A DNA stretch of 64,000 nucleotides from a virus. The stretch is taken from positions 186,001 to 250,000 of IMG/VR virus record IMGVR_UViG_3300023184_000024. The stretch is one strand, 5' to 3'. Shown here one piece after another: positions 1 to 64,000 of the stretch (the stretch's first letter is position 1; the number at the start of each line of letters is the position of its first letter). The notes below the pieces were generated by a model, which had not been told where the DNA came from, searched no databases, and saw nothing but the letters and a program-made list of their open reading frames with translations. The position numbers were made by a program, and so were the translations under genes.

Positions 1-3000
1 TCGCCTTTGCTGGCCAAGTTTAGTAATCGATTTTTAAACTTGGTATACTCTTGACTGTTAAACTGTATAGAATTAAACAATTCGTACTGCTGTCGACGTA
101 AAAACGTACCAGTCAATGCCAATGGTGCAGAATGTTGTACAATATTATCACCGTAAGGAATAATATTGCCCAGATCTCGAGTATTATTGGCACCATTGAT
201 TGGACCGACTATGCTTTTTAAATTTTGTACCATGCTTTCGTAATGTGTACGAATGGTACCAAGTGTGTAGTTTGAACTATTTTCGTTTAACGGATTATTT
301 TCTAAGTTTAACGGAACCTGGTAGTAACCAATATTGCTGGCCACTGCACTGAGTGCCTGCACTTCAACGACTGTGCCAACAGGCACAGTTGATGTAAAAG
401 TAATCTTAGTTCCAGTATTGCTGATTTCAGTTGTGTAATTTTTTGGGTCAATGAAAACTGACTCAACAAAAATCTGCAACGATGGATACACAGTGTTGGT
501 ATTCACTGGTACATCCAATACCAATGGCTCTCCGTTGTATGTAAATCTAAAAATTTGTCTGCTTTGATTTGGTGCGGCAGCTGTTTGCCATCCTATTAAA
601 TCAGAAAATTCAATCCTGTTTTCGTACTGTCTTGCAAACCCAGTGCTGACATATTGTTCAGTGCTGACATTGTCGCGAACAAAAATAAATTTATCAGTAT
701 AGAGATAGTTTTCAAATACAATATCTCCTACATTATTAAGATTTGCATATTTTAATGCAAATCCTAGTATTTCATCAACAGTCTGTGTCCCGCCGAATGC
801 ATATCCAAATAACTTAGATCCAGTGAATGTACTACTTGGGTACACAGCACGATTGCTAAAACTTACACCATTGTTATCATATATTTCAAACAAAGGTGGC
901 TGATTAACGTCAATTTTAGCTTGCGCCTCTAACCAATCTACTCCATCAAACCAGAAACTTTTACCCTGTTGTTTAACTCCGCTTAATGCCACCACTGCCT
1001 GATTGATTTGTATTTCGCCAGCCGAGTCTGGGATTAAATCTATTATCTCTGTGCCAGACAATGTGGGATCAATGAATCGAACTTCATAGACTCGATTTCT
1101 GACCTGGGGGTCTTTGTCTGATGCAAATATAACGCGGCTACCGTCGATAAAATTATAGCCATCGGTGCTAAAACCCAATTGCCCATTGATGTTTGACAAT
1201 GCATCTGTTGTTGTATAATCAATGATGTCTACCGGGCTTATGCCCTGGGTGCCGTAATTAAACAATTTGACGTTTGCTCTAAATTCAACAATTGGTCGTT
1301 TTGCTCTAAATTCATTGTTAAGCAACGGTGTTTGATTGTTGTAAGTTGCGGCAGCACGTATTACATCAATGTGGAACCATCGATTACTACGGCTCCATGC
1401 ATTTCGATCCTGTGCAGATCTGTTGATTGTAATATAATCAGGCACTAGAGGTGCATCAAGTGCAGTATCGTAAGCGCCATCGTCGAACCCTGTACTATCA
1501 TATGGCAAGGTCAGATTTTTTGTGTATGTTTCAGGAGTAACCAACGATTGTGTTGGTATTAATACAATTCCGTTTCCTATTGATGTGTTAACCGTGGGTT
1601 CTGTAGAAAGCGGTGCTCCTAGTGGAGTCCCAAAGCCATAGAACTCTAAGCTTTCTTCAACTGTTTCGTAGATATACTGCTGGAAATAACCTGTTGCTGT
1701 TGCGCCGGTAATTTTTCTCCCATTCATAATATGGAATGGACCAAAGTATGCGCGGCCGTCGATGAAACCAACACGCTTGTTAATACCAAGTCCCGTGCCC
1801 ACTCCCTCAACATAGAATGTTAAATTTTGGTATGTTGACGGTTCAGTTGTGCCACGAAACACCACTTTTAAACCGTTGGTAAATTCTACGCCATTTGGGC
1901 TTGTATATGTTTTTGCCCCGATGATGTCATTGATGTCAACTGGCTCGGCAATTTCAGAGTCAATTAATTTAATAACACCAAACAGTTCTGGGTTGGTACT
2001 ATCCTGATAATACAGCACATCTTGCACTGCTGTCAGCAACGGTGCTTGTTCTAGGAATCCTGACGCATTTTTATACCAAAGAGTGTTGCTATACGTGGCG
2101 CCATAGGAAATTCGAAATTTATTCAAAGAAGGAATTTCTGCTATGTTGTTTAAAACCATGTAGGGTCTATTATCATAGTCATAGACATAACGAATTTGCC
2201 ATATGCTGTATCGTTGGCCGGCAGTGCTAATGTTTGTTGTTTGATCAAACAGCAGTGTGTCAAAACTTCCATTTAATCCAGTGTTTTCAGACAAGTCTTT
2301 CAAGGGATCAAACGGCGTTGTCACTTGCCAGCCGCCTTGTTCTGAGTCTTGTACAGTGTTGGCAAATACTATTGTGCGACCATTGAGTGCTGTTAGCCCA
2401 TCAATCCCGTTGGGGTATTCCGTAAGAAAAGAATCAACATAAACGTTATTAATTTGATTAAATTGCAAATATGTTAAAAGATCCACTGGTTGTAGATCCG
2501 GCATACTATAGTAAAAGTTTTGTGCAGTTTTTAACGGAACATACAACTCTACCTGGCCCGTTTCTTGACCATTGTTGATCGCTCCTAGCACATCTCGGCT
2601 GCTGATATTTGGAGACGCCGGCATTCTTCCTTCAACTCCGGGCGCTGCCTGTATCCAGAATTTATGCCCAGGTTGATCTAATGTAAATGTGTAATTTCCG
2701 CCACGTACCAATGTAATAATTGGGTTTGTGCCAGCGTTGCCTGATAGTGTGTATCCTGTGATACTACGTGTAACTGTAAAATCGTTGGTTGTTGGAATAT
2801 CAACAGTTGCTACGTTTACAGGTTCAGGGCCGCCCGGAAGCCAATAATATTGACTGTAGTTACTAAATTTATCAAAGTCGCAGAACGGATCCCATGTGTA
2901 GTACTGACTTTCAAATAACCGATCTTGTTTAACTGTTTCGCTGCCATGCACGTTGAGTGCATCGATAATGCCTGGATAAGTTATTGCATCATAGGATTTG

Positions 3001-3245
3001 TCTGAATCGGGTTTCTGAAAAACAATGCCTGGTTCAAGTTGATAATCTGCTCTTGTTGCTGTTTGCTCAGTTACATAATAGTCAGCAGGGTTTACACCCG
3101 GGCCAACTCGTCGGCCAACAAATCCCTGTGTGCGTTTAACACTGGGTTCTTGTGTGAGCTGATCTAAAGTGGCTGCTAAAAATTTTCTGTTCGTGTCAGT
3201 TCGAAAAATTTCTGGTAGTAAGTCTAAGGTACGACGTGTTGCCAT
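1..3245 (-). CDS. Large baseplate-region virion protein, partial (gp7 position)
   Basis: An open frame reads from the ATG at 3245 to the window edge without a stop (about 1081 codons), so the 3' end of the gene lies outside. The protein starts MATRRTLDLLPEIFRTD and is rich in Asn, Thr, Tyr and beta-type segments, as expected for a virion protein. It begins 2 nt after the gp6 stop, so it is translationally coupled to gp6. In T4 the gene after gp6 is gp7, the wedge initiator, and size and position fit that slot. I do not see residue-level similarity to T4 gp7, so this is a positional inference. Alternative: a phage-specific baseplate or fibre-attachment protein. Confidence 0.8.
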   Translation of the reverse strand, partial: MATRRTLDLLPEIFRTDTNRKFLAATLDQLTQEPSVKRTQGFVGRRVGPGVNPADYYVTEQTATRADYQLEPGIVFQKPDSDKSYDAITYPGIIDALNVHGSETVKQDRLFESQYYTWDPFCDFDKFSNYSQYYWLPGGPEPVNVATVDIPTTNDFTVTRSITGYTLSGNAGTNPIITLVRGGNYTFTLDQPGHKFWIQAAPGVEGRMPASPNISSRDVLGAINNGQETGQVELYVPLKTAQNFYYSMPDLQPVDLLTYLQFNQINNVYVDSFLTEYPNGIDGLTALNGRTIVFANTVQDSEQGGWQVTTPFDPLKDLSENTGLNGSFDTLLFDQTTNISTAGQRYSIWQIRYVYDYDNRPYMVLNNIAEIPSLNKFRISYGATYSNTLWYKNASGFLEQAPLLTAVQDVLYYQDSTNPELFGVIKLIDSEIAEPVDINDIIGAKTYTSPNGVEFTNGLKVVFRGTTEPSTYQNLTFYVEGVGTGLGINKRVGFIDGRAYFGPFHIMNGRKITGATATGYFQQYIYETVEESLEFYGFGTPLGAPLSTEPTVNTSIGNGIVLIPTQSLVTPETYTKNLTLPYDSTGFDDGAYDTALDAPLVPDYITINRSAQDRNAWSRSNRWFHIDVIRAAATYNNQTPLLNNEFRAKRPIVEFRANVKLFNYGTQGISPVDIIDYTTTDALSNINGQLGFSTDGYNFIDGSRVIFASDKDPQVRNRVYEVRFIDPTLSGTEIIDLIPDSAGEIQINQAVVALSGVKQQGKSFWFDGVDWLEAQAKIDVNQPPLFEIYDNNGVSFSNRAVYPSSTFTGSKLFGYAFGGTQTVDEILGFALKYANLNNVGDIVFENYLYTDKFIFVRDNVSTEQYVSTGFARQYENRIEFSDLIGWQTAAAPNQSRQIFRFTYNGEPLVLDVPVNTNTVYPSLQIFVESVFIDPKNYTTEISNTGTKITFTSTVPVGTVVEVQALSAVASNIGYYQVPLNLENNPLNENSSNYTLGTIRTHYESMVQNLKSIVGPINGANNTRDLGNIIPYGDNIVQHSAPLALTGTFLRRQQYELFNSIQFNSQEYTKFKNRLLNLASKG

Positions 3246-3247
3246 TG

Positions 3248-6200
3248 TTAAATGCTCCCCGTTGGGTCGGATGATATGTCGTTGGTCCCTGATTGGCTTA
3301 CCGTGGTTCCTAGTCTTCCCACAGATGTTGTTGGATACAATCCAGCCACTGAAGTTTGACTACGTATATTACTTTGAGTTAGTGCGTCAATGACCACAAC
3401 ATCACTGACAGTGGCAGCACTTACAAAAATTTGATTAGGCGCTGATCGTACTTCATACAAATCACCAAATGATTTTAATGGATTCAGTGGTACCAATACA
3501 ACACTGCTGACGATTGACCCCATGCGTTCGTGTATATAAGCGGCCAACTCTGAAAAATAGAAACTGTCGCCAAAGTCCCATTTATCAATGGTAAAATAAT
3601 TATTAATGTTTGCAATCACTTGACTACGTATCTCACTGTTACTTGCCACAGTATTTAATGCCTTGACCACTTTGATGGTTGCACGTAATTGTGTCGGAGC
3701 CTTGGCACCAAACAATGGCTGAAAGCTCACTGGGTTTAGTACAATATTGTCGCTGATCATTTTATAATCATTGAGTTTAGAATACGCCGCTGTTAATTGT
3801 TGTATAGTAGGCGTCTGAGGTTCAGGCACAGTGCCGGTGGTATCTTTGATATAATTTTGATAAGAATTATAGTAATCTTCTGTGACCACATACAAATCAA
3901 TAATGTTTGTTGCACCCGGATCAATGACATTGGTCAGTGCACTGTTGTGTCTGTATTGGAAGTACAAATCTTGTCTACCAGTTCTGGCAATAAACGTACT
4001 GATGGGCACCAAGGTTCGTACAATTATACCATTGGTAATTTCAACTAACAGTTGATAGAATAATTGGCTGGTATATGCGTAGAATACTTGTCCGTCAACA
4101 AATTCGCTTTTGACTAGTTGAATTGCATCTAGTGTTGGAAACGAGCTGTTTACAACTCCTTTTTCAACTGGCAAATATCTTTCAAGGTTGTCAAAGTCAA
4201 CGGTTTGTTGTAAAAATACTAATTTAGTACTGGGGTTCACATTTGGTGCCACAATTTCATTGAAGAAATCTGGGTTGTCGGCCACACCATCGGCATCCGA
4301 GTCTGCATAACTAACAACAACTTCATAATCGTTGACAAAGCCGTCGCTTTGAATTGGTTGCCCAATGATATCCAATGTTAAATCTGCATACAATGGTTGA
4401 TTTGAATCTGGCTTTGAGTTGGTTTTTAAAACTTTTACAAAATCGTTGATTACCAATCCTGTTTTACTGTCATACACTTCTTCGCTACCATCAAAATAAA
4501 ATCTTGTTTGTAACACACTGGCAAACACGTAGTCAAGTGCCCGTGATGATACTGTGTATTTTTCACCATCGGTAATAAATTGTATCAGCCAAGATGCATC
4601 AAGGTTAAGCCCTTGTTGATTTTGTGCATTTGCTAGACTAAACGTTGTGCCTTGAGCTAAGTTAGTGCTGGTAATCAAGTACCAAGTGGCAGTAACATAA
4701 TCATATCCGATGCCAAAATTTCGATATAGCTCAATTTGCTGTATCATTTCTTGTTGCAATGTCACTGACAAGTCATTGACAAACTTTGGAATAACTTGTG
4801 TGGCCAATGCGCCAGACGGTACAAAATTATTAACGCTAACTGGGCCAACCCCGTTGTTAAAATTACCCAGTCCTTGGTTAGTCCCATCAACTACTACCGC
4901 AGTGACCGTGGCCCATATAAGTAATTTCTCATCGGCTCGGACTGGTAGGCCTTCTTGTAATCTATTATTTGCATCAAAGAAATATCCAGCAGGTGGCTCA
5001 AATTTAACTAAACTGCCTCTGGTAACATACTTGGTATTGTTGCTACTGTATGTTCCAATTGATTTTGGATTGCTTGTACTGCCTGAATAAAAATATCCAG
5101 TGGTTTCGTTGACTTGTGTAGTGCTTTGATTCCATGCAAGACTTAAGACAGCCAAGTTTGGCCTAGGGAAGTTTGCATAATAAAACTGTAGCATGCCTCT
5201 GGTTGTCAACAATGGTTCCGCTGAATTTGTTAGCACGTCAGCAATGTCATTGCGATTTAACCAAGTAAAATCAAATGTCGGCAATGCATCTTCCTTGAAG
5301 AGCACTCCGTCTGAAGAAAAAATATTAGTACTTGAATATTTTCCAGTAATGTCAGTTAGGTCAATGTATCGACTTGTGCCGGTACTGGATCTTGCAATTG
5401 CTTTACTTTTTAAAATACTGTTATACTGGGTAAACGGAAAGTTATTATAATCTTCGCCGTTGACCATACGATTTTGAGTATAGTAACGTGCTGGAGCACG
5501 TTGTTTAATTTCTTGTATGCTTTCTCTACTTTGTGCATTGCTGACTGGTGTTGTAATGCCACAAGTAAATGTCATTGTTTCAAGTCTGCCTACTCGGCTT
5601 ACATAACTGATTGGAATTGCAACTGACTGCATTTCTTCGGGATTAATAATATATTTTAATCCATTGCTGGCTCTGACGTATGAACGGAATAACCCTACTG
5701 GTACTTCGGCAAATACCCCATCAGCAAATGTTAATGTAATTTGGTCATTGGCTCGGCTGGTAATAGAATATAATTTTCTCTTGTCAGGTGCAAGTTGTTC
5801 TACTGCTCCAGCAAAAATATTTTCTGAGTATGCCCACTCACTGGCAATGCTGCCAAGGTCATCTAGCTTGTATAACCAATGGTCCTGATTGTTACAACCT
5901 TCAATGTTGATGTTAACTGTGCGATTGGGCAGTGCTTCGGCCAAGTTAAAATCTTGATTCTGTAATACACCTTGTTTGAACAAAAAGAAAAAGCCTGTGC
6001 TATCGCTGGCAAAGCCAAGTTGATCGTTTCTGTACAGAATATTAAATGCGCCACTGGGTTTAGGTGGCGGCTCATACACATATTCTCGTCCTTGAGTAGT
6101 TCCACTAACTGCTTCAAACGGCATGTTAATTCCGTCAACTGTGGCGTTATAAGGAATAACTGGTAAAAATCCCGGAATTAAGTTTACAGTGTACTCTTCG

Positions 6201-6751
6201 GTTCGAACCCCTAAAATGTTGGCAGTGTTACCTGGGCGCCCAAATTTCTGGCTGTCTACCAATGCTGAATTAGTAATTGTGACAAATTGCTCTAGCCAAT
6301 CGGGATTGGTGGGGTCGTTCCAGTTGACCGTGATGTTTGATAAGTTGGTTCCGTTGAAATCTGATAAATTTTCTGTGGTGCTGACAGAAAAAACTTTTAA
6401 AAATCCCTGGGCCGATGTATTGCGTTTTGGTGTATAACTAACCAGGTTTGCTAGTCGAACAACACTGTCCCGTCGCTCAGCAGTGTCAAGAAAATTTTCA
6501 CGGGCATTTAAGTCATTGCGGAATGCCAATGCTTGTCCCATAAAGGCCATAACATCCAATAGTGCAATAAATTCACTGGATTCGATATAGTCGTTGAATG
6601 TTTCTGGATAGTACAGGCGAAGATAGTCAACAAAACTCTTGCGTAGAGTTTCAAAATCGTAGCTTTGAAAGTCTGCTTCCCTATACGTTTGGTATAGGCG
6701 CTTCCAATCTTCTACCCCAAAAATTGCTGTCTGTCTTGATGTTTTAGCCAT
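3248..6751 (-). CDS. 6: Baseplate wedge protein gp6-like
   Basis: A 1167-residue protein that would form the inner ring of baseplate wedges. The N-terminal third (about residues 20-120) has the gp6-type start, with a helical segment ending in DYIESSEFIALLDVMAFMG and a repeat of Asn/Arg-rich helices. The central part carries the gp6/J-type baseplate signature around residues 415-460 (QRAPARYYTQNRMVNGEDY). It is much longer than T4 gp6 (660 residues), with expanded beta-rich middle segments. It lies directly downstream of gp25, as in other T4-type baseplate blocks. A CATAAATA late-promoter octamer sits 18 nt upstream of the ATG. Family assignment is firm; the role of the expansions is unknown. 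Confidence 0.9.
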   Translation of the reverse strand: MAKTSRQTAIFGVEDWKRLYQTYREADFQSYDFETLRKSFVDYLRLYYPETFNDYIESSEFIALLDVMAFMGQALAFRNDLNARENFLDTAERRDSVVRLANLVSYTPKRNTSAQGFLKVFSVSTTENLSDFNGTNLSNITVNWNDPTNPDWLEQFVTITNSALVDSQKFGRPGNTANILGVRTEEYTVNLIPGFLPVIPYNATVDGINMPFEAVSGTTQGREYVYEPPPKPSGAFNILYRNDQLGFASDSTGFFFLFKQGVLQNQDFNLAEALPNRTVNINIEGCNNQDHWLYKLDDLGSIASEWAYSENIFAGAVEQLAPDKRKLYSITSRANDQITLTFADGVFAEVPVGLFRSYVRASNGLKYIINPEEMQSVAIPISYVSRVGRLETMTFTCGITTPVSNAQSRESIQEIKQRAPARYYTQNRMVNGEDYNNFPFTQYNSILKSKAIARSSTGTSRYIDLTDITGKYSSTNIFSSDGVLFKEDALPTFDFTWLNRNDIADVLTNSAEPLLTTRGMLQFYYANFPRPNLAVLSLAWNQSTTQVNETTGYFYSGSTSNPKSIGTYSSNNTKYVTRGSLVKFEPPAGYFFDANNRLQEGLPVRADEKLLIWATVTAVVVDGTNQGLGNFNNGVGPVSVNNFVPSGALATQVIPKFVNDLSVTLQQEMIQQIELYRNFGIGYDYVTATWYLITSTNLAQGTTFSLANAQNQQGLNLDASWLIQFITDGEKYTVSSRALDYVFASVLQTRFYFDGSEEVYDSKTGLVINDFVKVLKTNSKPDSNQPLYADLTLDIIGQPIQSDGFVNDYEVVVSYADSDADGVADNPDFFNEIVAPNVNPSTKLVFLQQTVDFDNLERYLPVEKGVVNSSFPTLDAIQLVKSEFVDGQVFYAYTSQLFYQLLVEITNGIIVRTLVPISTFIARTGRQDLYFQYRHNSALTNVIDPGATNIIDLYVVTEDYYNSYQNYIKDTTGTVPEPQTPTIQQLTAAYSKLNDYKMISDNIVLNPVSFQPLFGAKAPTQLRATIKVVKALNTVASNSEIRSQVIANINNYFTIDKWDFGDSFYFSELAAYIHERMGSIVSSVVLVPLNPLKSFGDLYEVRSAPNQIFVSAATVSDVVVIDALTQSNIRSQTSVAGLYPTTSVGRLGTTVSQSGTNDISSDPTGSI

Positions 6752-6769
6752 AATATCTCGTCTTTGGAA

Positions 6770-6777
6770 TATTTATG
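6770..6777 (-). promoter_or_regulatory. Late promoter-like octamer before gp6
   Basis: CATAAATA on the minus strand, 18 nt upstream of the gp6 ATG. It is a seven of eight match to the T4 late element. Confidence 0.6.
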
Positions 6778-6798
6778 GATCAAATAAAGTAGGCATAT

Positions 6799-7173
6799 TT
6801 AGATAAAACTTGCCCTGCGACTTTCTTGATCAAAAAATATAGCCAGTCTTTCAGAGGTCTGACTAGGCACTACTTGTACATGAACCTCAAGTAGCATACC
6901 ATTATCTTGCGGATAAACATTTGCACCGGAAATGTAAATTCGTGGGTCGCCGCCGGCAACCCTTTGCAATTCTGCTAAAATATTCCGTTGTGTTTCTGGT
7001 GTCTGACTTTCAAATATAAAACTCCAGATAATAGTTCCGTAACCAGGGCGTCCAGGAATTTCTCCTTGTTGTATATTGAGTGCGTTTGCTAGATCGCGCT
7101 TAATCAACTCAAAATCTACTAGAGTAAATTTTTTATACTGATTGATAGTATTAAAACCAATAAATGTGGGCAT
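6799..7173 (-). CDS. 25: Baseplate wedge protein gp25-like
   Basis: A 124-residue protein of the gp25/GPW family, the conserved sheath-initiating wedge component of contractile tails. The family core is visible: DFELIKRDLANALNIQQGEI near residues 20-40, then PGYGTIIWSFIFE near 42-55 and a C-terminal strand pattern ending in VHVQVVPSQTSERLAIFF. Length matches T4 gp25 (132). It lies between gp5 and gp6 in the same orientation. No Shine-Dalgarno precedes the ATG. A GGTAAATA octamer ends 5 nt before it, so the transcript from it may start at the ATG. Confidence 0.9.
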   Translation of the reverse strand: MPTFIGFNTINQYKKFTLVDFELIKRDLANALNIQQGEIPGRPGYGTIIWSFIFESQTPETQRNILAELQRVAGGDPRIYISGANVYPQDNGMLLEVHVQVVPSQTSERLAIFFDQESRRASFI

Positions 7174-7178
7174 GCCAT

Positions 7179-7186
7179 TATTTACC
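7179..7186 (-). promoter_or_regulatory. Late promoter-like octamer abutting the gp25 start
   Basis: GGTAAATA read on the minus strand. It ends 5 nt before the gp25 ATG and no ribosome binding site fits between. In T4 the octamer occupies about -13 to -6, which would put +1 on the A of the ATG. Confidence 0.5.
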
Positions 7187-7197
7187 GAGATTTAATC

Positions 7198-9879
7198 TCA
7201 GGTTTTTCCCAAGGCAGTTATTCTTGTTATCAAAGAATTAATATACATTTCGACCAATGCATTTAACTCAAGTATGGTGTTGTAAGTTTCTATAAACGAG
7301 GCTATCAGGTTTGTTGGGCCTGCATTGGCATTTGTTAGAACAATAGATCTCAGCGCACTGTTTTTAGTGTTGTACTCTAACCTAATTAACTGGGCTTCTT
7401 TTCTAACTAAATCAAGTTGTGTGTTGTTGACTGAACTTTGCAATTCTAGTAGATTAACTACTTTTTCTGCTTGGTCTAATCTTTGTTTTATTGTAATCAA
7501 AAAAGTTTTCCAGTTATTAGCCAACCCATTAAAGTTTGTATTAATTGTCACTGAGGTTGCTGTTATTGTTTCATCAACTCGCTCTTCTTGCCCGTATGTT
7601 ATTGTTGGTACTTTGGGGTCGTCGATAATAGAATTTGCCGCTGTGTCTACTAGAGTTCTATCAACTGTGTTTGACACTCCAGTTACCGGGCCGCCCAATG
7701 ACACAAAAGTAGGAAGTTTTTGATCTACTACATTCACAGCATATTGAGCGTTCTTGGCCAATGAATTTAAGTCTGCAATTTCATTAGATGGTGCTTTGCC
7801 CACCAGCCATTCTGCCGTGGAGTCTGTTCCGTATTTGCTGGCATTTTGAACCACTGTGGCCAATTGTGTTGGAGTTTCTGTTCCGGTGACCAATCCTGTT
7901 TCCTGCAAAGACTGTAGACTGTCATTCATTATTTTTTGTTGGACAACACTTTGTAACTTTTCATTGTTTAAAAAAGAGTCTAGGTCAACAACATTGTATT
8001 TTCCAGTCCAAACAGTTGGACTTGACAGAATTGTGTAAATGCTACTCGGGTCTGACAGATAACTCTGTACTGTGCCCGGTTTTAGCAAGCCTTGTTGTTC
8101 AAGTTGATCAGGAGTTATTCCAAATTTTCCCACACCGTTGGCAATACTAAGTTCAGTGCTGGACTGATTTGTAATTGCGGCCTTTGAACTCAGTAGACCA
8201 GTTACTTGTTTAATATCTAGTGTGCCAACAGAAACTTTTGCTGTTGTCTCTATTAAAACATCTGCGGCTGTAATTGGACTGGTCACCGGTTGTTTAATCA
8301 AAGTGACCAGAGTCTTGTTCAACTCAGAATTTGATTCGCTGACACTGCCGCCACCACCGCCAATCACTGCACTTACCCCACCGCCGGCGGGCTCTTGGGC
8401 ATTTACTTGTTGTACAACTTCTGTTGTATTTTCTGTAATGCCGTCGAGGCTGTTTGCTGTAGACACCCCTTTGTTATGGTACGGGTATGGTTCATGTGTT
8501 GGTGCTCTGGAAACAATTGTAGTCAGTGCGCCTTCATCAACTTTCCACCCCGAGCCGCTTTCAAACACAGTATCTGGCAGTTCTCTGTCTGCTATTTCTT
8601 CAGGTTCGTCAACTCCATTTGCCGATGGACCGTTAAGGTCAATTGAGTTGGCATCAAACACCAACGAACTGCCACCGCCCCAACTACCACTAGTTGACTC
8701 TAGATTTAATTCCGAGTCGCTTAATATGCCAATTGTGCCATTGCTGAAAACTGTGAGCTGAGCACTTGACAATAATTCCAATGCACCCATGGCTTGTGCT
8801 TTGATATTGTTTCCTGATTTTATATTAATATTGTTGCCAGCATACATGTTGATATCTTTGTCAGCGTGTAAGTTTATTTCGCCCTTGGTTCTAATATTAA
8901 CAGAGTTGGTTGAGAACACGTCTACTGTTCCTTCAGATCCCAATTCAATCCAGGTCTGACCATTGGCATGTACTATGTAGAAACAGTCGCCCTCGTCACT
9001 CATTGTGATTTGATGGCCTTTGGAGGTGCGTATTCGAACTAGGTTATCCTGGCCGGTTAAATTACCGTCATCAAGAACAATGCTATGTCCTCCTCGTCGA
9101 GAAACTATTTTTACATCTTGAGGCTTTAACTGGCCTGAATCTAATTTAGACTTGATATCTTTGTCGGTTAATCCGCCTTGATAAATGGGTCGACCAGGTG
9201 TGCTAACGCCAAACACTGCCGACGGGCTTTCACGTTGGCTATTGCTGGTAATAGGTCCTCTGATTACATCTTTGATCAGACCTTGTTGTAACATCACTGC
9301 TGTTACCACAGAGTGTGTGGGTTTTTCTTGATCAAAAAATCTTGGGTTTTCTGAAATAGCAAGATTGTCCACGTTAATTTCAGTTACTGGCAACTGTGTT
9401 ACATCATTGAAGTAGCCACTTTCTTGTTGTTGTTTGCTTAAACTAAATTTTTTGCTGGCGCCAATTCCAGGTAACATGTGATTCACGCCCGGGTCAGGCA
9501 CACAGCCCATGTAATATCCTTGGTTTGGATCTCCTGCAACAAAAAAACATATGACGCTGACTCCAAGATCAGGTGGTGTGAACCACATTCCATAGCTTTG
9601 TTGATTGGCTATAAAAGAACCAGGGCCACTTTGTGCGCCCGGGGGTGGCGCAGTGGTTCCATAAAATGGCGGAATATAACTCACAGTTCTCCATAAACTT
9701 TTGTCTGCAGGGTTATCACCTCCAAACTGTTCAATGTAAACTTGTAAGCGACCGCTTCTTGTTGGGTCGATGTTATTTTTTACAACACCTATGTAAGGAC
9801 CAAATTCCGCAGGCGTGCCGCCGCGATCAAATTTATATCCTTGTCCGCGCCCTTTGGTTCTTAGTATATTTTCTGCCAT
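7198..9879 (-). CDS. 5: Baseplate central spike/hub protein gp5-like without lysozyme domain
   Basis: An 893-residue spike protein. Residues about 25-135 form the OB-fold hub domain (FGPYIGVVKNNIDPTRSGRL, then a WRTVSYIPPFYG strand and a WFTPPDLGVSVICFF strand), as in gp5 and VgrG proteins. Residues about 255-430 contain short alternating-polarity repeats (INLHADKDINMYAGNNINIK type) typical of the triple-stranded beta-helix spike. The lysozyme domain that T4 gp5 carries between these parts is not seen. The C-terminal half (about 440-893) is a low-complexity and coiled-coil extension of unknown role. Spacing to the upstream gene is zero (stop at 9880), so it is coupled. Confidence 0.88.
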   Translation of the reverse strand: MAENILRTKGRGQGYKFDRGGTPAEFGPYIGVVKNNIDPTRSGRLQVYIEQFGGDNPADKSLWRTVSYIPPFYGTTAPPPGAQSGPGSFIANQQSYGMWFTPPDLGVSVICFFVAGDPNQGYYMGCVPDPGVNHMLPGIGASKKFSLSKQQQESGYFNDVTQLPVTEINVDNLAISENPRFFDQEKPTHSVVTAVMLQQGLIKDVIRGPITSNSQRESPSAVFGVSTPGRPIYQGGLTDKDIKSKLDSGQLKPQDVKIVSRRGGHSIVLDDGNLTGQDNLVRIRTSKGHQITMSDEGDCFYIVHANGQTWIELGSEGTVDVFSTNSVNIRTKGEINLHADKDINMYAGNNINIKSGNNIKAQAMGALELLSSAQLTVFSNGTIGILSDSELNLESTSGSWGGGSSLVFDANSIDLNGPSANGVDEPEEIADRELPDTVFESGSGWKVDEGALTTIVSRAPTHEPYPYHNKGVSTANSLDGITENTTEVVQQVNAQEPAGGGVSAVIGGGGGSVSESNSELNKTLVTLIKQPVTSPITAADVLIETTAKVSVGTLDIKQVTGLLSSKAAITNQSSTELSIANGVGKFGITPDQLEQQGLLKPGTVQSYLSDPSSIYTILSSPTVWTGKYNVVDLDSFLNNEKLQSVVQQKIMNDSLQSLQETGLVTGTETPTQLATVVQNASKYGTDSTAEWLVGKAPSNEIADLNSLAKNAQYAVNVVDQKLPTFVSLGGPVTGVSNTVDRTLVDTAANSIIDDPKVPTITYGQEERVDETITATSVTINTNFNGLANNWKTFLITIKQRLDQAEKVVNLLELQSSVNNTQLDLVRKEAQLIRLEYNTKNSALRSIVLTNANAGPTNLIASFIETYNTILELNALVEMYINSLITRITALGKT

Positions 9880-12800
9880 TTAAAAATCTCTCGAAACACT
9901 TTGTACGTAGGTGGTGCTTGTTGCTTGTTGCGCTTCGGCTTTGATCTGCAAAGATAGTATTGCCGAGTTTGCAGTACGTATATCTATCTGCCCAGTATTC
10001 AATAATGTTTGTACATCAGATTCTGAATACACTGTTTCAACTGTGCCATTCAACAGTGCTACCTGGGTTGATACTGCTTGTTGCGACACTCCGGCGCCGC
10101 CTGCCCAGTCAGTCTGAGACACCGAGCTGGCCAGGCCAACAGTTTGTCCGCCACTTGTGGGTGCTAATGCAACTGCTAATCCCAAAGTTTGTAATGGGTC
10201 GTCTTGTTGTAATATTGAATTAATATTATTATCAACTGTTGCAGTATCGTTGATGTTTACCCCTGTTGGAGTATAAGACATTGCTTGTCCGTCACCTTGA
10301 CTAATGTCTGTGGTCGAATATGTAGTTTCATTTGGGGTGACTGATGCTGAACGAATTTGGGAGTCTGCGCCCGGATTGTTTGTGTTGTCACTGTTGGTTT
10401 GTCCCACATTGACAACGTTGGTATTTTGTTGTTGTTGAGTTTGGCTGGCTGCTGTTGTGGTTGGAAGCTGGAAGAATATCTGTGCACCATTTATTTCTTG
10501 TGTGAATTTTCCCTGAGAGAAAGTGCTGGTGCAGTCTATTGCTCGATACACATAACTTTGCTTGGCATCACCACCATTGCCGGCAGCTCTATTTGCTCCG
10601 TAATTATTTTGTCCCGGATCCATTAGTCCTGTTCCCGAGTTATAATCTACCGGTGTGTTAAATGCAACTTCAAACAGTATTTCCTGACTTTCAAAATTAA
10701 TAGTGCCATCGGATAAAAATGGACCGTAATTAAATTTCAACCCTGCTACACCTGACCACAACTCCCCTTGTTGTATCCATCCTGGATCTCCAACTATGTT
10801 TAATCTCACTCGTGCTGTGTCTGCCGGACTGTAAAGATAATCGGCAGCATTGGCTGATGGTTCGTTGATTTTACCTTCAAGACCTTGGTCACTTTGGTTA
10901 CTCCGGGGTTGGAATGTTCGTTTATCTAAATCTCGATAGTTGGCAGTTCTTGTAGTCGACGGTCGCTTGGAGTTAACTACCACATAGTACAAATAATTAT
11001 AATCTTGCTGGTAATCCAAGATTTCGGTGTTTTGTCCCGTGAACCAATGATTGTATTTCTTGTGCGTTCCTTTAAAAGGACTTTGTACAAAATAATCACT
11101 CTTTACATCATTGACCTTGTACATGCTGACCTGATATGTAATCTTGTATGCATAGTCATTTCTTTTTGGGTCGTACCTGGTTTGTTCAGATTCCATGCCA
11201 ATTCTGTACCAGGCAAATGCTTCAGCTGGTGTGCCTTGTGGAATTTCCTTGCCGTCTTCTGTGATAATTTTAGTCTGTTGATCGTATATGTAAGTGCTGG
11301 TTCTAGTAACTTGATCAATGAATTGAACAATACTCATACCGGCAACTGCGCTAACTGTTTTTGCAGAATTGTTAACTGATTGTTTTGCTCCATCTTTGGA
11401 CTGTGCGGCAGTTTGTGCAGTGGTCATTGGCAAGAACTTTTTATTAATAGTGCCCGGGGGTGTTAATTTAGAATTTTGTATTGCTGGTTCTACAATAACA
11501 ATCTTGTATTCGTCGGGGTAGGTATACGTTCCTTTTTTAACCAACTCTGCTTGAAATTGATTTAGTGCATAAGTTAGACCACGTGCTATACTAGGGTTGG
11601 GTGCCGAACTAGCCATGGACGGTGCTTGATTTTGTGTGGTTACTATTCCAGTCTCACTGGCAGTGGTGTCACTGTCAGATGTCTGTGTGGCATTTTGTGT
11701 GGTAAGTTGCCGAGACGTTGCACCAGTTACTGCAGAAGTTGTGACTTCTCTTCCTTCGTTGTCTGTGGTTTGATTAGAATTATTACTTGTTTGGTTGCCC
11801 GACAGCAACTCCTTGAGTGTTGTGGCAGTCAATTCTATGTTGTATGGTATAACTCCTCGTCCATTGCCCGACCCAATTGCATTTTGTGGGCACACTGCCT
11901 GACAATCATATTCAACCAAGTTGTTTGCCAACTTAAATTTAATTCCAGTGAATTGAAAGGGGATAAACTTTTCAGTGATGGCATTTTTATCTGAGAGGCC
12001 CGAAGTATCTGTGGACATGTTGCCTGCTGATACCAAGTTTCCGTTGATATCGTACCCGTAAAATCGTATTACCATAAGATAATTTTGTGCGGCATAGTTT
12101 TGGTTAGCGCCTTTGCCTGCATACTGTTTTGTGGCTGCAACAAGATTGTCTAAGAATGATACACCATTTGGTTCAATTATTTTAAACGACATATCAAAAA
12201 CATTGTGCGCACCCTTTGATCCTTTGCCTGTGATAAGACTGCGCAATTTTATATCGTCAATGTAATAATCCAATGGGAAATATTGATTTCTACCGGCGTT
12301 GCTGGCCGGACTTCCTGCACCTACTGCGCCTGCAGAAACTGCGGCACCACCACTTTGCATCAACAGCTGATGACTGGGAATGTATCTGCGTTTAGTGCGA
12401 AGCAATTTTGAATAATCATCCTTGTTCATGATGTAAATGCTGACACTGTAAGTATAACTGGCATACTTGGATAGCATATTGGCCTGGGGAGTAATTACTG
12501 CATTTTGTCCGCCAAACACATCGTTGATCGAAGATCGTGTGTTGGTGTTAGTATTTCCAACTAGAGTTGTGTCATCTTGATCATCACCGGGGGCAGCGAC
12601 TCCTGGAGAATATGGTGCTGTTGGGGCAGACGTGGCCGTAAATATTTCATTCTGGCTCTCCATTTCGTTATTTTGGTAATCTGATCCCACTGGCAAATTG
12701 CCCGGGATCGGTCGTCCCGATGTTGGTGGTGGTATTGATTGTAGATCCGTTGCTGTTCTTGTGGCAGCATCGGTGCCAGTGTCCGTGGATTCACCTGGAT

Positions 12801-13128
12801 CAAATCTTGCGGCATTTGACCCTCCGGACGTGCCGGGCCGGATCATTCTTCCTTCTACTTCTAATATGTCTCCAGGCAGTTCCGGAGTTTGTGTGTTTGC
12901 ACGGTCATCGCGGGCAAGTTGCGCATTTGCTGTTATTTCTCCCGAACTGGTAACAGATCCATTTGTGCCAATGGCATCCATTTCTAGTAGAGTTCGCCGA
13001 ATGTCGGTGTTGATAAATTGTATTTCTGGAAGCACAGTTGCATCACCGCCAGAATATCGTTGTGCAAGAACTTCTCGTTGCTGTAGTAAACGTTGATACC
13101 TTGCTTCTAATTGTTCTAGGCTGGCCAT
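9880..13128 (-). CDS. Large virion protein between gp53 and gp5, possible hub (gp27-like role)
   Basis: A 1082-residue protein with an Asn/Ser/Thr/Gln-rich N-terminus (residues 1-215, probably disordered). A folded core follows (about 225-450, with YSVSIYIMNKDDYSKLLRT and NVFDMSFKIIEPNGVSFLDN), then a second core around 540-760 and a Gln/Thr-rich tail. Proteins of this size next to gp53 and gp5 occur in environmental T4-like phages as virion proteins. The neighbour of gp5 in the assembled hub is gp27, so a gp27-like torus role is an inference from place and size only. It is coupled to gp53 (3 nt gap) and to gp5 (adjacent). Confidence 0.8.
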   Translation of the reverse strand: MASLEQLEARYQRLLQQREVLAQRYSGGDATVLPEIQFINTDIRRTLLEMDAIGTNGSVTSSGEITANAQLARDDRANTQTPELPGDILEVEGRMIRPGTSGGSNAARFDPGESTDTGTDAATRTATDLQSIPPPTSGRPIPGNLPVGSDYQNNEMESQNEIFTATSAPTAPYSPGVAAPGDDQDDTTLVGNTNTNTRSSINDVFGGQNAVITPQANMLSKYASYTYSVSIYIMNKDDYSKLLRTKRRYIPSHQLLMQSGGAAVSAGAVGAGSPASNAGRNQYFPLDYYIDDIKLRSLITGKGSKGAHNVFDMSFKIIEPNGVSFLDNLVAATKQYAGKGANQNYAAQNYLMVIRFYGYDINGNLVSAGNMSTDTSGLSDKNAITEKFIPFQFTGIKFKLANNLVEYDCQAVCPQNAIGSGNGRGVIPYNIELTATTLKELLSGNQTSNNSNQTTDNEGREVTTSAVTGATSRQLTTQNATQTSDSDTTASETGIVTTQNQAPSMASSAPNPSIARGLTYALNQFQAELVKKGTYTYPDEYKIVIVEPAIQNSKLTPPGTINKKFLPMTTAQTAAQSKDGAKQSVNNSAKTVSAVAGMSIVQFIDQVTRTSTYIYDQQTKIITEDGKEIPQGTPAEAFAWYRIGMESEQTRYDPKRNDYAYKITYQVSMYKVNDVKSDYFVQSPFKGTHKKYNHWFTGQNTEILDYQQDYNYLYYVVVNSKRPSTTRTANYRDLDKRTFQPRSNQSDQGLEGKINEPSANAADYLYSPADTARVRLNIVGDPGWIQQGELWSGVAGLKFNYGPFLSDGTINFESQEILFEVAFNTPVDYNSGTGLMDPGQNNYGANRAAGNGGDAKQSYVYRAIDCTSTFSQGKFTQEINGAQIFFQLPTTTAASQTQQQQNTNVVNVGQTNSDNTNNPGADSQIRSASVTPNETTYSTTDISQGDGQAMSYTPTGVNINDTATVDNNINSILQQDDPLQTLGLAVALAPTSGGQTVGLASSVSQTDWAGGAGVSQQAVSTQVALLNGTVETVYSESDVQTLLNTGQIDIRTANSAILSLQIKAEAQQATSTTYVQSVSRDF

Positions 13129-13131
13129 ATA

Positions 13132-13431
13132 TTAAAATCCCAGTGTGGCTCTTAAGGTAGTTATTTTAGGAAGGTATATAGTTTTTCCAGCTTCAAAATC
13201 CCAAGGTGGCGCAATAAGCGTGTTTGGATTGCGTTGGTAAAATACCCACCACAGAGAAGGCTGGTCGTACAAGTCAAAGGCCAACAAATCAGGCCTAAAT
13301 TGATAAGTTTGATTAATACGAAATATTGTATCATCGTTCTCCTTGGGGATAGCACGATTGGTCATGGTATCCAAATAGAATTGATTGTACGGTGTTGAAA
13401 AATAAGGACTGGTTGAATCGTAGATAGCCAT
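13132..13431 (-). CDS. 53: Baseplate wedge protein gp53-like
   Basis: A 99-residue protein with the gp53 pattern: a short N-terminus with TPYNQFYLDTMTNRAIP, then FRPDLLAFDLYDQPSLWWVF (about residues 47-66) and a LysM-like end, PWDFEAGKTIYLPK. gp53 joins adjacent wedges around the hub. It is shorter than T4 gp53 (196), as is common for the compact form in environmental T4-like phages. The start codon overlaps the preceding stop by one base (TAATG), so translation is coupled to the upstream 759-residue protein. Confidence 0.87.
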   Translation of the reverse strand: MAIYDSTSPYFSTPYNQFYLDTMTNRAIPKENDDTIFRINQTYQFRPDLLAFDLYDQPSLWWVFYQRNPNTLIAPPWDFEAGKTIYLPKITTLRATLGF

Positions 13432-15710
13432 TACCAGAATCCTCCCTTGATTAATTGACCATTTGCAAACTGTTTAAGACTAAACTCTTTGCTGACTTGT
13501 TCTCTGGTTTGTATTGGCAACAATGTCAGGTTCATCTCTAATTTAGTCGGAACATAGGTTGGTCGATTTATTCCTCCTAACACCTGAGCTGGCGCTGGTG
13601 TGCTTGTAATAGCACCTTTTTTTAGTCCGGCTGCAGAAATTCTAGCAAGCACAGCATCAAATGGATTGGTTGGCAAACTTTGTCGGTCTCTACGTTGTAA
13701 CAGGCTGGTGCCGTCAACATTGGGACTTCTTGCTCTAATGTAATCCACATCATTGGGCAACGTGTAATTAAAATTACTGACCACGCATGAATGCAAATTA
13801 AACTGATACTCTCCTAGGCCTTCAAGAAACACCATTGGAGGCGGCGCTCCTCGTTGCGCATCTTGTCCATAAAACATTTTAGTAACACTGCGGAAAAAAT
13901 GTATTACCGCCAGTACATAACTGGCTTCCGCGGAGTCTTGAGCAGTAAAGGTTGCTCTTAAATTTATTTCGCCAACATAGCTGTTTCGATAAAAATATCC
14001 ACGATAGTTGCTGTGTGTCAAATCGTATTCGTTGTAGTTGGCATGATAATTTGTATCAATTTGTGGCATGTACGGAAATACCACACCATCTGTGATTGCC
14101 AATGGTTGTAAAATTCCCTGTTCGTTGGCTGGCAATTTGTACAAATAGTTTGCACCGGGTGCCAGCCGTAATCTCACACGCCAGTCACCATCATTGGCTT
14201 GGCTACGTTGTGCTTGCAATGCCGCTTGTTTCCTTGCATTGTTAAGGGTCGCTTGTTGTCTGGCTTCTTGTGCCAATGCCTGTGTGCCAGGATCAACATA
14301 GTCGCCACCGGCATAGTAAGGCTCCCCGGTTTCAGGGTTAATTGCCCAGCCAGGGTTTAAATTGCCTTCGTCATCATAGGGCAATCCGTTAGGGTATGCC
14401 GATGGGTCATCATTGGGTGGCTCAGGCAAGGAGTTTTCAATGTCCGTTTCCACTTCCTCGGGTAATTTGTATAGGCCGCCATCAGTTTCTACAAATTGAT
14501 CTTCGGGCAATACCAGCAATCCTGTGCCGTTGTCAACAAACTCATTTTCTGCATTGTTAGTGGCCAGGGCAGCCGGATCGCTGTTGTCAACAGCAACTGG
14601 ACCATAGTCAATATCCCCCGGTGGGAATTCGTCCTCGGCGCCACCGCCGCCTGCACCAAGGAAGCCATTGCCGCCGTTGATCAGATTGTATCCTTGAACC
14701 AAAAGATTTACTTGTGGTACAAAGAGTCTTGCCAAAGCTAATGCGACCTCTGCCGGTGTTTGCTCAACATTAGTTGCAATGTCACCAAGTTTTACTATTT
14801 TGTTTGTTGTGCCAATTATACTATTAACCTGACTGTACCCGGGTATTTGATTCAACCCTAAATTGATGGCTTTGTCAATTAACTTGTCAAGAATGGGGCC
14901 TTGATAAGGTAGTCCCAACGAGTCCTTGATTGCTTTGGTTACGCTGGTATTAGCTGTAACTTCCACTGTTTGGATTTTGGTATCGCCCTCATCTATAGTG
15001 GGCAAGGTTGTGTCTGTGGTAACATCTGCTAGGCTTGTTATCGAAGATTTGGCAAGGTTGCTGCCTGTGGTGTTTACTGTAGTTGATGTAACTTGCCCAT
15101 CAAACGGCGTGAGGTCGGTGGGGAGTTTTACAGTCAATCCTCCTTCAACATCGGCTTGGTATTCAGCAATGGTTTGTAGTGCTAAGTCTTGTAACTCTGC
15201 AACCAGTGCTGGTAGATTATCTTTGTATCCAAACAAGGCAGCATAGGCCACATCAATGGCGCCTTCGGCTGCATCTAATGTGTAGGCTTGTACTCCGTCA
15301 ATTATAGTCAGTGAATTATCTGGATTTTGGCCTCGTGCGTTAAGTTCAGTAACAATACTTTCTTTTAAGGCAAGAGCAGTGTCTACATTTTGTTGTAAAA
15401 ATGCCAAGGCTTGATCGTTGGTTATAGTGTCATCGGCGGCATAGCGAACTATTGTATTATATGAAGTTGCTCCAGTTCCGTTGCTGGGTTGTTGTACGTT
15501 GTTATAGCCCACAGTTGTGGTGCCATCTGTGACACTGATTTTATCATCACCGCCAACGATATCCACAGAAACTCCAGAAGTGCCCTCGGCTGTGACTGCG
15601 TTATCTTGAACCCACGCATTGTATTCTTCTTCTGTTACAGTTTGGCCAGCAGAATCGTAACCGCCTTGTGCGTTAATAATAAAAATGCTTTGGTTGTTAT
15701 TTTCTGCCAT
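13431..15710 (-). CDS. Baseplate/tail-tube junction protein, gp48/gp54-like candidate
   Basis: A 759-residue virion protein. The N-terminal 300 residues are acidic and Thr/Val-rich, followed by a Gly/Asp/Pro-rich linker (about 370-490). The C-terminal part (about 505-690) is the recognisable region: RLRLAPGANYLYKLP, an aromatic-rich stretch with HSNYRGYFYRNSYVGEINL, then VIHFFRSVTKMFYGQDAQRG and a VSNFNYTLPNDVDYIRA strand. This domain resembles tail-tube-cap/structural proteins found upstream of gp53 in T4-like environmental phages. Assignment as gp48 or gp54 is not secure. A GGTAAATA octamer lies 18 nt upstream of the ATG with an AAGGA Shine-Dalgarno between, so it heads the baseplate operon. 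Confidence 0.75.
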   Translation of the reverse strand: MAENNNQSIFIINAQGGYDSAGQTVTEEEYNAWVQDNAVTAEGTSGVSVDIVGGDDKISVTDGTTTVGYNNVQQPSNGTGATSYNTIVRYAADDTITNDQALAFLQQNVDTALALKESIVTELNARGQNPDNSLTIIDGVQAYTLDAAEGAIDVAYAALFGYKDNLPALVAELQDLALQTIAEYQADVEGGLTVKLPTDLTPFDGQVTSTTVNTTGSNLAKSSITSLADVTTDTTLPTIDEGDTKIQTVEVTANTSVTKAIKDSLGLPYQGPILDKLIDKAINLGLNQIPGYSQVNSIIGTTNKIVKLGDIATNVEQTPAEVALALARLFVPQVNLLVQGYNLINGGNGFLGAGGGGAEDEFPPGDIDYGPVAVDNSDPAALATNNAENEFVDNGTGLLVLPEDQFVETDGGLYKLPEEVETDIENSLPEPPNDDPSAYPNGLPYDDEGNLNPGWAINPETGEPYYAGGDYVDPGTQALAQEARQQATLNNARKQAALQAQRSQANDGDWRVRLRLAPGANYLYKLPANEQGILQPLAITDGVVFPYMPQIDTNYHANYNEYDLTHSNYRGYFYRNSYVGEINLRATFTAQDSAEASYVLAVIHFFRSVTKMFYGQDAQRGAPPPMVFLEGLGEYQFNLHSCVVSNFNYTLPNDVDYIRARSPNVDGTSLLQRRDRQSLPTNPFDAVLARISAAGLKKGAITSTPAPAQVLGGINRPTYVPTKLEMNLTLLPIQTREQVSKEFSLKQFANGQLIKGGFW

Positions 15711-15728
15711 GTCAGTAGTCCTTGTGAA

Positions 15729-15736
15729 TATTTACC
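15729..15736 (-). promoter_or_regulatory. Late promoter-like octamer of the baseplate operon
   Basis: GGTAAATA on the minus strand, 18 nt before the ATG at 15710, with AAGGA between. It matches the T4 late -10 element (TATAAATA) at six of eight positions. Confidence 0.6.
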
Positions 15737-15787
15737 TAAAAAATAAACGGCAAATATAACGGTCGAGAATAAACGAGCAAATAAAGG

Positions 15788-15816
15788 TTGATGTTGCCAA
15801 AAAAGTGTGTTACAAT
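15788..15816 (+). promoter_or_regulatory. Sigma70-like promoter of the gp55-gp47-gp46 operon
   Basis: TTGATG at 15788-15793 and TACAAT at 15811-15816 with a 17-nt spacer, followed by AGGAGG at 15827-15832 and the gp55 ATG at 15837. It is the only promoter-like signal seen before this plus-strand operon. It is divergent from the late promoter at 15729-15736. Confidence 0.55.
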
Positions 15817-15836
15817 AACTAGGAATAGGAGGACTA

Positions 15837-16781
15837 ATGTCTTTACCAACTACACCAAAAGTAAACTATCTGAACAATAGAGATATTCTTAAAGAAATAC
15901 ATTTAAGCAAAAACACATATTGCAGTTATCGTGATCCAGTTACTGATCACCAATACGACATTATTTTACCCAGCGTTTCTAAAATCAATGTCAGAACAAT
16001 AGCAGAAGCTCGCCGAAATCGTGCTGATCGACTCAAACGAGAAACCGGAACTCCGGTTGACCCCAAGAAAATTCCCAACACTGATTTGGTGTTTAGAATT
16101 TCTTGCTGGGATCATATTCCAATTGCTCCTAAAAAAGTTCCCAAAACACAGGTCAAAAAACGCAAGATTGAAGACATTCTGGAAATCGAAGATACGCCCG
16201 AAGATGATGTCATTGACGATATACCTGCACTTGCTGCCGTAGTTGACACAGCACATGTGCGTGTAAACTTTCCTCCTTTTTGGCAATATCGACTTGATGA
16301 AAATAAAACTCCGTTTCTAGTAGGAAAAAGTCACTGGAAGGGTGATTTAGAAACCGGTGAATACAGTCGTGAGCACGGTAACATGACTCGTAAATTAGCA
16401 CTGATGTTTATTAAATTATGTGAACGATATGCAACAAGGAGCAACTGGCGTGGATACACCTACAACGAAGAAATGCGAGGACAAGCCTTGCTACAACTCA
16501 GTCAAATTGGACTCCAGTTCGATGAATCAAAATCGCAGAACCCTTTTGCGTATTATACTGCCGCTATCACTAATAGCTTTACTCGTGTCTTGAACATTGA
16601 AAAGAAGATGCAGAACATCCGCGATGATATTTTAGAAATGAATGGTCTCAATCCAAGTTGGACTCGACAAAATGCGGCAAATGGCAACCGGTCTGGCCCA
16701 GTTACTACCACTTCCTACGATACCGCCACCGAAAGCGATGTTGATCCAGCGCCTGATAATATCACAGTTCCAGAAAAATGA
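15837..16781 (+). CDS. 55: Late transcription sigma factor gp55-like
   Basis: A 314-residue homologue of the T4 late sigma factor, which directs host RNA polymerase to TATAAATA-type promoters. The conserved C-terminal part is clear: MTRKLALMFIKLCERYA, the WRGYTYNEEMRGQALLQL stretch (region 2-like), then FDESKSQNPFAYYTAAITNS and a final IEKKMQNIRDDILEMNGLNP. The N-terminus VNYLNNRDILKEIHLSKNTY also looks family-typical. Between them lies a charged insertion (about residues 30-150) that makes the protein much longer than T4 gp55 (185). AGGAGG precedes the ATG. Its predicted target sites are seen before the virion genes in this window. Confidence 0.88.
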   Translation: MSLPTTPKVNYLNNRDILKEIHLSKNTYCSYRDPVTDHQYDIILPSVSKINVRTIAEARRNRADRLKRETGTPVDPKKIPNTDLVFRISCWDHIPIAPKKVPKTQVKKRKIEDILEIEDTPEDDVIDDIPALAAVVDTAHVRVNFPPFWQYRLDENKTPFLVGKSHWKGDLETGEYSREHGNMTRKLALMFIKLCERYATRSNWRGYTYNEEMRGQALLQLSQIGLQFDESKSQNPFAYYTAAITNSFTRVLNIEKKMQNIRDDILEMNGLNPSWTRQNAANGNRSGPVTTTSYDTATESDVDPAPDNITVPEK

Positions 16782-17704
16782 AATCCAAGTCTACGGTGAT
16801 TTTATACAACGGAGGATCGTATGGATCGTATCTGCACTGGCTGATTTATTCAATGACATTCGATGGCGAGTTATTTGAGCCGTTCACTAGCAAAGGAACC
16901 AGTCATGAATTTGGTCGATTGATCAAAGACGATCATGCACATCTAATTGGCTCGCCGACCATTGAAGAGTTGTTGGCCATGCCCAATGAGCAGATTCCGC
17001 CGTTGATAAAAATTCATCCAAAAACACAGCAAAGTGAAAGCTTGGTTGAGAATATCGAGTTGCTTTTAGAAAAATTTGAAAAATTAATCATAGTTTACCC
17101 GGACAAGAACTCATACCTACTAAACATCAACAATTATGTTTATAAGATTTGGGATGACTTATGGTCTGGAGCTCTTGGCCACATGCGCAAAGAAGATCTC
17201 TACAATAATTTTCCTATTGCACTCGATACACCCCTTGAAGACATACCCACGTGGATTATCAGAGAATATCTCAGCTACAACTTATTTGAATCCTGGGAAG
17301 ATCAAGTTGAGTGGTACCTCCCTCAACAGTATCAACATCCCGACTGCCACTATGTGTTTGTCAATGACTTGTTATACCAACCAATAAATACATTGAACAC
17401 AATCAAGCAGTTTGCAAACTTGTCTTGGGTGCGTAACCCTCAAGAAATATTGCCCTACCATGAAAAAAATCTTGTACTTCAGAAATACCTTGAGCAAGAT
17501 CACATTGCAAGAACAATATTAACTAATTTGATTGACAATGACTTTTGTTCTTGGGGCGCCGACGAAATTACTATCATCACCGAAGCATGGATACAAAAAG
17601 TTCTTAGAGATCACGGGTATAGTTTTAAATGCCACGGACTCAACCAATTTCCTTGCAACACAATCGACTTAACAAACCTAATAGAAAAACATGAATCTAT
17701 TTAA
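16778..17704 (+). CDS. Hypothetical protein, sulfotransferase-like N-terminus
   Basis: A 308-residue protein not firmly recognised. The N-terminus (residues 5-25, VILYNGGSYGSYLHWLIYS) resembles the phosphate-binding strand-loop-helix of sulfotransferase-like P-loop proteins. A Lys-Ile-His-Pro strand near residue 85 and an IIVYPDKNSYLLNINNY strand near 105 are also compatible with that fold. The C-terminus is Asp/Tyr-rich with a YVFVNDLLYQPINTLNTIK segment typical of similar phage hypotheticals. The start overlaps the gp55 stop (ATGA), and the end overlaps gp47 by 14 nt. Enzymatic function is unproven. Confidence 0.75.
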   Translation: MKSKSTVILYNGGSYGSYLHWLIYSMTFDGELFEPFTSKGTSHEFGRLIKDDHAHLIGSPTIEELLAMPNEQIPPLIKIHPKTQQSESLVENIELLLEKFEKLIIVYPDKNSYLLNINNYVYKIWDDLWSGALGHMRKEDLYNNFPIALDTPLEDIPTWIIREYLSYNLFESWEDQVEWYLPQQYQHPDCHYVFVNDLLYQPINTLNTIKQFANLSWVRNPQEILPYHEKNLVLQKYLEQDHIARTILTNLIDNDFCSWGADEITIITEAWIQKVLRDHGYSFKCHGLNQFPCNTIDLTNLIEKHESI

Positions 17705-18704
17705 AAAAGCTGCCATCTTCACTGACATCCATTTTGGACTAAAGTCAAACAGTCAACTGCACAACGATGACTGCTTGAACTTTATCAAATGGGCCACTGC
17801 CAAGGCCAAAGCCGAAGGCTGTGAAACTTGTTTGTTTCTTGGCGACTGGCACAATAACCGAGCCAGTTTAAATATTGTCACATTGAACTACAGCTTACAA
17901 GCACTGGAGCACTTAAATGCAAATTTTAATGACGTCTACTTTATTCCTGGGAATCATGACTTGTATTATCGCGACAAACGGGATATACAAAGCGTGGAGT
18001 GGGCAAAACATCTCCCAAACGTACATATATGTAACGATTGGTTCAACAGTGGCGATGTGGTTATCGCTCCTTGGCTGTGTGGCGATGATCACAAGCGCAT
18101 ACCTAAGCTGACAGGCAAGTACATGTTTGGGCACTTTGAGTTGCCTGGTTACTTGATGAATGCCATGGTGGAAATGCCGGACCATGGTGAGGTACGCAGA
18201 GAAGATTTTACGAACTTTGAACATGTGTTCACCGGTCACTTTCACAAACGTCAGACCAAAAAGAACATCACCTACATTGGCAATTGCTTTCCGCACAACT
18301 ACGCCGATGCCGGTGACGATGATCGCGGGCTTGCTGTACTAGAATGGGGCAAAGATCCTGTGTATCATGCATGGCCTGACCAACCTAGATATCGAGTTTA
18401 TAAATTAGGCAATGTAATTGACCATGCTGCCACACTCTTGGCGCCCGGTATGCATGTTCGTGTAGAACTTGACATCGAGATCAGCTACGAAGAAGCAAAT
18501 TTTATCAAAGAAACATTTATTAAACAATACAATCTAAGAGAGATGGCGCTTATACCTAGTAAAAATTCCGGGGTTGACACAGACATGTCGCCAGGGGAAA
18601 TTAAATTTGAAAGCGTTGATCAGATTGTCATTGATCAAATTACAAAAATTGAATCAAATTTTTATGATCCAAAGCTGTTGCTTTCCATATACCAATCATT
18701 ATGA
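17691..18704 (+). CDS. 47: Recombination endonuclease subunit gp47 (SbcD/Mre11-like)
   Basis: A 337-residue calcineurin-type phosphoesterase that pairs with gp46 in DNA end resection for recombination-dependent replication. The metal-binding motifs are in order: TDIHFG (D12, H14), GDWHNN (51-56), PGNHD (86-90), FGHFE (146-150) and TGHFHKR (181-187). Length equals T4 gp47 (339). It begins inside the end of the upstream gene (14-nt overlap) and its stop overlaps the next ATG (ATGA). Unusually, gp46 is not adjacent: five enzyme genes (about 4.3 kb) separate the two. Confidence 0.95.
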   Translation: MNLFKKAAIFTDIHFGLKSNSQLHNDDCLNFIKWATAKAKAEGCETCLFLGDWHNNRASLNIVTLNYSLQALEHLNANFNDVYFIPGNHDLYYRDKRDIQSVEWAKHLPNVHICNDWFNSGDVVIAPWLCGDDHKRIPKLTGKYMFGHFELPGYLMNAMVEMPDHGEVRREDFTNFEHVFTGHFHKRQTKKNITYIGNCFPHNYADAGDDDRGLAVLEWGKDPVYHAWPDQPRYRVYKLGNVIDHAATLLAPGMHVRVELDIEISYEEANFIKETFIKQYNLREMALIPSKNSGVDTDMSPGEIKFESVDQIVIDQITKIESNFYDPKLLLSIYQSL

Positions 18705-19372
18705 CAAACATAGAATCTCTGAGACGAACTGACATCACTGATTTAAAAGAACTGGGGTTACAGTTCAACGAGCCGTGGCAGGTGGTAGATCATTTTGAAA
18801 AATTAGTAGCAGGATTTTTTGGAGCACAATACGGTGTGGCCACTGATTGTTGTAGTCATGGTATTGAACTTTGTTTGCGTATACTTCCGCGCTCAGAAAA
18901 AAATGTTGTTGTCCCAACCCATACATATATGAGTGTGCCAATGACATTAGAAATTCTATCAATCCCATATGAATTATCAGATTTAAAATGGCAAGGTAGC
19001 TATAAGTTAGATCCATACCCGATCATTGATGCTGCCACAATGTGGATGCCAAATTCGTATGTTCCGGGATCGATGACCGTTATTAGTTTTCAATATCAAA
19101 AATATCTACCCATTGGCCGTGGCGGAATGATTTTGCTAGATGATGTTACAATGTACAATAGGTTACAACGATTGGTGCGCGATGGTCGGGATCGTACAAT
19201 CAATCATAGAATTGACAATGTCAACGAAATAGGTTTTCATTATCATATGATCCCCGAAGATGCCGCACGAGGAATAAAATTGTTTGACTTGCGCAAAGGT
19301 ACATCTTTTGCTGGATGGTCTTGGCAGGATTATACAAATTTAAAAGACAAAGATATTTTCAAGGAAAAATAA
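18701..19372 (+). CDS. DegT/DnrJ/EryC1-type PLP aminotransferase, short form
   Basis: A 223-residue protein of the DegT/DnrJ/EryC1/StrS family, which transaminates keto-sugars in amino-sugar and surface-glycan synthesis using PLP. The family features are seen: ATDCCSHGIELCLRIL (substrate/PLP phosphate loop, about 47-62), VVVPTHTYMSVP (69-80), PIIDAA with D110 for the PLP ring nitrogen, and SFQYQKYLPIGRGGM with K134 as the Schiff-base lysine. Usual family length is about 370. The C-terminal small domain is mostly missing, so it is a minimal or reduced version. No frameshift was seen and the frame ends cleanly 1 nt before the next gene. The specific substrate is unknown. Confidence 0.85.
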   Translation: MTNIESLRRTDITDLKELGLQFNEPWQVVDHFEKLVAGFFGAQYGVATDCCSHGIELCLRILPRSEKNVVVPTHTYMSVPMTLEILSIPYELSDLKWQGSYKLDPYPIIDAATMWMPNSYVPGSMTVISFQYQKYLPIGRGGMILLDDVTMYNRLQRLVRDGRDRTINHRIDNVNEIGFHYHMIPEDAARGIKLFDLRKGTSFAGWSWQDYTNLKDKDIFKEK

Positions 19373-19373
19373 T

Positions 19374-19886
19374 ATGGTTGTAGGGCACATTACTCCGTGT
19401 TGGGATACGCAACAAATCAAAGATTTGCAGTACAAGGCTGATTATTATCAAGACACTGAGCTTATTAAGAAATACGCTCAATCAGGTCACAGCATGGCCC
19501 ACATGACATTGTTCAACTACTTTGAACCAAATCCCATGCCCGAGGCTGCCAGTCAAATAAAAAAACATTTTGATCATCTCGCTAATACCAGCATTGCTAT
19601 TAATAAATTCACGCCCGGACAATACCTACCAGTGCATCATGATTTCTATGGCAAATTTAAATCTGTTCATCAGTTAGATGATGCTGCCAATGTCATGCGA
19701 ATTATTATTATGATAGAAGATTCAGTGCCTGGACAGATTTTGCAAGTCGAGGATACCTCCTGGTGTAAATGGGTAGCTGGAGACTGGATTGCCTGGCACA
19801 ATTCTGCTAAACATGCATTTTACAATTTTAGTATGGTTGATAGATATGCATGGCAACTAACAGGAACTGTTGATAATATATGTTAA
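19374..19886 (+). CDS. 2OG-Fe(II) oxygenase-like protein
   Basis: A 170-residue double-stranded beta-helix protein. The likely iron triad is H88 and D90 (PVHHDFYG) with H147 (NSAKHAFYNF), and R157 (MVDRYAWQLTG) is placed to bind 2-oxoglutarate. The arrangement resembles small aspartyl/asparaginyl hydroxylase-like and prolyl hydroxylase-like proteins common in T4-like phages. The substrate could be protein, sugar or a small molecule. It starts 1 nt after the DegT stop and overlaps the next gene by 7 nt, so it is in the same translational unit. Confidence 0.78.
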   Translation: MVVGHITPCWDTQQIKDLQYKADYYQDTELIKKYAQSGHSMAHMTLFNYFEPNPMPEAASQIKKHFDHLANTSIAINKFTPGQYLPVHHDFYGKFKSVHQLDDAANVMRIIIMIEDSVPGQILQVEDTSWCKWVAGDWIAWHNSAKHAFYNFSMVDRYAWQLTGTVDNIC

Positions 19887-21001
19887 GCAAACCAAGAATA
19901 TCAACGTATTACAGTGAGCTTGTTAACAGCATTGCTGTTAGATACGGCTATAAGTTTTTGCATCAATGGCGTATAGTTGACTATGATTACCGATTTCATA
20001 CATTTGCAAGTGAGTTAGCTAGCCTTAAAAAAGATACCTTTGCGCCTGAAGAAAAATTTCTAATAGAACATGCTGATGTAGAGTATTTTGTCAACGGATT
20101 TGGGTTTAGCATTGATAACTTCAATACCATGATTAGATCTTTAGACATTGACCCGTGTAGGTTTGTTATTCTAACCAATCATTATTGCAGTACACAAAAG
20201 TGGAATAGTTATTGTTCAGATCCTAATAACCAGTTTCATGTAATCGAAACTCCTCTTTCAACATTGTTGGTTAACCACGATTACAAACCTGTTACATCAG
20301 CAGAAGAGTGTCAGTATCGATTTTGCTCAATGCTAGGGAAAAGTCGAGTACACAGAGATATTTTGGCCAAGTATTTTATTTCACAAAATCTTGTTAAGGA
20401 CAACTTGATTTCAGTTAATTTGTGGCCCGAACGAGCATCTAGTAGAACAAAAACCAGACAAGACGAACAAAAGTATATTAACAATTTATTTTTTTTACGT
20501 ACAGATCCGTTTGCTCGCATCAACGAACACTGGATACACGATCAATCATTGCTAGACATTGAAAAATTTGTTGTGATCAACGGACCATTGACCAATGATA
20601 TACTTAACTCTGCCACTAAGTCGCTTGCTCCTGAAGAATTGTATAAAAAAATATTTGTTGATATTGTAGCCGAGAGCGTTTACAACTATCCTCATGCATA
20701 CATTTCAGAAAAAACAATTAGACCTATTATATCTTCTCGACCGTTTATCATAGTTGGTGCTCCTGGTACATTGGCATGGTTACATCAACTTGGTTTCAAA
20801 ACATTTGACCAATACTGGGATGAAGACTACGATCAATGCACAGATTCCAATCAAAGATTTCATAAAATTTTTAAACTAATCGAAACCATCAACTCATGGC
20901 CTATTGCAAAATGTCAAGAAATTCTTACCTCTATGATGGAAATTTTTAAACACAACATTGAAGTCTACAACCATTGGGTAGAAAATCCGTTACATGTCTA
21001 A
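19880..21001 (+). CDS. Glycosyltransferase family 10-like protein
   Basis: A 373-residue protein whose C-terminal third has the nucleotide-sugar site pattern of GT10 (alpha-1,3-fucosyltransferase-like) enzymes: AYISEKTIRPIISSRPFIIV at 273-292, then GAPGTLAWLHQLGFKTFDQY. The SEKT segment corresponds to the family's conserved Glu-Lys motif. The N-terminal 200 residues are divergent and hold no motif I recognise. It lacks a signal peptide or membrane segment, so it should act in the cytoplasm. Being next to a DegT aminotransferase suggests an amino-sugar or deoxy-sugar glycan pathway, which is inference. Confidence 0.72.
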   Translation: MLSKPRISTYYSELVNSIAVRYGYKFLHQWRIVDYDYRFHTFASELASLKKDTFAPEEKFLIEHADVEYFVNGFGFSIDNFNTMIRSLDIDPCRFVILTNHYCSTQKWNSYCSDPNNQFHVIETPLSTLLVNHDYKPVTSAEECQYRFCSMLGKSRVHRDILAKYFISQNLVKDNLISVNLWPERASSRTKTRQDEQKYINNLFFLRTDPFARINEHWIHDQSLLDIEKFVVINGPLTNDILNSATKSLAPEELYKKIFVDIVAESVYNYPHAYISEKTIRPIISSRPFIIVGAPGTLAWLHQLGFKTFDQYWDEDYDQCTDSNQRFHKIFKLIETINSWPIAKCQEILTSMMEIFKHNIEVYNHWVENPLHV

Positions 21002-21833
21002 GCCTGTATTGCCGTTTGTTGAATCGATGATTATTCGGCCTTGCAATTTATCGTGTGAGGGTTGCACTACATTTTCTGATTTAAAATGGCAGGGTTATGT
21101 CACATGGGAACAGGGCAAACAGTCCTTGTCTCCTTGGGTGCAAAGATTAAACATCGAAGCATGGGGAGTCATGGGAGGGGAACCTTTTATGAATCCAGAG
21201 TTGGCAGATTGGCTTGTTGGTGTTCGCAGTCTGATGCCAGACACACAAATTAGATTAACCACAAACGGATTACTTGTAGAAAAAAATTGGCATGTAGTTG
21301 AGTTAATGCAACGGTTAGGCAATTGCATATTAAAACTTAGTCAGCATATAGAAGATACTTCAATTGACTCTATGGTAGATCGACTGTACTCTCAATGGAA
21401 CTGGTCCCCGGTACATGAGTACGGATTAAATCGGTTGGTCACTGACAACAAATTTAAATTTCAACTATCAAACACTTCTACATTTTATAAAACATTCAAA
21501 GGCAAGTACGAAAATATGTTGCCCCACAACAATACACCAGCAGACGCTTTTAAACATTGTTGTCAACAACGATGCCCAATGATTTACAAAGGTAGATTAT
21601 TTAAATGTGGCACCGTGGCTCTGACTCCCGAATTGCTGGATAGATTTGATCGTCCAAATTGGGACATGTGGCAAGACTATATTGTCCCAGGACTGGGTGC
21701 TGATTGTAATGATCGAGATCTAGAGCAATTTATTAATAACTTTGGGCGGCCTAACTCTCTTTGCAGACAATGCCCAACCGACCAAGATCATGACTCAGTA
21801 ATTGAACACAAAATAACAGTAACAAGGAAATAA
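20994..21833 (+). CDS. Radical SAM protein with C-terminal cysteine cluster
   Basis: A 279-residue radical SAM enzyme. The 4Fe-4S site is C17-x3-C21-x2-C24 (RPCNLSCEGCTTF), followed by the GGEP motif at 61-64 that contacts SAM. Further cysteines at C189, C190, C194, C205, C238, C257 and C260 resemble a SPASM/Twitch auxiliary cluster region (NxxCRQCP end), as in enzymes that modify peptides or small molecules. The start overlaps the upstream stop by 8 nt. The substrate is unknown. It is one of three radical SAM genes in this operon. Confidence 0.88.
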   Translation: MSKPVLPFVESMIIRPCNLSCEGCTTFSDLKWQGYVTWEQGKQSLSPWVQRLNIEAWGVMGGEPFMNPELADWLVGVRSLMPDTQIRLTTNGLLVEKNWHVVELMQRLGNCILKLSQHIEDTSIDSMVDRLYSQWNWSPVHEYGLNRLVTDNKFKFQLSNTSTFYKTFKGKYENMLPHNNTPADAFKHCCQQRCPMIYKGRLFKCGTVALTPELLDRFDRPNWDMWQDYIVPGLGADCNDRDLEQFINNFGRPNSLCRQCPTDQDHDSVIEHKITVTRK

Positions 21834-21834
21834 C

Positions 21835-23007
21835 ATGTATCAAGTTTATCAACATTGGGACCCACTAAACGTTTGTCTTGTGGGCAAAACATACCCTCCT
21901 GAGTTTTATTCGTGGGTTGCCGACACTAATACTCGTCGACGGTTTGAAAAGTTAGCCGAAGAAACTGAAGAAGACTATCAGAATCTCATTGGGCTGTTAA
22001 GCAACAAATTTGGAGTTAAGATTTTTCGACCAGAGTTTCCTGAAGATTTGAACACGTTGTACATTAACGGCAAATGGGTTCAACCGCCCACTGCCCCTCG
22101 CGATTATTTTTTAATGATACAAGACAAATTCTGGGTTCCTAAAATCCCCAATGCCAGTCATGCATGGTCAGTGTTTTATCGTCAACACAAACAAAGTTGG
22201 TGGCCGGACTATGTTCGCCCAGAAGATTTTTATCAAGCCTTGCCCGAGTATGCCATCGAGATCCAGAAAAAATTTGAATTGTTTAAACACACCGATCAAC
22301 TGCATCTTGATGCCAAGTTAAATTTTTATAATCATGTTACTGACCATATCACAGCACAAGGAAATACCATTGAGTACACTGATCTTGATTTTATCAACGG
22401 ATGTTTTGTGAGCCGTCTTGGGCAAGATCTGTATTTTGCCACTCAAACGTATCATGACGACAAACAAGGTATTCTAAACAAGGTCAATGGGCTATTTCCG
22501 CACACACGTAATCATGTAGTAAACTCTGGTGGACACGGTGATGCGGTATACTGCCCAGTAACCCCGGGATTGATCATCAGTTTAAATGATGTTCCAACCT
22601 ATGCAGACACATTCCCAGACTGGGAAGTGGTGTATCTCCCACCGAGCAACTATTCTCACATGAGAGAGTTTGAGCACAGCATGAAGCGCAACAAAGGTCG
22701 ATGGTTCATGCCCGGATTTGAGCAAGACAATAATCTAACCAATATGGTAGACCACTACTTTGACGAATGGGTTGGGCAAGTTTCTGAAACTGTGTTTGAT
22801 GTTAACATTCTAATTGTTGATCCTAAAAATATTGTAGTCAGCACTCACAATGATTTAGTGGAGCAGGCCTGTGCCAGACACGGCATAGAGGTACACGTTG
22901 TGCCATTTAGGCACAAATATTTTTGGGATTGCGGTATACACTGTGTCACCAACGACCTTGATAGATCTGGCGCCAAGGAAAACTTTTTTCCTAATCGTAC
23001 CGATTGA
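21835..23007 (+). CDS. Amidinotransferase-superfamily protein (glycine amidinotransferase-like)
   Basis: A 390-residue protein of the guanidino-group-modifying superfamily (glycine and inosamine amidinotransferases, arginine deiminase). The catalytic signature is visible: APRD at 87-90, GGHGDAVYCP at 232-241 with H234 as candidate base, and FWDCGIHCVTNDL at 363-375 with C370 as candidate nucleophile. The last resembles the GGGFHCWT site of mitochondrial glycine amidinotransferase. Such an enzyme would move or remove an amidino group on an arginine-like donor. The gene starts 1 nt after the radical SAM stop. Its reaction is not predictable. Confidence 0.78.
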   Translation: MYQVYQHWDPLNVCLVGKTYPPEFYSWVADTNTRRRFEKLAEETEEDYQNLIGLLSNKFGVKIFRPEFPEDLNTLYINGKWVQPPTAPRDYFLMIQDKFWVPKIPNASHAWSVFYRQHKQSWWPDYVRPEDFYQALPEYAIEIQKKFELFKHTDQLHLDAKLNFYNHVTDHITAQGNTIEYTDLDFINGCFVSRLGQDLYFATQTYHDDKQGILNKVNGLFPHTRNHVVNSGGHGDAVYCPVTPGLIISLNDVPTYADTFPDWEVVYLPPSNYSHMREFEHSMKRNKGRWFMPGFEQDNNLTNMVDHYFDEWVGQVSETVFDVNILIVDPKNIVVSTHNDLVEQACARHGIEVHVVPFRHKYFWDCGIHCVTNDLDRSGAKENFFPNRTD

Positions 23008-23009
23008 TA

Positions 23010-23038
23010 TTGCTTTCTGCCAAAGATTCAGCTATTAT
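23010..23038 (+). promoter_or_regulatory. Sigma70-like promoter before gp46
   Basis: TTGCTT at 23010-23015 and TATTAT at 23033-23038 with a 17-nt spacer, in the only sizeable gap (39 nt) of the operon upstream of 28951. It would allow gp46 and downstream genes to be expressed apart from the upstream part. Confidence 0.45.
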
Positions 23039-23046
23039 AGTATGAT

Positions 23047-24810
23047 ATGATCAAAATTAAAAATATAACTGTTAAAAACTTTTTATCTGTGGGCAATGCA
23101 ACACAGGCTGTAAATTTTGATCGTAACGATCTAACATTGGTGCTTGGAGAAAATCTAGATCTTGGCGGAGACGGTAGTCGCAATGGTACTGGCAAAACCA
23201 CGTTGATTAATGCACTTAGCTACGCATTGTACGGCAATGCCATCAGCAATATTCGCAAAGACAATCTTATAAACCGAACCAATGGTAAATCCATGTTGGT
23301 TAGTTTAGAGTTTAGTGTGCAAGGAAAAGAGTACAAAGTCGAACGTGGGCGTAAACCCAATGTTCTTAAATTCTATATCAACAACGAAGAACAATCGTCT
23401 GAGGACAATGCACAAGGCGACAGCAGAGAAACACAGGATGCAATTGAACGTGTTCTCGGTATGAGTCACGACATGTTCAAACATGTACTAGCGTTGAACA
23501 CTTACACTGAACCGTTTTTAAGTTTAAAATCCAATGATCAACGTGCAATAATTGAACAGTTGTTAGGTATTACTCAGCTCAGTGAACGAGCAGATCGTAT
23601 CAAAGAGTTGAATCGAGTAACCAAGGACGCTATCTCTCAAGAAGAAATGCGCATACGAGCACAGCAAGAAGCTAATAAGCGAATTGAAGAACAGATAGAA
23701 GCTATAAAACGCAGACAAACATTGTGGAAAACCAAAAATGCCAATGACATTGCTGACCTAACCACCGCACTAATTTCGTTGCAAAATATAGACATTGACG
23801 TCGAGGTGCAAGCACACCGAGACCACAAGATATGGGAACAAAAACGCAAAGAGATCAACGAGTTGGCATCTGCAATTAGTCGTGCCAAACTTGATCTAGG
23901 ACGTGAAGAAAAAAACATTGCTAAGATAGTCAAAGATATTTCTGCATTAAAAAACCACACTTGCCATGCTTGTGGTCAAGACTTGCACGATTCAAAGCAT
24001 GAGGAAGTGTTAGCCGGCAAACAACAAGACTTGGAATCTGCAACAACCAGTGAACTTGCATTCTCTACTGAATTAGCTGTGTTGGAATCTACACACAAAG
24101 AGTTGGGAGTTCTAGGAAAACCTCCTAAAATGTTCTATGACAAAGAAGAAGATGCTATTCAGCATCGAGCTACTTTAGAAAATTTACAAAAACAAATTGC
24201 AGACAAATCCAATGATGTAGATCCTTACGGTGAACAAATTGACGAAATGCAAAATCAAGCACTAGTTGTGGTCACGTATGATGTGTTAAACGAGTTAACC
24301 AGACTACAAGACCATCAGGATTTCTTACTCAAGCTGTTGACCAACAAAGACAGTTTTATCCGCAAAAAAATTATTGAGCAAAATCTCAGCTACCTTAATA
24401 ATAGATTAACACATTATCTTGATCGCATCGGACTACCACATCAAGTTGTTTTCCAAACTGACTTAACTGTTGAAATTACAGAGCTGGGTCGAGATTTAGA
24501 TTTCGACAACCTGAGCAGAGGCGAGCGCAATAGATTGATCCTGTCGATGTCGTGGGCATTCAGAGACGTTTGGGAAAGCTTGTACTATCCAATTAATCTC
24601 TTGTTCATTGACGAACTAGTCGATTCTGGTATGGACACGCAGGGTGTTGAAAATAGCTTATCTTTACTAAAGAAAATGAGCAGAGAACGCCACAAGAGTA
24701 TCTGGTTAGTAAGCCACAGAGATGAACTAGCAGGACGAGTAGAGAATATACTTCGTGTAATTAAAGAGAACGGATTTACTACATACAATACAGATGTGGA
24801 TGTATTATAA
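23047..24810 (+). CDS. 46: Recombination endonuclease subunit gp46 (SbcC/Rad50-like)
   Basis: A 587-residue SMC-type ATPase that forms the resection complex with gp47. The Walker A region is at about 34-52 (GENLDLGG then RNGTGKTT, with K50). Two coiled-coil arms flank the zinc hook CHACGQ (C306-x2-C309). The signature helix LSRGERNRLILSM precedes Walker B LLFIDELVDSGMD near 517-529, followed by the D-loop and the SHRDE switch. Length is close to T4 gp46 (560). It follows its own promoter-like sequence and abuts the next gene with no gap. Confidence 0.95.
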   Translation: MIKIKNITVKNFLSVGNATQAVNFDRNDLTLVLGENLDLGGDGSRNGTGKTTLINALSYALYGNAISNIRKDNLINRTNGKSMLVSLEFSVQGKEYKVERGRKPNVLKFYINNEEQSSEDNAQGDSRETQDAIERVLGMSHDMFKHVLALNTYTEPFLSLKSNDQRAIIEQLLGITQLSERADRIKELNRVTKDAISQEEMRIRAQQEANKRIEEQIEAIKRRQTLWKTKNANDIADLTTALISLQNIDIDVEVQAHRDHKIWEQKRKEINELASAISRAKLDLGREEKNIAKIVKDISALKNHTCHACGQDLHDSKHEEVLAGKQQDLESATTSELAFSTELAVLESTHKELGVLGKPPKMFYDKEEDAIQHRATLENLQKQIADKSNDVDPYGEQIDEMQNQALVVVTYDVLNELTRLQDHQDFLLKLLTNKDSFIRKKIIEQNLSYLNNRLTHYLDRIGLPHQVVFQTDLTVEITELGRDLDFDNLSRGERNRLILSMSWAFRDVWESLYYPINLLFIDELVDSGMDTQGVENSLSLLKKMSRERHKSIWLVSHRDELAGRVENILRVIKENGFTTYNTDVDVL

Positions 24811-25437
24811 ATGGACTCAATAATTGAACTTGATAGCTGGATTACGCTGAAAGAAATAGACGATCTATTGGCCATTGCCAACACATGGGACAAAGTTGAA
24901 TACACTGCAAAAGAAGGAAAATTTCCTGGAAAATTGGTTGCAACACAAAGTTGGCATACCTGGGATAACAATGATGATCTTGGAAAAATTTTGCATGACC
25001 GTATGCAGTCAGTTATTGGCAATCACCGGGTAGTCGAATTGGACTATGTAGAGCTATACTTGCCGTGGGATATACATTGCGATTATGAACGTCCATTCCC
25101 GACACCTAACCCTTATTATAGTTTTTTGATTCCTTTACAATCCTTTCCTAGTAGAACTATATTTTTTGAACAAATCGCAGACTACAATGATTTTTGGAAA
25201 TACAAACAACACAACAGGCATGTTGAAAATTGTGTTGACCTAGAATTTTGGAACAATAATCTAAGTCACTGCTGGGACGAAGACCGACTATACTTGTCGT
25301 TACAGCATGTTAGCAAGCAATGGATTGCCGGCGATGCTATATGCTTCAAACGTGATATCTTACACAGCAGTGATGATTTTTATGTACGTCATCCGGGACC
25401 AAAGAAATTTTTACAAATTTTAACCGACACAGTATGA
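24811..25437 (+). CDS. 2OG-Fe(II) oxygenase-like protein
   Basis: A 208-residue protein with a probable double-stranded beta-helix. The HxD motif is H89-C-D91 (PWDIHCDYERP), with the distal histidine at H185 (KRDILHSSDDF) and Lys198/Lys199 near the position where Arg or Lys binds 2-oxoglutarate. GDAICFKRDILHSS matches the end-of-barrel motif of phage phytanoyl/prolyl-hydroxylase-like proteins. It is unrelated in detail to the oxygenase-like gene at 19374, so the operon has two different ones. It starts immediately after the gp46 stop and overlaps the next ATG by 4 nt. Confidence 0.75.
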   Translation: MDSIIELDSWITLKEIDDLLAIANTWDKVEYTAKEGKFPGKLVATQSWHTWDNNDDLGKILHDRMQSVIGNHRVVELDYVELYLPWDIHCDYERPFPTPNPYYSFLIPLQSFPSRTIFFEQIADYNDFWKYKQHNRHVENCVDLEFWNNNLSHCWDEDRLYLSLQHVSKQWIAGDAICFKRDILHSSDDFYVRHPGPKKFLQILTDTV

Positions 25438-25955
25438 ACATTCTTATAACTGGTACAAAAGGATTGGCTGAAGCATTGGGAAGATTATTGTCACAAGACA
25501 ACCACGTTACTTGTGTCAGCAAATCCAATGGATACAACATTGCTGATATCATGACATGGGGACCAAAATTTTATCACTACGATGTTTGTATTAACTGTTG
25601 TTATGATACGTGGCATCAAGTTGGTGTGTTGGAACAATTTTATTATGCATGGCGCAATGATTCATCAAAGCAAATTATAAACATTGGTTCAATTATCAGT
25701 GACTATACTCGCACAGACGTGACTACTGAGCACGAATATCTAGCATATCGTGTTCATAAACAGGCATTACAAACTGCATTTAACAAACTTAGTAGATCAG
25801 CCAAATGCGATATTAAACTAATCAATCCAGGTGCAATTGACACTGATATGATAAAGCACATGGACTGTGTTAAAATGTCTCCGGAGTGGTTGGCTACCCA
25901 AATTAAAAATGTTATGTCGCAAACATGGTTAAAGAGAGTTGACTTATGGCAATAA
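25434..25955 (+). CDS. Short-chain dehydrogenase/reductase (SDR)
   Basis: A 173-residue Rossmann-fold oxidoreductase. The NAD(P) loop is TGTKGLAEALG (6-16), the catalytic set is S86 (NIGSI), Y105 and K109 (YRVHK), and the family's PG motif follows (INPGAIDTDM, about 129-138). It is shorter than the usual 240-260 residues: the segment between the loop and S86 and the C-terminal part are reduced, but all catalytic residues are present. The start overlaps the previous stop (ATGA). Next to oxygenase and radical SAM genes it probably contributes a redox step. Confidence 0.85.
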   Translation: MNILITGTKGLAEALGRLLSQDNHVTCVSKSNGYNIADIMTWGPKFYHYDVCINCCYDTWHQVGVLEQFYYAWRNDSSKQIINIGSIISDYTRTDVTTEHEYLAYRVHKQALQTAFNKLSRSAKCDIKLINPGAIDTDMIKHMDCVKMSPEWLATQIKNVMSQTWLKRVDLWQ

Positions 25956-27049
25956 ATTGGCAATACTATCATTGGCACTTGGAACTCAGCGCAGTTTGTG
26001 CTCTTCAATGTCCTCGCTGTCCAAGAACAGAACATCCAGATACTCCTTGGTTAAATTACAGCATGAGTTTGGATTTTTTTAAATCCTTTATGACTCCTGA
26101 CATGTTAAAAAACAAAGTAAAAAGATTGACCATGTGCGGAGATGTAGGTGATCCAATTTACTGCAAAGATTTCCTTGACATATACAAATATATCAAAGAA
26201 GTCAATCCTAAAATACATGTGTATACTATTACCAACGGCAGCAATCGAAAAGCCGAGTGGTGGCAGGCATTTGCACAAGTTGCCAACGAGTATGACACAA
26301 TAAATTTCAGCATCGATGGGTACGATCAACTCAGCAATGCAATGTATCGTGTTGGCAGTAACTGGCAATCTATCATGACTGGTATTAGCACTCTTAGAAA
26401 ATACAATACAAAAATTCTAATCAACTGGGCAATGATTGTTTTTAAGTTCAATCAAAACCATATTGGTAAAATACAAGCATTGGCTAGTGACCTAGGAATG
26501 GATGCTTTGCAAATTACAAAAAGCACCAAGTTTGGCAGCAAGTACGGAGAAGCATATCTTGGCGTTAATGATTATCTTGAGCCAGACAGCAAATGGATTT
26601 CACCAAGTCATCGTTACGAACGTTCGATGATTAACATCAGTGGTCGACAACCACTTAATCAAGAGTTTATAATACAAAACAAGCAACAATACATTGCTAT
26701 CAAGCAAGAGTATCATAACAAACCAATCACTCCGCTGTGCGAAATTGGCAATAGAGGACTGTATGTCAATGCCGAAGGTGTATTATTTCCATGCAGTTGG
26801 ACTAGTTTTCCTTATAAAAGTTTGAGTAATGGTGTAAAAACCATAGAATGGAAGGATAGCTTTTTTGCTATGTACAGAGAGCAAATGAACTTACGTACAC
26901 GATCGTTGGACGAAATACTCAACGATCCACTATGGGACAAGTGCAGCCAAGGTTGGCATGACGAGTCTAAGACTTGGGTAGAATGCCAGCAAAAATGTAA
27001 TACCAGTATTGTTGATGTAAATTATGCAGTGGGTTGGGAAACCAATTAA
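25946..27049 (+). CDS. Radical SAM protein with SPASM-like C-terminus
   Basis: A 367-residue radical SAM protein. The cluster motif is C18-x3-C22-x2-C25 (VCALQCPRCPRTEH). A typical MCGDVGDPIYC strand follows near 60-75, in place of GGEP, and an FSIDG strand lies around 117-121. C-terminal cysteines C265 (CEIGNRGLYVNAEG), C283 (FPCSW) and a later CSQGWH...CQQKC group suggest auxiliary iron-sulfur binding. Similar SPASM proteins modify peptides or act in cofactor and sugar pathways. It overlaps both neighbours and belongs to the same operon. Confidence 0.87.
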   Translation: MAINWQYYHWHLELSAVCALQCPRCPRTEHPDTPWLNYSMSLDFFKSFMTPDMLKNKVKRLTMCGDVGDPIYCKDFLDIYKYIKEVNPKIHVYTITNGSNRKAEWWQAFAQVANEYDTINFSIDGYDQLSNAMYRVGSNWQSIMTGISTLRKYNTKILINWAMIVFKFNQNHIGKIQALASDLGMDALQITKSTKFGSKYGEAYLGVNDYLEPDSKWISPSHRYERSMINISGRQPLNQEFIIQNKQQYIAIKQEYHNKPITPLCEIGNRGLYVNAEGVLFPCSWTSFPYKSLSNGVKTIEWKDSFFAMYREQMNLRTRSLDEILNDPLWDKCSQGWHDESKTWVECQQKCNTSIVDVNYAVGWETN

Positions 27050-27465
27050 TGAAATTCTACCTGGGCCTAGAACATCCAACACTTAACAGAGTACGGTTAC
27101 TTGTTGATCAACGAGAAATCACAGACTGCGAAGTAGTATCTCAATGGGAATCAACTGTTGATGTTACTAGAACAACCAGCATTGAAGTTTGGTTTTGGCC
27201 TTGGGGTATTAAACCATTGTTAAGAGTTAATGGGCACTTAGTAGATTTTAGTTTGGCAAAAGTAGATCAATTTGATCATATGTTAAAGTTCAACTTGACC
27301 AAAGACTTTTTTAATCTATACGGCCAAGAGTTAGTGACCAGTAGAATTGAGTCACAGTTCAAGAATGGTGTTGTTGACAAAGACGTTTACGATTCAGTCA
27401 TTGGATTTGGACAGCACCACTATGATTTGGTTGAAAAAATAAAACGACGATTAGTTAATGGATAA
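27049..27465 (+). CDS. Hypothetical protein between two radical SAM genes
   Basis: A 138-residue protein starting MKFYLGLEHPTLNRVRLLVD. The start at 27049 is preferred because its ATG overlaps the upstream stop (TAATG). An in-frame start at 27034 would lie within the upstream gene. No cysteine cluster or known motif is seen. The N-terminal half looks beta-rich (VEVWFWPWGIKPLLRVNGH type) and the C-terminal half helical. It could be an accessory or partner of the flanking radical SAM proteins; that is only a positional guess. Confidence 0.72.
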   Translation: MKFYLGLEHPTLNRVRLLVDQREITDCEVVSQWESTVDVTRTTSIEVWFWPWGIKPLLRVNGHLVDFSLAKVDQFDHMLKFNLTKDFFNLYGQELVTSRIESQFKNGVVDKDVYDSVIGFGQHHYDLVEKIKRRLVNG

Positions 27466-28951
27466 CAAAAAGTTTGCGTTTGTAACTGTACCTGTGCTAG
27501 AGCTATGGAATCCATCGGCTGCATTGGCTGCGCTTACTCCAATGATAAAACGCCACGGACTTGAGCCACAACTGATTGACATAAACCTAGAGCTCAACGA
27601 AATGTTGTCCGAGGCTGATTGGGATCAATTCAACGATTGGGCAAGTATGGTCACTGATCAAATTGACGATCAGTTGATCATCCGTGTGCTAGACATAGTA
27701 GATCAACACTTGTCTACTATAGAGTGCGGTTGGTTGGCTTTCAGTGTATTTTCATTTTACAGCGTTAGGCCAACGGCACTAATATTATCCCATCTAGGAA
27801 AAAACAGCAGTCGACAACATAAAATATTGTTAGGCGGCAGCGGTACAATGAGTAGCATGGCAGAATTTGGTCAAAAACCTTTTGGCCAGTGGTGTTTAGA
27901 AAACAATCTTGCAGACTACTGTATATTTGGCGAAGGTGAACAGGCCTTAGATAATCTTCTCAGCGGCAATGACCAATATCCCGGAATCAACAATACCAAT
28001 TTTACACAGATCACCAATCTTGATACATTGCCGTTGCCTGAATATTCAAGTTTTGATTTTTCTAGGTACAAAGACAGTCGAGTGTTATTAACTGGTAGTC
28101 GTGGATGTGTTAGACATTGCACATTCTGTGACATTGACTTGACTTGGCCAAAATACACTTACCGCAGTCCACACTTGATTGTTGAAGAGATGCGGCGACA
28201 TGTGCACGAATTGGGAGTAAGTAAATTTGAATTCACTGACAGTCTCATCAATGGATCAGTGTCAAACTGGAACAAATTCAACGAGTTGCTAATTGAGGCC
28301 AAGGCCAAGGACCCAGCAATGAAAGATGTCAGTTACATGGGTCAGTTTATTTGCAGGAATCGCACTAGTATGCATTCAAGCACCTATGAACTCATGCACT
28401 ACGCTGGATGTAAACAAATACATGTGGGCATCGAACACTTCAGTGAACGAGTTCGTTATCACATGAAGAAAAAATTCAGTGACGCAGACATTGACTATCA
28501 CTTGGAAATGAGCAGTCGTTGGCACATTCCAAATATTTTTTTGATGATTGTAGGTTATCCAACTGAAACCTTGCAGGATCATCAACAACAATTAAAAGCA
28601 ATAGAAAAATATCAAATTTATGCACAAACTGGCGCTATCTTTATGCTACGATGGGGTCTTACCATGCATATCTACGAAAACACTCCGTTGACAAAAATGT
28701 CAAACGAACTACAGTTGTCGTTTACAGACAATGCATTTCATGACAGCGTTTTCAACTGGGTCGCTGGTGTTAACCCGACTCTGGACTTGGCGGAACGTAT
28801 CCGTCGCAGAGTTGAACTACACGAGCTCAGTGCAAAATTAGGGTATTCAATGCCCAACACCAGAAAAGAACTAGCAAGTTTATTACAGCTCACAGAACAA
28901 ATGCACCTTATTAAACCACCACCAAAAACTATTCAAATAATACCAGCTTAA
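27458..28951 (+). CDS. B12-binding-type radical SAM protein
   Basis: A 497-residue class with an N-terminal cobalamin-binding-like Rossmann domain (about 5-175; LAALTPMIKRHGLEPQLIDI, then a GGSGTMS strand turn and CIFGEGEQALDNLL) followed by a radical SAM barrel. The cluster motif is C217-x3-C221-x2-C224 (GCVRHCTFCDID). After it come KFEFTDSLINGS and HVGIEHFSERVRYHMKKKF, as in this family. Such enzymes methylate or rearrange unactivated carbons, ring-fuse or thiolate. A DxHxxG cobalamin-ligand motif is not obvious, so cobalamin use is uncertain. It ends the metabolic part of the operon. Confidence 0.87.
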   Translation: MDNKKFAFVTVPVLELWNPSAALAALTPMIKRHGLEPQLIDINLELNEMLSEADWDQFNDWASMVTDQIDDQLIIRVLDIVDQHLSTIECGWLAFSVFSFYSVRPTALILSHLGKNSSRQHKILLGGSGTMSSMAEFGQKPFGQWCLENNLADYCIFGEGEQALDNLLSGNDQYPGINNTNFTQITNLDTLPLPEYSSFDFSRYKDSRVLLTGSRGCVRHCTFCDIDLTWPKYTYRSPHLIVEEMRRHVHELGVSKFEFTDSLINGSVSNWNKFNELLIEAKAKDPAMKDVSYMGQFICRNRTSMHSSTYELMHYAGCKQIHVGIEHFSERVRYHMKKKFSDADIDYHLEMSSRWHIPNIFLMIVGYPTETLQDHQQQLKAIEKYQIYAQTGAIFMLRWGLTMHIYENTPLTKMSNELQLSFTDNAFHDSVFNWVAGVNPTLDLAERIRRRVELHELSAKLGYSMPNTRKELASLLQLTEQMHLIKPPPKTIQIIPA

Positions 28952-29010
28952 ATTTTTACAATTCACAAACATAAGATAACTATAGCACAAGGACAAACTC
29001 CAACACATTC

Positions 29011-29445
29011 ATGACATGGCTTTATCAAAACACCCCAGTTGAGACATTGCCCGAAGATTGTATAGGATTTGTTTATCTAATCACAAATACAACCAGCTCA
29101 CGCAAATACATAGGCAAAAAACTAGCAAAATTCTCCAAGACTACACAACGAACAGTTAAACTCAAGAATGGTACCAAGAAGAAAAAAAAGATTCGCAATA
29201 AAGTTGATTCAGATTGGCGAGACTATTATGGGTCTAGTCCTGAACTTAGCAAGGATGTGGAACTTTTTGGCAAAGATAATTTTATCAGAGAAATACTTTA
29301 TTATTGTAAATCAAAATCAGAATGTAGCTATATTGAGGCAAGAGAACAATTTTCAAGGCGTGTATTAGAATCATCAGATTATTACAACGGGCATATTCAA
29401 GTCCGTGTTCATGGTTCTCATATCAAAGACAAACTAAGCAATTAA
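29011..29445 (+). CDS. GIY-YIG nuclease-like protein
   Basis: A 144-residue protein with the GIY-YIG core: GFVYLITN (19-26) and KYIGKK (32-37), a basic linker rich in Lys, then DWRDYYGSS and an IEAREQF helix with a candidate catalytic Glu. Phage members include Seg-type homing endonucleases and structure-specific nucleases. The basic Lys/Arg segment (about 50-65) suggests DNA contact. No Shine-Dalgarno is evident close to the ATG. It lies 59 nt after the last radical SAM gene and just before the structured RNA candidate, so a homing-element link is possible. Confidence 0.78.
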   Translation: MTWLYQNTPVETLPEDCIGFVYLITNTTSSRKYIGKKLAKFSKTTQRTVKLKNGTKKKKKIRNKVDSDWRDYYGSSPELSKDVELFGKDNFIREILYYCKSKSECSYIEAREQFSRRVLESSDYYNGHIQVRVHGSHIKDKLSN

Positions 29446-29455
29446 GCAGTTACAG

Positions 29456-29718
29456 CTTGCACAGGCTAATATCATGTGCCCTAGACCTGGATCTCGGATC
29501 GCAGGGATGGAAGTCTTGCCGCTGCCGCAAGCACTCAGCAACTATCCTTGACAGGACGATGATCGCAAATTGCCGCGGTTTTGCTGTTTGAAAAGAATTT
29601 AAAGGCTAAAAAGACGCAGGAGTGATCCTGCAGGTTTGTGCAATGTGTTAGCGTATGTTGTGCAAATTGCCGTTGTAAAAGACGGAACGAGCAGGTACCG
29701 GACAACCGCCTGTGCAAG
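29456..29718 (+). ncRNA. Candidate structured RNA, unknown family
   Basis: A gene-free 263-nt stretch is closed by a perfect 11-bp helix (29456-29466 with 29708-29718). Inside it are a hairpin with a bulge (CCTGGATC/GATCGCAGG, about 29487-29504), a CTTGC/GCAAG hairpin near 29515-29531, a CAGCAA/TTGCTG pairing (29537-29542 with 29581-29586) and a perfect 6-bp stem with a GTGA (GNRA-type) tetraloop at 29616-29631. G+C is locally high. The tetraloop favours the plus strand. It does not match RNase P RNA, tmRNA, SRP RNA or group I/II intron cores as I know them. Covariation data are lacking, so it is a candidate. Confidence 0.45.
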
Positions 29719-29921
29719 AGTTTATAGTGGATTATAGTCAACTATAAACAATTATAGTTCTAACGCTAAGTGACTGTGCTACTCAGATAATGACAGTTTC
29801 TTTGCCCTGTGTGGGCAAAGTGTGACCAATTAATCTAGATAATAACTTAAATCTCACTTTGTTCGATGACTATAATAGCATTGATGAACGAAGTGAAATC
29901 AATAGACTTACGAAGTAAGTC
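29719..29921. other. Hairpin-rich intergenic segment between convergent genes
   Basis: No gene is seen here. Stems: GTTTATAG/CTATAAAC (29720-29727 with 29742-29749) competing with ACTATA/TATAGT (29741-29746 with 29753-29758); CTTTGCCC/GGGCAAAG (29800-29807 with 29813-29820, 5-nt loop); an 11-bp stem with one G-U pair (29854-29864 with 29886-29896). Any of these could end or process transcripts from either side. Confidence 0.5.
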
Positions 29922-29922
29922 T
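29904..29922. terminator. Perfect 8-bp hairpin at the convergent gene junction
   Basis: AGACTTAC-GAA-GTAAGTCT, perfect and symmetric. It overlaps the first base of the minus-strand stop codon at 29922-29924. There is no T-run, so termination is only suggested by position between convergent genes. Confidence 0.35.
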
Positions 29923-30254
29923 TAGAACTGGTCTGGCCAATCTCTAAACAATGCGTGTTGAATATTGCCACTGACAAATTGATTAAAGCTTTTGTGTTTG
30001 TCTTCGAGTTCACCTTCAAGTGGTGCTACTCTTCGAAAAGCTGAATCCATTTGACCCATGTCTCGAAACTCCATGAGTATCATCCATTCTGGCATGTCAG
30101 CAATGCTACGAAATCCCATCTTGCATCTAGTAATGCGATAGCTTACCATTTTATCTTCTGACACTAAATGATCAAAAAAACTCTTCATGCCGTTGACCCA
30201 GTCAATGTCTGAGATGTCACCTTCTTTGTCTGCCCAAATTGTATATAAATCCAT
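29922..30254 (-). CDS. Conserved small hypothetical protein (DUF6614-like)
   Basis: A 110-residue protein reading MDLYTIWADKEGDISDIDWV, then YRITRCKMGFRSIADMPEWM and an end with NIQHALFRDWPDQF. The strand-helix-strand pattern and the closing phrase recall DUF6614-type small proteins with a ferredoxin-like (dimeric alpha-beta) fold found in bacteria and marine phages. No catalytic motif is seen. It is the last gene of the minus-strand group that begins with the gp26-like gene; spacing to the gene before it is 3 nt. Confidence 0.75.
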   Translation of the reverse strand: MDLYTIWADKEGDISDIDWVNGMKSFFDHLVSEDKMVSYRITRCKMGFRSIADMPEWMILMEFRDMGQMDSAFRRVAPLEGELEDKHKSFNQFVSGNIQHALFRDWPDQF

Positions 30255-30257
30255 GTG

Positions 30258-30692
30258 TTACTCCAGTGGTCCTAGTATTTCAAATCCTGCCATATCAGAT
30301 TTGTATAAGTGTGCTTGTTCAAGATACAGGTATTTAAATCCGCGTTCTTTGTAGATAGCACACTCTGTTTGTAGTGTTTCAATGCCTAACCGCAACTTAG
30401 GATTGTTATAATTCCATGCAAATTGATCGCAAAGAGCATTCTCTTCATCGTAGCGTTTGATTAAACTAAATGCCACCAGCTTGTCTTTGTCGTAGTATCC
30501 TATTACATCTGTCATGGGATCTGTATAACGGCTATCAAAGATGGGCATTACTGATGCAAAGTGTTTGTACTTGCAGTAGTCTCGGTAGATTAAATTCAGC
30601 TTTGAAATGTCAGGTGATTGTAGATATTCCCACTTTACGCTTATATCGTAGTTGGTTTTGCTTAAATCAATTCTGGCAAACTGATAACTCAT
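30258..30692 (-). CDS. Hypothetical protein, possible GNAT-like fold
   Basis: A 144-residue protein starting MSYQFARIDLSKTNYDISVK. The start at 30692 is chosen because its ATG overlaps the stop of the upstream gene (ATGA); an alternative in-frame start at 30746 would lie well inside that gene. A central GYYDKDKLVAFSLIKRYDEE strand pair and a GFKYLYLEQ strand near the end resemble an acetyltransferase (GNAT) sheet, but the acetyl-CoA loop is not clear. Function is unassigned. Confidence 0.75.
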   Translation of the reverse strand: MSYQFARIDLSKTNYDISVKWEYLQSPDISKLNLIYRDYCKYKHFASVMPIFDSRYTDPMTDVIGYYDKDKLVAFSLIKRYDEENALCDQFAWNYNNPKLRLGIETLQTECAIYKERGFKYLYLEQAHLYKSDMAGFEILGPLE

Positions 30693-31192
30693 GCTCGTGG
30701 GTCCTGTCTGTGTGCAAACAACGACTGTAGATAGTCTTCGGGCCAAGAGTTGTAAAATCCTTTGTTGGCCATCAATATTGCTTTAGTATTAAGATCACTT
30801 AAACTTTGCACCAGTGCCAATGCATAAGTTCCTTGATTCATACAAACACCGTTGACCATTTCAACATCGGCAGGATGATCTTCTAGTGCCAGTAAATCGG
30901 CAGCAAGTAAAAATTCTTGATTGGCCTGTTCTAGGCTACTGGCAAACAACTCACGCGACCATTCCACAGGGTTATACACATATATAATAACTTCCTTGTT
31001 GCCTAGTCCGTACCGTGCTCGATTTTTAAGATCGTAGTAAGGATCACTGCCAATGAACACATCGTAGCTGTTTTTTAATCGAGCACTGCGAGCATATGGG
31101 CAAGGAGGAAACCCTCCTAGTGCTGGATGTGGAACTTCTATAAAGTTCACAATCCACTGCTCTATGTCTTGTTTAACTTGTTCAATGTCCAT
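30689..31192 (-). CDS. Hypothetical protein of the gp26 gene group
   Basis: A 167-residue protein starting MDIEQVKQDIEQWIVNFIEV. The ATG at 31192 overlaps the upstream stop (TAATG) and is preferred to a TTG at 31201. A PPCPYARSARL segment near residue 30-40 and DLLALEDHPADVEMVNGVCM near 100 are the most distinctive parts. The CPYAR phrase is seen in a widespread phage/bacterial hypothetical group of unknown role. No membrane or signal segment is present. Confidence 0.75.
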   Translation of the reverse strand: MDIEQVKQDIEQWIVNFIEVPHPALGGFPPCPYARSARLKNSYDVFIGSDPYYDLKNRARYGLGNKEVIIYVYNPVEWSRELFASSLEQANQEFLLAADLLALEDHPADVEMVNGVCMNQGTYALALVQSLSDLNTKAILMANKGFYNSWPEDYLQSLFAHRQDPRA

Positions 31193-31404
31193 TAGAACCA
31201 ATTTAATCCAGTTTTCTTAGTAGTTTCAATATTTTCTTTGATAATACCACTGATGAGTTTTCGTTCATCTGGGCTTAGATTCATTGCATCGTTGTAGCTG
31301 AGTCCGCCTCGCATATACCAAGAAAATTTTAGTGCCTCTTGCCTGATACTTTCGCAGTCTTTGTCCATTCTCTCAATGAGTTTGGTGATACCGCCAGAGT
31401 CCAA
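31192..31404 (-). CDS. Small protein next to gp26, possible baseplate hub assembly factor
   Basis: A 70-residue mostly helical protein (WYMRGGLSYNDAMNLSPDER, then LISGIIKENIETTKKTGLNWF). Small proteins with this pattern follow the gp26-like gene in other T4-like phages, so a hub assembly accessory role is plausible from position. T4 gp51 is the assembly factor in this place but is much larger; similarity is not claimed. It starts 2 nt after the gp26-like stop. Confidence 0.72.
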   Translation of the reverse strand: MDSGGITKLIERMDKDCESIRQEALKFSWYMRGGLSYNDAMNLSPDERKLISGIIKENIETTKKTGLNWF

Positions 31405-31406
31405 GG

Positions 31407-32249
31407 CTAAGAGTTGGATTCGAAAAAATTTGTCATATCCAATGTAAATGGTTGTTCAAATTTGGTCTGACATGCAGTGCAACTAATGTTAAGTGGCACA
31501 AGTTCAGTGGATTTTTTCAAATCAACTGCATGATCCCTGACTTGATTAAACACTGCTCTTGTGCAGTTGTTCAACCATTCTTCTATGTGTGCAGTTTCTG
31601 TGACCATTGCATCTGGAGTGCGAATAGACGATATACTTTCTGCAATGCTTCTCACTGTTAGTTTGGCAATGTTGGCAAAGGCAGAGCCTAGTCGCGTCAT
31701 CTTTTCTTCTTCGCTCAATTCTGCATTTTGTAACAACTGCACAAGCTTTTGATCTTCAAACTGCACTTGCCCTAGTTCATTGACTTCTTTGTAGTTCATG
31801 GGCTCAAAATATATTTCAAGTCCAGATGTTTTTAAACAAGCTGAATAGTCAATGGGGCGAATATTTTCCAACACAGTACGTAAATCCAAGCCGTATTCTT
31901 GAGCATTGTCGCATTTAGGACACCTGGTGTCAATTTCCATGGTGTGCCCATAAGTGGCAATCCTGATGGCCACTAACAATGTGTCAAGGTCCACAGATGG
32001 GGTTGCCCACCCGTCTTTGATATTGGGCACACAGCTTTCGATAATTTTTACTGTGGCTGATCCATTGAACAGCGCATCGGGTGTTCTACTAGTGACTTCG
32101 TCAATGGCAGTCATTGGGTATATAGGTAATTCGTTGTTGGGCGGCATGTTAATGGTGCCGGGCGCCCAGAATTTGCCCTGTGACGGCAAGCGAATGTAAA
32201 TCACCGGCTGTCTAAAAAATTGTTTTAATGGATTGGTGTTTTCTTGCAT
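31407..32249 (-). CDS. 26: Baseplate hub protein gp26-like
   Basis: A 280-residue protein of the T4 gp26-type baseplate family. Features: FFRQPVIYIRLPSQGKFW near residues 11-28, PIYPMTAIDEVTSRTPDALF near 43-62, CVPNIKDGW, and DLDTLLVAIRIATYGHTMEI, followed by a CPKC pair and a C-terminal CTACQ pair that may bind zinc. The ATG at 32249 is preferred to a TTG at 32270, which would add seven unlikely residues. A CATAAGTA element lies 22 nt upstream. It is the first gene of a five-gene minus-strand group. Confidence 0.85.
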   Translation of the reverse strand: MQENTNPLKQFFRQPVIYIRLPSQGKFWAPGTINMPPNNELPIYPMTAIDEVTSRTPDALFNGSATVKIIESCVPNIKDGWATPSVDLDTLLVAIRIATYGHTMEIDTRCPKCDNAQEYGLDLRTVLENIRPIDYSACLKTSGLEIYFEPMNYKEVNELGQVQFEDQKLVQLLQNAELSEEEKMTRLGSAFANIAKLTVRSIAESISSIRTPDAMVTETAHIEEWLNNCTRAVFNQVRDHAVDLKKSTELVPLNISCTACQTKFEQPFTLDMTNFFESNS

Positions 32250-32257
32250 TTTTAGGC

Positions 32258-32265
32258 TATAAATA
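32258..32265 (+). promoter_or_regulatory. Consensus late promoter octamer before the tape measure gene
   Basis: TATAAATA, an exact match to the T4 late -10 element, 24 nt before the ATG at 32290. A near match on the other strand (CATAAGTA, 32272-32279) could serve the gp26-like gene, which would make this a divergent late promoter pair. Confidence 0.65.
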
Positions 32266-32289
32266 TACAAATACTTATGTGGTTAAAAC

Positions 32290-35200
32290 ATGGATGAAAG
32301 AGAATTTGAAGAAATAGTCCGGAAGCTCAATTCCGGACTGACACTGACTACTGAAGAAATGCTCAAGCTTTCGGCAGCAACAGGCTTGACTATTAATGCG
32401 TTAAAGCAACTCAAAGACAGTGCCAAAACAGCAGGACTTGATGTTGGTAAAAGTCTAGGAAGATTAACCAAAGACGTTGGGGCTGGGTCTGCATCTTTTC
32501 AATCACTAAACCCTATAATAGACTCTGTTGCCAACGGGCTTGGCAGCATGGCCGAAGCCATACCATTTGCTGGCAAAGCTATTTCGGGCAGTTTAAAAGT
32601 AGTAGCCGAAGGCAGCAAGTTTGTAATTGACCAGCTACAGAAAACAGTCAACACATTCAATGAACTAGGGCAAGTTGGTGGATTAACTGCCGACGGCATG
32701 ACCGGGCTACAACGCCAATTCTTAGCTTCGGGTATGAGCCTAGATGGGTTCAAGAAATCAGTGGTTGACAATGCAGGCGCATTGGCAAAGTTTAGAGGAA
32801 CAGTGGGCCAAGGTGCCGAAGACTTTAGCAAGATAGTCGGCGGAATAGTTGACAGTGGCGCTGGCACTGAACTGCGTAGAATTGGGTACAGTGCTGATCA
32901 AATTGGTGAAACCACAGCATCGTTTGTTGCCATGCAAAATAGACTGGGCATGACCCAGGGCAAGACAAATGCACAGCTAACAAAAAGCTCAGTTGAGTAT
33001 GCCAAAGAACTAGATATATTGTCCAAGATAACAGGACAAAGTCGCAAGCAAGCACAGGCGCAGATTGATTCTGCATTGAGTGAAAGTAGATTCCGAAGTA
33101 CCATTGAATTGATGAATCGTAACAATCAACAAGGTGCAGCCAAAGAATTAACATTCTTTCAAAATCAAGTATCCAATGTCAACGATGAGTTGGGACAAGC
33201 TGTGCGTGATATTTCATCGGGTGTGTACGACAGTGAAGCTGTTTTAAAATTTGTACGTGCCGGAGTTGACCTTGAAAGTGTGGTCAGTGGCATCAAAGAC
33301 GGCAGTCTAAAAGCCAACGATGCAATAACACAGCTACAAAAATCAACGCGAGCAGTTGAGCAAGAACAACTAGAATTTGCACAGTACGTCAAAGAAGGCG
33401 AATCACCGTTTCCCAATCTAGCCAAACAGCTGGAATTTAATACAGCACAATTAGAAAATGGTCGATTAACAGCAAAGAAGGTTCAAGATGCCCAAGTTGA
33501 AGGACAGGACAAATTAACCAATTCAGCGGTTGAAGCTCAAGTGGCTATGGAACAGATGACTCGACAGCTGGCAAATTTTGGATTTGGTGCTATGCCTGCA
33601 GCCACCGATGCTGTGGTATTGTTCACTGATTCTCTCAATGAGTTTATCAAATATGTTGCTGAAAAAACTGGTATTGAGTTGCCTAGTATCACCGGTGGTG
33701 CAGTCAGGGAAAACATACCTAAGCCCGGCGGGGATGCGGCAAAAACTGCACCCACAGCGGTTAAAGCTACAGCAGAATCTAGAAAAGCACAGGCAGTGGC
33801 CAAAGCAAAGGCCGAACAAGTACTTACATTAACCAAACAAGAGGACGAGGCAAAACAACAACTTCGTCGGATGGAACTGGCAAGAGCGCCTGAAGAAGAA
33901 CTCAACCAACAAAAAGAAAAATTAGCTGCCTTGGGCAAGTTTAAACTGCAAGCCGAAGAAGACGAACGCAAACAGGCCATTGCGGCAGCACAAGCAGGAC
34001 TTGAAGCTAAAAATGAACGTCAGCGTGTGCGTAAGTTGCAGAACACAGCAACTTCAGCAGATAGAGAAGTGACTGCCGCACAAAAAACTGTTGATGAATT
34101 AAGGCTTGAACAAGCTCGTTTAGAAATTCAACAGCGTGATAATCCCACAGCATCTCCTGGGCCAGTTGATGCAAAAGTTACTAGAACTCGTGAAGCCACC
34201 GAAGCAAGGAAAAAGGCCGAGGCTGCGGTAGAAGCTGCCACAGCAGAAAGAAAACGACTCGAAGATGAAAAGGGCCGCGCCGCAGAAGAAACCAAAGCTG
34301 CCAGAGTAGCTGAAATGAAGGCCAAAGACGACGCTGCCAAAGCCAAGGCAGCCGAAGAACTTAGCCGCCGTCAACAAGGGCAAGTCAGCGGCCCTGGTGA
34401 CAGTAGACTGGTTACTGTGGAAAAAGAATTGGCTGCGGCTGAACGGACTCTTAAAGAAAAAACCAACAATCTCACTGAAATCAGAAAAGAACTTGGTGAT
34501 GCAAGCAAATCTGGTGTTGCGCCAGAAAAAAAGTATGCCAAAACAATTGAAAACTTAATCATACAAGCCGAGTCAGGCGGTAAAAACATCAACACTGGAA
34601 TCAAAGATGCGTCGGGCAAGCCAACAACCACAGCAACTGGAATTGGGCAATTTACCAAAGGTACGTTCGAAGGTGTTGCTGGCATGGCCAAGCCAGGCGA
34701 ACTGTTACACGGCAAGACATTTGAAGATTACAAAAAAGACATCAACATTCAACGAGAAGCAGTTACCCAACTAACTGGGTTCAACAAAAAACAACTGTCA
34801 TCAAGCGGGTATGATCTCAGCGATCGTAACGTGTACTTGGCACACTTTTTAGGTGCCAACGGTGCGGCACGAGTTTTAAGAGCCAGCGACACTACACCGA
34901 TCAAGGATGCAATTAACTCTGAATCATATGAGTCAAATTTGCCACTGTTTGAAAATGTAAAAAATCCTATCAGGACAGTGGGTGATCTCAAAACCTGGAC
35001 AGATAAAAAACTTGCTCAAGCATCCAGTGAATTAGACAAATCAACTGGTGAAGATATAAAAATGGCCTTGGGTGGCATAATCACTGCTAAACCAGGTGGC
35101 ACAAAAGTCACAGTAGGAGAAGCAGGGTTTAACGAAGCATTTGTACCGTTACCCGACGGCAAAACTATTCCAGTGTCAATGGACAAGTCTTTTAAAGAAT

Positions 35201-35586
35201 TTGTCAAATATCTATCAACACTAGATTCTGAACAATTAGCCAGATCCAACTCTATGTCGACGGACAAGTCATTTCAGGAGTTTTCCAAATATCTAAAATT
35301 GGATTCTGATCGAATAGCTGGGGTAGCAAACAAAAATTTTGAACAATTTCCTTCTATTCGCAATGAGTTAACTAGTTTGGTTGACATAGTCGGCGAACAA
35401 GAACGCACATCACAAGAAATATTACGAACTACAATAGACACATTTAGCAAAGAGATTGTCAAGGCATTGACGCCCACAGTTGGAATGCAAGGTCCAGATG
35501 TTGCCATATTGCTAGAGCAATTGATTAATTTACAACGTGATAACAACCAAACATCGCAGAAATTGTTACAGGTAACTCAGAACTAG
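32290..35586 (+). CDS. Tail tape measure protein with lytic transglycosylase-like domain (gp29 role)
   Basis: A 1098-residue protein. Residues 1-430 are helical with Gly/Ala segments typical of tape measure proteins (AIPFAGKAISGSLKVVAEGS). Residues about 480-740 form a long Lys/Glu/Ala-rich coiled coil. Residues about 745-890 resemble an SLT lytic transglycosylase: IIQAESGGKN with E761 as the likely catalytic Glu, then TATGIGQFTKGTFEGV and a YLAHFLGANGA helix. Such a domain would cut peptidoglycan during DNA injection. T4 gp29 (590) lacks it. The C-terminal 200 residues repeat an MDKSFKEFVKYLS-like segment. It lies upstream of portal gp20. Confidence 0.82.
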   Translation: MDEREFEEIVRKLNSGLTLTTEEMLKLSAATGLTINALKQLKDSAKTAGLDVGKSLGRLTKDVGAGSASFQSLNPIIDSVANGLGSMAEAIPFAGKAISGSLKVVAEGSKFVIDQLQKTVNTFNELGQVGGLTADGMTGLQRQFLASGMSLDGFKKSVVDNAGALAKFRGTVGQGAEDFSKIVGGIVDSGAGTELRRIGYSADQIGETTASFVAMQNRLGMTQGKTNAQLTKSSVEYAKELDILSKITGQSRKQAQAQIDSALSESRFRSTIELMNRNNQQGAAKELTFFQNQVSNVNDELGQAVRDISSGVYDSEAVLKFVRAGVDLESVVSGIKDGSLKANDAITQLQKSTRAVEQEQLEFAQYVKEGESPFPNLAKQLEFNTAQLENGRLTAKKVQDAQVEGQDKLTNSAVEAQVAMEQMTRQLANFGFGAMPAATDAVVLFTDSLNEFIKYVAEKTGIELPSITGGAVRENIPKPGGDAAKTAPTAVKATAESRKAQAVAKAKAEQVLTLTKQEDEAKQQLRRMELARAPEEELNQQKEKLAALGKFKLQAEEDERKQAIAAAQAGLEAKNERQRVRKLQNTATSADREVTAAQKTVDELRLEQARLEIQQRDNPTASPGPVDAKVTRTREATEARKKAEAAVEAATAERKRLEDEKGRAAEETKAARVAEMKAKDDAAKAKAAEELSRRQQGQVSGPGDSRLVTVEKELAAAERTLKEKTNNLTEIRKELGDASKSGVAPEKKYAKTIENLIIQAESGGKNINTGIKDASGKPTTTATGIGQFTKGTFEGVAGMAKPGELLHGKTFEDYKKDINIQREAVTQLTGFNKKQLSSSGYDLSDRNVYLAHFLGANGAARVLRASDTTPIKDAINSESYESNLPLFENVKNPIRTVGDLKTWTDKKLAQASSELDKSTGEDIKMALGGIITAKPGGTKVTVGEAGFNEAFVPLPDGKTIPVSMDKSFKEFVKYLSTLDSEQLARSNSMSTDKSFQEFSKYLKLDSDRIAGVANKNFEQFPSIRNELTSLVDIVGEQERTSQEILRTTIDTFSKEIVKALTPTVGMQGPDVAILLEQLINLQRDNNQTSQKLLQVTQN

Positions 35587-35587
35587 C

Positions 35588-35595
35588 GGTAAATA
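35588..35595 (+). promoter_or_regulatory. Late promoter-like octamer abutting the gp20 start
   Basis: GGTAAATA ending 7 nt before the gp20 ATG. No Shine-Dalgarno is present between or just upstream. Confidence 0.5.
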
Positions 35596-35602
35596 TAATA
35601 CT

Positions 35603-37378
35603 ATGTCTTGGAAAAAATATTTTAAAGTTGCCAACGTCGGCGGCGAACTTAGTCCGTTATCTGGAAAAGGCTCAACCGGCCTGCCAGGATACGGACGCAA
35701 TGACGGCAGAGATGCAATGCAAGTACATGCAGATATTGTGTACAGAAACTATGCAAGTCGACTACCAGAAGTTTATACAGGGCACCCAAATCGTGTTGAA
35801 CGATATAATCAATACGAAAACATGGATTCGGACAGTGAGATTAACGCATGTTTAGACATTCTTGCTGAATTTTGTACTCAGACCATCGAAGGAGAAACGG
35901 TTCCTTTTCAAGTTACGTACAACGATACTCCCACTGACAACGAAGTTAAAATCATCAAGCAACAGCTACAGCAATGGGTCAAGCTCAACAAATTAGATCA
36001 GCGTATATTCCGTATTTTCCGTAACACAATCAAGTATGGCGATCAGGTTTTTGTGCGTGATCCAGAAACATTTGAAATGTACTGGGTTGATATGACCAAA
36101 GTGGCCAGAGTTATTGTCAACGAATCAGAAGGCAAACGCCCTGAGCAGTATGTTATTCGAGATATCAATCCCAACTTTCAAAATCTAACCATTGCGGCCA
36201 AAACAACCACAGATTTGCAAAGCAATCCGCCGAGTAGTGGGTACACTGCGCCTAATAACTACACAGCACCCAGCGCAGGAGCCCAAGGCACCGGGGGTAA
36301 TAGATTTTCGGCAGCAATGAATGAAGCAGTGTTGGATGCCAAACATGTAATACATTTAAGTTTAAGCGAAGGTTTGGATTTTTATTGGCCATTCGGAATG
36401 AGTGTTTTAGAAACAATTTTCCGTGTGTTTAAACAAAAAGAGTTGCTGGAAGATGCAGTTTTAATTTATCGTGTTAGTAGAGCGCCTGAACGTAGAGTAT
36501 TTAAAATCGACGTGGGAAACATGCCAAGCCATATGGCCATGGCCTTTGTTGACAGGGTTAAAAACGAAATTCATCAACGTAGAATTCCTAGTCACAACGG
36601 TGGCGGGCAAAATGTCATGGACAGCAGTTACAATCCATTGAGCATCAACGAAGATTACTTTTTCCCACAAACAGCTGATGGTCGGGGCAGTAGCGTAGAC
36701 ACACTGCCAGGCGGCTCAAATCTTGGCGAAATTGATGATTTGAAATATTTCAACAATAAAATGTGCCGTGGTCTGCGTGTGCCCAGCAGTTACTTGCCCA
36801 CAGGACCCGACGACAGTGATCGCCCAATGAACGATGGCCGTGTTGGTACAGCACTAATTCAAGAATATCGCTTTAACCAATACTGTGAACGTTTACAGCG
36901 ATTGATCATAGAAAAACTCGACGATGAATTTAAAATGTTCATGCGTTGGAGAGGTTTTAACATAGATTCGGGTTTATTTTCAATTCAATTCAACCCGCCA
37001 CAGAACTTCGCCAGCTATCGACAAGCAGAGTTAGATACTACCCGTGTTAATACGTTTCAACAATTAGAACAAGTACCGTACTTGAGTAAACGTTTTATGT
37101 TAAAACGATACCTGGGTTTAACAGAAGCTGAAATTACAGAAAACGAAGAGTTGTGGGAAGAAGAACGCAGTAGTCCAGAATCCCCGGCAGCCAGCGGAAA
37201 TGATTTGCGCAGTGTTGGAGTTACACCTGCAGACCTGGAAAGTGACATCACTTCTGGTGAAGACATGGCAAATCTTGGGCAAGCAGAACCTGGAATGGGT
37301 GTAGACGCACCAGTGGCAGCGCCCGGTAGCCAGCCCGGTGCGGCAGTGACACCGGCACCAACTGGCGCTCCAGCATAA
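35603..37378 (+). CDS. 20: Portal vertex protein gp20
   Basis: A 591-residue portal protein, the dodecameric ring through which DNA is packaged and to which the neck attaches. Signatures: MSWKKYFKV start, HPNRVERYNQYENMDSDSEI (about 61-80), VFVRDPETFEMYWVDMTKV, LEDAVLIYRVSRAPERRVFK (about 284-303), the Q/MDSSYNPLSINEDYFFP segment and GGSNLGEIDDLKYFNNKM. Length is close to T4 gp20 (524) with a Pro/Ala-rich C-terminal extension. A short insert rich in Asn/Gly/Pro around 205-230 is seen. It follows the tape measure gene and precedes the prohead core genes. Confidence 0.95.
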   Translation: MSWKKYFKVANVGGELSPLSGKGSTGLPGYGRNDGRDAMQVHADIVYRNYASRLPEVYTGHPNRVERYNQYENMDSDSEINACLDILAEFCTQTIEGETVPFQVTYNDTPTDNEVKIIKQQLQQWVKLNKLDQRIFRIFRNTIKYGDQVFVRDPETFEMYWVDMTKVARVIVNESEGKRPEQYVIRDINPNFQNLTIAAKTTTDLQSNPPSSGYTAPNNYTAPSAGAQGTGGNRFSAAMNEAVLDAKHVIHLSLSEGLDFYWPFGMSVLETIFRVFKQKELLEDAVLIYRVSRAPERRVFKIDVGNMPSHMAMAFVDRVKNEIHQRRIPSHNGGGQNVMDSSYNPLSINEDYFFPQTADGRGSSVDTLPGGSNLGEIDDLKYFNNKMCRGLRVPSSYLPTGPDDSDRPMNDGRVGTALIQEYRFNQYCERLQRLIIEKLDDEFKMFMRWRGFNIDSGLFSIQFNPPQNFASYRQAELDTTRVNTFQQLEQVPYLSKRFMLKRYLGLTEAEITENEELWEEERSSPESPAASGNDLRSVGVTPADLESDITSGEDMANLGQAEPGMGVDAPVAAPGSQPGAAVTPAPTGAPA

Positions 37379-37381
37379 ATA
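37374..37381 (+). promoter_or_regulatory. Late promoter-like octamer abutting the 72-residue gene
   Basis: CATAAATA ending 5 nt before the ATG at 37387. It overlaps the gp20 stop codon and leaves no room for a ribosome binding site. Confidence 0.5.
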
Positions 37382-37386
37382 TCATT

Positions 37387-37605
37387 ATGATTCTTAATGA
37401 ACTTTATTCAAAACCCCCGAGTGCATACCAAGATATTGCGCAAGACAATAGTCAGCCTCGGTTAGGTGATCTAAGAAAAACAAAATTAACTTTGCGTCAA
37501 ATTAACAAGCTTCGTCGCCTCAACGATGTTAGAGCATTTGAGTTTAAAGAAAAACTTAAAAAAGTTAAAAATCAATACGCGGCACCAGTTCAACCGTTGG
37601 CTTAA
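37387..37605 (+). CDS. Small prohead-region protein
   Basis: A 72-residue basic protein starting MILNELYSKPPSAYQDIA, with a KLTLRQINKLRRLNDVRAFE helix (about 38-57). Small proteins of this pattern lie between gp20 and the gp67/gp21 genes in T4-like environmental phages and are taken to be prohead core or virion components. I do not claim equivalence to T4 gp68. No Shine-Dalgarno is present. Confidence 0.75.
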   Translation: MILNELYSKPPSAYQDIAQDNSQPRLGDLRKTKLTLRQINKLRRLNDVRAFEFKEKLKKVKNQYAAPVQPLA

Positions 37606-37607
37606 AG

Positions 37608-37627
37608 TTACAAAAATTGTAATTTTT
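37608..37627 (+). terminator. Weak AT-rich hairpin with T-run
   Basis: TTACAA-AAA-TTGTAA followed by five T residues, directly after the stop at 37605. The stem is only 6 bp and AT-rich, so any terminator is probably leaky. Confidence 0.35.
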
Positions 37628-37679
37628 ACTCAATTATTACAAAAATACACGGGTAAACAGCATAGTTTACTCAGGTCTA

Positions 37680-37687
37680 TGTAAATA
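37680..37687 (+). promoter_or_regulatory. Late promoter-like octamer before the prohead core gene
   Basis: TGTAAATA, 33 nt before the ATG at 37721, with a clear GGAGG Shine-Dalgarno between. This is the conventional arrangement. Confidence 0.6.
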
Positions 37688-37720
37688 TTCAACAGAGCCA
37701 TTTCTTGGAGGATATTTTAC

Positions 37721-38548
37721 ATGAATAAGTTTGAACAACTAATTGAATACGTCATTAATGATGATGACGCAAAAGCCAAAGAACTTTTCCACAACATTGT
37801 TGTAGAAAAAAGTAGAGCCATCTATGAGCAAATGATGGAAGAAGAGTCAATTGAAGAAGCTGCCGAAGAGGAAGAAGAATCAATCGAAGAAGGCGCCGAT
37901 GATGACCTCGAAGAAGGCATGCAACTCGGTGGCGATCAATCCGATGACTACATTGAAGATGTAGAAATGGAAGAGCAAGGCATGTCTGAAGACGAAGAGT
38001 CTGGTGACGAGTCTGGTGACGAGTTTGGCGACGGTGCTGAAGAAGCCGGCGACGACATGGGCGGTATGGACGACATGGGCGGCGACGAAGGCGGTGCTGA
38101 ACCAGCATCCAAAGACGACATACTCAATCTTGAAGACAAATTAGACCAATTAATGGCCGAGTTTGAAAGCATGATGGACGGCGGCGCCGACGAAGAAACA
38201 GACGACATGACTGGCATTGAAGTTGCTGACGACGAGTTAGAAACTGAAGGCATGTTTGAAAACGTTACTCTTAAAGCTGTTCCCAAGCCAACACATGGTG
38301 ATAACGGTGCTAACAACAAAAGTGTAGTAGCTGCCAATAGTGGTGCCCGCGGTGCCCTAGCTAAACCAGTACATGCTGGCGCCAATGAAGGCGGCAAGCA
38401 CGATTCATCTGCTTACAAAAACAATGTCAAAGACATGATTGGTAAAGTTGGTAATACACCTGCACAAAGCACACAAAAACCAACGCCTGCTACCAAAGCT
38501 CACTTGGCACAAGCGTCAGGTGTTAATAATAAATCTGTAATTCAGTAA
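37721..38548 (+). CDS. 67: Prohead core protein gp67-like
   Basis: A 275-residue, very acidic protein. The N-terminus MNKFEQLIEYVINDDDAKAK matches the gp67-type prohead core start in T4-like phages. Residues about 45-180 are runs of Glu/Asp/Gly (EEEESIEEGADDDLEEGM, then Asp-Met-Gly repeats), and the last 90 residues are basic and Gly/Asn/Lys-rich. It is expected to be part of the scaffold core removed by the gp21 protease. It is far longer than T4 gp67 (80). A GGAGG site precedes the ATG. Confidence 0.82.
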   Translation: MNKFEQLIEYVINDDDAKAKELFHNIVVEKSRAIYEQMMEEESIEEAAEEEEESIEEGADDDLEEGMQLGGDQSDDYIEDVEMEEQGMSEDEESGDESGDEFGDGAEEAGDDMGGMDDMGGDEGGAEPASKDDILNLEDKLDQLMAEFESMMDGGADEETDDMTGIEVADDELETEGMFENVTLKAVPKPTHGDNGANNKSVVAANSGARGALAKPVHAGANEGGKHDSSAYKNNVKDMIGKVGNTPAQSTQKPTPATKAHLAQASGVNNKSVIQ

Positions 38549-38561
38549 GGGATTACATTAA

Positions 38562-39188
38562 ATGGCTCTTTACCTCAGGGAAAACCTTACTTTCAATCAA
38601 GCCGGCATCATTGTCGAAGGCTCAAGCGAAGGTAAGGATCTTTACATGAAGGGAATTTGCATTCAAGGCGGTGTTAAAAATGCCAATGAACGTGTGTATC
38701 CTGTCAATGAAATTGAACGTGCAGTTGCAACACTGAACGAACAAATCACTGAAGGGTATTCAGTCATGGGCGAAGTAGATCACCCAGACGACCTTAAAAT
38801 TAATCTAGACCGCGTCAGCCATATTATTACAAGTATGTGGATGGACGGTCCTAACGGTTACGGCAAGTTGAAAATACTTCCAACACCAATGGGGCAACTG
38901 GTTACAACCATGTTGCAGTCAGGTGTAAAACTAGGAGTTTCTAGTCGTGGTTCCGGCAACGTGAACGACGCCAACGGACATGTCAGTGACTTTGAAATAG
39001 TCACTGTGGATGTGGTTGCCCAACCCAGTGCGCCTAATGCATATCCTAAAGCCATTTATGAAGGCTTGATGAATATGAAGTATGGACATCGTGTGCTAGA
39101 AGTAGCACGTGACGCTGGACAGGACAACAAAGTACAGAGATATTTGAAGAGCGAAGTAATGAAACTCATCAAAGATCTCAAGATTTAG
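38562..39188 (+). CDS. 21: Prohead protease gp21
   Basis: A 208-residue serine protease of the T4 gp21 family that cleaves the prohead scaffold and capsid precursor at maturation. Catalytic features: GEVDHPDD with H74 and a VSSRGSG motif at 126-132 with Ser127/128. The conserved PNGYGKLKILPTPMG and VDVVAQPSAPNAYP stretches flank them. Length equals the T4 family (212). It lies between the gp67-like and gp22 genes with an AAGGGA ribosome site, in canonical order. Confidence 0.94.
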   Translation: MALYLRENLTFNQAGIIVEGSSEGKDLYMKGICIQGGVKNANERVYPVNEIERAVATLNEQITEGYSVMGEVDHPDDLKINLDRVSHIITSMWMDGPNGYGKLKILPTPMGQLVTTMLQSGVKLGVSSRGSGNVNDANGHVSDFEIVTVDVVAQPSAPNAYPKAIYEGLMNMKYGHRVLEVARDAGQDNKVQRYLKSEVMKLIKDLKI

Positions 39189-39197
39189 GAGAAATCG

Positions 39198-40283
39198 ATG
39201 CTAGACGCAATTAAACCATTGCTCGACAGCGATCTGATTAACGAGGAAACTCGTACTGCGATTTCAGAAGCTTGGGAAGCCAAGATGACTGAAGCTCGCG
39301 AATCAGTACGTGCAGAACTTCGCGAAGAGTTTGCACAACGCTATGAGCATGACAAAAGTGTAATGGTGGAGGCCCTAGATCGCATGGTAACAGAAGGTCT
39401 TGCAACCGAAATTCAAACAGTACAAGCCGAAAAGCGTGCATTGGTTGAAGATCGTGTTAAGTTCCAACAGAAAATTAAAGAATCATCTACAAAGTTTAAC
39501 GACTTTATGGTATCTAAATTAGCTGAAGAGATTGGAGAACTACGCAAAGACCGCAAGCAACACAACGAAAGTCTAGCAAAACTAGAAAAATTTGTTGTAC
39601 GTGCATTGGCAGAAGAAATCACAGAATTCGCAAAAGACAAGAAAGACGTTGTTGAAACCAAAGTTAGACTAGTCCGCGAAGCCCGTGCCAAACTTGAAAA
39701 TCTAAAAGCTAAATTTGTAAAAGAATCAGCTGAAAAGATGAGCCAATCTGTTGCTCGGCATCTCAAAACCGAACTTAGTCAATTGCACGAAGACATTAAA
39801 ATTGCTCGAGAGAACAATTTTGGTCGACGTATTTTTGAAGCATACGCCGCTGAATTTGGATCAACATATCTTAACGAAAATGTTGAAATCCGTAAATTAC
39901 ACACAGCAGTTGCACAAAAAGAACAACAATTGGCAGAAGCCACCCGGATTGCCCAAGAGAAACATAGTCTTGTGGAATCCAAAGAGCGTGAGATTCGCAT
40001 GATTAAAGAATCCAATGAACGTGCAAGCGTTATGGAAGAATTGTTAGGCCCTCTAAACGGGGACAAACAAGAAGTCATGAAGAATCTACTAGAAAGCGTT
40101 CAAACAAGCCGTTTGAAATCAGCTTTTGAAAAGTATCTACCAGCAGTATTATCTGACACCTCACCAAAAGCCCGAAAAGTGATTAGTGAAAGTGTACGTA
40201 CTGTGACTGGTGATAAAACCGTTAAGGCGCCAGAAGAAGACCGTTCCAACGTGATCGACATCAAGCGCCTGGCAGGTCTGTAA
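39198..40283 (+). CDS. 22: Prohead scaffolding core protein gp22
   Basis: A 361-residue scaffolding protein, almost entirely helical and charged (long Glu/Lys/Arg coiled coil from about 20 to 280). It has a conserved C-terminal half, ERASVMEELLGPLNGDKQEV, ending in a YLPAVLS segment. In T4 it forms most of the prohead core and is degraded by gp21. T4 gp22 is 269 residues. The gene has AGGAG before the ATG and lies between gp21 and gp23 as expected. Confidence 0.9.
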   Translation: MLDAIKPLLDSDLINEETRTAISEAWEAKMTEARESVRAELREEFAQRYEHDKSVMVEALDRMVTEGLATEIQTVQAEKRALVEDRVKFQQKIKESSTKFNDFMVSKLAEEIGELRKDRKQHNESLAKLEKFVVRALAEEITEFAKDKKDVVETKVRLVREARAKLENLKAKFVKESAEKMSQSVARHLKTELSQLHEDIKIARENNFGRRIFEAYAAEFGSTYLNENVEIRKLHTAVAQKEQQLAEATRIAQEKHSLVESKEREIRMIKESNERASVMEELLGPLNGDKQEVMKNLLESVQTSRLKSAFEKYLPAVLSDTSPKARKVISESVRTVTGDKTVKAPEEDRSNVIDIKRLAGL

Positions 40284-40299
40284 TATAAAGGAGACTTAA

Positions 40300-41517
40300 A
40301 TGTCACAAGAACTATTAGAAAGCCGCTGGGGCGAGACTAAAGAAGCATTGCTTGAAGGTCTAAATGGCAACAAACGCAACAGCATGAGTGTTATTCTCGA
40401 AAATACTCGTAAATACTTGAAAGAGAACGCATCTGCTGGCTCTACAGTATCTGGTAACATCGCTACATTAAACCGTGTGATTCTGCCAGTGTTACGTCGT
40501 GTTATGCCAACAGTTATCGCCAACGAAATCGTTGGTGTACAACCTATGACAGGTCCGGTGGGTCAAATCCACACATTGCGTGTGCGTTATGCATCTACAA
40601 TGACAGACCAATCAGCAGCCGCTACTAGCGTAGTTGCTGGTGAAGAAGCATTGTCACCATTCAAGATTGCTGTTGCATACTCTGCAGGCGCTCGCGGTGC
40701 TGACAACGCTGCCACAACACAAACAGCCGCTCAAGGCTATTCCGGTGGCGCCACAGCTACCATGGAAGGTAACGGCGGTCGTCAGATCTCTGTTCAAATC
40801 TTGAAGCAAGCTGTTGAAGCTAAGACACGTAAATTGCAAGCTCGTTGGACATTTGAGGCAGCTCAAGATGCACAAGCTATGCATGGCATTGACGTAGAAG
40901 CTGAAATCATGGCTGCTCTTGCACAAGAGATCACAGCTGAGATTGACCAAGAGATCCTATTGAGCCTGCGCTCATTGGCTCAGACTGAGTTCACATACAA
41001 CCAAGCTACTGTATCTGGTACAGCCACATTCGTTGGTGACGAGCATGCCGCATTGGCAGTTCTGATCAACCGTGTTGCTAACTTGATCGCTCAACGCACA
41101 CGTCGTGGCGCTGGTAACTGGGCTGTTGTTTCTCCAGCATCTTTGACAGTATTGCAATCTGCTACAACTAGCGCATTTGCACGTACTACAGAAGGTACTT
41201 TCGAAGCACCTACAAACACCAAGTTTGTTGGTACATTGAACGGCGCAATGCGTGTGTTCGTTGACTCTTATGCATCTGACTCAACACCTGTGTTGGTTGG
41301 TTACAAAGGTTCCAGCGAAGCTGACGCAGCCGCATTCTACTGCCCATACATTCCTTTGATGAGCAGTGGTGTTGTTCTAGATCCATCAACATTCGAACCA
41401 GTCGTATCGTTTATGACACGTTATGGCTACATCGAATTGACAAACACTGCATCTAGCTTCGGCAATGCTGGTGACTATGTCGGTGAGATTGCTGTATCTA
41501 ACCTTTCATTCTCCTAA
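40300..41517 (+). CDS. 23: Major capsid protein gp23
   Basis: A 405-residue HK97-fold capsid subunit. Family marks: SRWGETKEALLEGLNGNKR near the N-terminus, then VLRRVMPTVIANEIVGVQPM and GPVGQIHTLRVRY (about 66-99). The middle has the KTRKLQARWTFEAAQDAQAM stretch, followed by DVEAEIMAALAQEITAEID and RRGAGNWAVVSPASL. It is shorter than T4 gp23 (521) because the insertion domain is small. Codon use is visibly more even and C-ending than in neighbours, as expected for the most expressed gene. A GGAG site precedes the ATG and a strong terminator follows. Confidence 0.96.
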   Translation: MSQELLESRWGETKEALLEGLNGNKRNSMSVILENTRKYLKENASAGSTVSGNIATLNRVILPVLRRVMPTVIANEIVGVQPMTGPVGQIHTLRVRYASTMTDQSAAATSVVAGEEALSPFKIAVAYSAGARGADNAATTQTAAQGYSGGATATMEGNGGRQISVQILKQAVEAKTRKLQARWTFEAAQDAQAMHGIDVEAEIMAALAQEITAEIDQEILLSLRSLAQTEFTYNQATVSGTATFVGDEHAALAVLINRVANLIAQRTRRGAGNWAVVSPASLTVLQSATTSAFARTTEGTFEAPTNTKFVGTLNGAMRVFVDSYASDSTPVLVGYKGSSEADAAAFYCPYIPLMSSGVVLDPSTFEPVVSFMTRYGYIELTNTASSFGNAGDYVGEIAVSNLSFS

Positions 41518-41550
41518 TCAGAGAATCCAACCCAAGGGATGGGAAGGACA

Positions 41551-41574
41551 AAAACCTGCTTCGGCAGGTTTTTT
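41551..41574 (+). terminator. Factor-independent terminator after gp23
   Basis: Stem AAAACCTGC with GCAGGTTTT around a TTCG tetraloop, followed by T residues. This is a textbook intrinsic terminator placed 34 nt after the capsid gene. Confidence 0.88.
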
Positions 41575-41581
41575 GTTGGCC

Positions 41582-41589
41582 ACTAAATA
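41582..41589 (+). promoter_or_regulatory. Late promoter-like octamer abutting the GTG start at 41595
   Basis: ACTAAATA ending 5 nt before the GTG, immediately after the gp23 terminator. No Shine-Dalgarno is present. Confidence 0.45.
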
Positions 41590-41594
41590 CCAGC

Positions 41595-42209
41595 GTGGCT
41601 AAAATATTTTATACTCCCCCTGGCTATTACGGATCTGCAGAATTAACCGCTTCGACTGGGTTGATCGTTGATGATCAAGGGCTATGGCGATTAAGTCAGG
41701 CAGGGTACAATGACGGTGCAACTTTTGGCCTAAGCCTATCGTACCCACACCCAGAATCTGGTGGACATTTAGATTTGTCCGCAACAAACTGGACAATTGC
41801 TGATATAGGCAACGAATTAACATCGTACTATAATCCGGACACCAGTGAAACATATCCAGCTAGTCAATGCAGAATACAAATAACTGGTCGATGGCAAGTG
41901 ATCAGACAACCCAATTCAAACAGCTGGAACAGCGTTGGGGTCTCCTGGGCAGGGCATACCAACACTGATCTAGGCAATCGCGAAATGAGTCCTTGGCTGT
42001 TGACTTATTACACCAACTTTGCAACATATACCATACAAGGTGGTGACGTCACTGGTGGAGCACAAGATACATTCAGCGACCATGAATTTTACTGTAGGAT
42101 CACAGAATCATCAACCAGTGACAACAGCAACAAAGAATATCAAAGTAACACCATTTCAAGACCTGCTTGGGCGTACAGCTACATCAAGAGCTGGGAAATT
42201 GATATTTAA
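41595..42209 (+). CDS. Hypothetical protein, probable virion or decoration protein
   Basis: A 204-residue, Ser/Thr/Tyr-rich protein with beta-type alternation (WRLSQAGYNDGATFGLSLSY, and CRIQITGRWQVIRQ). It is not recognised. It lies just after gp23 and has a GTG start; there is no in-frame ATG near the N-terminus. Its place at the border of the head module and the fibre cassette suggests a capsid accessory or a fibre-associated beta-sandwich protein, which is inference. A late-type octamer abuts the start. Confidence 0.72.
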   Translation: MAKIFYTPPGYYGSAELTASTGLIVDDQGLWRLSQAGYNDGATFGLSLSYPHPESGGHLDLSATNWTIADIGNELTSYYNPDTSETYPASQCRIQITGRWQVIRQPNSNSWNSVGVSWAGHTNTDLGNREMSPWLLTYYTNFATYTIQGGDVTGGAQDTFSDHEFYCRITESSTSDNSNKEYQSNTISRPAWAYSYIKSWEIDI

Positions 42210-42210
42210 A

Positions 42211-42217
42211 ATAAATA
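42211..42217 (+). promoter_or_regulatory. Late promoter-like element before the 172-residue gene
   Basis: ATAAATA, 91 nt upstream of the ATG at 42309. The leader holds a perfect 6-bp hairpin (GCGGGT-AGA-ACCCGC, about 42269-42283) and AGGAG before the ATG. Confidence 0.5.
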
Positions 42218-42308
42218 TCTATAACACAATTTGGTGTTTTATGCTGATGATTAAACCCAACAGCGTAGCGGGTAGAACCCGCATCGGACTTCTATTAGGA
42301 GAAATCAA

Positions 42309-42827
42309 ATGGGTCGCCCACTAAAAATTAAAAAATCCACTACCAAAGACATCGGTTTTAACAATCTTGGCAGTTTAACAAATCCAGTGTATCCAGCAAC
42401 ACTAAACACAGCTCAGTACCTGGGTGTGGTTGGTGGTGAAAATACCAGCGTAGCCACCGCATCTTATCCTGTGGTACGTTGCCAAGCATGTGAAATTGGT
42501 GGTACTGAAGAAGCAGCCATCATTGTGCGTCAAAAAGGAACCACCACATATTTGGTATTAGGCCAAACCAGCGGAAACACATATCAAGCCACGCTGGCCA
42601 ATGAAGCCACAGGTGCATTGTCACCGGGCAACATGAACATTGCCATGTTCAATGGCGACAGCACTGACATCTTGATCAGTAAACTTACTAATAAGTGGGC
42701 ATTGGATTATTCTACACCACCAGTTCGTTATGTGATCAACTTCTTCAGCGACGAAGGCACTGAGATCAAGTCTGGCACCAAAGGTGTAACAAACGATCTA
42801 GCCATTGCAGAAAATTACACTAGCTAA
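42309..42827 (+). CDS. Hypothetical virion-associated protein
   Basis: A 172-residue protein starting MGRPLKIKKSTTKDIGFNNL. The MGRPL(N/K) start followed by a Lys/Asn-rich segment is common in phage structural proteins of unknown role. Later parts are beta-rich (YPVVRCQACEIGGTEEAAII, then RQKGTTTYLVLGQTSGN). Two cysteines at about 59 and 62 are in a CQAC pair. AGGAG precedes the ATG in a structured leader. It probably belongs to the head or fibre surface, given its place after gp23. Confidence 0.72.
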   Translation: MGRPLKIKKSTTKDIGFNNLGSLTNPVYPATLNTAQYLGVVGGENTSVATASYPVVRCQACEIGGTEEAAIIVRQKGTTTYLVLGQTSGNTYQATLANEATGALSPGNMNIAMFNGDSTDILISKLTNKWALDYSTPPVRYVINFFSDEGTEIKSGTKGVTNDLAIAENYTS

Positions 42828-42844
42828 TTTCTATCTAGTCAACT

Positions 42845-42880
42845 AATCCTCTCTAATATATACACTAGGGAGGATTTTTT
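42845..42880 (+). terminator. Hairpin with T-run that holds the next gene's ribosome site
   Basis: A 10-bp stem with one T-G pair (42845-42854 with 42867-42876) and a 12-nt loop, followed by six T residues and then the ATG at 42881. The GGGAGG ribosome site lies in the 3' arm. It may act as an intrinsic terminator for the upstream gene and also limit translation of the next one. Confidence 0.6.
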
Positions 42881-43465
42881 ATGACTGCGTTTGTGCTTGG
42901 AAATGGGGTTAGTAGGAATGTATTAGACCCAGCTCTTCTGCTGAGATTTGCACCAGTTTACGGATGCAATGGCTTGTACCGTACACATACACCCACAGTG
43001 TTAGTTGCCACTGATACTCCAATAAGCCGACAAATACAAGAGTCGGGATACAGTAAAAATAATAGATTTTATACGCGAAGACCAATGGCAAATCTAGGAG
43101 CCAATGAAATCCCCAAGCCTTATTTTGGGTTCAGTTCAGGCCCAGTTGCAGTGGCACTGGCTGCTATGGACAAGCATTATAAAATTTACATGTTGGGATT
43201 TGACATGGGGCCAGATACCGCAGGAAAGTTCAACAACTTGTATGCTGGCACTGAATTTTATAAACCGATGGGTGCATCACCAACGTTTACAGGAAATTGG
43301 TGCAAACAACTTATAAAAATAACTCAAGATTTTCCAAAAACAGAATTTGTAAGAGTGTTTGGTGACACTACTGCTCGTATAGCTGAATTAGAAAAATTGT
43401 CAAACCTTTCTCATTTGTCGATTACTGACCTTGCATCAACAATAAATAAAGAAAAGGATCTATAA
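42881..43465 (+). CDS. Hypothetical protein, DUF115/Maf-like, first of a pair
   Basis: A 194-residue protein starting MTAFVLGNGVSRNVLDPALL, with a Rossmann-like beginning (VLGNG), a VYGCNGLYRTHTPTVLVATD strand pair and a KIYMLGFDMGPDT strand. This pattern recalls DUF115/motility-accessory-factor proteins that act on sugar or pterin phosphates. The gene at 58471 shows the same layout (AAYLAAFDAHDEIFLIGYSN), so the two bracket the fibre cassette. Function is unknown. Its ribosome site is within a hairpin. Confidence 0.72.
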   Translation: MTAFVLGNGVSRNVLDPALLLRFAPVYGCNGLYRTHTPTVLVATDTPISRQIQESGYSKNNRFYTRRPMANLGANEIPKPYFGFSSGPVAVALAAMDKHYKIYMLGFDMGPDTAGKFNNLYAGTEFYKPMGASPTFTGNWCKQLIKITQDFPKTEFVRVFGDTTARIAELEKLSNLSHLSITDLASTINKEKDL

Positions 43466-44098
43466 ATGGCCGTTTATAAAAACGTAACTGGTGATTATAC
43501 TATCACTACAATAAGCACTGCTGACAACGTAATTGTTAACACAAATACGGTAAAAATCAATGGCAACCTTGATGTAGTTGGAAATGTTACTTATATCAAT
43601 ACCACTGAACTTAATATCACTGATCCGTTTATAGAGTTAAACGTCAGTAACACAGGGTCATATTATGCCAACTCTGGCATATTAACATACCGAACAGCTA
43701 ATAACATTGCCGGATTACGATTTAACAACAATGCCAACGCTTGGCAACTTAGCTCAGCCACTGACGTAAATGGCACAGCAGGTACTTGGGTAAATATTGC
43801 CACAGGTAATGTGGTGTCAGCTGCCGCTGGGTCTAACACTTCTATACAATACAACAATAACATGTCCTTTGGTGGAGACACCAATTATACCTATGATTTT
43901 GCAAGCTACAAAGTCACACTCAACGGACATCAAATATTTGGTAATATTGGATCTACTCCATCAGCAGTGGCAAATTCTTTGGCAGTGTACCACAAACAAG
44001 TGGGAACTGGCGGCAGTGGGCTTTATGTCAAAGGCACCTCAGTTGATGACGAGTTGGTCAGTAAAAACAAAGCCATCGTTTTTTCACTTATATTTTAA
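43466..44098 (+). CDS. Fibre-like virion protein
   Basis: A 210-residue protein with an Asn/Thr/Val repeat start (VTGDYTITTISTADNVIVNT) and a segment, GNLDVVGNVTYINTTELNIT, close to the start region of the giant fibre gene (GNLTVNGTTSTIDTIDLIVE). A DPFIELNVSNTG/ILTYRTANN part follows. It looks like a trimeric fibre collar or a short fibre. It begins right after the upstream stop with no gap, so translation is coupled. Confidence 0.75.
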   Translation: MAVYKNVTGDYTITTISTADNVIVNTNTVKINGNLDVVGNVTYINTTELNITDPFIELNVSNTGSYYANSGILTYRTANNIAGLRFNNNANAWQLSSATDVNGTAGTWVNIATGNVVSAAAGSNTSIQYNNNMSFGGDTNYTYDFASYKVTLNGHQIFGNIGSTPSAVANSLAVYHKQVGTGGSGLYVKGTSVDDELVSKNKAIVFSLIF

Positions 44099-44107
44099 GG
44101 AATCTCA

Positions 44108-44422
44108 ATGTCAATAACAACATCTAATGTAACAACCGCAGTTGGTAATGTTTACGTAAGTTCAGGAAATACTGCTATTACATTTTTAAGTTTATGTAAT
44201 TACAGTGTGGGAAATGTAACAGCAAATGTGCATGTGGTGCCTAGTGGTTCTTCTGCCAACAGCATTAACCAGATCCTGGCAAGTATACCAATTACCACAC
44301 TTGATACTTTTCAACTGTATGTCACAGGAGAAAAATTAATATTAAGCAACAACGACTCGGTGCAAGTCAGTGCCAGTGGCAATTCGTCGATTAGTGCACT
44401 AACCAGTTACACCAGTCTTTAA
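44108..44422 (+). CDS. Small virion-associated protein
   Basis: A 104-residue Ser/Asn/Val-rich protein (SITTSNVTTAVGNVYVSSGN, ending with QLYVTGEKLILSNNDSVQVS). Its beta-strand spacing resembles a single beta-sandwich domain of the kind found in head-tail or fibre accessory proteins. AAGGA precedes the ATG. The stop is directly followed by the next ATG. It is not recognised. Confidence 0.7.
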   Translation: MSITTSNVTTAVGNVYVSSGNTAITFLSLCNYSVGNVTANVHVVPSGSSANSINQILASIPITTLDTFQLYVTGEKLILSNNDSVQVSASGNSSISALTSYTSL

Positions 44423-44821
44423 ATGGGATACTACGTTAAAAACAGACAGTTGCAATCGGGCTCATCGGGTGTGGTGATCCCAAGCGGTCCTACTGCTGAA
44501 AGACCATTGGCTCCTCGCTTTGGATTAATACGATACAACACTGACTCAGGCGCAGTTGAGTTTTTTAACGGAACACAATTTGTACAACTTAGTCAAGCTG
44601 GATCTATTAGTTACATTGTTGATAGTTTTACCGGCGATGGCTCCACTGTTGTTTTTACAATGTCAATACAGGAAACACTAACTACTCAAATTATTGTGTT
44701 TGTAGGATCAATATATCAAGATCCTGCCACAGCGTATACAGTAAATGGATCTTATAATATAACTTTTACTTCGGCTCCGCCATCAGGAGAGCCAATCAGC
44801 GTGATTCACAGCACGACTTAA
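44423..44821 (+). CDS. Fibre-associated protein with carbohydrate-binding-like tail
   Basis: A 132-residue protein. The N-terminal half has a GLIRYNTDSGAVEFFNGTQF motif, seen in many phage fibre proteins, and also in the 47190 gene (GGTVRFNTLIQNLEVYNGTS) and the giant fibre (GMVRFNTSLNNLEFYDNNSW). The second half (SFTGDGSTVVFTMSI to the end) is another recurrent fibre module, seen in the 47190 and 48935 genes too. It may be a stand-alone version of these modules. Confidence 0.75.
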   Translation: MGYYVKNRQLQSGSSGVVIPSGPTAERPLAPRFGLIRYNTDSGAVEFFNGTQFVQLSQAGSISYIVDSFTGDGSTVVFTMSIQETLTTQIIVFVGSIYQDPATAYTVNGSYNITFTSAPPSGEPISVIHSTT

Positions 44822-44823
44822 CC

Positions 44824-44831
44824 CATAAATA
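44824..44831 (+). promoter_or_regulatory. Late promoter-like octamer before the 780-residue fibre gene
   Basis: CATAAATA, 16 nt before the ATG at 44848, with AAGGA between. Confidence 0.6.
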
Positions 44832-44847
44832 TCCTACAAGGATCAGA

Positions 44848-47190
44848 ATGGCTATAAACAAGATTTCCGGCAATATACTAGCAGATAATCTGCAACGTGG
44901 TGCCAACTTAAGTATACAAGGCAACCTAGTTTATGTAGATGTTGTCAATACTCGTCTTGGCATAAACACCAACTCAACCACGTCTACATTGACCGTTGCC
45001 GGCAATGCTGAAATTTCTACAACGCTTACTGTAAACGGTAATGCCACTGTTGGTAACTTGGGCACATCAGGGATATTGACTGCAACTGGTAACATCACCG
45101 GAGGCAACTTGATCACCGGCGGGATTGTCAGTGCAATTGGCAACGTTTCAGGAAATTACATATTTGGCAACGGTAGCCAGTTAACCGGTATTGACGCCAC
45201 GTCCATCCAAAACGGCAACTCAAATGTTCGAGTATCTGCAAACGGTAATGTGTCTGTTGGCATCACTGGCACAAGCAATGTTGTGGTAATTGCATCAACT
45301 GGTGAATATGTTACTGGCGTTGTAAGTGCATCAGGTAACATCACCGGTAATGGTGTAACTTTGTCAGCCAATGCTATCTCGGCAGCATCTGGAGTTCTTA
45401 ATCTAGGATCTAATGCTAATATAAAAATTGCCGGTGGATCTACCAATTATTTGTTGACCACAGACGGTTTTGGCAATTTAATCTGGGCTTCTGCCGGAGC
45501 AGTTGGTGTGGTTGGCAATGTTATTCCGATGGGAACTAACACACTAGGAAATCTTGTCAGCAATGCAGTAATATTAACAACAGCAACAACAGTGACCGAC
45601 GGCATTACACAATTAAACACAGTACTTGGAAAATTAGTACCAGCAAGTCCGCCTAATTTTCCAAACAGCACAACACTTTCGATTACCACAGCAACATCAT
45701 CAGGTCGCATGTGTAATTTTACTCAAACTGATAACACGCCGGGTGCCAATAAAGCAGTGGCAGCTGGAACTGTGGTGTCGGTGGTACGGGGTAGTGCTTA
45801 CACAACCAACACAATTTCTAATACCGGTCCAGGTGACACCGGAACATTGACAGTGTACTTGAATGGCACAGGTGCCGGCAATGTAACATTCAACACTGGG
45901 GCATCGCCTACTGCAAACGGTACCTACAGTAATCTGGTTGTAACCAACAACTATGACTACCATACAGCCAATTCAAGTATTGCCTCGGGTTTTTGGTATG
46001 TGTTTACATCACAAGCCAGCGGTGTAGTTACACAGGGGTGGAACGAAGTATACCTATCAGATTCTGTTACTGGTAACACAAATACGCCATATTGGTACTA
46101 TGATGCAGCCGCTCCGGGAACACCGGTATTTTCAAATGTCAGCGTAACAGCCAGTGCAAGCCCTAGCCTAACTTATTCTAGTACAATTCCGCACTATAAT
46201 TCAGGAACACAATTCGGACTTGGATTTAGTGTAAACAAGCTGTCGGGCGATTTATACCCAAACAACGGCAACTTGCTAACAAATTCAACAGCCGCTGGCG
46301 GAGCATTCCAAGCACCAGCCAGCGTGACTTATGCCGCTGCCAATGTCACTGTGCCATTAACTCGAAGCTTGTATGTAAGTTCAGGAACAGCAACAGGAAA
46401 CACAACAGCTAATATTGTTGCTAGTGGATTTGGTTCTAGCGCAACTGGTCCAAGTGTGACAGTTACAAATAGTTATAATTCAGCATCACAAGCATTTACA
46501 ACTGCCTTGGCAGCAACGGTGCTTTACAAAAATGGAAATTCCACAGCCGTAGATGAAGGCAATGTCATTGTCACCAGTGTTGGCACAGGGTCCGGTAATG
46601 CATATAGGATTATCAATCCAGGATCAGTGGCCACCCCGACCTACACCGGCAGCGAGGCAGCATTTAACAGTCAAACCAGTACTTTACAAACATATGATGC
46701 CACAGTGGTTGGATCAGGATCTGCTGGAGTTCTCAAACACGACCAAACAAATTACTCAACTGGTTATTTGCCAGCAGGCCCAAATTTAAGTTCTGGCCGT
46801 ACAGGCACACAATACTTTACACTTAAGTTTGTGAGAACAAACGTTTCAAAATTTGATATCACGTACTCGGGGAATGTAGCCGGTATGTGGGTAGCCTTGC
46901 CGGGGTCAGTAATAGATTCAAGTTCCAGTGCCAATGGATGGATCAACATGGCAACTGCTTATGGAGGTGCCGGGTACCCGGGAGTTAATTCTCCAGGTAA
47001 CGGCAGTGATGGGTGTAGTCTGGGCGGGGTTGTGCCAATAAACGTCAATCAAGCCAGTGCAATCAACCGAACTTGTACATTTGGTACAGTGAGTAGTTCT
47101 AGTACAGCAACCAACGAAATTTACGTTAGGGTAGCTCTAACGTCAGGGCAGACCGTGTCGGCCTTATCAATTAACGCGGCGAGTAACTAA
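44848..47190 (+). CDS. Fibre-like virion protein
   Basis: A 780-residue protein. Residues 1-210 hold the Gly/Asn/Thr repeat pattern of the cassette (GNATVGNLGTSGILTATGN, then GNITGGNLITGGIVSAIGN) and a FGNGSQLTGIDATSIQNGNS motif shared with the giant fibre. Residues about 290-780 are a long beta-rich region unlike the neighbours, with Trp/Tyr clusters and a Gly-rich end, possibly the receptor-binding tip. It overlaps the next start (TAATG). Confidence 0.82.
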   Translation: MAINKISGNILADNLQRGANLSIQGNLVYVDVVNTRLGINTNSTTSTLTVAGNAEISTTLTVNGNATVGNLGTSGILTATGNITGGNLITGGIVSAIGNVSGNYIFGNGSQLTGIDATSIQNGNSNVRVSANGNVSVGITGTSNVVVIASTGEYVTGVVSASGNITGNGVTLSANAISAASGVLNLGSNANIKIAGGSTNYLLTTDGFGNLIWASAGAVGVVGNVIPMGTNTLGNLVSNAVILTTATTVTDGITQLNTVLGKLVPASPPNFPNSTTLSITTATSSGRMCNFTQTDNTPGANKAVAAGTVVSVVRGSAYTTNTISNTGPGDTGTLTVYLNGTGAGNVTFNTGASPTANGTYSNLVVTNNYDYHTANSSIASGFWYVFTSQASGVVTQGWNEVYLSDSVTGNTNTPYWYYDAAAPGTPVFSNVSVTASASPSLTYSSTIPHYNSGTQFGLGFSVNKLSGDLYPNNGNLLTNSTAAGGAFQAPASVTYAAANVTVPLTRSLYVSSGTATGNTTANIVASGFGSSATGPSVTVTNSYNSASQAFTTALAATVLYKNGNSTAVDEGNVIVTSVGTGSGNAYRIINPGSVATPTYTGSEAAFNSQTSTLQTYDATVVGSGSAGVLKHDQTNYSTGYLPAGPNLSSGRTGTQYFTLKFVRTNVSKFDITYSGNVAGMWVALPGSVIDSSSSANGWINMATAYGGAGYPGVNSPGNGSDGCSLGGVVPINVNQASAINRTCTFGTVSSSSTATNEIYVRVALTSGQTVSALSINAASN

Positions 47191-48875
47191 TGGCAGTTTC
47201 AATAGCACAATACGTTGACCTACTGTTTAAAAAGCTACAAGGCGTTGCAAAAACAGCCAACAGCACAGTCAAAGGAGCATCCAATGAAAGCATTGCAAGC
47301 CCACCGCTGTTGCGCGGGGATGTTGTATGGGTAGAGTCTAATCAAATTGGCAACACTGCTCAGGCAATTGCTGGCATTGCCACCGCTTATAGAAACAGTG
47401 GAGCAGTTGAATGTGCGCCTGATACCACAGTGCCGCCTATTGGAAGTATTAGGCCCACTTGGTTGACCAACAAAACGTACTGGATACCACAAGAATTTGG
47501 ATCTACATGGCTGCCGAAAGTATTTGTTGGGCCAAGTGGTGCTGCTAATATTGAATCAACTGGTACACAGATATTTTCTGCTGGTATTGGCGGAGCTGGT
47601 GAATATTACTTTGATACACAAGCCGGAGTTTTAAACTTCATAGGTGAAACTATTCCCGCAGTGCTCACTGCCGGCAATGTTGTTTATGTAGCAGGATACC
47701 AATATTCGGGATTGCTTGGAACCACAAACTTACCAGGAAATACCACAATTGGTAATTTGGTAATAGCAAATACAACCATAACTACCAACCAGGTAAATGG
47801 TAATATTACTTTACAGCCAACTGGAAATGGCCTTGCAATAATCAACACTACCACTGGATTGGCTGTGCCATCGGGTAATACAGATCAACGACCAACAGGA
47901 GTCAATGGCGGGACAGTTAGATTTAATACACTAATTCAGAATTTAGAAGTTTACAACGGAACTTCATGGGTGCAAGCCGGCAGTAGCGGCAATACATTTA
48001 CGATTACAAATCAAACAATTTCACCAGATGGAGTTGGTGCTGTTTACACGTTGAATCAAGACGCAACGTCACCCAGTATATTACTAACAATAAACGGTAT
48101 TAATCAAACACCAGACGTCGACTATTCAGTGACTGGAAACTCGCTGACAATGACCACAGTTCCATTGAGCTCAGATTTTATTCAAGTAAGATTTTTAGCA
48201 GGATTGACAACAAATTATTTGATGACCAACAGTTCAGGAAATGCTGTTATATCTGTGGAGAACTCGGGAAATATAAATTTACAGCCAAGTGCTGGACACT
48301 TGATTAATTCTTACAGTAATATTCTTCCCACAGCTAATGTGACTTACAGTTTAGGATCATCAACTCAACGTTGGAAAGACCTGTGGTTGTCGGGGTCAAC
48401 TCTGACTCTTGGCAACATTGTTATTAAGAACGTCACTGGAAATACTATTAGTTTTTACGGACCAGACGGAGTTACACCGGCCATACTGGCAGCGGCAAAT
48501 GCTGATTTGGCAGAAAAGTACACCAGCGACCGGGAGTACAGTTCGGGCACTGTATTGGTATTTGGCGGTTTGGCACAGGTCACAGCTTGCACACACTCAG
48601 AAGACCACAGAGTTGCTGGTGTAGTAAGTACTGCCCCTGCACATTTAATGAATTCTGATCTGACAGGAACATCGGCTGATGTTGCCTTGGCCGGTCAGGT
48701 TCCTTGCTATGTCATTGGTCCAGTGGCCAAAGGCGATGTTTTAACTACATCAGACATAGAAGGATATGCCAAAGTATTGGATTTTTCACTGTTTAAACCA
48801 GGTTGTATAGTTGGAAAATCGCTGGAAAATTGTGGCAACGGCCAACATAAAATATTAATTTCTGTAACTCGCTAG
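47190..48875 (+). CDS. Fibre-like virion protein with conserved C-terminal domain
   Basis: A 561-residue protein starting MAVSIAQYVDLLFKKLQGVA. It has fibre modules in the centre (LPGNTTIGNLVIANTTITTN, SYSLG-type TYSLGSSTQRWKDLWLSGST). The last 120 residues (from ADLAEKYTSDREYSSGTVLV through VAGVVSTAPAHLMN to VIGPVAKGDVLTT) match the C-terminal domain of the giant fibre. Such end domains often trimerise and may be auto-processed, which is known for some fibre families but not shown here. It overlaps the upstream stop. Confidence 0.83.
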   Translation: MAVSIAQYVDLLFKKLQGVAKTANSTVKGASNESIASPPLLRGDVVWVESNQIGNTAQAIAGIATAYRNSGAVECAPDTTVPPIGSIRPTWLTNKTYWIPQEFGSTWLPKVFVGPSGAANIESTGTQIFSAGIGGAGEYYFDTQAGVLNFIGETIPAVLTAGNVVYVAGYQYSGLLGTTNLPGNTTIGNLVIANTTITTNQVNGNITLQPTGNGLAIINTTTGLAVPSGNTDQRPTGVNGGTVRFNTLIQNLEVYNGTSWVQAGSSGNTFTITNQTISPDGVGAVYTLNQDATSPSILLTINGINQTPDVDYSVTGNSLTMTTVPLSSDFIQVRFLAGLTTNYLMTNSSGNAVISVENSGNINLQPSAGHLINSYSNILPTANVTYSLGSSTQRWKDLWLSGSTLTLGNIVIKNVTGNTISFYGPDGVTPAILAAANADLAEKYTSDREYSSGTVLVFGGLAQVTACTHSEDHRVAGVVSTAPAHLMNSDLTGTSADVALAGQVPCYVIGPVAKGDVLTTSDIEGYAKVLDFSLFKPGCIVGKSLENCGNGQHKILISVTR

Positions 48876-48895
48876 AAACGTTTTTTTACCTTTAC

Positions 48896-48903
48896 GGTAA
48901 ATA
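48896..48903 (+). promoter_or_regulatory. Late promoter-like octamer before the giant fibre gene
   Basis: GGTAAATA, 31 nt before the preferred ATG at 48935, with GGAG between. It sits in the 3' arm of a small TTTACC/GGTAAA hairpin. Confidence 0.55.
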
Positions 48904-48934
48904 GATGTTAGAAGCCTTAACGTTGGAGAATATA

Positions 48935-51900
48935 ATGGCCGTAACACGAATTAAAAATAATCAGATCACCGATACCACAATTAATGCGGCAGCCAAACTT
49001 GCCGACTATACAGTTACTGGTGGTAAGCTAGCAAATAACATAACCTATGGTTCAGACTGGACCATATCGGGAAATTTAACCGTTAACGGTACAACCAGCA
49101 CAATTGATACCATTGACTTGATCGTTGAAGATCCGTTGATGTTGTTGGCAAAAAATCAAACAGGAACTCCTGCACTTGATATTGGTTATATTGGTAAACG
49201 TGGATCAGCTACAAACATCGCATTCGTCTGGGATGAAAGTTCACAGAGATTTGTAACTGTTTTCACAGACAGTGAAAATACTAACACAGTTATTACTATT
49301 AATAGCTACGCCAGTTTTCAAACTTTAAATCTCACAGCACAAGACGGCAATTTTTCAGGAAATATCACAGTAACCGGCACCAGCGGCTTCACAGGAAATA
49401 CCACCATTGGTAATATGAGTGTGTCGGGTAATAATAAAACAATTGACATGGGACTCAACATTGTAGGCAATGTTCTTGACCCAGTAGGTGCGCAAGACGC
49501 TGCCACAAAAAGCTATGTTGACGGCATTGTCAGCGGCGGTATTACCATTGAAGATGACACTGCCAACACAACAGCACTGGCACTTGACGGAACTCTGGTA
49601 TTAAATGGCACAGCAAATGAAGTGACAGTGACTATCAGTGCTGTTGATACAGTGACATTTGGATTGCCAGACAGTATCAGCATTTCAGGTAACGTAAGTG
49701 CTGGTAACATAAGTGCTACAAACACAATATCTGCCGGTGACATAACTTCTGGCAATATTATTCCTACTGCCAACGTAACATATAATTTAGGTAGCCCAAC
49801 AGCTCAATGGAAGAGCTTGTACATCAGTGGCAACACAATTTACATGAGAGATGTTCAGCTACAACAACCTTCTGCCAGTGCCAATACGTTACAAGTTACC
49901 ACTGCTGATGGTACAACGTTGGGTGATTTTAAAACAGGCGGACTAACAGCCACAGGAAATGCCAATGTGGGCAATTTGGGCACTGCTGGCGTAGTGACTG
50001 CAACTGGCAACGTAACGGGTGGCAATGTTGGTACAGGCGGTACTGTGACTGCAACTGGCAACGTAACGGGTGGCAATGTTGGTACAGGCGGTACTGTGAC
50101 TGCAACTGGCAACGTAACGGGCGGCAACGTCGGCACAGGCGGTACTGTGACCGCAACTGGTAATGTAACAGGTGGCAACGTAGGTACTGCTGGATCAGTG
50201 ACAGCCACAGGCAATGTTAGCGGTGGTAATATGAGCACAGGTGGTACTGTGACCGCAACTGGCAATGTAGCTGGCGGCAATTTGACCACAGCTGGAGCAA
50301 CAAGTACAGCTACATTGACAGCTACAGGAAATGCCAATGTGGGCAATTTGGGCACAGGCGGTACGGTAACAGCAACTGGCAATGTAACCGGCGGTAATAT
50401 GAGCACAGGTGGCACTGTGACAGCAACTGGCAACGTAAGCGGTGGCAATGTGACCACAGTTGGTGCTGTAACTGCAACAGGTACAGTGACTGGTGGCAAT
50501 GTAAGCACAGGCGGTACTGTAACAGCAACTGGTAATGTAAGCGGTGGCAATGTGACCACAGGTGGTGCTGTAACTGCAACTGGCACAGTAACTGGTGGCA
50601 ATTTGACCACAGCAGGATTGACCAGTACTGCCACATTATCAGCCAGTGGCAATGCCACCGTGGGCAATTTGGGTACGGGCGGTACTGTGACAGCAACTGG
50701 TAATGTAAGCGGTGGCAATATAACAACTGGCGGAGCAGTAGATGCAACTGGCACAGTAACTGGTGGCAACTTGACCACAGCAGGATTGACCAGTACTGCC
50801 ACATTATCAGCCAGTGGCAATGCTAACGTGGGTAATTTGGGCACTGCTGGTACGGTGACTGCTACAGGTAACGTTGCAGGTGGCAACATCAGCACAGGTG
50901 GCACTGTGACTGCTACAGGTAATGTTGCAGGCGGCAACGTAACCACAGGTGGTACTGTGACTGCTACCGGTACAGTGACTGGTGGTAATGTAAGCACAGG
51001 TGGTACTGTGACTGCTACAGGTAATGTAAGCGGTGGTAATTTGGCCACAGGCGGCCAGGTAACAGCAACTGGCAACATTAACGGCGGCAATGTTAATACT
51101 TCTAGTGTTAACAACACAGGCGCATTAACTATAACCACAACAACTGGTAACCTTAATTTAGAACCAACTGGCAACATCGTATTAAACAACAAGTACATTA
51201 ATGGCGTAAATCAGCCAGTGCAAGACAACGATGCGGCCAGCAAGATCTATGTTGACAACATGGTGTCAACTCAAATAGCATACCACCAAGCAGTGACAGC
51301 GGCCACAACAGGCACACTGGCTACAGCCACAGGTGGTACAGTTACATATAATAATGGAACTGCTGGTGTTAATGCTACACTGACCACAACTGGTGCATTT
51401 AATTTAATCGACACAGCCAACGTTCAAACAGTTGGCACCCGTATTCTAGTTAAAAACGAAGCCAATGCTGCCTGGAACGGGGTATACACATACGCTAATA
51501 CAACAGCCATTGTTCGTTCCACAGACACCGACGAATACGGTCCAAACAGTTCTGAAGAATTGAGTATCAATGATTACTTCTTTGTCACCGGTGGTAGCAC
51601 CAACGCTGGTAGCGCATGGATTTGTGACGCACCGACTGGTGTAATCACTTTTGGTACCAGCAACATTCAGTTCGCTCAGTTTAGTAGCAGCCAAACATAC
51701 AGTGCTGGCAATGGCGTCAGCATCAACGGAACAGTGCTTTCTGCCAAAGTTGACGAAATTACCACATCATTTGATGGACTAGGCAATATCATTGTCAAAG
51801 CATCAGCACAATTAACAACACCAAACATTGGTGCGGCAACCGGTACATCGCTGACAGTAACAAGCGGGGTCACAGCAAATACTATAAGTGCTAATTTAAC

Positions 51901-54900
51901 AGTAAGTGCCACAGGCAATGTAAGCGGTGGCAATTTGACCACTGGTGGTGCAGTAGATGCTACTGGCACCGTAACTGGTGGCAATTTAAGCACAGGTGGT
52001 ACTGTAACTGCCACAGGTAATGTAAGCGGTGGCAATGTAACCACAGGCGGCGTAGTAACAGCAACTGGTACAGTAACCGGCGGCAACTTAAGCACAGGTG
52101 GCACAGTAACTGCCACAGGTAATGTAAGTGGTGGCAATTTGACCACAGGTGGTACTGTAACTGCCACAGGTAATGTAAGTGGTGGAAATGTGACCACAGG
52201 CGGCGTGGTAACTGCAACTGGTAATGTAAGCGGTGGCAACTTGACCACAGCAGGATTGACCAGTACTGCCACATTGACAGCCAGTGGCAATGCCAATGTG
52301 GGTAATTTGGGCACTGCTGGATCAGTGACAGCAACTGGCAATGTGGCTGGCGGCAATGTGACCACAGTTGGAGCAGTAGATGCAACTGGCACAGTAACTG
52401 GTGGCAATTTGGCCACAGGTGGTACTGTAACTGCCACAGGTAACGTAAGCGGTGGCAACATCAGCACTGCTGGATCAGTGACTGCAACTGGCAATGTTGC
52501 TGGTGGAAATGTAACCACAGGTGGTACTGTGACTGCAACTGGCAATGTTGCTGGTGGAAATGTGACCACAGGTGGTACTGTGACTGCAACTGGCAACGTA
52601 AGTGGCGGCAACTTGACCACAGCTGGAACAACAAGTACTGCCACATTATCAGCCAGTGGCAATGCCAATGTGGGTAATTTAGGCACTGCTGGATCAGTGA
52701 CTGCAACTGGCAATGTAGCCGGTGGCAATATAACAACTGGCGGTGTAGTAACTGCAACTGGCACAGTAACTGGCGGCAACATCAGCACAGGTGGTACTGT
52801 AACTGCCACAGGTAACGTAAGTGGTGGCAACATCAGCACAGCCGGACAAACAAGTACTGCCACATTATCAGCCAGTGGCAATGCCAATGTGGGTAATTTA
52901 GGCACTGCTGGATCAGTGACTGCAACTGGCAATGTAGCCGGTGGCAATATAACAACTGGCGGAGCAGTAGATGCAACTGGCACAGTAACTGGTGGCAATT
53001 TGGCCACAGGTGGTACTGTAACTGCTACAGGCAACGTAAGCGGTGGCAATTTAACCACAGGTGGTGTAGTAACTGCAACCGGCACAGTAACTGGCGGCAA
53101 CATCAGCACAGGTGGTACTGTGACAGCCACAGGCAATGTAAGTGGTGGCAACGTAACCACAGGTGGTGTAGTATCTGCCACAGGCAACGTAAGCGGTGGC
53201 AATTTAACCACAGCTGGTGCAGTAGTAACGCCAACAGTTACCAGCACATCAGGGTTGTCTATCACATCTGGATCAAATGGAAACATTACTCTTGATCCAA
53301 ACGGTACTGGCGTAATTGTTCTATCTGACCAAACAGCAAATCGCATGTTGTTTACTGGCGTAAATCAAGAAATCAAAACAGATGGCAATGCAACATTTGA
53401 CGGCGCCAATTTGGTTATCAGCGGTTCAGTAACAGTTGACAATGTTCTCATCAATGGCAACGACATTAAAGGCATTGGTAATGTATTGACCATCAATGAT
53501 GGTGCCCCAAATGATATTGTATTCACAATTTTTGGCGCAAATAATTCAAATGCACTTATAGTGGATTCATCTACTACCACAGTATTAGTTCACACTGGAA
53601 CACCCACCACAGGTGCAGCATTCAAGATTGGAACTTCGGACTCAATGATGGTACCAGTTGGTAATTCTATACAGCGTCCAGCTACTGGTGTAACTGGTAT
53701 GGTGCGTTTCAACACCAGCCTTAACAACTTGGAATTCTATGACAACAATTCATGGGAATCAGCTGGTAGTCAGTTCACTGTTATCACAGCCAACACACAA
53801 ACTGGAACTGGTAGTCAAACAGCATTCACATTGCCAGCTAACAGTACCACTGCTGGTACAATTGTTGCAATCAACGGTGTGGTACAATTGCCAACATCGG
53901 CTTACAGTATTGCGGCCGATGTTTGTACATTCACTGAAGCGCCTACTGCCACTGATGTGATTGATTTTAGAATTTTAACTACTACATCAACAATTACTGG
54001 GATACTTGGCACAGCTGGAGCTTCAATAACAGCCAGCGACACAGCAGCCAACCTTAACGTCACTGGTAACTTGATTGTTGCTGCCGGCGGTGTATACTAC
54101 GGTGATGGTAGCGGATTGACCAACTTGAACGTGTCTGGAAACACAATTAGTTTTGGTAATTCCAAAGTTGATGTGGCCACCAACGGTGGTAATGTCAACA
54201 CAGTAATTTCTGGTACTACAGTACAAACTATTAGCCCAGGACTTGTCAACATCATTGGAGACTTGACTGTCAGTGGTAATGCTACACTAAGCGGTAACAT
54301 TTTGGGTGACAGAATACAAAATGGTACAACCACCATTGATATTCAAACACCTAACGGCAATGCTGACATCACAGTCGGTGGTGTAGGTGTTGCTGCGTTT
54401 GGCACAGGTGGATTAGCACTAACTGGTAACCTTGTACCAACTGCCAATGTTACATATGACTTGGGTAGTTCTATATCAGCTTGGAGAGACTTGTATTTGT
54501 CAGGCACAAGTATTAAACTTGGTGCTCAAACAATCTCATCAAATGCCACATCAGTGAGTTTTGGCTCTGCAACTGTTGCTACTACAGGCAACATTGTGGC
54601 TGCAAATATGACTGGTAACATCACATTCCCAGCAGGCAGTATAATTAACACAACTGGTAATGTAACTGGTGGTAACATTAACACAGGTGCTCAAGTAGTA
54701 GCAACTGGCAATATCACAGGTGGTAACATTACCACAGCTGGCAAACTAAGTGTAACCGGCAACGCTAACGTGGGTAACCTGGGCACATCAGGAAACATCA
54801 CTGCTTCATACTTCTTAGGTAACGGTAGTCAGCTAACAGGCATTGACGCCACAGCCATACAAAATGGCACAGCCAACGTTAGAACATTTAACAACGCTAA

Positions 54901-57900
54901 CGTAACAGTTAGCGCCGCAGGTACAGCCAACGTACTAGTTGTAACTGGTACAGGCGCTAACATTGCTGGCACATTGAATGCCACAGGCAATGCCAACGTG
55001 GGCAACATTGGTGCAACTAATGTAGTTGCTACTAACGTAGCAGGTACATTGACCACAGCCGCACAAACCAACATTACGTCAGTGGGCACATTGACAAGTT
55101 TGGCTGTAACTGGCAACGTCACAAGTGGCAATGTAAGTGGTACAGCAGGTACGTTCACCAATGTCACTGGTACATTACAGACGGCAGCACAAACCAACAT
55201 TACGTCAGTGGGCACATTGACAAGTTTGGCTGTAACCGGCAACGTCACAAGTGGCAACGTAAGTGGCACAGCAGGTACATTCACCAATGTCACTGGTACA
55301 TTACAGACCGCGGCACAAACAAACATCACTAGTGTTGGTACATTGAGTGCATTAACTGTAACTGGTAATGTAACTGGTGGTAACATTAACACAGGTGCTC
55401 AAGTAGTAGCAACTGGCAATATTACAGGTGGTAATTTGACCACAGCTGGTAATGTTTCTGGTGCTTACATCTTGGGTAACATTAGTCTAGCAACTGGTTA
55501 TAACTCAAGCAGAATCTACAACGGTACAAGTGAAGTTAACGTTGCTGCCAACGCCAATACTACAATCAAAGTAGGCGGTGATGTGGCAGCAACATTTAGC
55601 GGCTCATTGCTCGACTTGACTACTTCGCCTAATTATGCTGTTACTGCAACAGGTAATATTCGTGGTGCCAACTTAACCACAGCTGGCACAGTAACAGCCG
55701 CAACAGTTAACGCAGCCGCAATTGGTAACTCAGGTGCAACTTTAACTGGTACACTACAAACTGCGGCACAGACCAACATCACGTCAGTGGGCACATTGGG
55801 CAGTTTAAGTGTTACTGGCAACATCACAGGTGGCAACATCTTGGGTGGTGCCAATGTCAATGCCACAACTCACACAGGTACCACAGTCAATGTTACAGGT
55901 AACATTACTGGTGGTAATCTATCAGTAACCAACATTGTAGGAACGTTAACTACTGCCGCACAAACCAACATCACTTCGGTGGGTACATTAAGTAGTTTAG
56001 CAGTATCTGGTACAGGTTCATTTGGTGGTAACGTTAACTTAAATAGCTTCAATATTACTAGTCTGGCTACTCCAGTTAACTCAACTGATGCCGCAACAAA
56101 ACAATATGTTGATGATGTTTCACAAGGTTTGAACATACACGACGCTTGCGGTGCAGCCACAAACACAACGTTAGCAACAATATCAGGTGGTACGGTTACA
56201 TATAATAACGGTACAGCAGGTGTTGGAGCAACATTGACGACAACAGGAACATTTACAACTATTGACGGTGTTACATTGTCAAATGGTATGCGTATTCTTG
56301 TTAAGAACGAAGCAACTGCCGCAAATAATGGTATATATACTCGCACAAGTGCAACAGTATTGACCCGTGCCGCAGATTATAACACAGTTCCTGAAGTAGA
56401 AGCAGGCGACTTTACATTCGTAACTGCTGGAACATTGTATGATAACACTGGTTGGGTGCAAACATCTACTGTGGCAACTATTGGTACTGATGCCATTGAC
56501 TTCGCACAATTCTCTGGTGCTGGTACATACACAGCTGGTACAGGATTAACATTAACTGGTTCACAGTTTAGTATTAGTAACACTGCTGTCAGTGCTGCCA
56601 GCTATGGTAGTTCTACAGCAATCCCAACCTTCACTGTCAACCAACAAGGTCAGCTAACTGCCGCAAGTACCGCCGCAGTTGTTGCTCCAGCTGGTACATT
56701 GAGTGGTGCAACATTGGCTAGTGGTGTAACTGCAAGTAGCTTGACGTCGGTGGGCACATTGGGCTCGCTGAGTGTAACTGGTAACATCACTTCGGGTAAC
56801 ATCAGTGGTACAAATCACACTGGTACTAATGCCACATTAACTGGCACAGTAACAGCCGCAACAGTTAACGCAGCCGCAATTGGTAACTCAGGTGCAACTT
56901 TAACTGGTACACTACAAACTGCGGCACAGACCAACATCACGTCAGTGGGCACATTGACAAGTTTGGCTGTAACTGGTAATATCACAAGTGGCAACGTAAG
57001 TGGCACAGCAGGTACATTCACCAATGTCACTGGTACACTACAAACAGCAAGTCAAACCAATGTTACCGCAGTGGGCACATTGACAAGTTTGGCAGTATCT
57101 GGTAACGCAAGTTCGGCAACAGCGGCAGCAGATACAAACACAACACAGTTGGCAACAACAGCATTTGTAATTGGACAAGCCAGCGCAACAACTCCAACCA
57201 GCATTGGTACCAACACAACTGGCACAAGTTTGCGTTATGCTCGCGCAGACCACACGCACACTGGTGTTGCTAGTTTGGCCAATGGCGGCGGCATTACTGC
57301 TAGTGTGTCGAGTGGTGCAGTTACTCTAGGATCAACTGCTACCAACGCAAACACAGCAAGCGCAATTGTTGCACGTGATGCAAGTGGTAACTTTAGTGCA
57401 GGCACAATTACTGCTACTTTGAGTGGATCAGCAACAAGTGCTGGGACAGCAACTACTGCTGGCACAGTGACAACTGCGGCACAAGGTAACATTACAAGTG
57501 TTGGTACACTAACTGGATTGACATTAAGTGGAACATTAACTGGTACAACAGTCAACGCAGCCGCAATTGGTAATGCAGGTGCAACACTAACTGGCACACT
57601 ACAAACTGCCGCACAGACTAACATTACAAGTGTTGGTACACTAACTGGATTGACTGTATCAAGTACTATCAATGGTTCAATAACTGGATCGGCAGCTAGT
57701 GCTACCACAGCAGGTACAGTGACAACTGCGGCACAAGGTAACATTACAAGTGTTGGTACATTGACTGGATTGACTGTGTCAAGTACTATCAATGGTTCAA
57801 TTACTGGATCGGCAGCTAGTGCTACCACAGCAGGTACTGTGACCACAGCGGCACAAGGTAACATTACCAGCGTTGGTACACTGACTGCTCTAACAGTTAG

Positions 57901-58405
57901 TGGTGCAATTACAGTTAACTCAAGTAACGCTGTGACTGCTATTGTTAATGGCGGTTCTAACGGTGTTGGTAACATTGGTAGTGCATCGACCTACTTTAAC
58001 ACAGTGTTTGCCAAAGCAACATCGGCACAATACGCTGACTTGGCAGAGAAGTACGAAGCTGACGCAGAGTACGCACCGGGTACAGTGGTTGAGTTTGGTG
58101 GAGACAAAGAAGTTACATTGTCAGTTGAAGCAGGTTCAACTCGTGTAGCCGGTGTTGTTTCTACAAACCCAAGTTATATCATGAATGCCACACTTGAAGC
58201 TGAACACGTAGCAACGATAGCATTGCAAGGTCGTGTACCATGTCGAGTAGTTGGACCAGTGCGCAAAGGTGACATGATGGTGGCAGCCGGCAACGGTGCA
58301 GCCAAAGTAGATAATGCGGCTCGTGCAGGTACTATTATTGGTAAGGCCCTGGAAAACTTTGATGGTGCTGAAGGCACAATTGAAGTTGTAATTGGTCGGA
58401 ACTAA
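48935..58405 (+). CDS. Giant tandem-repeat fibre-like protein
   Basis: A protein of 3156 residues, starting MAVTRIKNNQITDTTINAAA; GGAG at about 48924 supports 48935 over an in-frame ATG at 48905. Order: N-terminal part with an IDLIVEDPLMLLAKNQTG motif, two blocks of 17-residue repeats (about 22 and 25 units), two copies of a 150-residue domain (TVTYNNGTAG ... RILVKNEA), a block of LQTAAQTNITSVGTLTSL repeats, and a C-terminal ADLAEKY...VGPVRKGD domain shared with the gene at 47190. It is probably a very long trimeric fibre or whisker. It is one of the longest genes possible in such a phage. Confidence 0.88.
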   Translation: MAVTRIKNNQITDTTINAAAKLADYTVTGGKLANNITYGSDWTISGNLTVNGTTSTIDTIDLIVEDPLMLLAKNQTGTPALDIGYIGKRGSATNIAFVWDESSQRFVTVFTDSENTNTVITINSYASFQTLNLTAQDGNFSGNITVTGTSGFTGNTTIGNMSVSGNNKTIDMGLNIVGNVLDPVGAQDAATKSYVDGIVSGGITIEDDTANTTALALDGTLVLNGTANEVTVTISAVDTVTFGLPDSISISGNVSAGNISATNTISAGDITSGNIIPTANVTYNLGSPTAQWKSLYISGNTIYMRDVQLQQPSASANTLQVTTADGTTLGDFKTGGLTATGNANVGNLGTAGVVTATGNVTGGNVGTGGTVTATGNVTGGNVGTGGTVTATGNVTGGNVGTGGTVTATGNVTGGNVGTAGSVTATGNVSGGNMSTGGTVTATGNVAGGNLTTAGATSTATLTATGNANVGNLGTGGTVTATGNVTGGNMSTGGTVTATGNVSGGNVTTVGAVTATGTVTGGNVSTGGTVTATGNVSGGNVTTGGAVTATGTVTGGNLTTAGLTSTATLSASGNATVGNLGTGGTVTATGNVSGGNITTGGAVDATGTVTGGNLTTAGLTSTATLSASGNANVGNLGTAGTVTATGNVAGGNISTGGTVTATGNVAGGNVTTGGTVTATGTVTGGNVSTGGTVTATGNVSGGNLATGGQVTATGNINGGNVNTSSVNNTGALTITTTTGNLNLEPTGNIVLNNKYINGVNQPVQDNDAASKIYVDNMVSTQIAYHQAVTAATTGTLATATGGTVTYNNGTAGVNATLTTTGAFNLIDTANVQTVGTRILVKNEANAAWNGVYTYANTTAIVRSTDTDEYGPNSSEELSINDYFFVTGGSTNAGSAWICDAPTGVITFGTSNIQFAQFSSSQTYSAGNGVSINGTVLSAKVDEITTSFDGLGNIIVKASAQLTTPNIGAATGTSLTVTSGVTANTISANLTVSATGNVSGGNLTTGGAVDATGTVTGGNLSTGGTVTATGNVSGGNVTTGGVVTATGTVTGGNLSTGGTVTATGNVSGGNLTTGGTVTATGNVSGGNVTTGGVVTATGNVSGGNLTTAGLTSTATLTASGNANVGNLGTAGSVTATGNVAGGNVTTVGAVDATGTVTGGNLATGGTVTATGNVSGGNISTAGSVTATGNVAGGNVTTGGTVTATGNVAGGNVTTGGTVTATGNVSGGNLTTAGTTSTATLSASGNANVGNLGTAGSVTATGNVAGGNITTGGVVTATGTVTGGNISTGGTVTATGNVSGGNISTAGQTSTATLSASGNANVGNLGTAGSVTATGNVAGGNITTGGAVDATGTVTGGNLATGGTVTATGNVSGGNLTTGGVVTATGTVTGGNISTGGTVTATGNVSGGNVTTGGVVSATGNVSGGNLTTAGAVVTPTVTSTSGLSITSGSNGNITLDPNGTGVIVLSDQTANRMLFTGVNQEIKTDGNATFDGANLVISGSVTVDNVLINGNDIKGIGNVLTINDGAPNDIVFTIFGANNSNALIVDSSTTTVLVHTGTPTTGAAFKIGTSDSMMVPVGNSIQRPATGVTGMVRFNTSLNNLEFYDNNSWESAGSQFTVITANTQTGTGSQTAFTLPANSTTAGTIVAINGVVQLPTSAYSIAADVCTFTEAPTATDVIDFRILTTTSTITGILGTAGASITASDTAANLNVTGNLIVAAGGVYYGDGSGLTNLNVSGNTISFGNSKVDVATNGGNVNTVISGTTVQTISPGLVNIIGDLTVSGNATLSGNILGDRIQNGTTTIDIQTPNGNADITVGGVGVAAFGTGGLALTGNLVPTANVTYDLGSSISAWRDLYLSGTSIKLGAQTISSNATSVSFGSATVATTGNIVAANMTGNITFPAGSIINTTGNVTGGNINTGAQVVATGNITGGNITTAGKLSVTGNANVGNLGTSGNITASYFLGNGSQLTGIDATAIQNGTANVRTFNNANVTVSAAGTANVLVVTGTGANIAGTLNATGNANVGNIGATNVVATNVAGTLTTAAQTNITSVGTLTSLAVTGNVTSGNVSGTAGTFTNVTGTLQTAAQTNITSVGTLTSLAVTGNVTSGNVSGTAGTFTNVTGTLQTAAQTNITSVGTLSALTVTGNVTGGNINTGAQVVATGNITGGNLTTAGNVSGAYILGNISLATGYNSSRIYNGTSEVNVAANANTTIKVGGDVAATFSGSLLDLTTSPNYAVTATGNIRGANLTTAGTVTAATVNAAAIGNSGATLTGTLQTAAQTNITSVGTLGSLSVTGNITGGNILGGANVNATTHTGTTVNVTGNITGGNLSVTNIVGTLTTAAQTNITSVGTLSSLAVSGTGSFGGNVNLNSFNITSLATPVNSTDAATKQYVDDVSQGLNIHDACGAATNTTLATISGGTVTYNNGTAGVGATLTTTGTFTTIDGVTLSNGMRILVKNEATAANNGIYTRTSATVLTRAADYNTVPEVEAGDFTFVTAGTLYDNTGWVQTSTVATIGTDAIDFAQFSGAGTYTAGTGLTLTGSQFSISNTAVSAASYGSSTAIPTFTVNQQGQLTAASTAAVVAPAGTLSGATLASGVTASSLTSVGTLGSLSVTGNITSGNISGTNHTGTNATLTGTVTAATVNAAAIGNSGATLTGTLQTAAQTNITSVGTLTSLAVTGNITSGNVSGTAGTFTNVTGTLQTASQTNVTAVGTLTSLAVSGNASSATAAADTNTTQLATTAFVIGQASATTPTSIGTNTTGTSLRYARADHTHTGVASLANGGGITASVSSGAVTLGSTATNANTASAIVARDASGNFSAGTITATLSGSATSAGTATTAGTVTTAAQGNITSVGTLTGLTLSGTLTGTTVNAAAIGNAGATLTGTLQTAAQTNITSVGTLTGLTVSSTINGSITGSAASATTAGTVTTAAQGNITSVGTLTGLTVSSTINGSITGSAASATTAGTVTTAAQGNITSVGTLTALTVSGAITVNSSNAVTAIVNGGSNGVGNIGSASTYFNTVFAKATSAQYADLAEKYEADAEYAPGTVVEFGGDKEVTLSVEAGSTRVAGVVSTNPSYIMNATLEAEHVATIALQGRVPCRVVGPVRKGDMMVAAGNGAAKVDNAARAGTIIGKALENFDGAEGTIEVVIGRN
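49933..51110 (+). repeat. First block of 51-bp tandem repeats in the fibre gene
   Basis: About 22 units of the type TATGNVTGGNVGTGGTV (17 residues, 51 bp). Some adjacent units near 49995-50150 are almost identical at DNA level, differing by few bases. Units are interrupted about four times by a TSTATL-SASGNANVGNLGT variant. Confidence 0.9.
51895..53225 (+). repeat. Second block of 51-bp tandem repeats in the fibre gene
   Basis: About 25 further units of the same 17-residue type, with recurrent higher-order groups (SGG-TGG-SGG order and TSTATL interruptions). The same longer groups occur more than once, for example around 52620-52760 and 52850-52990, which suggests past duplications of several units at a time. 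Confidence 0.9.
54990..57870 (+). repeat. Third repeat region: LQTAAQTNITSVGTL units
   Basis: Recurring GTLQTAAQTNITSVGTLTSL-type units, often with SGNVSGTAGTFTNVT between. They occur about nine to ten times in two clusters, separated by the second copy of the 150-residue domain (about 56120-56530). DNA of neighbouring units is nearly identical in places (about 55060-55330). Confidence 0.85.
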
Positions 58406-58419
58406 TCGATAATTAAGCA

Positions 58420-58450
58420 AAAAGATAGGGTCTTAATGGCCCTATCTTTC
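58420..58450 (+). terminator. Factor-independent terminator after the giant fibre gene
   Basis: A perfect 10-bp stem, AAAGATAGGG (58421-58430) with CCCTATCTTT (58440-58449), with a 9-nt loop. The 3' arm ends in TTT, followed by CT. Confidence 0.7.
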
Positions 58451-58470
58451 TACTAGACAAGGAACAAAGT

Positions 58471-59133
58471 ATGAAATTATTAACTAGATATCGCAAAGAC
58501 TATGACGGTGAATTTATAGTTACAAAAACTATTTTTAGAGATGGCCAAAAGATTCAGGAACGTGAGTGGATTCCTAACACTGTTACAAATCATCATACAT
58601 CGGGCAGAGCTGCCTGCATTGGATCGTTGGCCGAGGTTGACCAGTTCGATCTTAAATTAATTGAAAATCACAAAGGCGGATTATTGGGCGTCAAGAGACT
58701 ACAAACCTATACCACCGGCGACACCGTTGGATTTATGAAATATGATTTTGTTGTTTCACAAAAAGAACACGAGCTACTTAAACTCAAAGGAAGTTATTCT
58801 GCCAACAACATTGTATACACTACTCCTAATTTTTGTTTAAAGCATCCTGGTAGATTTTATATGATTCCGCATTCTCCCCAAATTGGAGACATGGCAGCCG
58901 CAGCCTATCTTGCGGCATTTGATGCACACGATGAAATATTTTTAATTGGCTATAGCAACGACTCGCCGGACTTGGTAAATTTGATACCGGAGATGAAACA
59001 AATTTTTAGAACATTTAGAAGTGCAAAATTTTATCTAATCGGAGCAGAGTCCAACATGCCCACTGAGTGGTTGGAAATGGCAAATGTCAATGTACTAAAA
59101 TATCGAGATTTTGTGACTCACTGCGATGTTTGA
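58471..59133 (+). CDS. Hypothetical protein, DUF115/Maf-like, second of a pair
   Basis: A 220-residue protein starting MKLLTRYRKDYDGEFIVTKT. The C-terminal half shares the layout of the protein at 42881: an AAYLAAFDAHDEIFLIGYSN segment (about 149-168) and a terminal FRTFRSAKFYLIGAES strand. The N-terminal half holds GRAACIGSLAEVDQFDL and a YDFVVSQKEHELLKLK pattern. Function is unknown. It is the last plus-strand gene before the convergent Nudix gene and overlaps it by 16 nt at the 3' end. AAGGA precedes the ATG. Confidence 0.74.
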   Translation: MKLLTRYRKDYDGEFIVTKTIFRDGQKIQEREWIPNTVTNHHTSGRAACIGSLAEVDQFDLKLIENHKGGLLGVKRLQTYTTGDTVGFMKYDFVVSQKEHELLKLKGSYSANNIVYTTPNFCLKHPGRFYMIPHSPQIGDMAAAAYLAAFDAHDEIFLIGYSNDSPDLVNLIPEMKQIFRTFRSAKFYLIGAESNMPTEWLEMANVNVLKYRDFVTHCDV

Positions 59134-59558
59134 AAATTATTGGTTATTGTTTCTACTTTTTGTAAAACTGCATCAGAATTAACCATGTTCCAAAGGCCAG
59201 GGTGCAACGGTCTTGGCCAAACTTTGGAATCAAGCCAAGCATAACCTTGGTGCTCGTAATTAAGTGTTGGCGTAAACTCGGCAGCGACACAGGCAAAAAA
59301 TGTATGGTATACAAAACTAGAGTCCTGACTAGTAAATTGTTCCAACGGCATTAACTTAATGTAGTCGGGCATACTACCCATTTCTTCGATGCATTCTCGA
59401 TTGATTGTGTCTAATAGATTTTCGTTTCGGTCGCATTTGCCACCCGGCAAACCCCAAGTGTTTGGGTTTTTACTATCTTTCCTCATCAGGTACAAACATC
59501 GCTTGGTATCTAAACTATAAAACCAAACGCCCACAGCATTTACAACACTAGGCTCCAT
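59118..59558 (-). CDS. Nudix hydrolase
   Basis: A 146-residue Nudix-fold hydrolase starting MEPSVVNAVGVWFYSLD. The Nudix box G40-x5-E46-x7-R54-E55-x-x-E58-E59-x-G61 is complete (ending in RECIEEMG) and binds the catalytic metal. Such enzymes cleave nucleoside diphosphates linked to another group; phage members act on NTPs, sugar nucleotides or RNA caps. The start at 59558 gives the usual length and is preferred over 59612. It overlaps the end of the gp15-like gene upstream and, at its own end, the convergent gene at 58471. Confidence 0.86.
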   Translation of the reverse strand: MEPSVVNAVGVWFYSLDTKRCLYLMRKDSKNPNTWGLPGGKCDRNENLLDTINRECIEEMGSMPDYIKLMPLEQFTSQDSSFVYHTFFACVAAEFTPTLNYEHQGYAWLDSKVWPRPLHPGLWNMVNSDAVLQKVETITNNFQTSQ

Positions 59559-60925
59559 TCGCCCCCCGGATACAATCCTTCGTAACTTTTTACCCATTCT
59601 GTTCCTGTCCAACGATATTGTAAATTGGTTGTAATATTAGTTACAAACTGAATGTTATTATAATGCGTACCTGCTTCAAATGCAACCTGCCATCCAGTGT
59701 TGGTATACTCAATAATGTCATTGGCATTGCAATACAAATTCCCCCAGGCTTCAGTTGACGAGTTTCCGTGTTCGGATCCTGTGCCTTCCAGCACCAAGTA
59801 TCGTTGACCAACCACTGCCACTGCCAACCCACTTCCTGGACCGTTTAGCAACGGATTAATAACAGCATCCACTGGGTCGAGTGTATTTTGTGGAATAGTG
59901 TCGGCGTCAACATCAAACAACATAAAACGATCGTCAGTGGGGTCGTAGCTTATTGTTCCAATTACTTCGGTGCTGTCTCCCCAGGGACTTTCTAATCTAA
60001 TTTGACTAATTCCAGGACGTAAAGTTCCGTATATCCCAACCACTGACTGCCAGAATTCGTTGCTGGCTGGGCTGGTTGGTTCTACTGTGTTGTTGTTTGG
60101 TGTATTAACCGCTGTAGATTGTGATAGCACTTGAATTTTATTGCCTATTAACAACACTTGATAATTGTAGGGTGTAACCTTTTGTCGTGTGCCCAACAAT
60201 AAATCATTGTTGGTAATAGCTTCATTTGCATCACCATTGGAATCAAAAATACTGTAGATAATTTGTTGAACCACGCCAAGTTTTTTAACTTTTGCTGGAC
60301 TACTGATCCAAATTGGCACACTAAATCTCATGGTCATGATGTCAATGGGATTTTCTGTGGTCACCGGTATAACCCTACTGCTCCATGTAACTTGTTCTAA
60401 TTCAACCACGCTCAAACTGGTCCAATCAATGAAGTTGTCAGTGCTTTGTATTTCTAAACTGGGATTGAATAATGTAGCAACCTGTTCAAACAACTGCATT
60501 TTTTGGTTGGTGTTTGACGTCCAAAAATCTGCGTTGATTGTCATCTTGTATGGAACCGGCATTAAACGTTCAATGGTAAATGCATTTCCTTGCGTGGTTT
60601 CGTAGCTGTCAGTGTCAGTGTCGTAGGTTCGTTGCCGTACCTGCATCTTACTCACATGGTAAGGTTCTTGCAAGCGTGGTCGATCATAGTCCATGCCGGT
60701 GATATAAAAAGTAATCAATGGAGTACTGGGCATGCTACTAGCAGAGTTTTGTTGTATAATAGTTTGAGCTTGTCTAGTTGCATCACCGTATCTAACAGGC
60801 ACACGTATCAATGTTGCATTGTTGCTTTCATCTCGTCCATATTCAATTTGAAAATTACTGAACATTCGAGTAAATTGTAGCAGAAATCTGCGTATTTGTT
60901 CGTCGTAGAAGAATTGTTGTGCCAT
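59540..60925 (-). CDS. 15: Tail sheath stabiliser gp15-like
   Basis: A 461-residue protein with the gp15 pattern: YDEQIRRFLLQFTRMFSNFQ and IEYGRDESNNATLIRVPVRY at the N-terminus (residues 7-46), then PLITFYITGMDYDRPRLQEP, RLMPVPYKMTINADFWTSNT and MQLFEQVATLFNPSLEIQST. The matching T4 parts end at about residue 240. A C-terminal extension (about 240-461) has no T4 counterpart. gp15 caps the tail tube and sheath and joins to the neck. It lies 2 nt after the gp14-like gene, in T4 order. Confidence 0.88.
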   Translation of the reverse strand: MAQQFFYDEQIRRFLLQFTRMFSNFQIEYGRDESNNATLIRVPVRYGDATRQAQTIIQQNSASSMPSTPLITFYITGMDYDRPRLQEPYHVSKMQVRQRTYDTDTDSYETTQGNAFTIERLMPVPYKMTINADFWTSNTNQKMQLFEQVATLFNPSLEIQSTDNFIDWTSLSVVELEQVTWSSRVIPVTTENPIDIMTMRFSVPIWISSPAKVKKLGVVQQIIYSIFDSNGDANEAITNNDLLLGTRQKVTPYNYQVLLIGNKIQVLSQSTAVNTPNNNTVEPTSPASNEFWQSVVGIYGTLRPGISQIRLESPWGDSTEVIGTISYDPTDDRFMLFDVDADTIPQNTLDPVDAVINPLLNGPGSGLAVAVVGQRYLVLEGTGSEHGNSSTEAWGNLYCNANDIIEYTNTGWQVAFEAGTHYNNIQFVTNITTNLQYRWTGTEWVKSYEGLYPGGEWSLVL

Positions 60926-60927
60926 GA

Positions 60928-62253
60928 TTATCCGCCGTTGTCTGCTTTGGGTTTAAGTATCTCACTGAGACTTTGCCTACTTGGTATTGGGCCACGGTCT
61001 GTGGTTGGTACGCTGGCGGTATTATTTACAAAACTACTGCGTAGAGTTTGATTTTGTGGCCCATTGGTTAGATCGGTACGAACCTTATCTTCAATTTTGA
61101 CCCAAACTTTGCCGTTGAATCTAAATAAACGATTTGGAAAATAATCTAAGCGCAATGCATACTGACCTTCTAATGGGTTTATCGGGAAACTGACCCCGGG
61201 CGTGACAGGCAAGCCATTTGGAGCAATACCATCGCCGGTCAGGTAGCCCATGGTATACCCATCAGACCTTGGAGTTTGAGACGCAGTGTCTGCATTTGGA
61301 TCTAAAGCGTCTACAGTAGATGAAGTGCTGTCAATGGTAGTTGCACTCGGGTCGCCAGGAGTACCGTCGGGGTTGGTTGGAAAAATGTAAAACTTAACAG
61401 TGTCGTAACCTGACAACGGAACTTCGATCTCGCTTTGTAGTAAGATTGCATCATTTATTTCTAAATCTTTATTACGAGTACTGTCTTTGTCAGCAATGGT
61501 TGGCGGAGTGTATTCACTCCAGTAATTGGTATTTGTAATATCAGTATCAACCGGAGTATTCTGAGTAGCTCTGTAGTACACATCACCGTAGTTGACAATG
61601 GTTCCAGTAGGATAAAAATTTCCTGGATCCCAGATATTTTCCGTCACAAAAGGTTTGTTAATTACTTCCTGGTATTCTTGTGCGTTAACCATTGGAGTGG
61701 CTTTGACTCTCCACAGGTGTGGTAACCAAGTCTGACTAAACCCTTCACTGGCAAATGCCGCATCTTGGACAACATAGTATCTTGGCAGTGCTTTGGCAAT
61801 AGTGGGATCCAACGGATTATGGTCTTGAAGATTGGGCACTTCTAAAACATCGCCGCTCATTAATTTACGTTCGAGCGTGTCGATCATATCGTTGTAATGA
61901 AATGTGATGAACAATGTGTCGTTGTTCAAAAACAAACCAAATTGACTTAAATCAAAATCAATGTCTTGTACATTGTACACTCCTCGCATGCGGTAAACAT
62001 CAGGAGCATACGCTCGATCTCGATTTTCTAGTAGAAACAAGTCTTGAATAAACAAAGGACTTTCTACATTATAAACTGGTTGTGTGGCATCAAAGTTACT
62101 GCTTTCCCCGCTGTCGTCACCGCCGATTTTTGGGCCAAGATATTTGTGTATATAAATGTCTAACCCCCCAACAGTGTACATTTCCGCAATAGTACGGTCA
62201 AGGAATCGATAATCATTGGTTTTGTTGGGACGATAAAGTGATAAACGTGGCAT
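60928..62253 (-). CDS. 14: Neck protein gp14-like
   Basis: A 441-residue protein starting MPRLSLYRPNKTNDYRFLDR. Motifs such as DRTIAEMYTVGGLDIYIHKY, DIDFDLSQFGLFLNNDTLFI and AFASEGFSQTWLPHLWRVKA are the ones found in proteins annotated as gp14 or neck proteins in environmental T4-like phages. Order in front of gp15 agrees with T4 (13-14-15). Similarity to T4 gp14 itself (256 residues) is weak, so the number comes from synteny. A CATAAATA octamer ends 6 nt before the ATG and no Shine-Dalgarno is present. Confidence 0.75.
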   Translation of the reverse strand: MPRLSLYRPNKTNDYRFLDRTIAEMYTVGGLDIYIHKYLGPKIGGDDSGESSNFDATQPVYNVESPLFIQDLFLLENRDRAYAPDVYRMRGVYNVQDIDFDLSQFGLFLNNDTLFITFHYNDMIDTLERKLMSGDVLEVPNLQDHNPLDPTIAKALPRYYVVQDAAFASEGFSQTWLPHLWRVKATPMVNAQEYQEVINKPFVTENIWDPGNFYPTGTIVNYGDVYYRATQNTPVDTDITNTNYWSEYTPPTIADKDSTRNKDLEINDAILLQSEIEVPLSGYDTVKFYIFPTNPDGTPGDPSATTIDSTSSTVDALDPNADTASQTPRSDGYTMGYLTGDGIAPNGLPVTPGVSFPINPLEGQYALRLDYFPNRLFRFNGKVWVKIEDKVRTDLTNGPQNQTLRSSFVNNTASVPTTDRGPIPSRQSLSEILKPKADNGG

Positions 62254-62259
62254 AGCATA

Positions 62260-62267
62260 TATTTATG
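62260..62267 (-). promoter_or_regulatory. Late promoter-like octamer abutting the gp14-like start
   Basis: CATAAATA read on the minus strand, 6 nt before the ATG at 62253. It is divergent from the sigma70 promoter at 62274-62302. Confidence 0.5.
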
Positions 62268-62273
62268 GACGGA

Positions 62274-62302
62274 TTGACACATAATTCAAAAGCTTGTATA
62301 AT
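62274..62302 (+). promoter_or_regulatory. Perfect sigma70 promoter of the gene at 62331
   Basis: TTGACA (62274-62279), 17-nt spacer and TATAAT (62297-62302), all consensus. An early phage promoter used by unmodified host polymerase is the likely reading. An AGGAG site follows before the ATG at 62331. Confidence 0.85.
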
Positions 62303-62330
62303 TAGGGCTTAACTACACAAAGGAGCCACC

Positions 62331-62588
62331 ATGCTTACAGATGTACAAAGCGCACAAATTAATAGTACTGAAGTATACACTTTAGATTATGAGGCAGAAG
62401 CCCTGCAAAGTTACGAGGACACCGGTGAGGACTTAATGGACGAGCTGGAAGTTCGTGCCACTAATGTTATTTTGGAACAGACAGCATGGGACGCCCGCGA
62501 GGATTTGGGCGGCATTACAGTGTATTTTCGAGATAATACTTTAGTAGCATTCTACGACTACGAGCAGTTTCGTGGCACTGTGTTCTAA
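62331..62588 (+). CDS. Small acidic hypothetical protein, probably early
   Basis: An 85-residue acidic protein (MLTDVQSAQINSTEVYTLDY, then EALQSYEDTGEDLMDELEVR). The C-terminal half looks like three short strands (GGITVYFRDNTLVAFYDYEQ). No relative is recognised. AGGAG lies 7-11 nt upstream of the ATG and a consensus promoter precedes it, so strong expression early in infection is expected. Small acidic early proteins of phages often bind host enzymes; that is a general possibility only. Confidence 0.76.
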   Translation: MLTDVQSAQINSTEVYTLDYEAEALQSYEDTGEDLMDELEVRATNVILEQTAWDAREDLGGITVYFRDNTLVAFYDYEQFRGTVF

Positions 62589-62600
62589 AAACAACACCAG

Positions 62601-62635
62601 CAAAGATTGACACCAAAATCAATCTTTGCTATAAT
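62601..62635 (+). promoter_or_regulatory. Second perfect sigma70 promoter with an inverted repeat over -35
   Basis: TTGACA (62607-62612), 17 nt, TATAAT (62630-62635). A perfect 10-bp inverted repeat, CAAAGATTGA (62601-62610) with TCAATCTTTG (62619-62628), covers the -35 and most of the spacer. It may be an operator, or a terminator for the upstream gene (no T-run). Confidence 0.8.
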
Positions 62636-62662
62636 ACTTGCTTGTACACTATAGGAGTAGCC

Positions 62663-62950
62663 ATGAAAGCCGCTAATTTTGTTGCAAAGTACACGGGCCC
62701 AAAGGGCAAGGGTTTTATACAGCCCTATGACAAAATAAAAGCCACAGAAAAGTGGGTGGAGTACGCACTGGACATTGTGGACATGAGCCGTATTATAATG
62801 ACAGTGGACTTCAACACAAAATGGCGCCTAGCAGAAGCCCTGGAAGTAGCAGAACGCAAACGTGCATACATGTACAAGCACAAAAATTTTGACGTTAAAC
62901 GTGCCGCCAAACTTTTTGACGCTGTAAAACACTTGCCCAAGACTAAGTAA
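62663..62950 (+). CDS. Small basic hypothetical protein
   Basis: A 95-residue basic protein starting MKAANFVAKYTGPKGKGFIQ. The ATG at 62663 is preceded by AGGAG; an in-frame start at 62642 would lie before that site. The rest is helical with many Lys (AEALEVAERKRAYMYKHKNF, ending KLFDAVKHLPKTK). It could bind nucleic acid, judged by charge only. It is expressed from the promoter at 62607-62635 and is followed 9 nt later by the next gene. Confidence 0.76.
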   Translation: MKAANFVAKYTGPKGKGFIQPYDKIKATEKWVEYALDIVDMSRIIMTVDFNTKWRLAEALEVAERKRAYMYKHKNFDVKRAAKLFDAVKHLPKTK

Positions 62951-62959
62951 GGAATAATT

Positions 62960-64000
62960 ATGATCGCAATCAAAACTATTAAACTTCTAAACCCACGTAG
63001 TGCAGATACCAATGCCCTGGGCATGGAACCCACTTGGAAAACCCAACCCACAGAAGGTCGCATCAGTGCCTTTAGTCATGCCTTTTCTTGGTACAACTAT
63101 TTTTACGGCAAAAAAGATGCTCGTGAGATGATTGTAAATTATCTAGAAACACATGGTCGTAAGGCAGACGTCCGTACACTCAAACGTATCCCAGATAGCT
63201 CAATCCGTTTGACCACAGGTTGGTTATGCCGCATGAGCATGGTAGGATTGGAGCTCACAGACCACGAGCAGATCAAATTGGACAATTTGCTAACAGAGAT
63301 TTTAGAATCCAAACAAGATGAAGTGGCAGAAGAAGTAGTAGTTGATGATACAGTGCCTCGCGTTACCATCCAAGACAGACTGCGAGAAAAAGTATCAGAG
63401 TGCGCAGGTGAACTAGATGGATTGTTTGACGACTTTATCACAGCCGGCGCCAAGCTCAACGCAGACTACAAACCTGTGGTGCTCATGCGTAGCCTAAACA
63501 TTGCCCCACAAATGGTCAATGACATCAAACAAATTTGGACACGCAAACTATCAGAGTTTGATGCCGCAGTTGAGGGCAAGGATGCTGATTTGGTACAGGG
63601 CTACAGCTACTTGACCAAAGTGCAGTTAAAGAATTGCGTGAAGTTCTGTGAGCTTGTGATTTCAGACTGTGGTGCTTACGTACAGATTAAAAAGGTTGAA
63701 CGCAAGCCACGTAAAGTTAAAGCAGTGCCGCCTGAGAAACGTGCCGCAAAGTTCAAACATGTCATGGAATTTGCTGAGCTCAAGCTCAAAGGATTGTCGG
63801 CCGCAAGTCTAGTGGACAAAGCAGAAGCTTGGCTATATGACACTAAAAAGCGCAAGTTGATACACCTTGTTGCTGACAGCCATACACAGGCATTTACTGT
63901 AAAGTCTAACTCAATTATTGGGTATAGCACAGTAGAAAGCCAGCAAAAAACCTTGCGCAAACCAGCTGATGTGCTTAAAGCACTAGGTGCCGCAGGCAAG
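62960..64000 (+). CDS. Conserved hypothetical protein, partial
   Basis: An ATG at 62960 (AAGGA upstream) opens a frame that runs to the window edge (347 codons seen). It starts MIAIKTIKLLNPRSADTNAL. The first 110 residues (with AFSWYNYFYGKKDAREMIVN and PDSSIRLTTGWLCRMSMVGL) occur at the start of conserved proteins of unknown role in other environmental T4-like phages. The middle is acidic and the part after about 240 is very basic (KKVERKPRKVKAVPPEKRAA), as for a DNA- or RNA-binding protein. The C-terminus lies outside the window. Confidence 0.82.
   Translation, partial: MIAIKTIKLLNPRSADTNALGMEPTWKTQPTEGRISAFSHAFSWYNYFYGKKDAREMIVNYLETHGRKADVRTLKRIPDSSIRLTTGWLCRMSMVGLELTDHEQIKLDNLLTEILESKQDEVAEEVVVDDTVPRVTIQDRLREKVSECAGELDGLFDDFITAGAKLNADYKPVVLMRSLNIAPQMVNDIKQIWTRKLSEFDAAVEGKDADLVQGYSYLTKVQLKNCVKFCELVISDCGAYVQIKKVERKPRKVKAVPPEKRAAKFKHVMEFAELKLKGLSAASLVDKAEAWLYDTKKRKLIHLVADSHTQAFTVKSNSIIGYSTVESQQKTLRKPADVLKALGAAGK

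Follow-up and report, generated by a model that had tools for sequence, protein, structure and literature searches.

In a lineage of jumbo phages, the gaps around the recombination genes gp47 and gp46 serve as slots for exchangeable cargo. The viral record IMGVR_UViG_3300023184_000024 (352,754 bp and possibly incomplete) carries two enzyme cassettes in these slots. Of the two, the cassette between gp47 and gp46, termed module 1, is the better supported; it looks like a kit that places unusual amino/guanidino sugars on a glycan. That this is an exchangeable cargo site whose module 1 makes such sugars or adds them to a glycan is given a probability of about 55%. Coordinates below are those of the window, the whole 64,000-nucleotide stretch that was analysed (positions 186,001 to 250,000 of the record).

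Organization of the gene run

The sigma factor, gp47 and gp46 genes lie in a single tightly packed run on the + strand, which extends from 15837 to 29445. It starts with a gp55-type late sigma factor gene (15837–16781; homologues mostly 57–79% identical) at the left edge of slot A and a 308-aa cargo gene within that slot (16778–17704), and it terminates with a SegE-type GIY-YIG nuclease gene (29011–29445; PF19835, E = 3.6e-33) at the right edge of slot C. The run is thus longer than had been claimed in the initial annotation, but the ten cargo genes described there stand. gp47, the SbcD-like recombination nuclease subunit (17691–18704; PF00149), has an annotated homologue in phage Cassandra. 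gp46, the SbcC-like subunit (23047–24810; PF13476, SMC_N), separates slot B, the gp47–gp46 interval, from slot C. Five enzyme genes occupy slot B and five genes follow gp46 in slot C, all at the positions first described; three of the latter have firm enzyme assignments, one a weak assignment and one none. The close packing reported initially is also borne out. Neighbouring genes overlap by 4–10 bases, abut or are one base apart, and the larger gaps are of 39 bases 5′ of gp46 and 59 bases between the B12-type radical SAM gene and the GIY-YIG gene. Co-expression of the island in the middle phase, as initially proposed, is a prediction; promoter and T4 late-promoter scans gave matches not clearly above shuffles or background.

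The 308-aa protein of slot A has only a weak sulfotransferase-like look and no Pfam, NCBIfam or PHROG match. A sulfotransferase identity was not confirmed: a 14-member alignment had no PDB match and Sulfotransfer_1 was weakly matched by one member only.

An assembly join, which had been raised as a possible source of the island, is unlikely because three independent contigs repeat segments of the gene order. Contig L174 has sigma-gp47-DegT-2OG_A before the contig ends (DegT 62% and 2OG_A 48% identical), L081 has gp47-GT-radical SAM-AmT-gp46, and L076 has gp46-SDR-radical SAM/SPASM-x-B12 radical SAM-GIY. All slot B junctions except 2OG_A/GT are witnessed in outside contigs. A near-identity DNA search among phage records gave no match to this stretch.

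Slot occupancy in related phages

The closest isolates are PA5oct-like Pseudomonas jumbo phages, whose gp46 is 51% identical. In these isolates, for instance Cassandra, gp47 and gp46 overlap and cargo is absent, in agreement with the initial statement that the two genes usually lie close together; a late-transcription sigma factor is annotated at the corresponding place in Cassandra. Sigma factor homologues are found 5′ of gp47 in most loci compared. At least 595 gp46 loci exist and 80 were kept for analysis. The gp47–gp46 gap ranges from 0 to 4,346 bp over 75 related loci, the largest being that of the present record, and the two genes abut in 26 of the 75. In related environmental phages the equivalent gaps are either empty or filled with cargo. 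The CxxxCxxC radical-SAM motif is present in 68 of 176 slot open reading frames (39%) vs 20 of 525 flanking ones (4%).

On the gp46 tree, filled and empty states require 20 changes and are no more clustered than if the labels are shuffled, and the amidinotransferase gene, present in slot B at nine loci, requires eight. Modules 1 and 2 occur separately. With this rapid turnover, the proposal of one dedicated ten-gene pathway is rejected. The scattered occupancy and the separate occurrence of the modules, as well as the AMP-binding, TctC and DUF6071 proteins also found as slot cargo, might instead suggest that the slots gather unrelated beneficial genes and that chance brought the ten together without a common pathway. 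This explanation is unlikely, though it survives better than the others considered below; against it are the reappearance of five matching enzyme types of module 1 in a cyanophage, the constant pairing of two module 2 genes and the strong pairing of amidinotransferase with glycosyltransferase genes.

Exchange of cargo probably takes place via recombination in the conserved flanking genes, and the SegE-type nuclease at the slot edge perhaps assists. Of 89 gp46 loci, 66 have the GIY-YIG gene, and contig ends truncate part of the others. A nuclease gene adjoining exchangeable cargo recalls the HEG-islands (Barth et al. 2023, PMC10448857); here the nuclease is a candidate homing enzyme by its SegE-type family, and it is present beside empty slots as well. 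Location inside the recombination operon would give expression of the cargo alongside replication genes.

Enzymes of module 1

The first gene of module 1 (18701–19372; PF01041, E = 1e-12) encodes a protein of 223 aa, termed mini-DegT, which is ∼150 aa shorter than its solved relatives of the ∼370-residue DegT/DnrJ/EryC1/StrS fold. The PLP residues K134 and D110 are invariant in a 54-member alignment. The AlphaFold model (pLDDT 93.5) is matched in Foldseek by sugar aminotransferases such as AtS13, ArnB and perosamine synthase, with target-normalized TM values of 0.35–0.42. Mini-DegT is accordingly classed as a short relative of the DegT/DnrJ/EryC1/StrS sugar aminotransferases and not as a standard member. 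Its activity is uncertain despite the retained Lys and Asp, because some 150 residues are missing. A scan of genome contigs, with patterns differing from those of the viral-contig scan, gave one match, in a MAG.

The second gene (19374–19886; weak PF05118) encodes 2OG_A, a small Asp/Arg-hydroxylase-like 2-oxoglutarate oxygenase in which H88xD90, H147 and R109 are invariant across 22 relatives. It is followed by a GT10-like glycosyltransferase of the GT-B type (19880–21001). The AlphaFold model of the latter (pLDDT 77.8) has mostly GT-B folds as top Foldseek matches, including a GT10 fucosyltransferase, all weak (E ≥ 2e-3); fucosyltransferases are also the only, weak, matches to PDB profiles. 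The radical SAM protein (20994–21833) matches PF04055 above the cut-off and has CNLSCEGC at residue 17.

The last gene of the module (21835–23007) encodes the amidinotransferase, AmT. A 31-member profile matches StrB1 (1bwd) over the full length (E = 1.5e-87, 298 bits), and HsvA (5wpi) and GATM, the arginine:glycine amidinotransferase (1jdx; E = 2e-63, 219 bits), are full-length among the profile matches as well. Residues H234, D236 and C370 are invariant in the 31 sequences and align with the H-D and H-C motifs of 1bwd. AmT is thus a member of the StrB1/GATM amidinotransferases by homology and by its catalytic His and Cys, and amidino transfer from arginine to an amine is predicted.

Recurrence of module 1 and its glycan neighbourhood

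The enzyme types of module 1 recur in the unrelated Synechococcus cyanophage S-SCSM2R (PQ898602), where a short DegT, a small 2OG enzyme, a radical SAM protein, an amidinotransferase and glycosyltransferases are likewise grouped. The order is GT-GT25-GT-DegT(45%)-radical SAM-GT-2OG(43%)-amidinotransferase-GT2, and KdsA/KdsB and further glycosyltransferases are located ∼17–20 kb upstream of the set. The protein 43% identical to 2OG_A is annotated as a 2OG-Fe(II) oxygenase; identity between the radical SAM proteins is 27.5%. The cyanophage region differs from the present island in its glycosyltransferase-rich setting and gene order, and module 2 does not adjoin it.

Part-sets are found in slot B of relatives: GT and AmT (L106, L137), GT, radical SAM and AmT (L081), and DegT and 2OG_A (L174, to the contig end). 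A glycosyltransferase gene lies within two open reading frames of AmT in 44 of 69 loci, with an odds ratio of 44 for near vs far open reading frames in these related loci, ancestry uncorrected. In viral contigs, also uncorrected for ancestry, the genes over-represented around mini-DegT are those for GT10-like, GT25, NDP-sugar epimerase, hexapeptide transferase, AmT and 2OG_A proteins. No enrichment directly beside mini-DegT is seen in these contigs for the rSAM1 and SPASM-type families, so that radical SAM membership of module 1 depends on the S-SCSM2R set and on part of the AmT loci. The slot B copies of AmT do not form one clade (six changes), on a weak tree with long branches and 23 open forks. 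Slot B has no sugar-nucleotide synthase among its own genes. The whole record has 11 GT10-like places, three AmT genes, four epimerases and 16 radical SAM places. Elsewhere in it, an epimerase, a full-length DegT, glycosyltransferases, an AmT, a carbamoyltransferase and radical SAM genes make up a second island.

The same genes might instead hypermodify phage DNA bases as protection from restriction, the glycosyltransferase glycosylating a modified base. They sit among replication and recombination genes, the T4 beta-glucosyltransferase is among the weak fold matches of the GT-B enzyme, and phage glycosyltransferases are known to act on DNA (cited in PMC12619734). Against this, the 352,754-bp record, with the reservation on completeness given above, has no thymidylate-synthase-fold hydroxymethylase (PF00303), and the family neighbours of mini-DegT include sugar-nucleotide enzymes; DNA modification appears improbable.

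Module 2 and the remaining cargo of slot C

Module 2 comprises a short SDR (25434–25955; NCBIfam SDR models, lowest E = 2e-6; YxxxK at residue 105), a radical SAM/SPASM protein (25946–27049; PF04055 E = 1.5e-9, weak SPASM, CALQCPRC at residue 18) and a B12-type radical SAM protein (27458–28951; PF04055 E = 4.5e-14, CVRHCTFC at residue 217). The gp46 loci have 13 SDR genes, every one of which adjoins a radical SAM/SPASM gene, and the B12-type gene often joins them. The best NCBIfam matches of the B12-type protein are for the most part to B12-dependent radical SAM families, none reaching cut-off, and it has no match among phage records. Unlike module 1, module 2 lacks a glycan context. The radical SAM/SPASM protein and the SDR probably take turns on one substrate, and the B12-type protein may methylate, both by analogy with aminoglycoside enzymes.

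Most enzyme labels first given to the island hold. Two slot C genes are less well assigned: 2OG_B (24811–25437) is 2OG-oxygenase-like by motif only (HxD at residue 89), without Pfam, NCBIfam or PHROG match and with only 10 members among the gp46 loci examined, and the small protein (27049–27465) has no enzyme assignment. The latter, listed as an open reading frame from TTG 27034 but with ATG 27049 as the likelier start, gave no match in family searches; its one other homologue adjoins a B12-type radical SAM gene (L011).

Weak NCBIfam matches to RiPP maturases and C-methyltransferases raise the question of whether the two radical SAM proteins of module 2 make a RiPP or other small molecule directed at hosts or competitors. 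Family searches found no peptidase or exporter among the island genes, and, because genes abut or overlap with gaps of at most 59 bases, there is no room between them for a separate precursor gene, although an overlapping or distant precursor would escape this check. Such a product is about as doubtful as DNA modification. The least probable explanation is an auxiliary metabolism in which AmT draws on host arginine to form guanidinoacetate or some other free guanidino compound, since its match to GATM is outscored by that to StrB1 and it is frequently paired with a glycosyltransferase.

Proposed chemistry and comparison with known systems

Of the three products first envisaged, a sugar or glycan decoration is favoured by the evidence, and a modified nucleotide and a small molecule are disfavoured. 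Judged from families and neighbours, glycan modification is the most likely role of module 1. In this scheme the DegT-type enzyme would aminate a keto-sugar nucleotide and the StrB1-type amidinotransferase would transfer an amidino group from arginine to the amine. Oxidation or rearrangement of the sugar may fall to the radical SAM and 2OG enzymes, and its attachment to a host surface glycan or the virion to the GT-B enzyme. A broader proposal can be made tentatively, namely that jumbo phages rapidly exchange glycan-decorating cassettes at the gp47/gp46 operon, among them a viral guanidino-sugar pathway that combines enzymes of aminoglycoside type with a miniature sugar aminotransferase enriched in phages.

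The initial objection that the island might be a common, characterized cluster of other phages holds in part. In the T4-related Campylobacter phages CP220/CPt10, five radical SAM genes and a gene for a putative, GATM-like glycine amidinotransferase form a block described as interchangeable (PMC2853527). With three radical SAM genes, AmT and slot turnover, the present island conforms to this type of module, and nucleotide-sugar transferases are a further shared trait. The CP220 block differs in having no annotated DegT or 2OG gene, no gp46/gp47 is annotated within the 35-kb region examined, and sequence matches are only partial and of low identity. The hypervariable host-recognition island of pelagimyophages (PMC7029224) also has glycosyltransferase and radical SAM cassettes at a variable site between conserved genes, but that site belongs to the structural region, flanked by VrlC and gp14 and accompanied by tail fibres.

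The unexplained radical SAM/amidinotransferase blocks of T4-type phages are now tied to a likely glycan role, and core replication genes are pointed to as sites of fast cargo turnover. A recurring five-gene set is defined for assay, and its recurrence in unrelated phages makes the chemistry and purpose testable. If guanidino sugars are made, the phage would encode an unusual alteration of the host or virion surface, with a bearing on superinfection exclusion and recognition.

Gene order around gp47 and gp46

Positions 15837-29445 (+) hold one closely packed gene set. Its order is a late sigma factor, a 308-aa gene without assignment, gp47, five enzyme genes, gp46, five further genes and a SegE-type GIY-YIG nuclease. 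The enzyme genes between gp47 and gp46, termed here module 1, are a short DegT aminotransferase of 223 aa (mini-DegT, 18701-19372), 2OG_A (19374-19886), a GT (19880-21001), a radical SAM gene (20994-21833) and a StrB1/GATM-family amidinotransferase (AmT, 21835-23007). The window represents positions 186001-250000 of a virus record of 352,754 bp; it also carries an ORF of 3,166 aa at 48905-58405 (+). By gp46, the nearest isolates are the PA5oct-like Pseudomonas jumbo phages (51%), and in one of the PA5oct-like phages, Cassandra, the sigma, gp47 and gp46 genes are consecutive and without cargo.

Cargo slots and their turnover

Three gaps in this gene set can carry cargo: sigma-gp47, gp47-gp46 and gp46-nuclease. 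The gp47-gp46 gap varies from 0 to 4,346 bp among 75 environmental loci, the maximum being that of the window, and the two genes abut in 26 of these loci. The gap between gp46 and the nuclease measures 43 to 5,477 bp among 76 loci and is empty in 21 of them; that between sigma and gp47 is empty in 40/61. When the states of the gp47-gp46 slot (44 filled, 24 empty) are placed on a gp46 tree, 20 changes are required, a quick tree with 24 open forks being used for this count and its starred branches by themselves requiring 16. The 20 changes equal the mean for shuffled labels, and thus the turnover of slot occupancy is too quick to track phage descent. The CxxxCxxC motif, which serves as a proxy, is present in 68 of 176 slot ORFs vs 20 of 525 ORFs outside the slots, the latter including virion genes. 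In this lineage gp47/gp46 is almost certainly an exchangeable cargo site. That the nuclease drives the exchange of slot cargo is something we infer, as is the timing of cargo expression. The gp46 proteins of loci L043, L048, L053, L055 and others have approximately 105 additional residues (692-695 aligned columns vs 587).

Related arrangements have been described. HEG-islands are exchangeable cargo adjoining nuclease genes (PMC10448857). Campylobacter phages CP220 and CPt10 carry radical SAM genes and a putative glycine amidinotransferase in an interchangeable block (PMC2853527), and pelagimyophages have a variable host-recognition island with GTs and radical SAM cassettes (PMC7029224). The window differs from all three in its site and in its defined five-enzyme set.

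The gp46-nuclease slot and the rest of the record

The cargo that follows gp46 includes module 2, an SDR gene (25434-25955) and a radical SAM/SPASM gene (25946-27049). These two adjoin in 13/13 cases, some of which are near-copies of each other. A B12-type radical SAM gene (27458-28951 in the window) shares the slot with module 2 in the window and in the viral loci L011, L065, L076 and L092. By analogy with aminoglycoside enzymes, module 2 might perform a radical SAM step followed by an SDR step. In two proteins, L004:5138-6448 and L255:17620-18693 (-), the SPASM domain lies ahead of the radical SAM domain and not after it.

Record-wide, there are 16 radical SAM places, 11 GT10-like places and four epimerases, together with three AmT genes (four places, two of which join into one gene). 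A second enzyme island is found at about 149.7-169.6 kb of the same record (G000:C1:149688-169613, locus L255), and contains an epimerase, a full-length DegT, GT10-like genes, an AmT, a carbamoyltransferase and at least five radical SAM genes. No thymidylate-synthase-fold gene was found in the 352,754-bp record.

Module 1: enzymes, recurrence and proposed function

Mini-DegT has a high-confidence predicted fold with likeness to sugar aminotransferases; the PLP lysine and the aspartate are kept, and the protein is about 150 residues short. 2OG_A keeps HxD...H. The modelled structure of the GT looks like a GT-B fold, at weak match scores. The best match of the AmT family profile is StrB1, over the full length, and the family keeps its His and Cys.

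Parts of the module recur in the gp47-gp46 slot of relatives, as GT+AmT, as GT+radical SAM+AmT, and as DegT+2OG_A followed by the contig end. GT is within two ORFs of AmT in 44 of 69 loci. AmT-GT pairs are also present away from gp46 in the related contigs L086, L088, L096 and L105, near gp32-like, RecA-like and DNA polymerase B genes. In four loci (L092, L106, L114 and L137) the GT10-like gene of the gp47-gp46 slot consists of two adjoining ORFs of ∼180-210 aa each, and both halves are conserved across loci at 35-55% identity.

The cyanophage S-SCSM2R, no near relative, has the order GT-GT25-GT-DegT-radical SAM-GT-2OG-amidinotransferase-GT2. Identity to the window proteins is 45% for DegT, 43% for 2OG and 27.5% for the radical SAM protein. 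Two S-SCSM2R amidinotransferases match AmT: the one within the DegT/2OG cluster does so only weakly, and the closer match lies ∼20 kb upstream of that cluster. A further mini-DegT homologue (37%) is encoded at 461779-462351 of LR756502.1, the record of a 642-kb uncultured phage.

The neighbours of mini-DegT were counted in 80 viral loci, comparing near positions (≤4 ORFs, 600 genes) with far ones (≥7 ORFs, 539 genes). GT10-like genes were found 60 times near vs 8 far, GT25 55 vs 0, epimerase 39 vs 9, AmT 32 vs 6 and 2OG_A 31 vs 5; the p values are indicative only, because the locus counts share ancestry. In these 80 loci (600 near vs 539 far genes), neither the rSAM1 nor the SPASM-type radical SAM family was enriched near mini-DegT.

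Module 1 probably works on a glycan. Its product may be a guanidino sugar, and its target would be the host surface or the virion.
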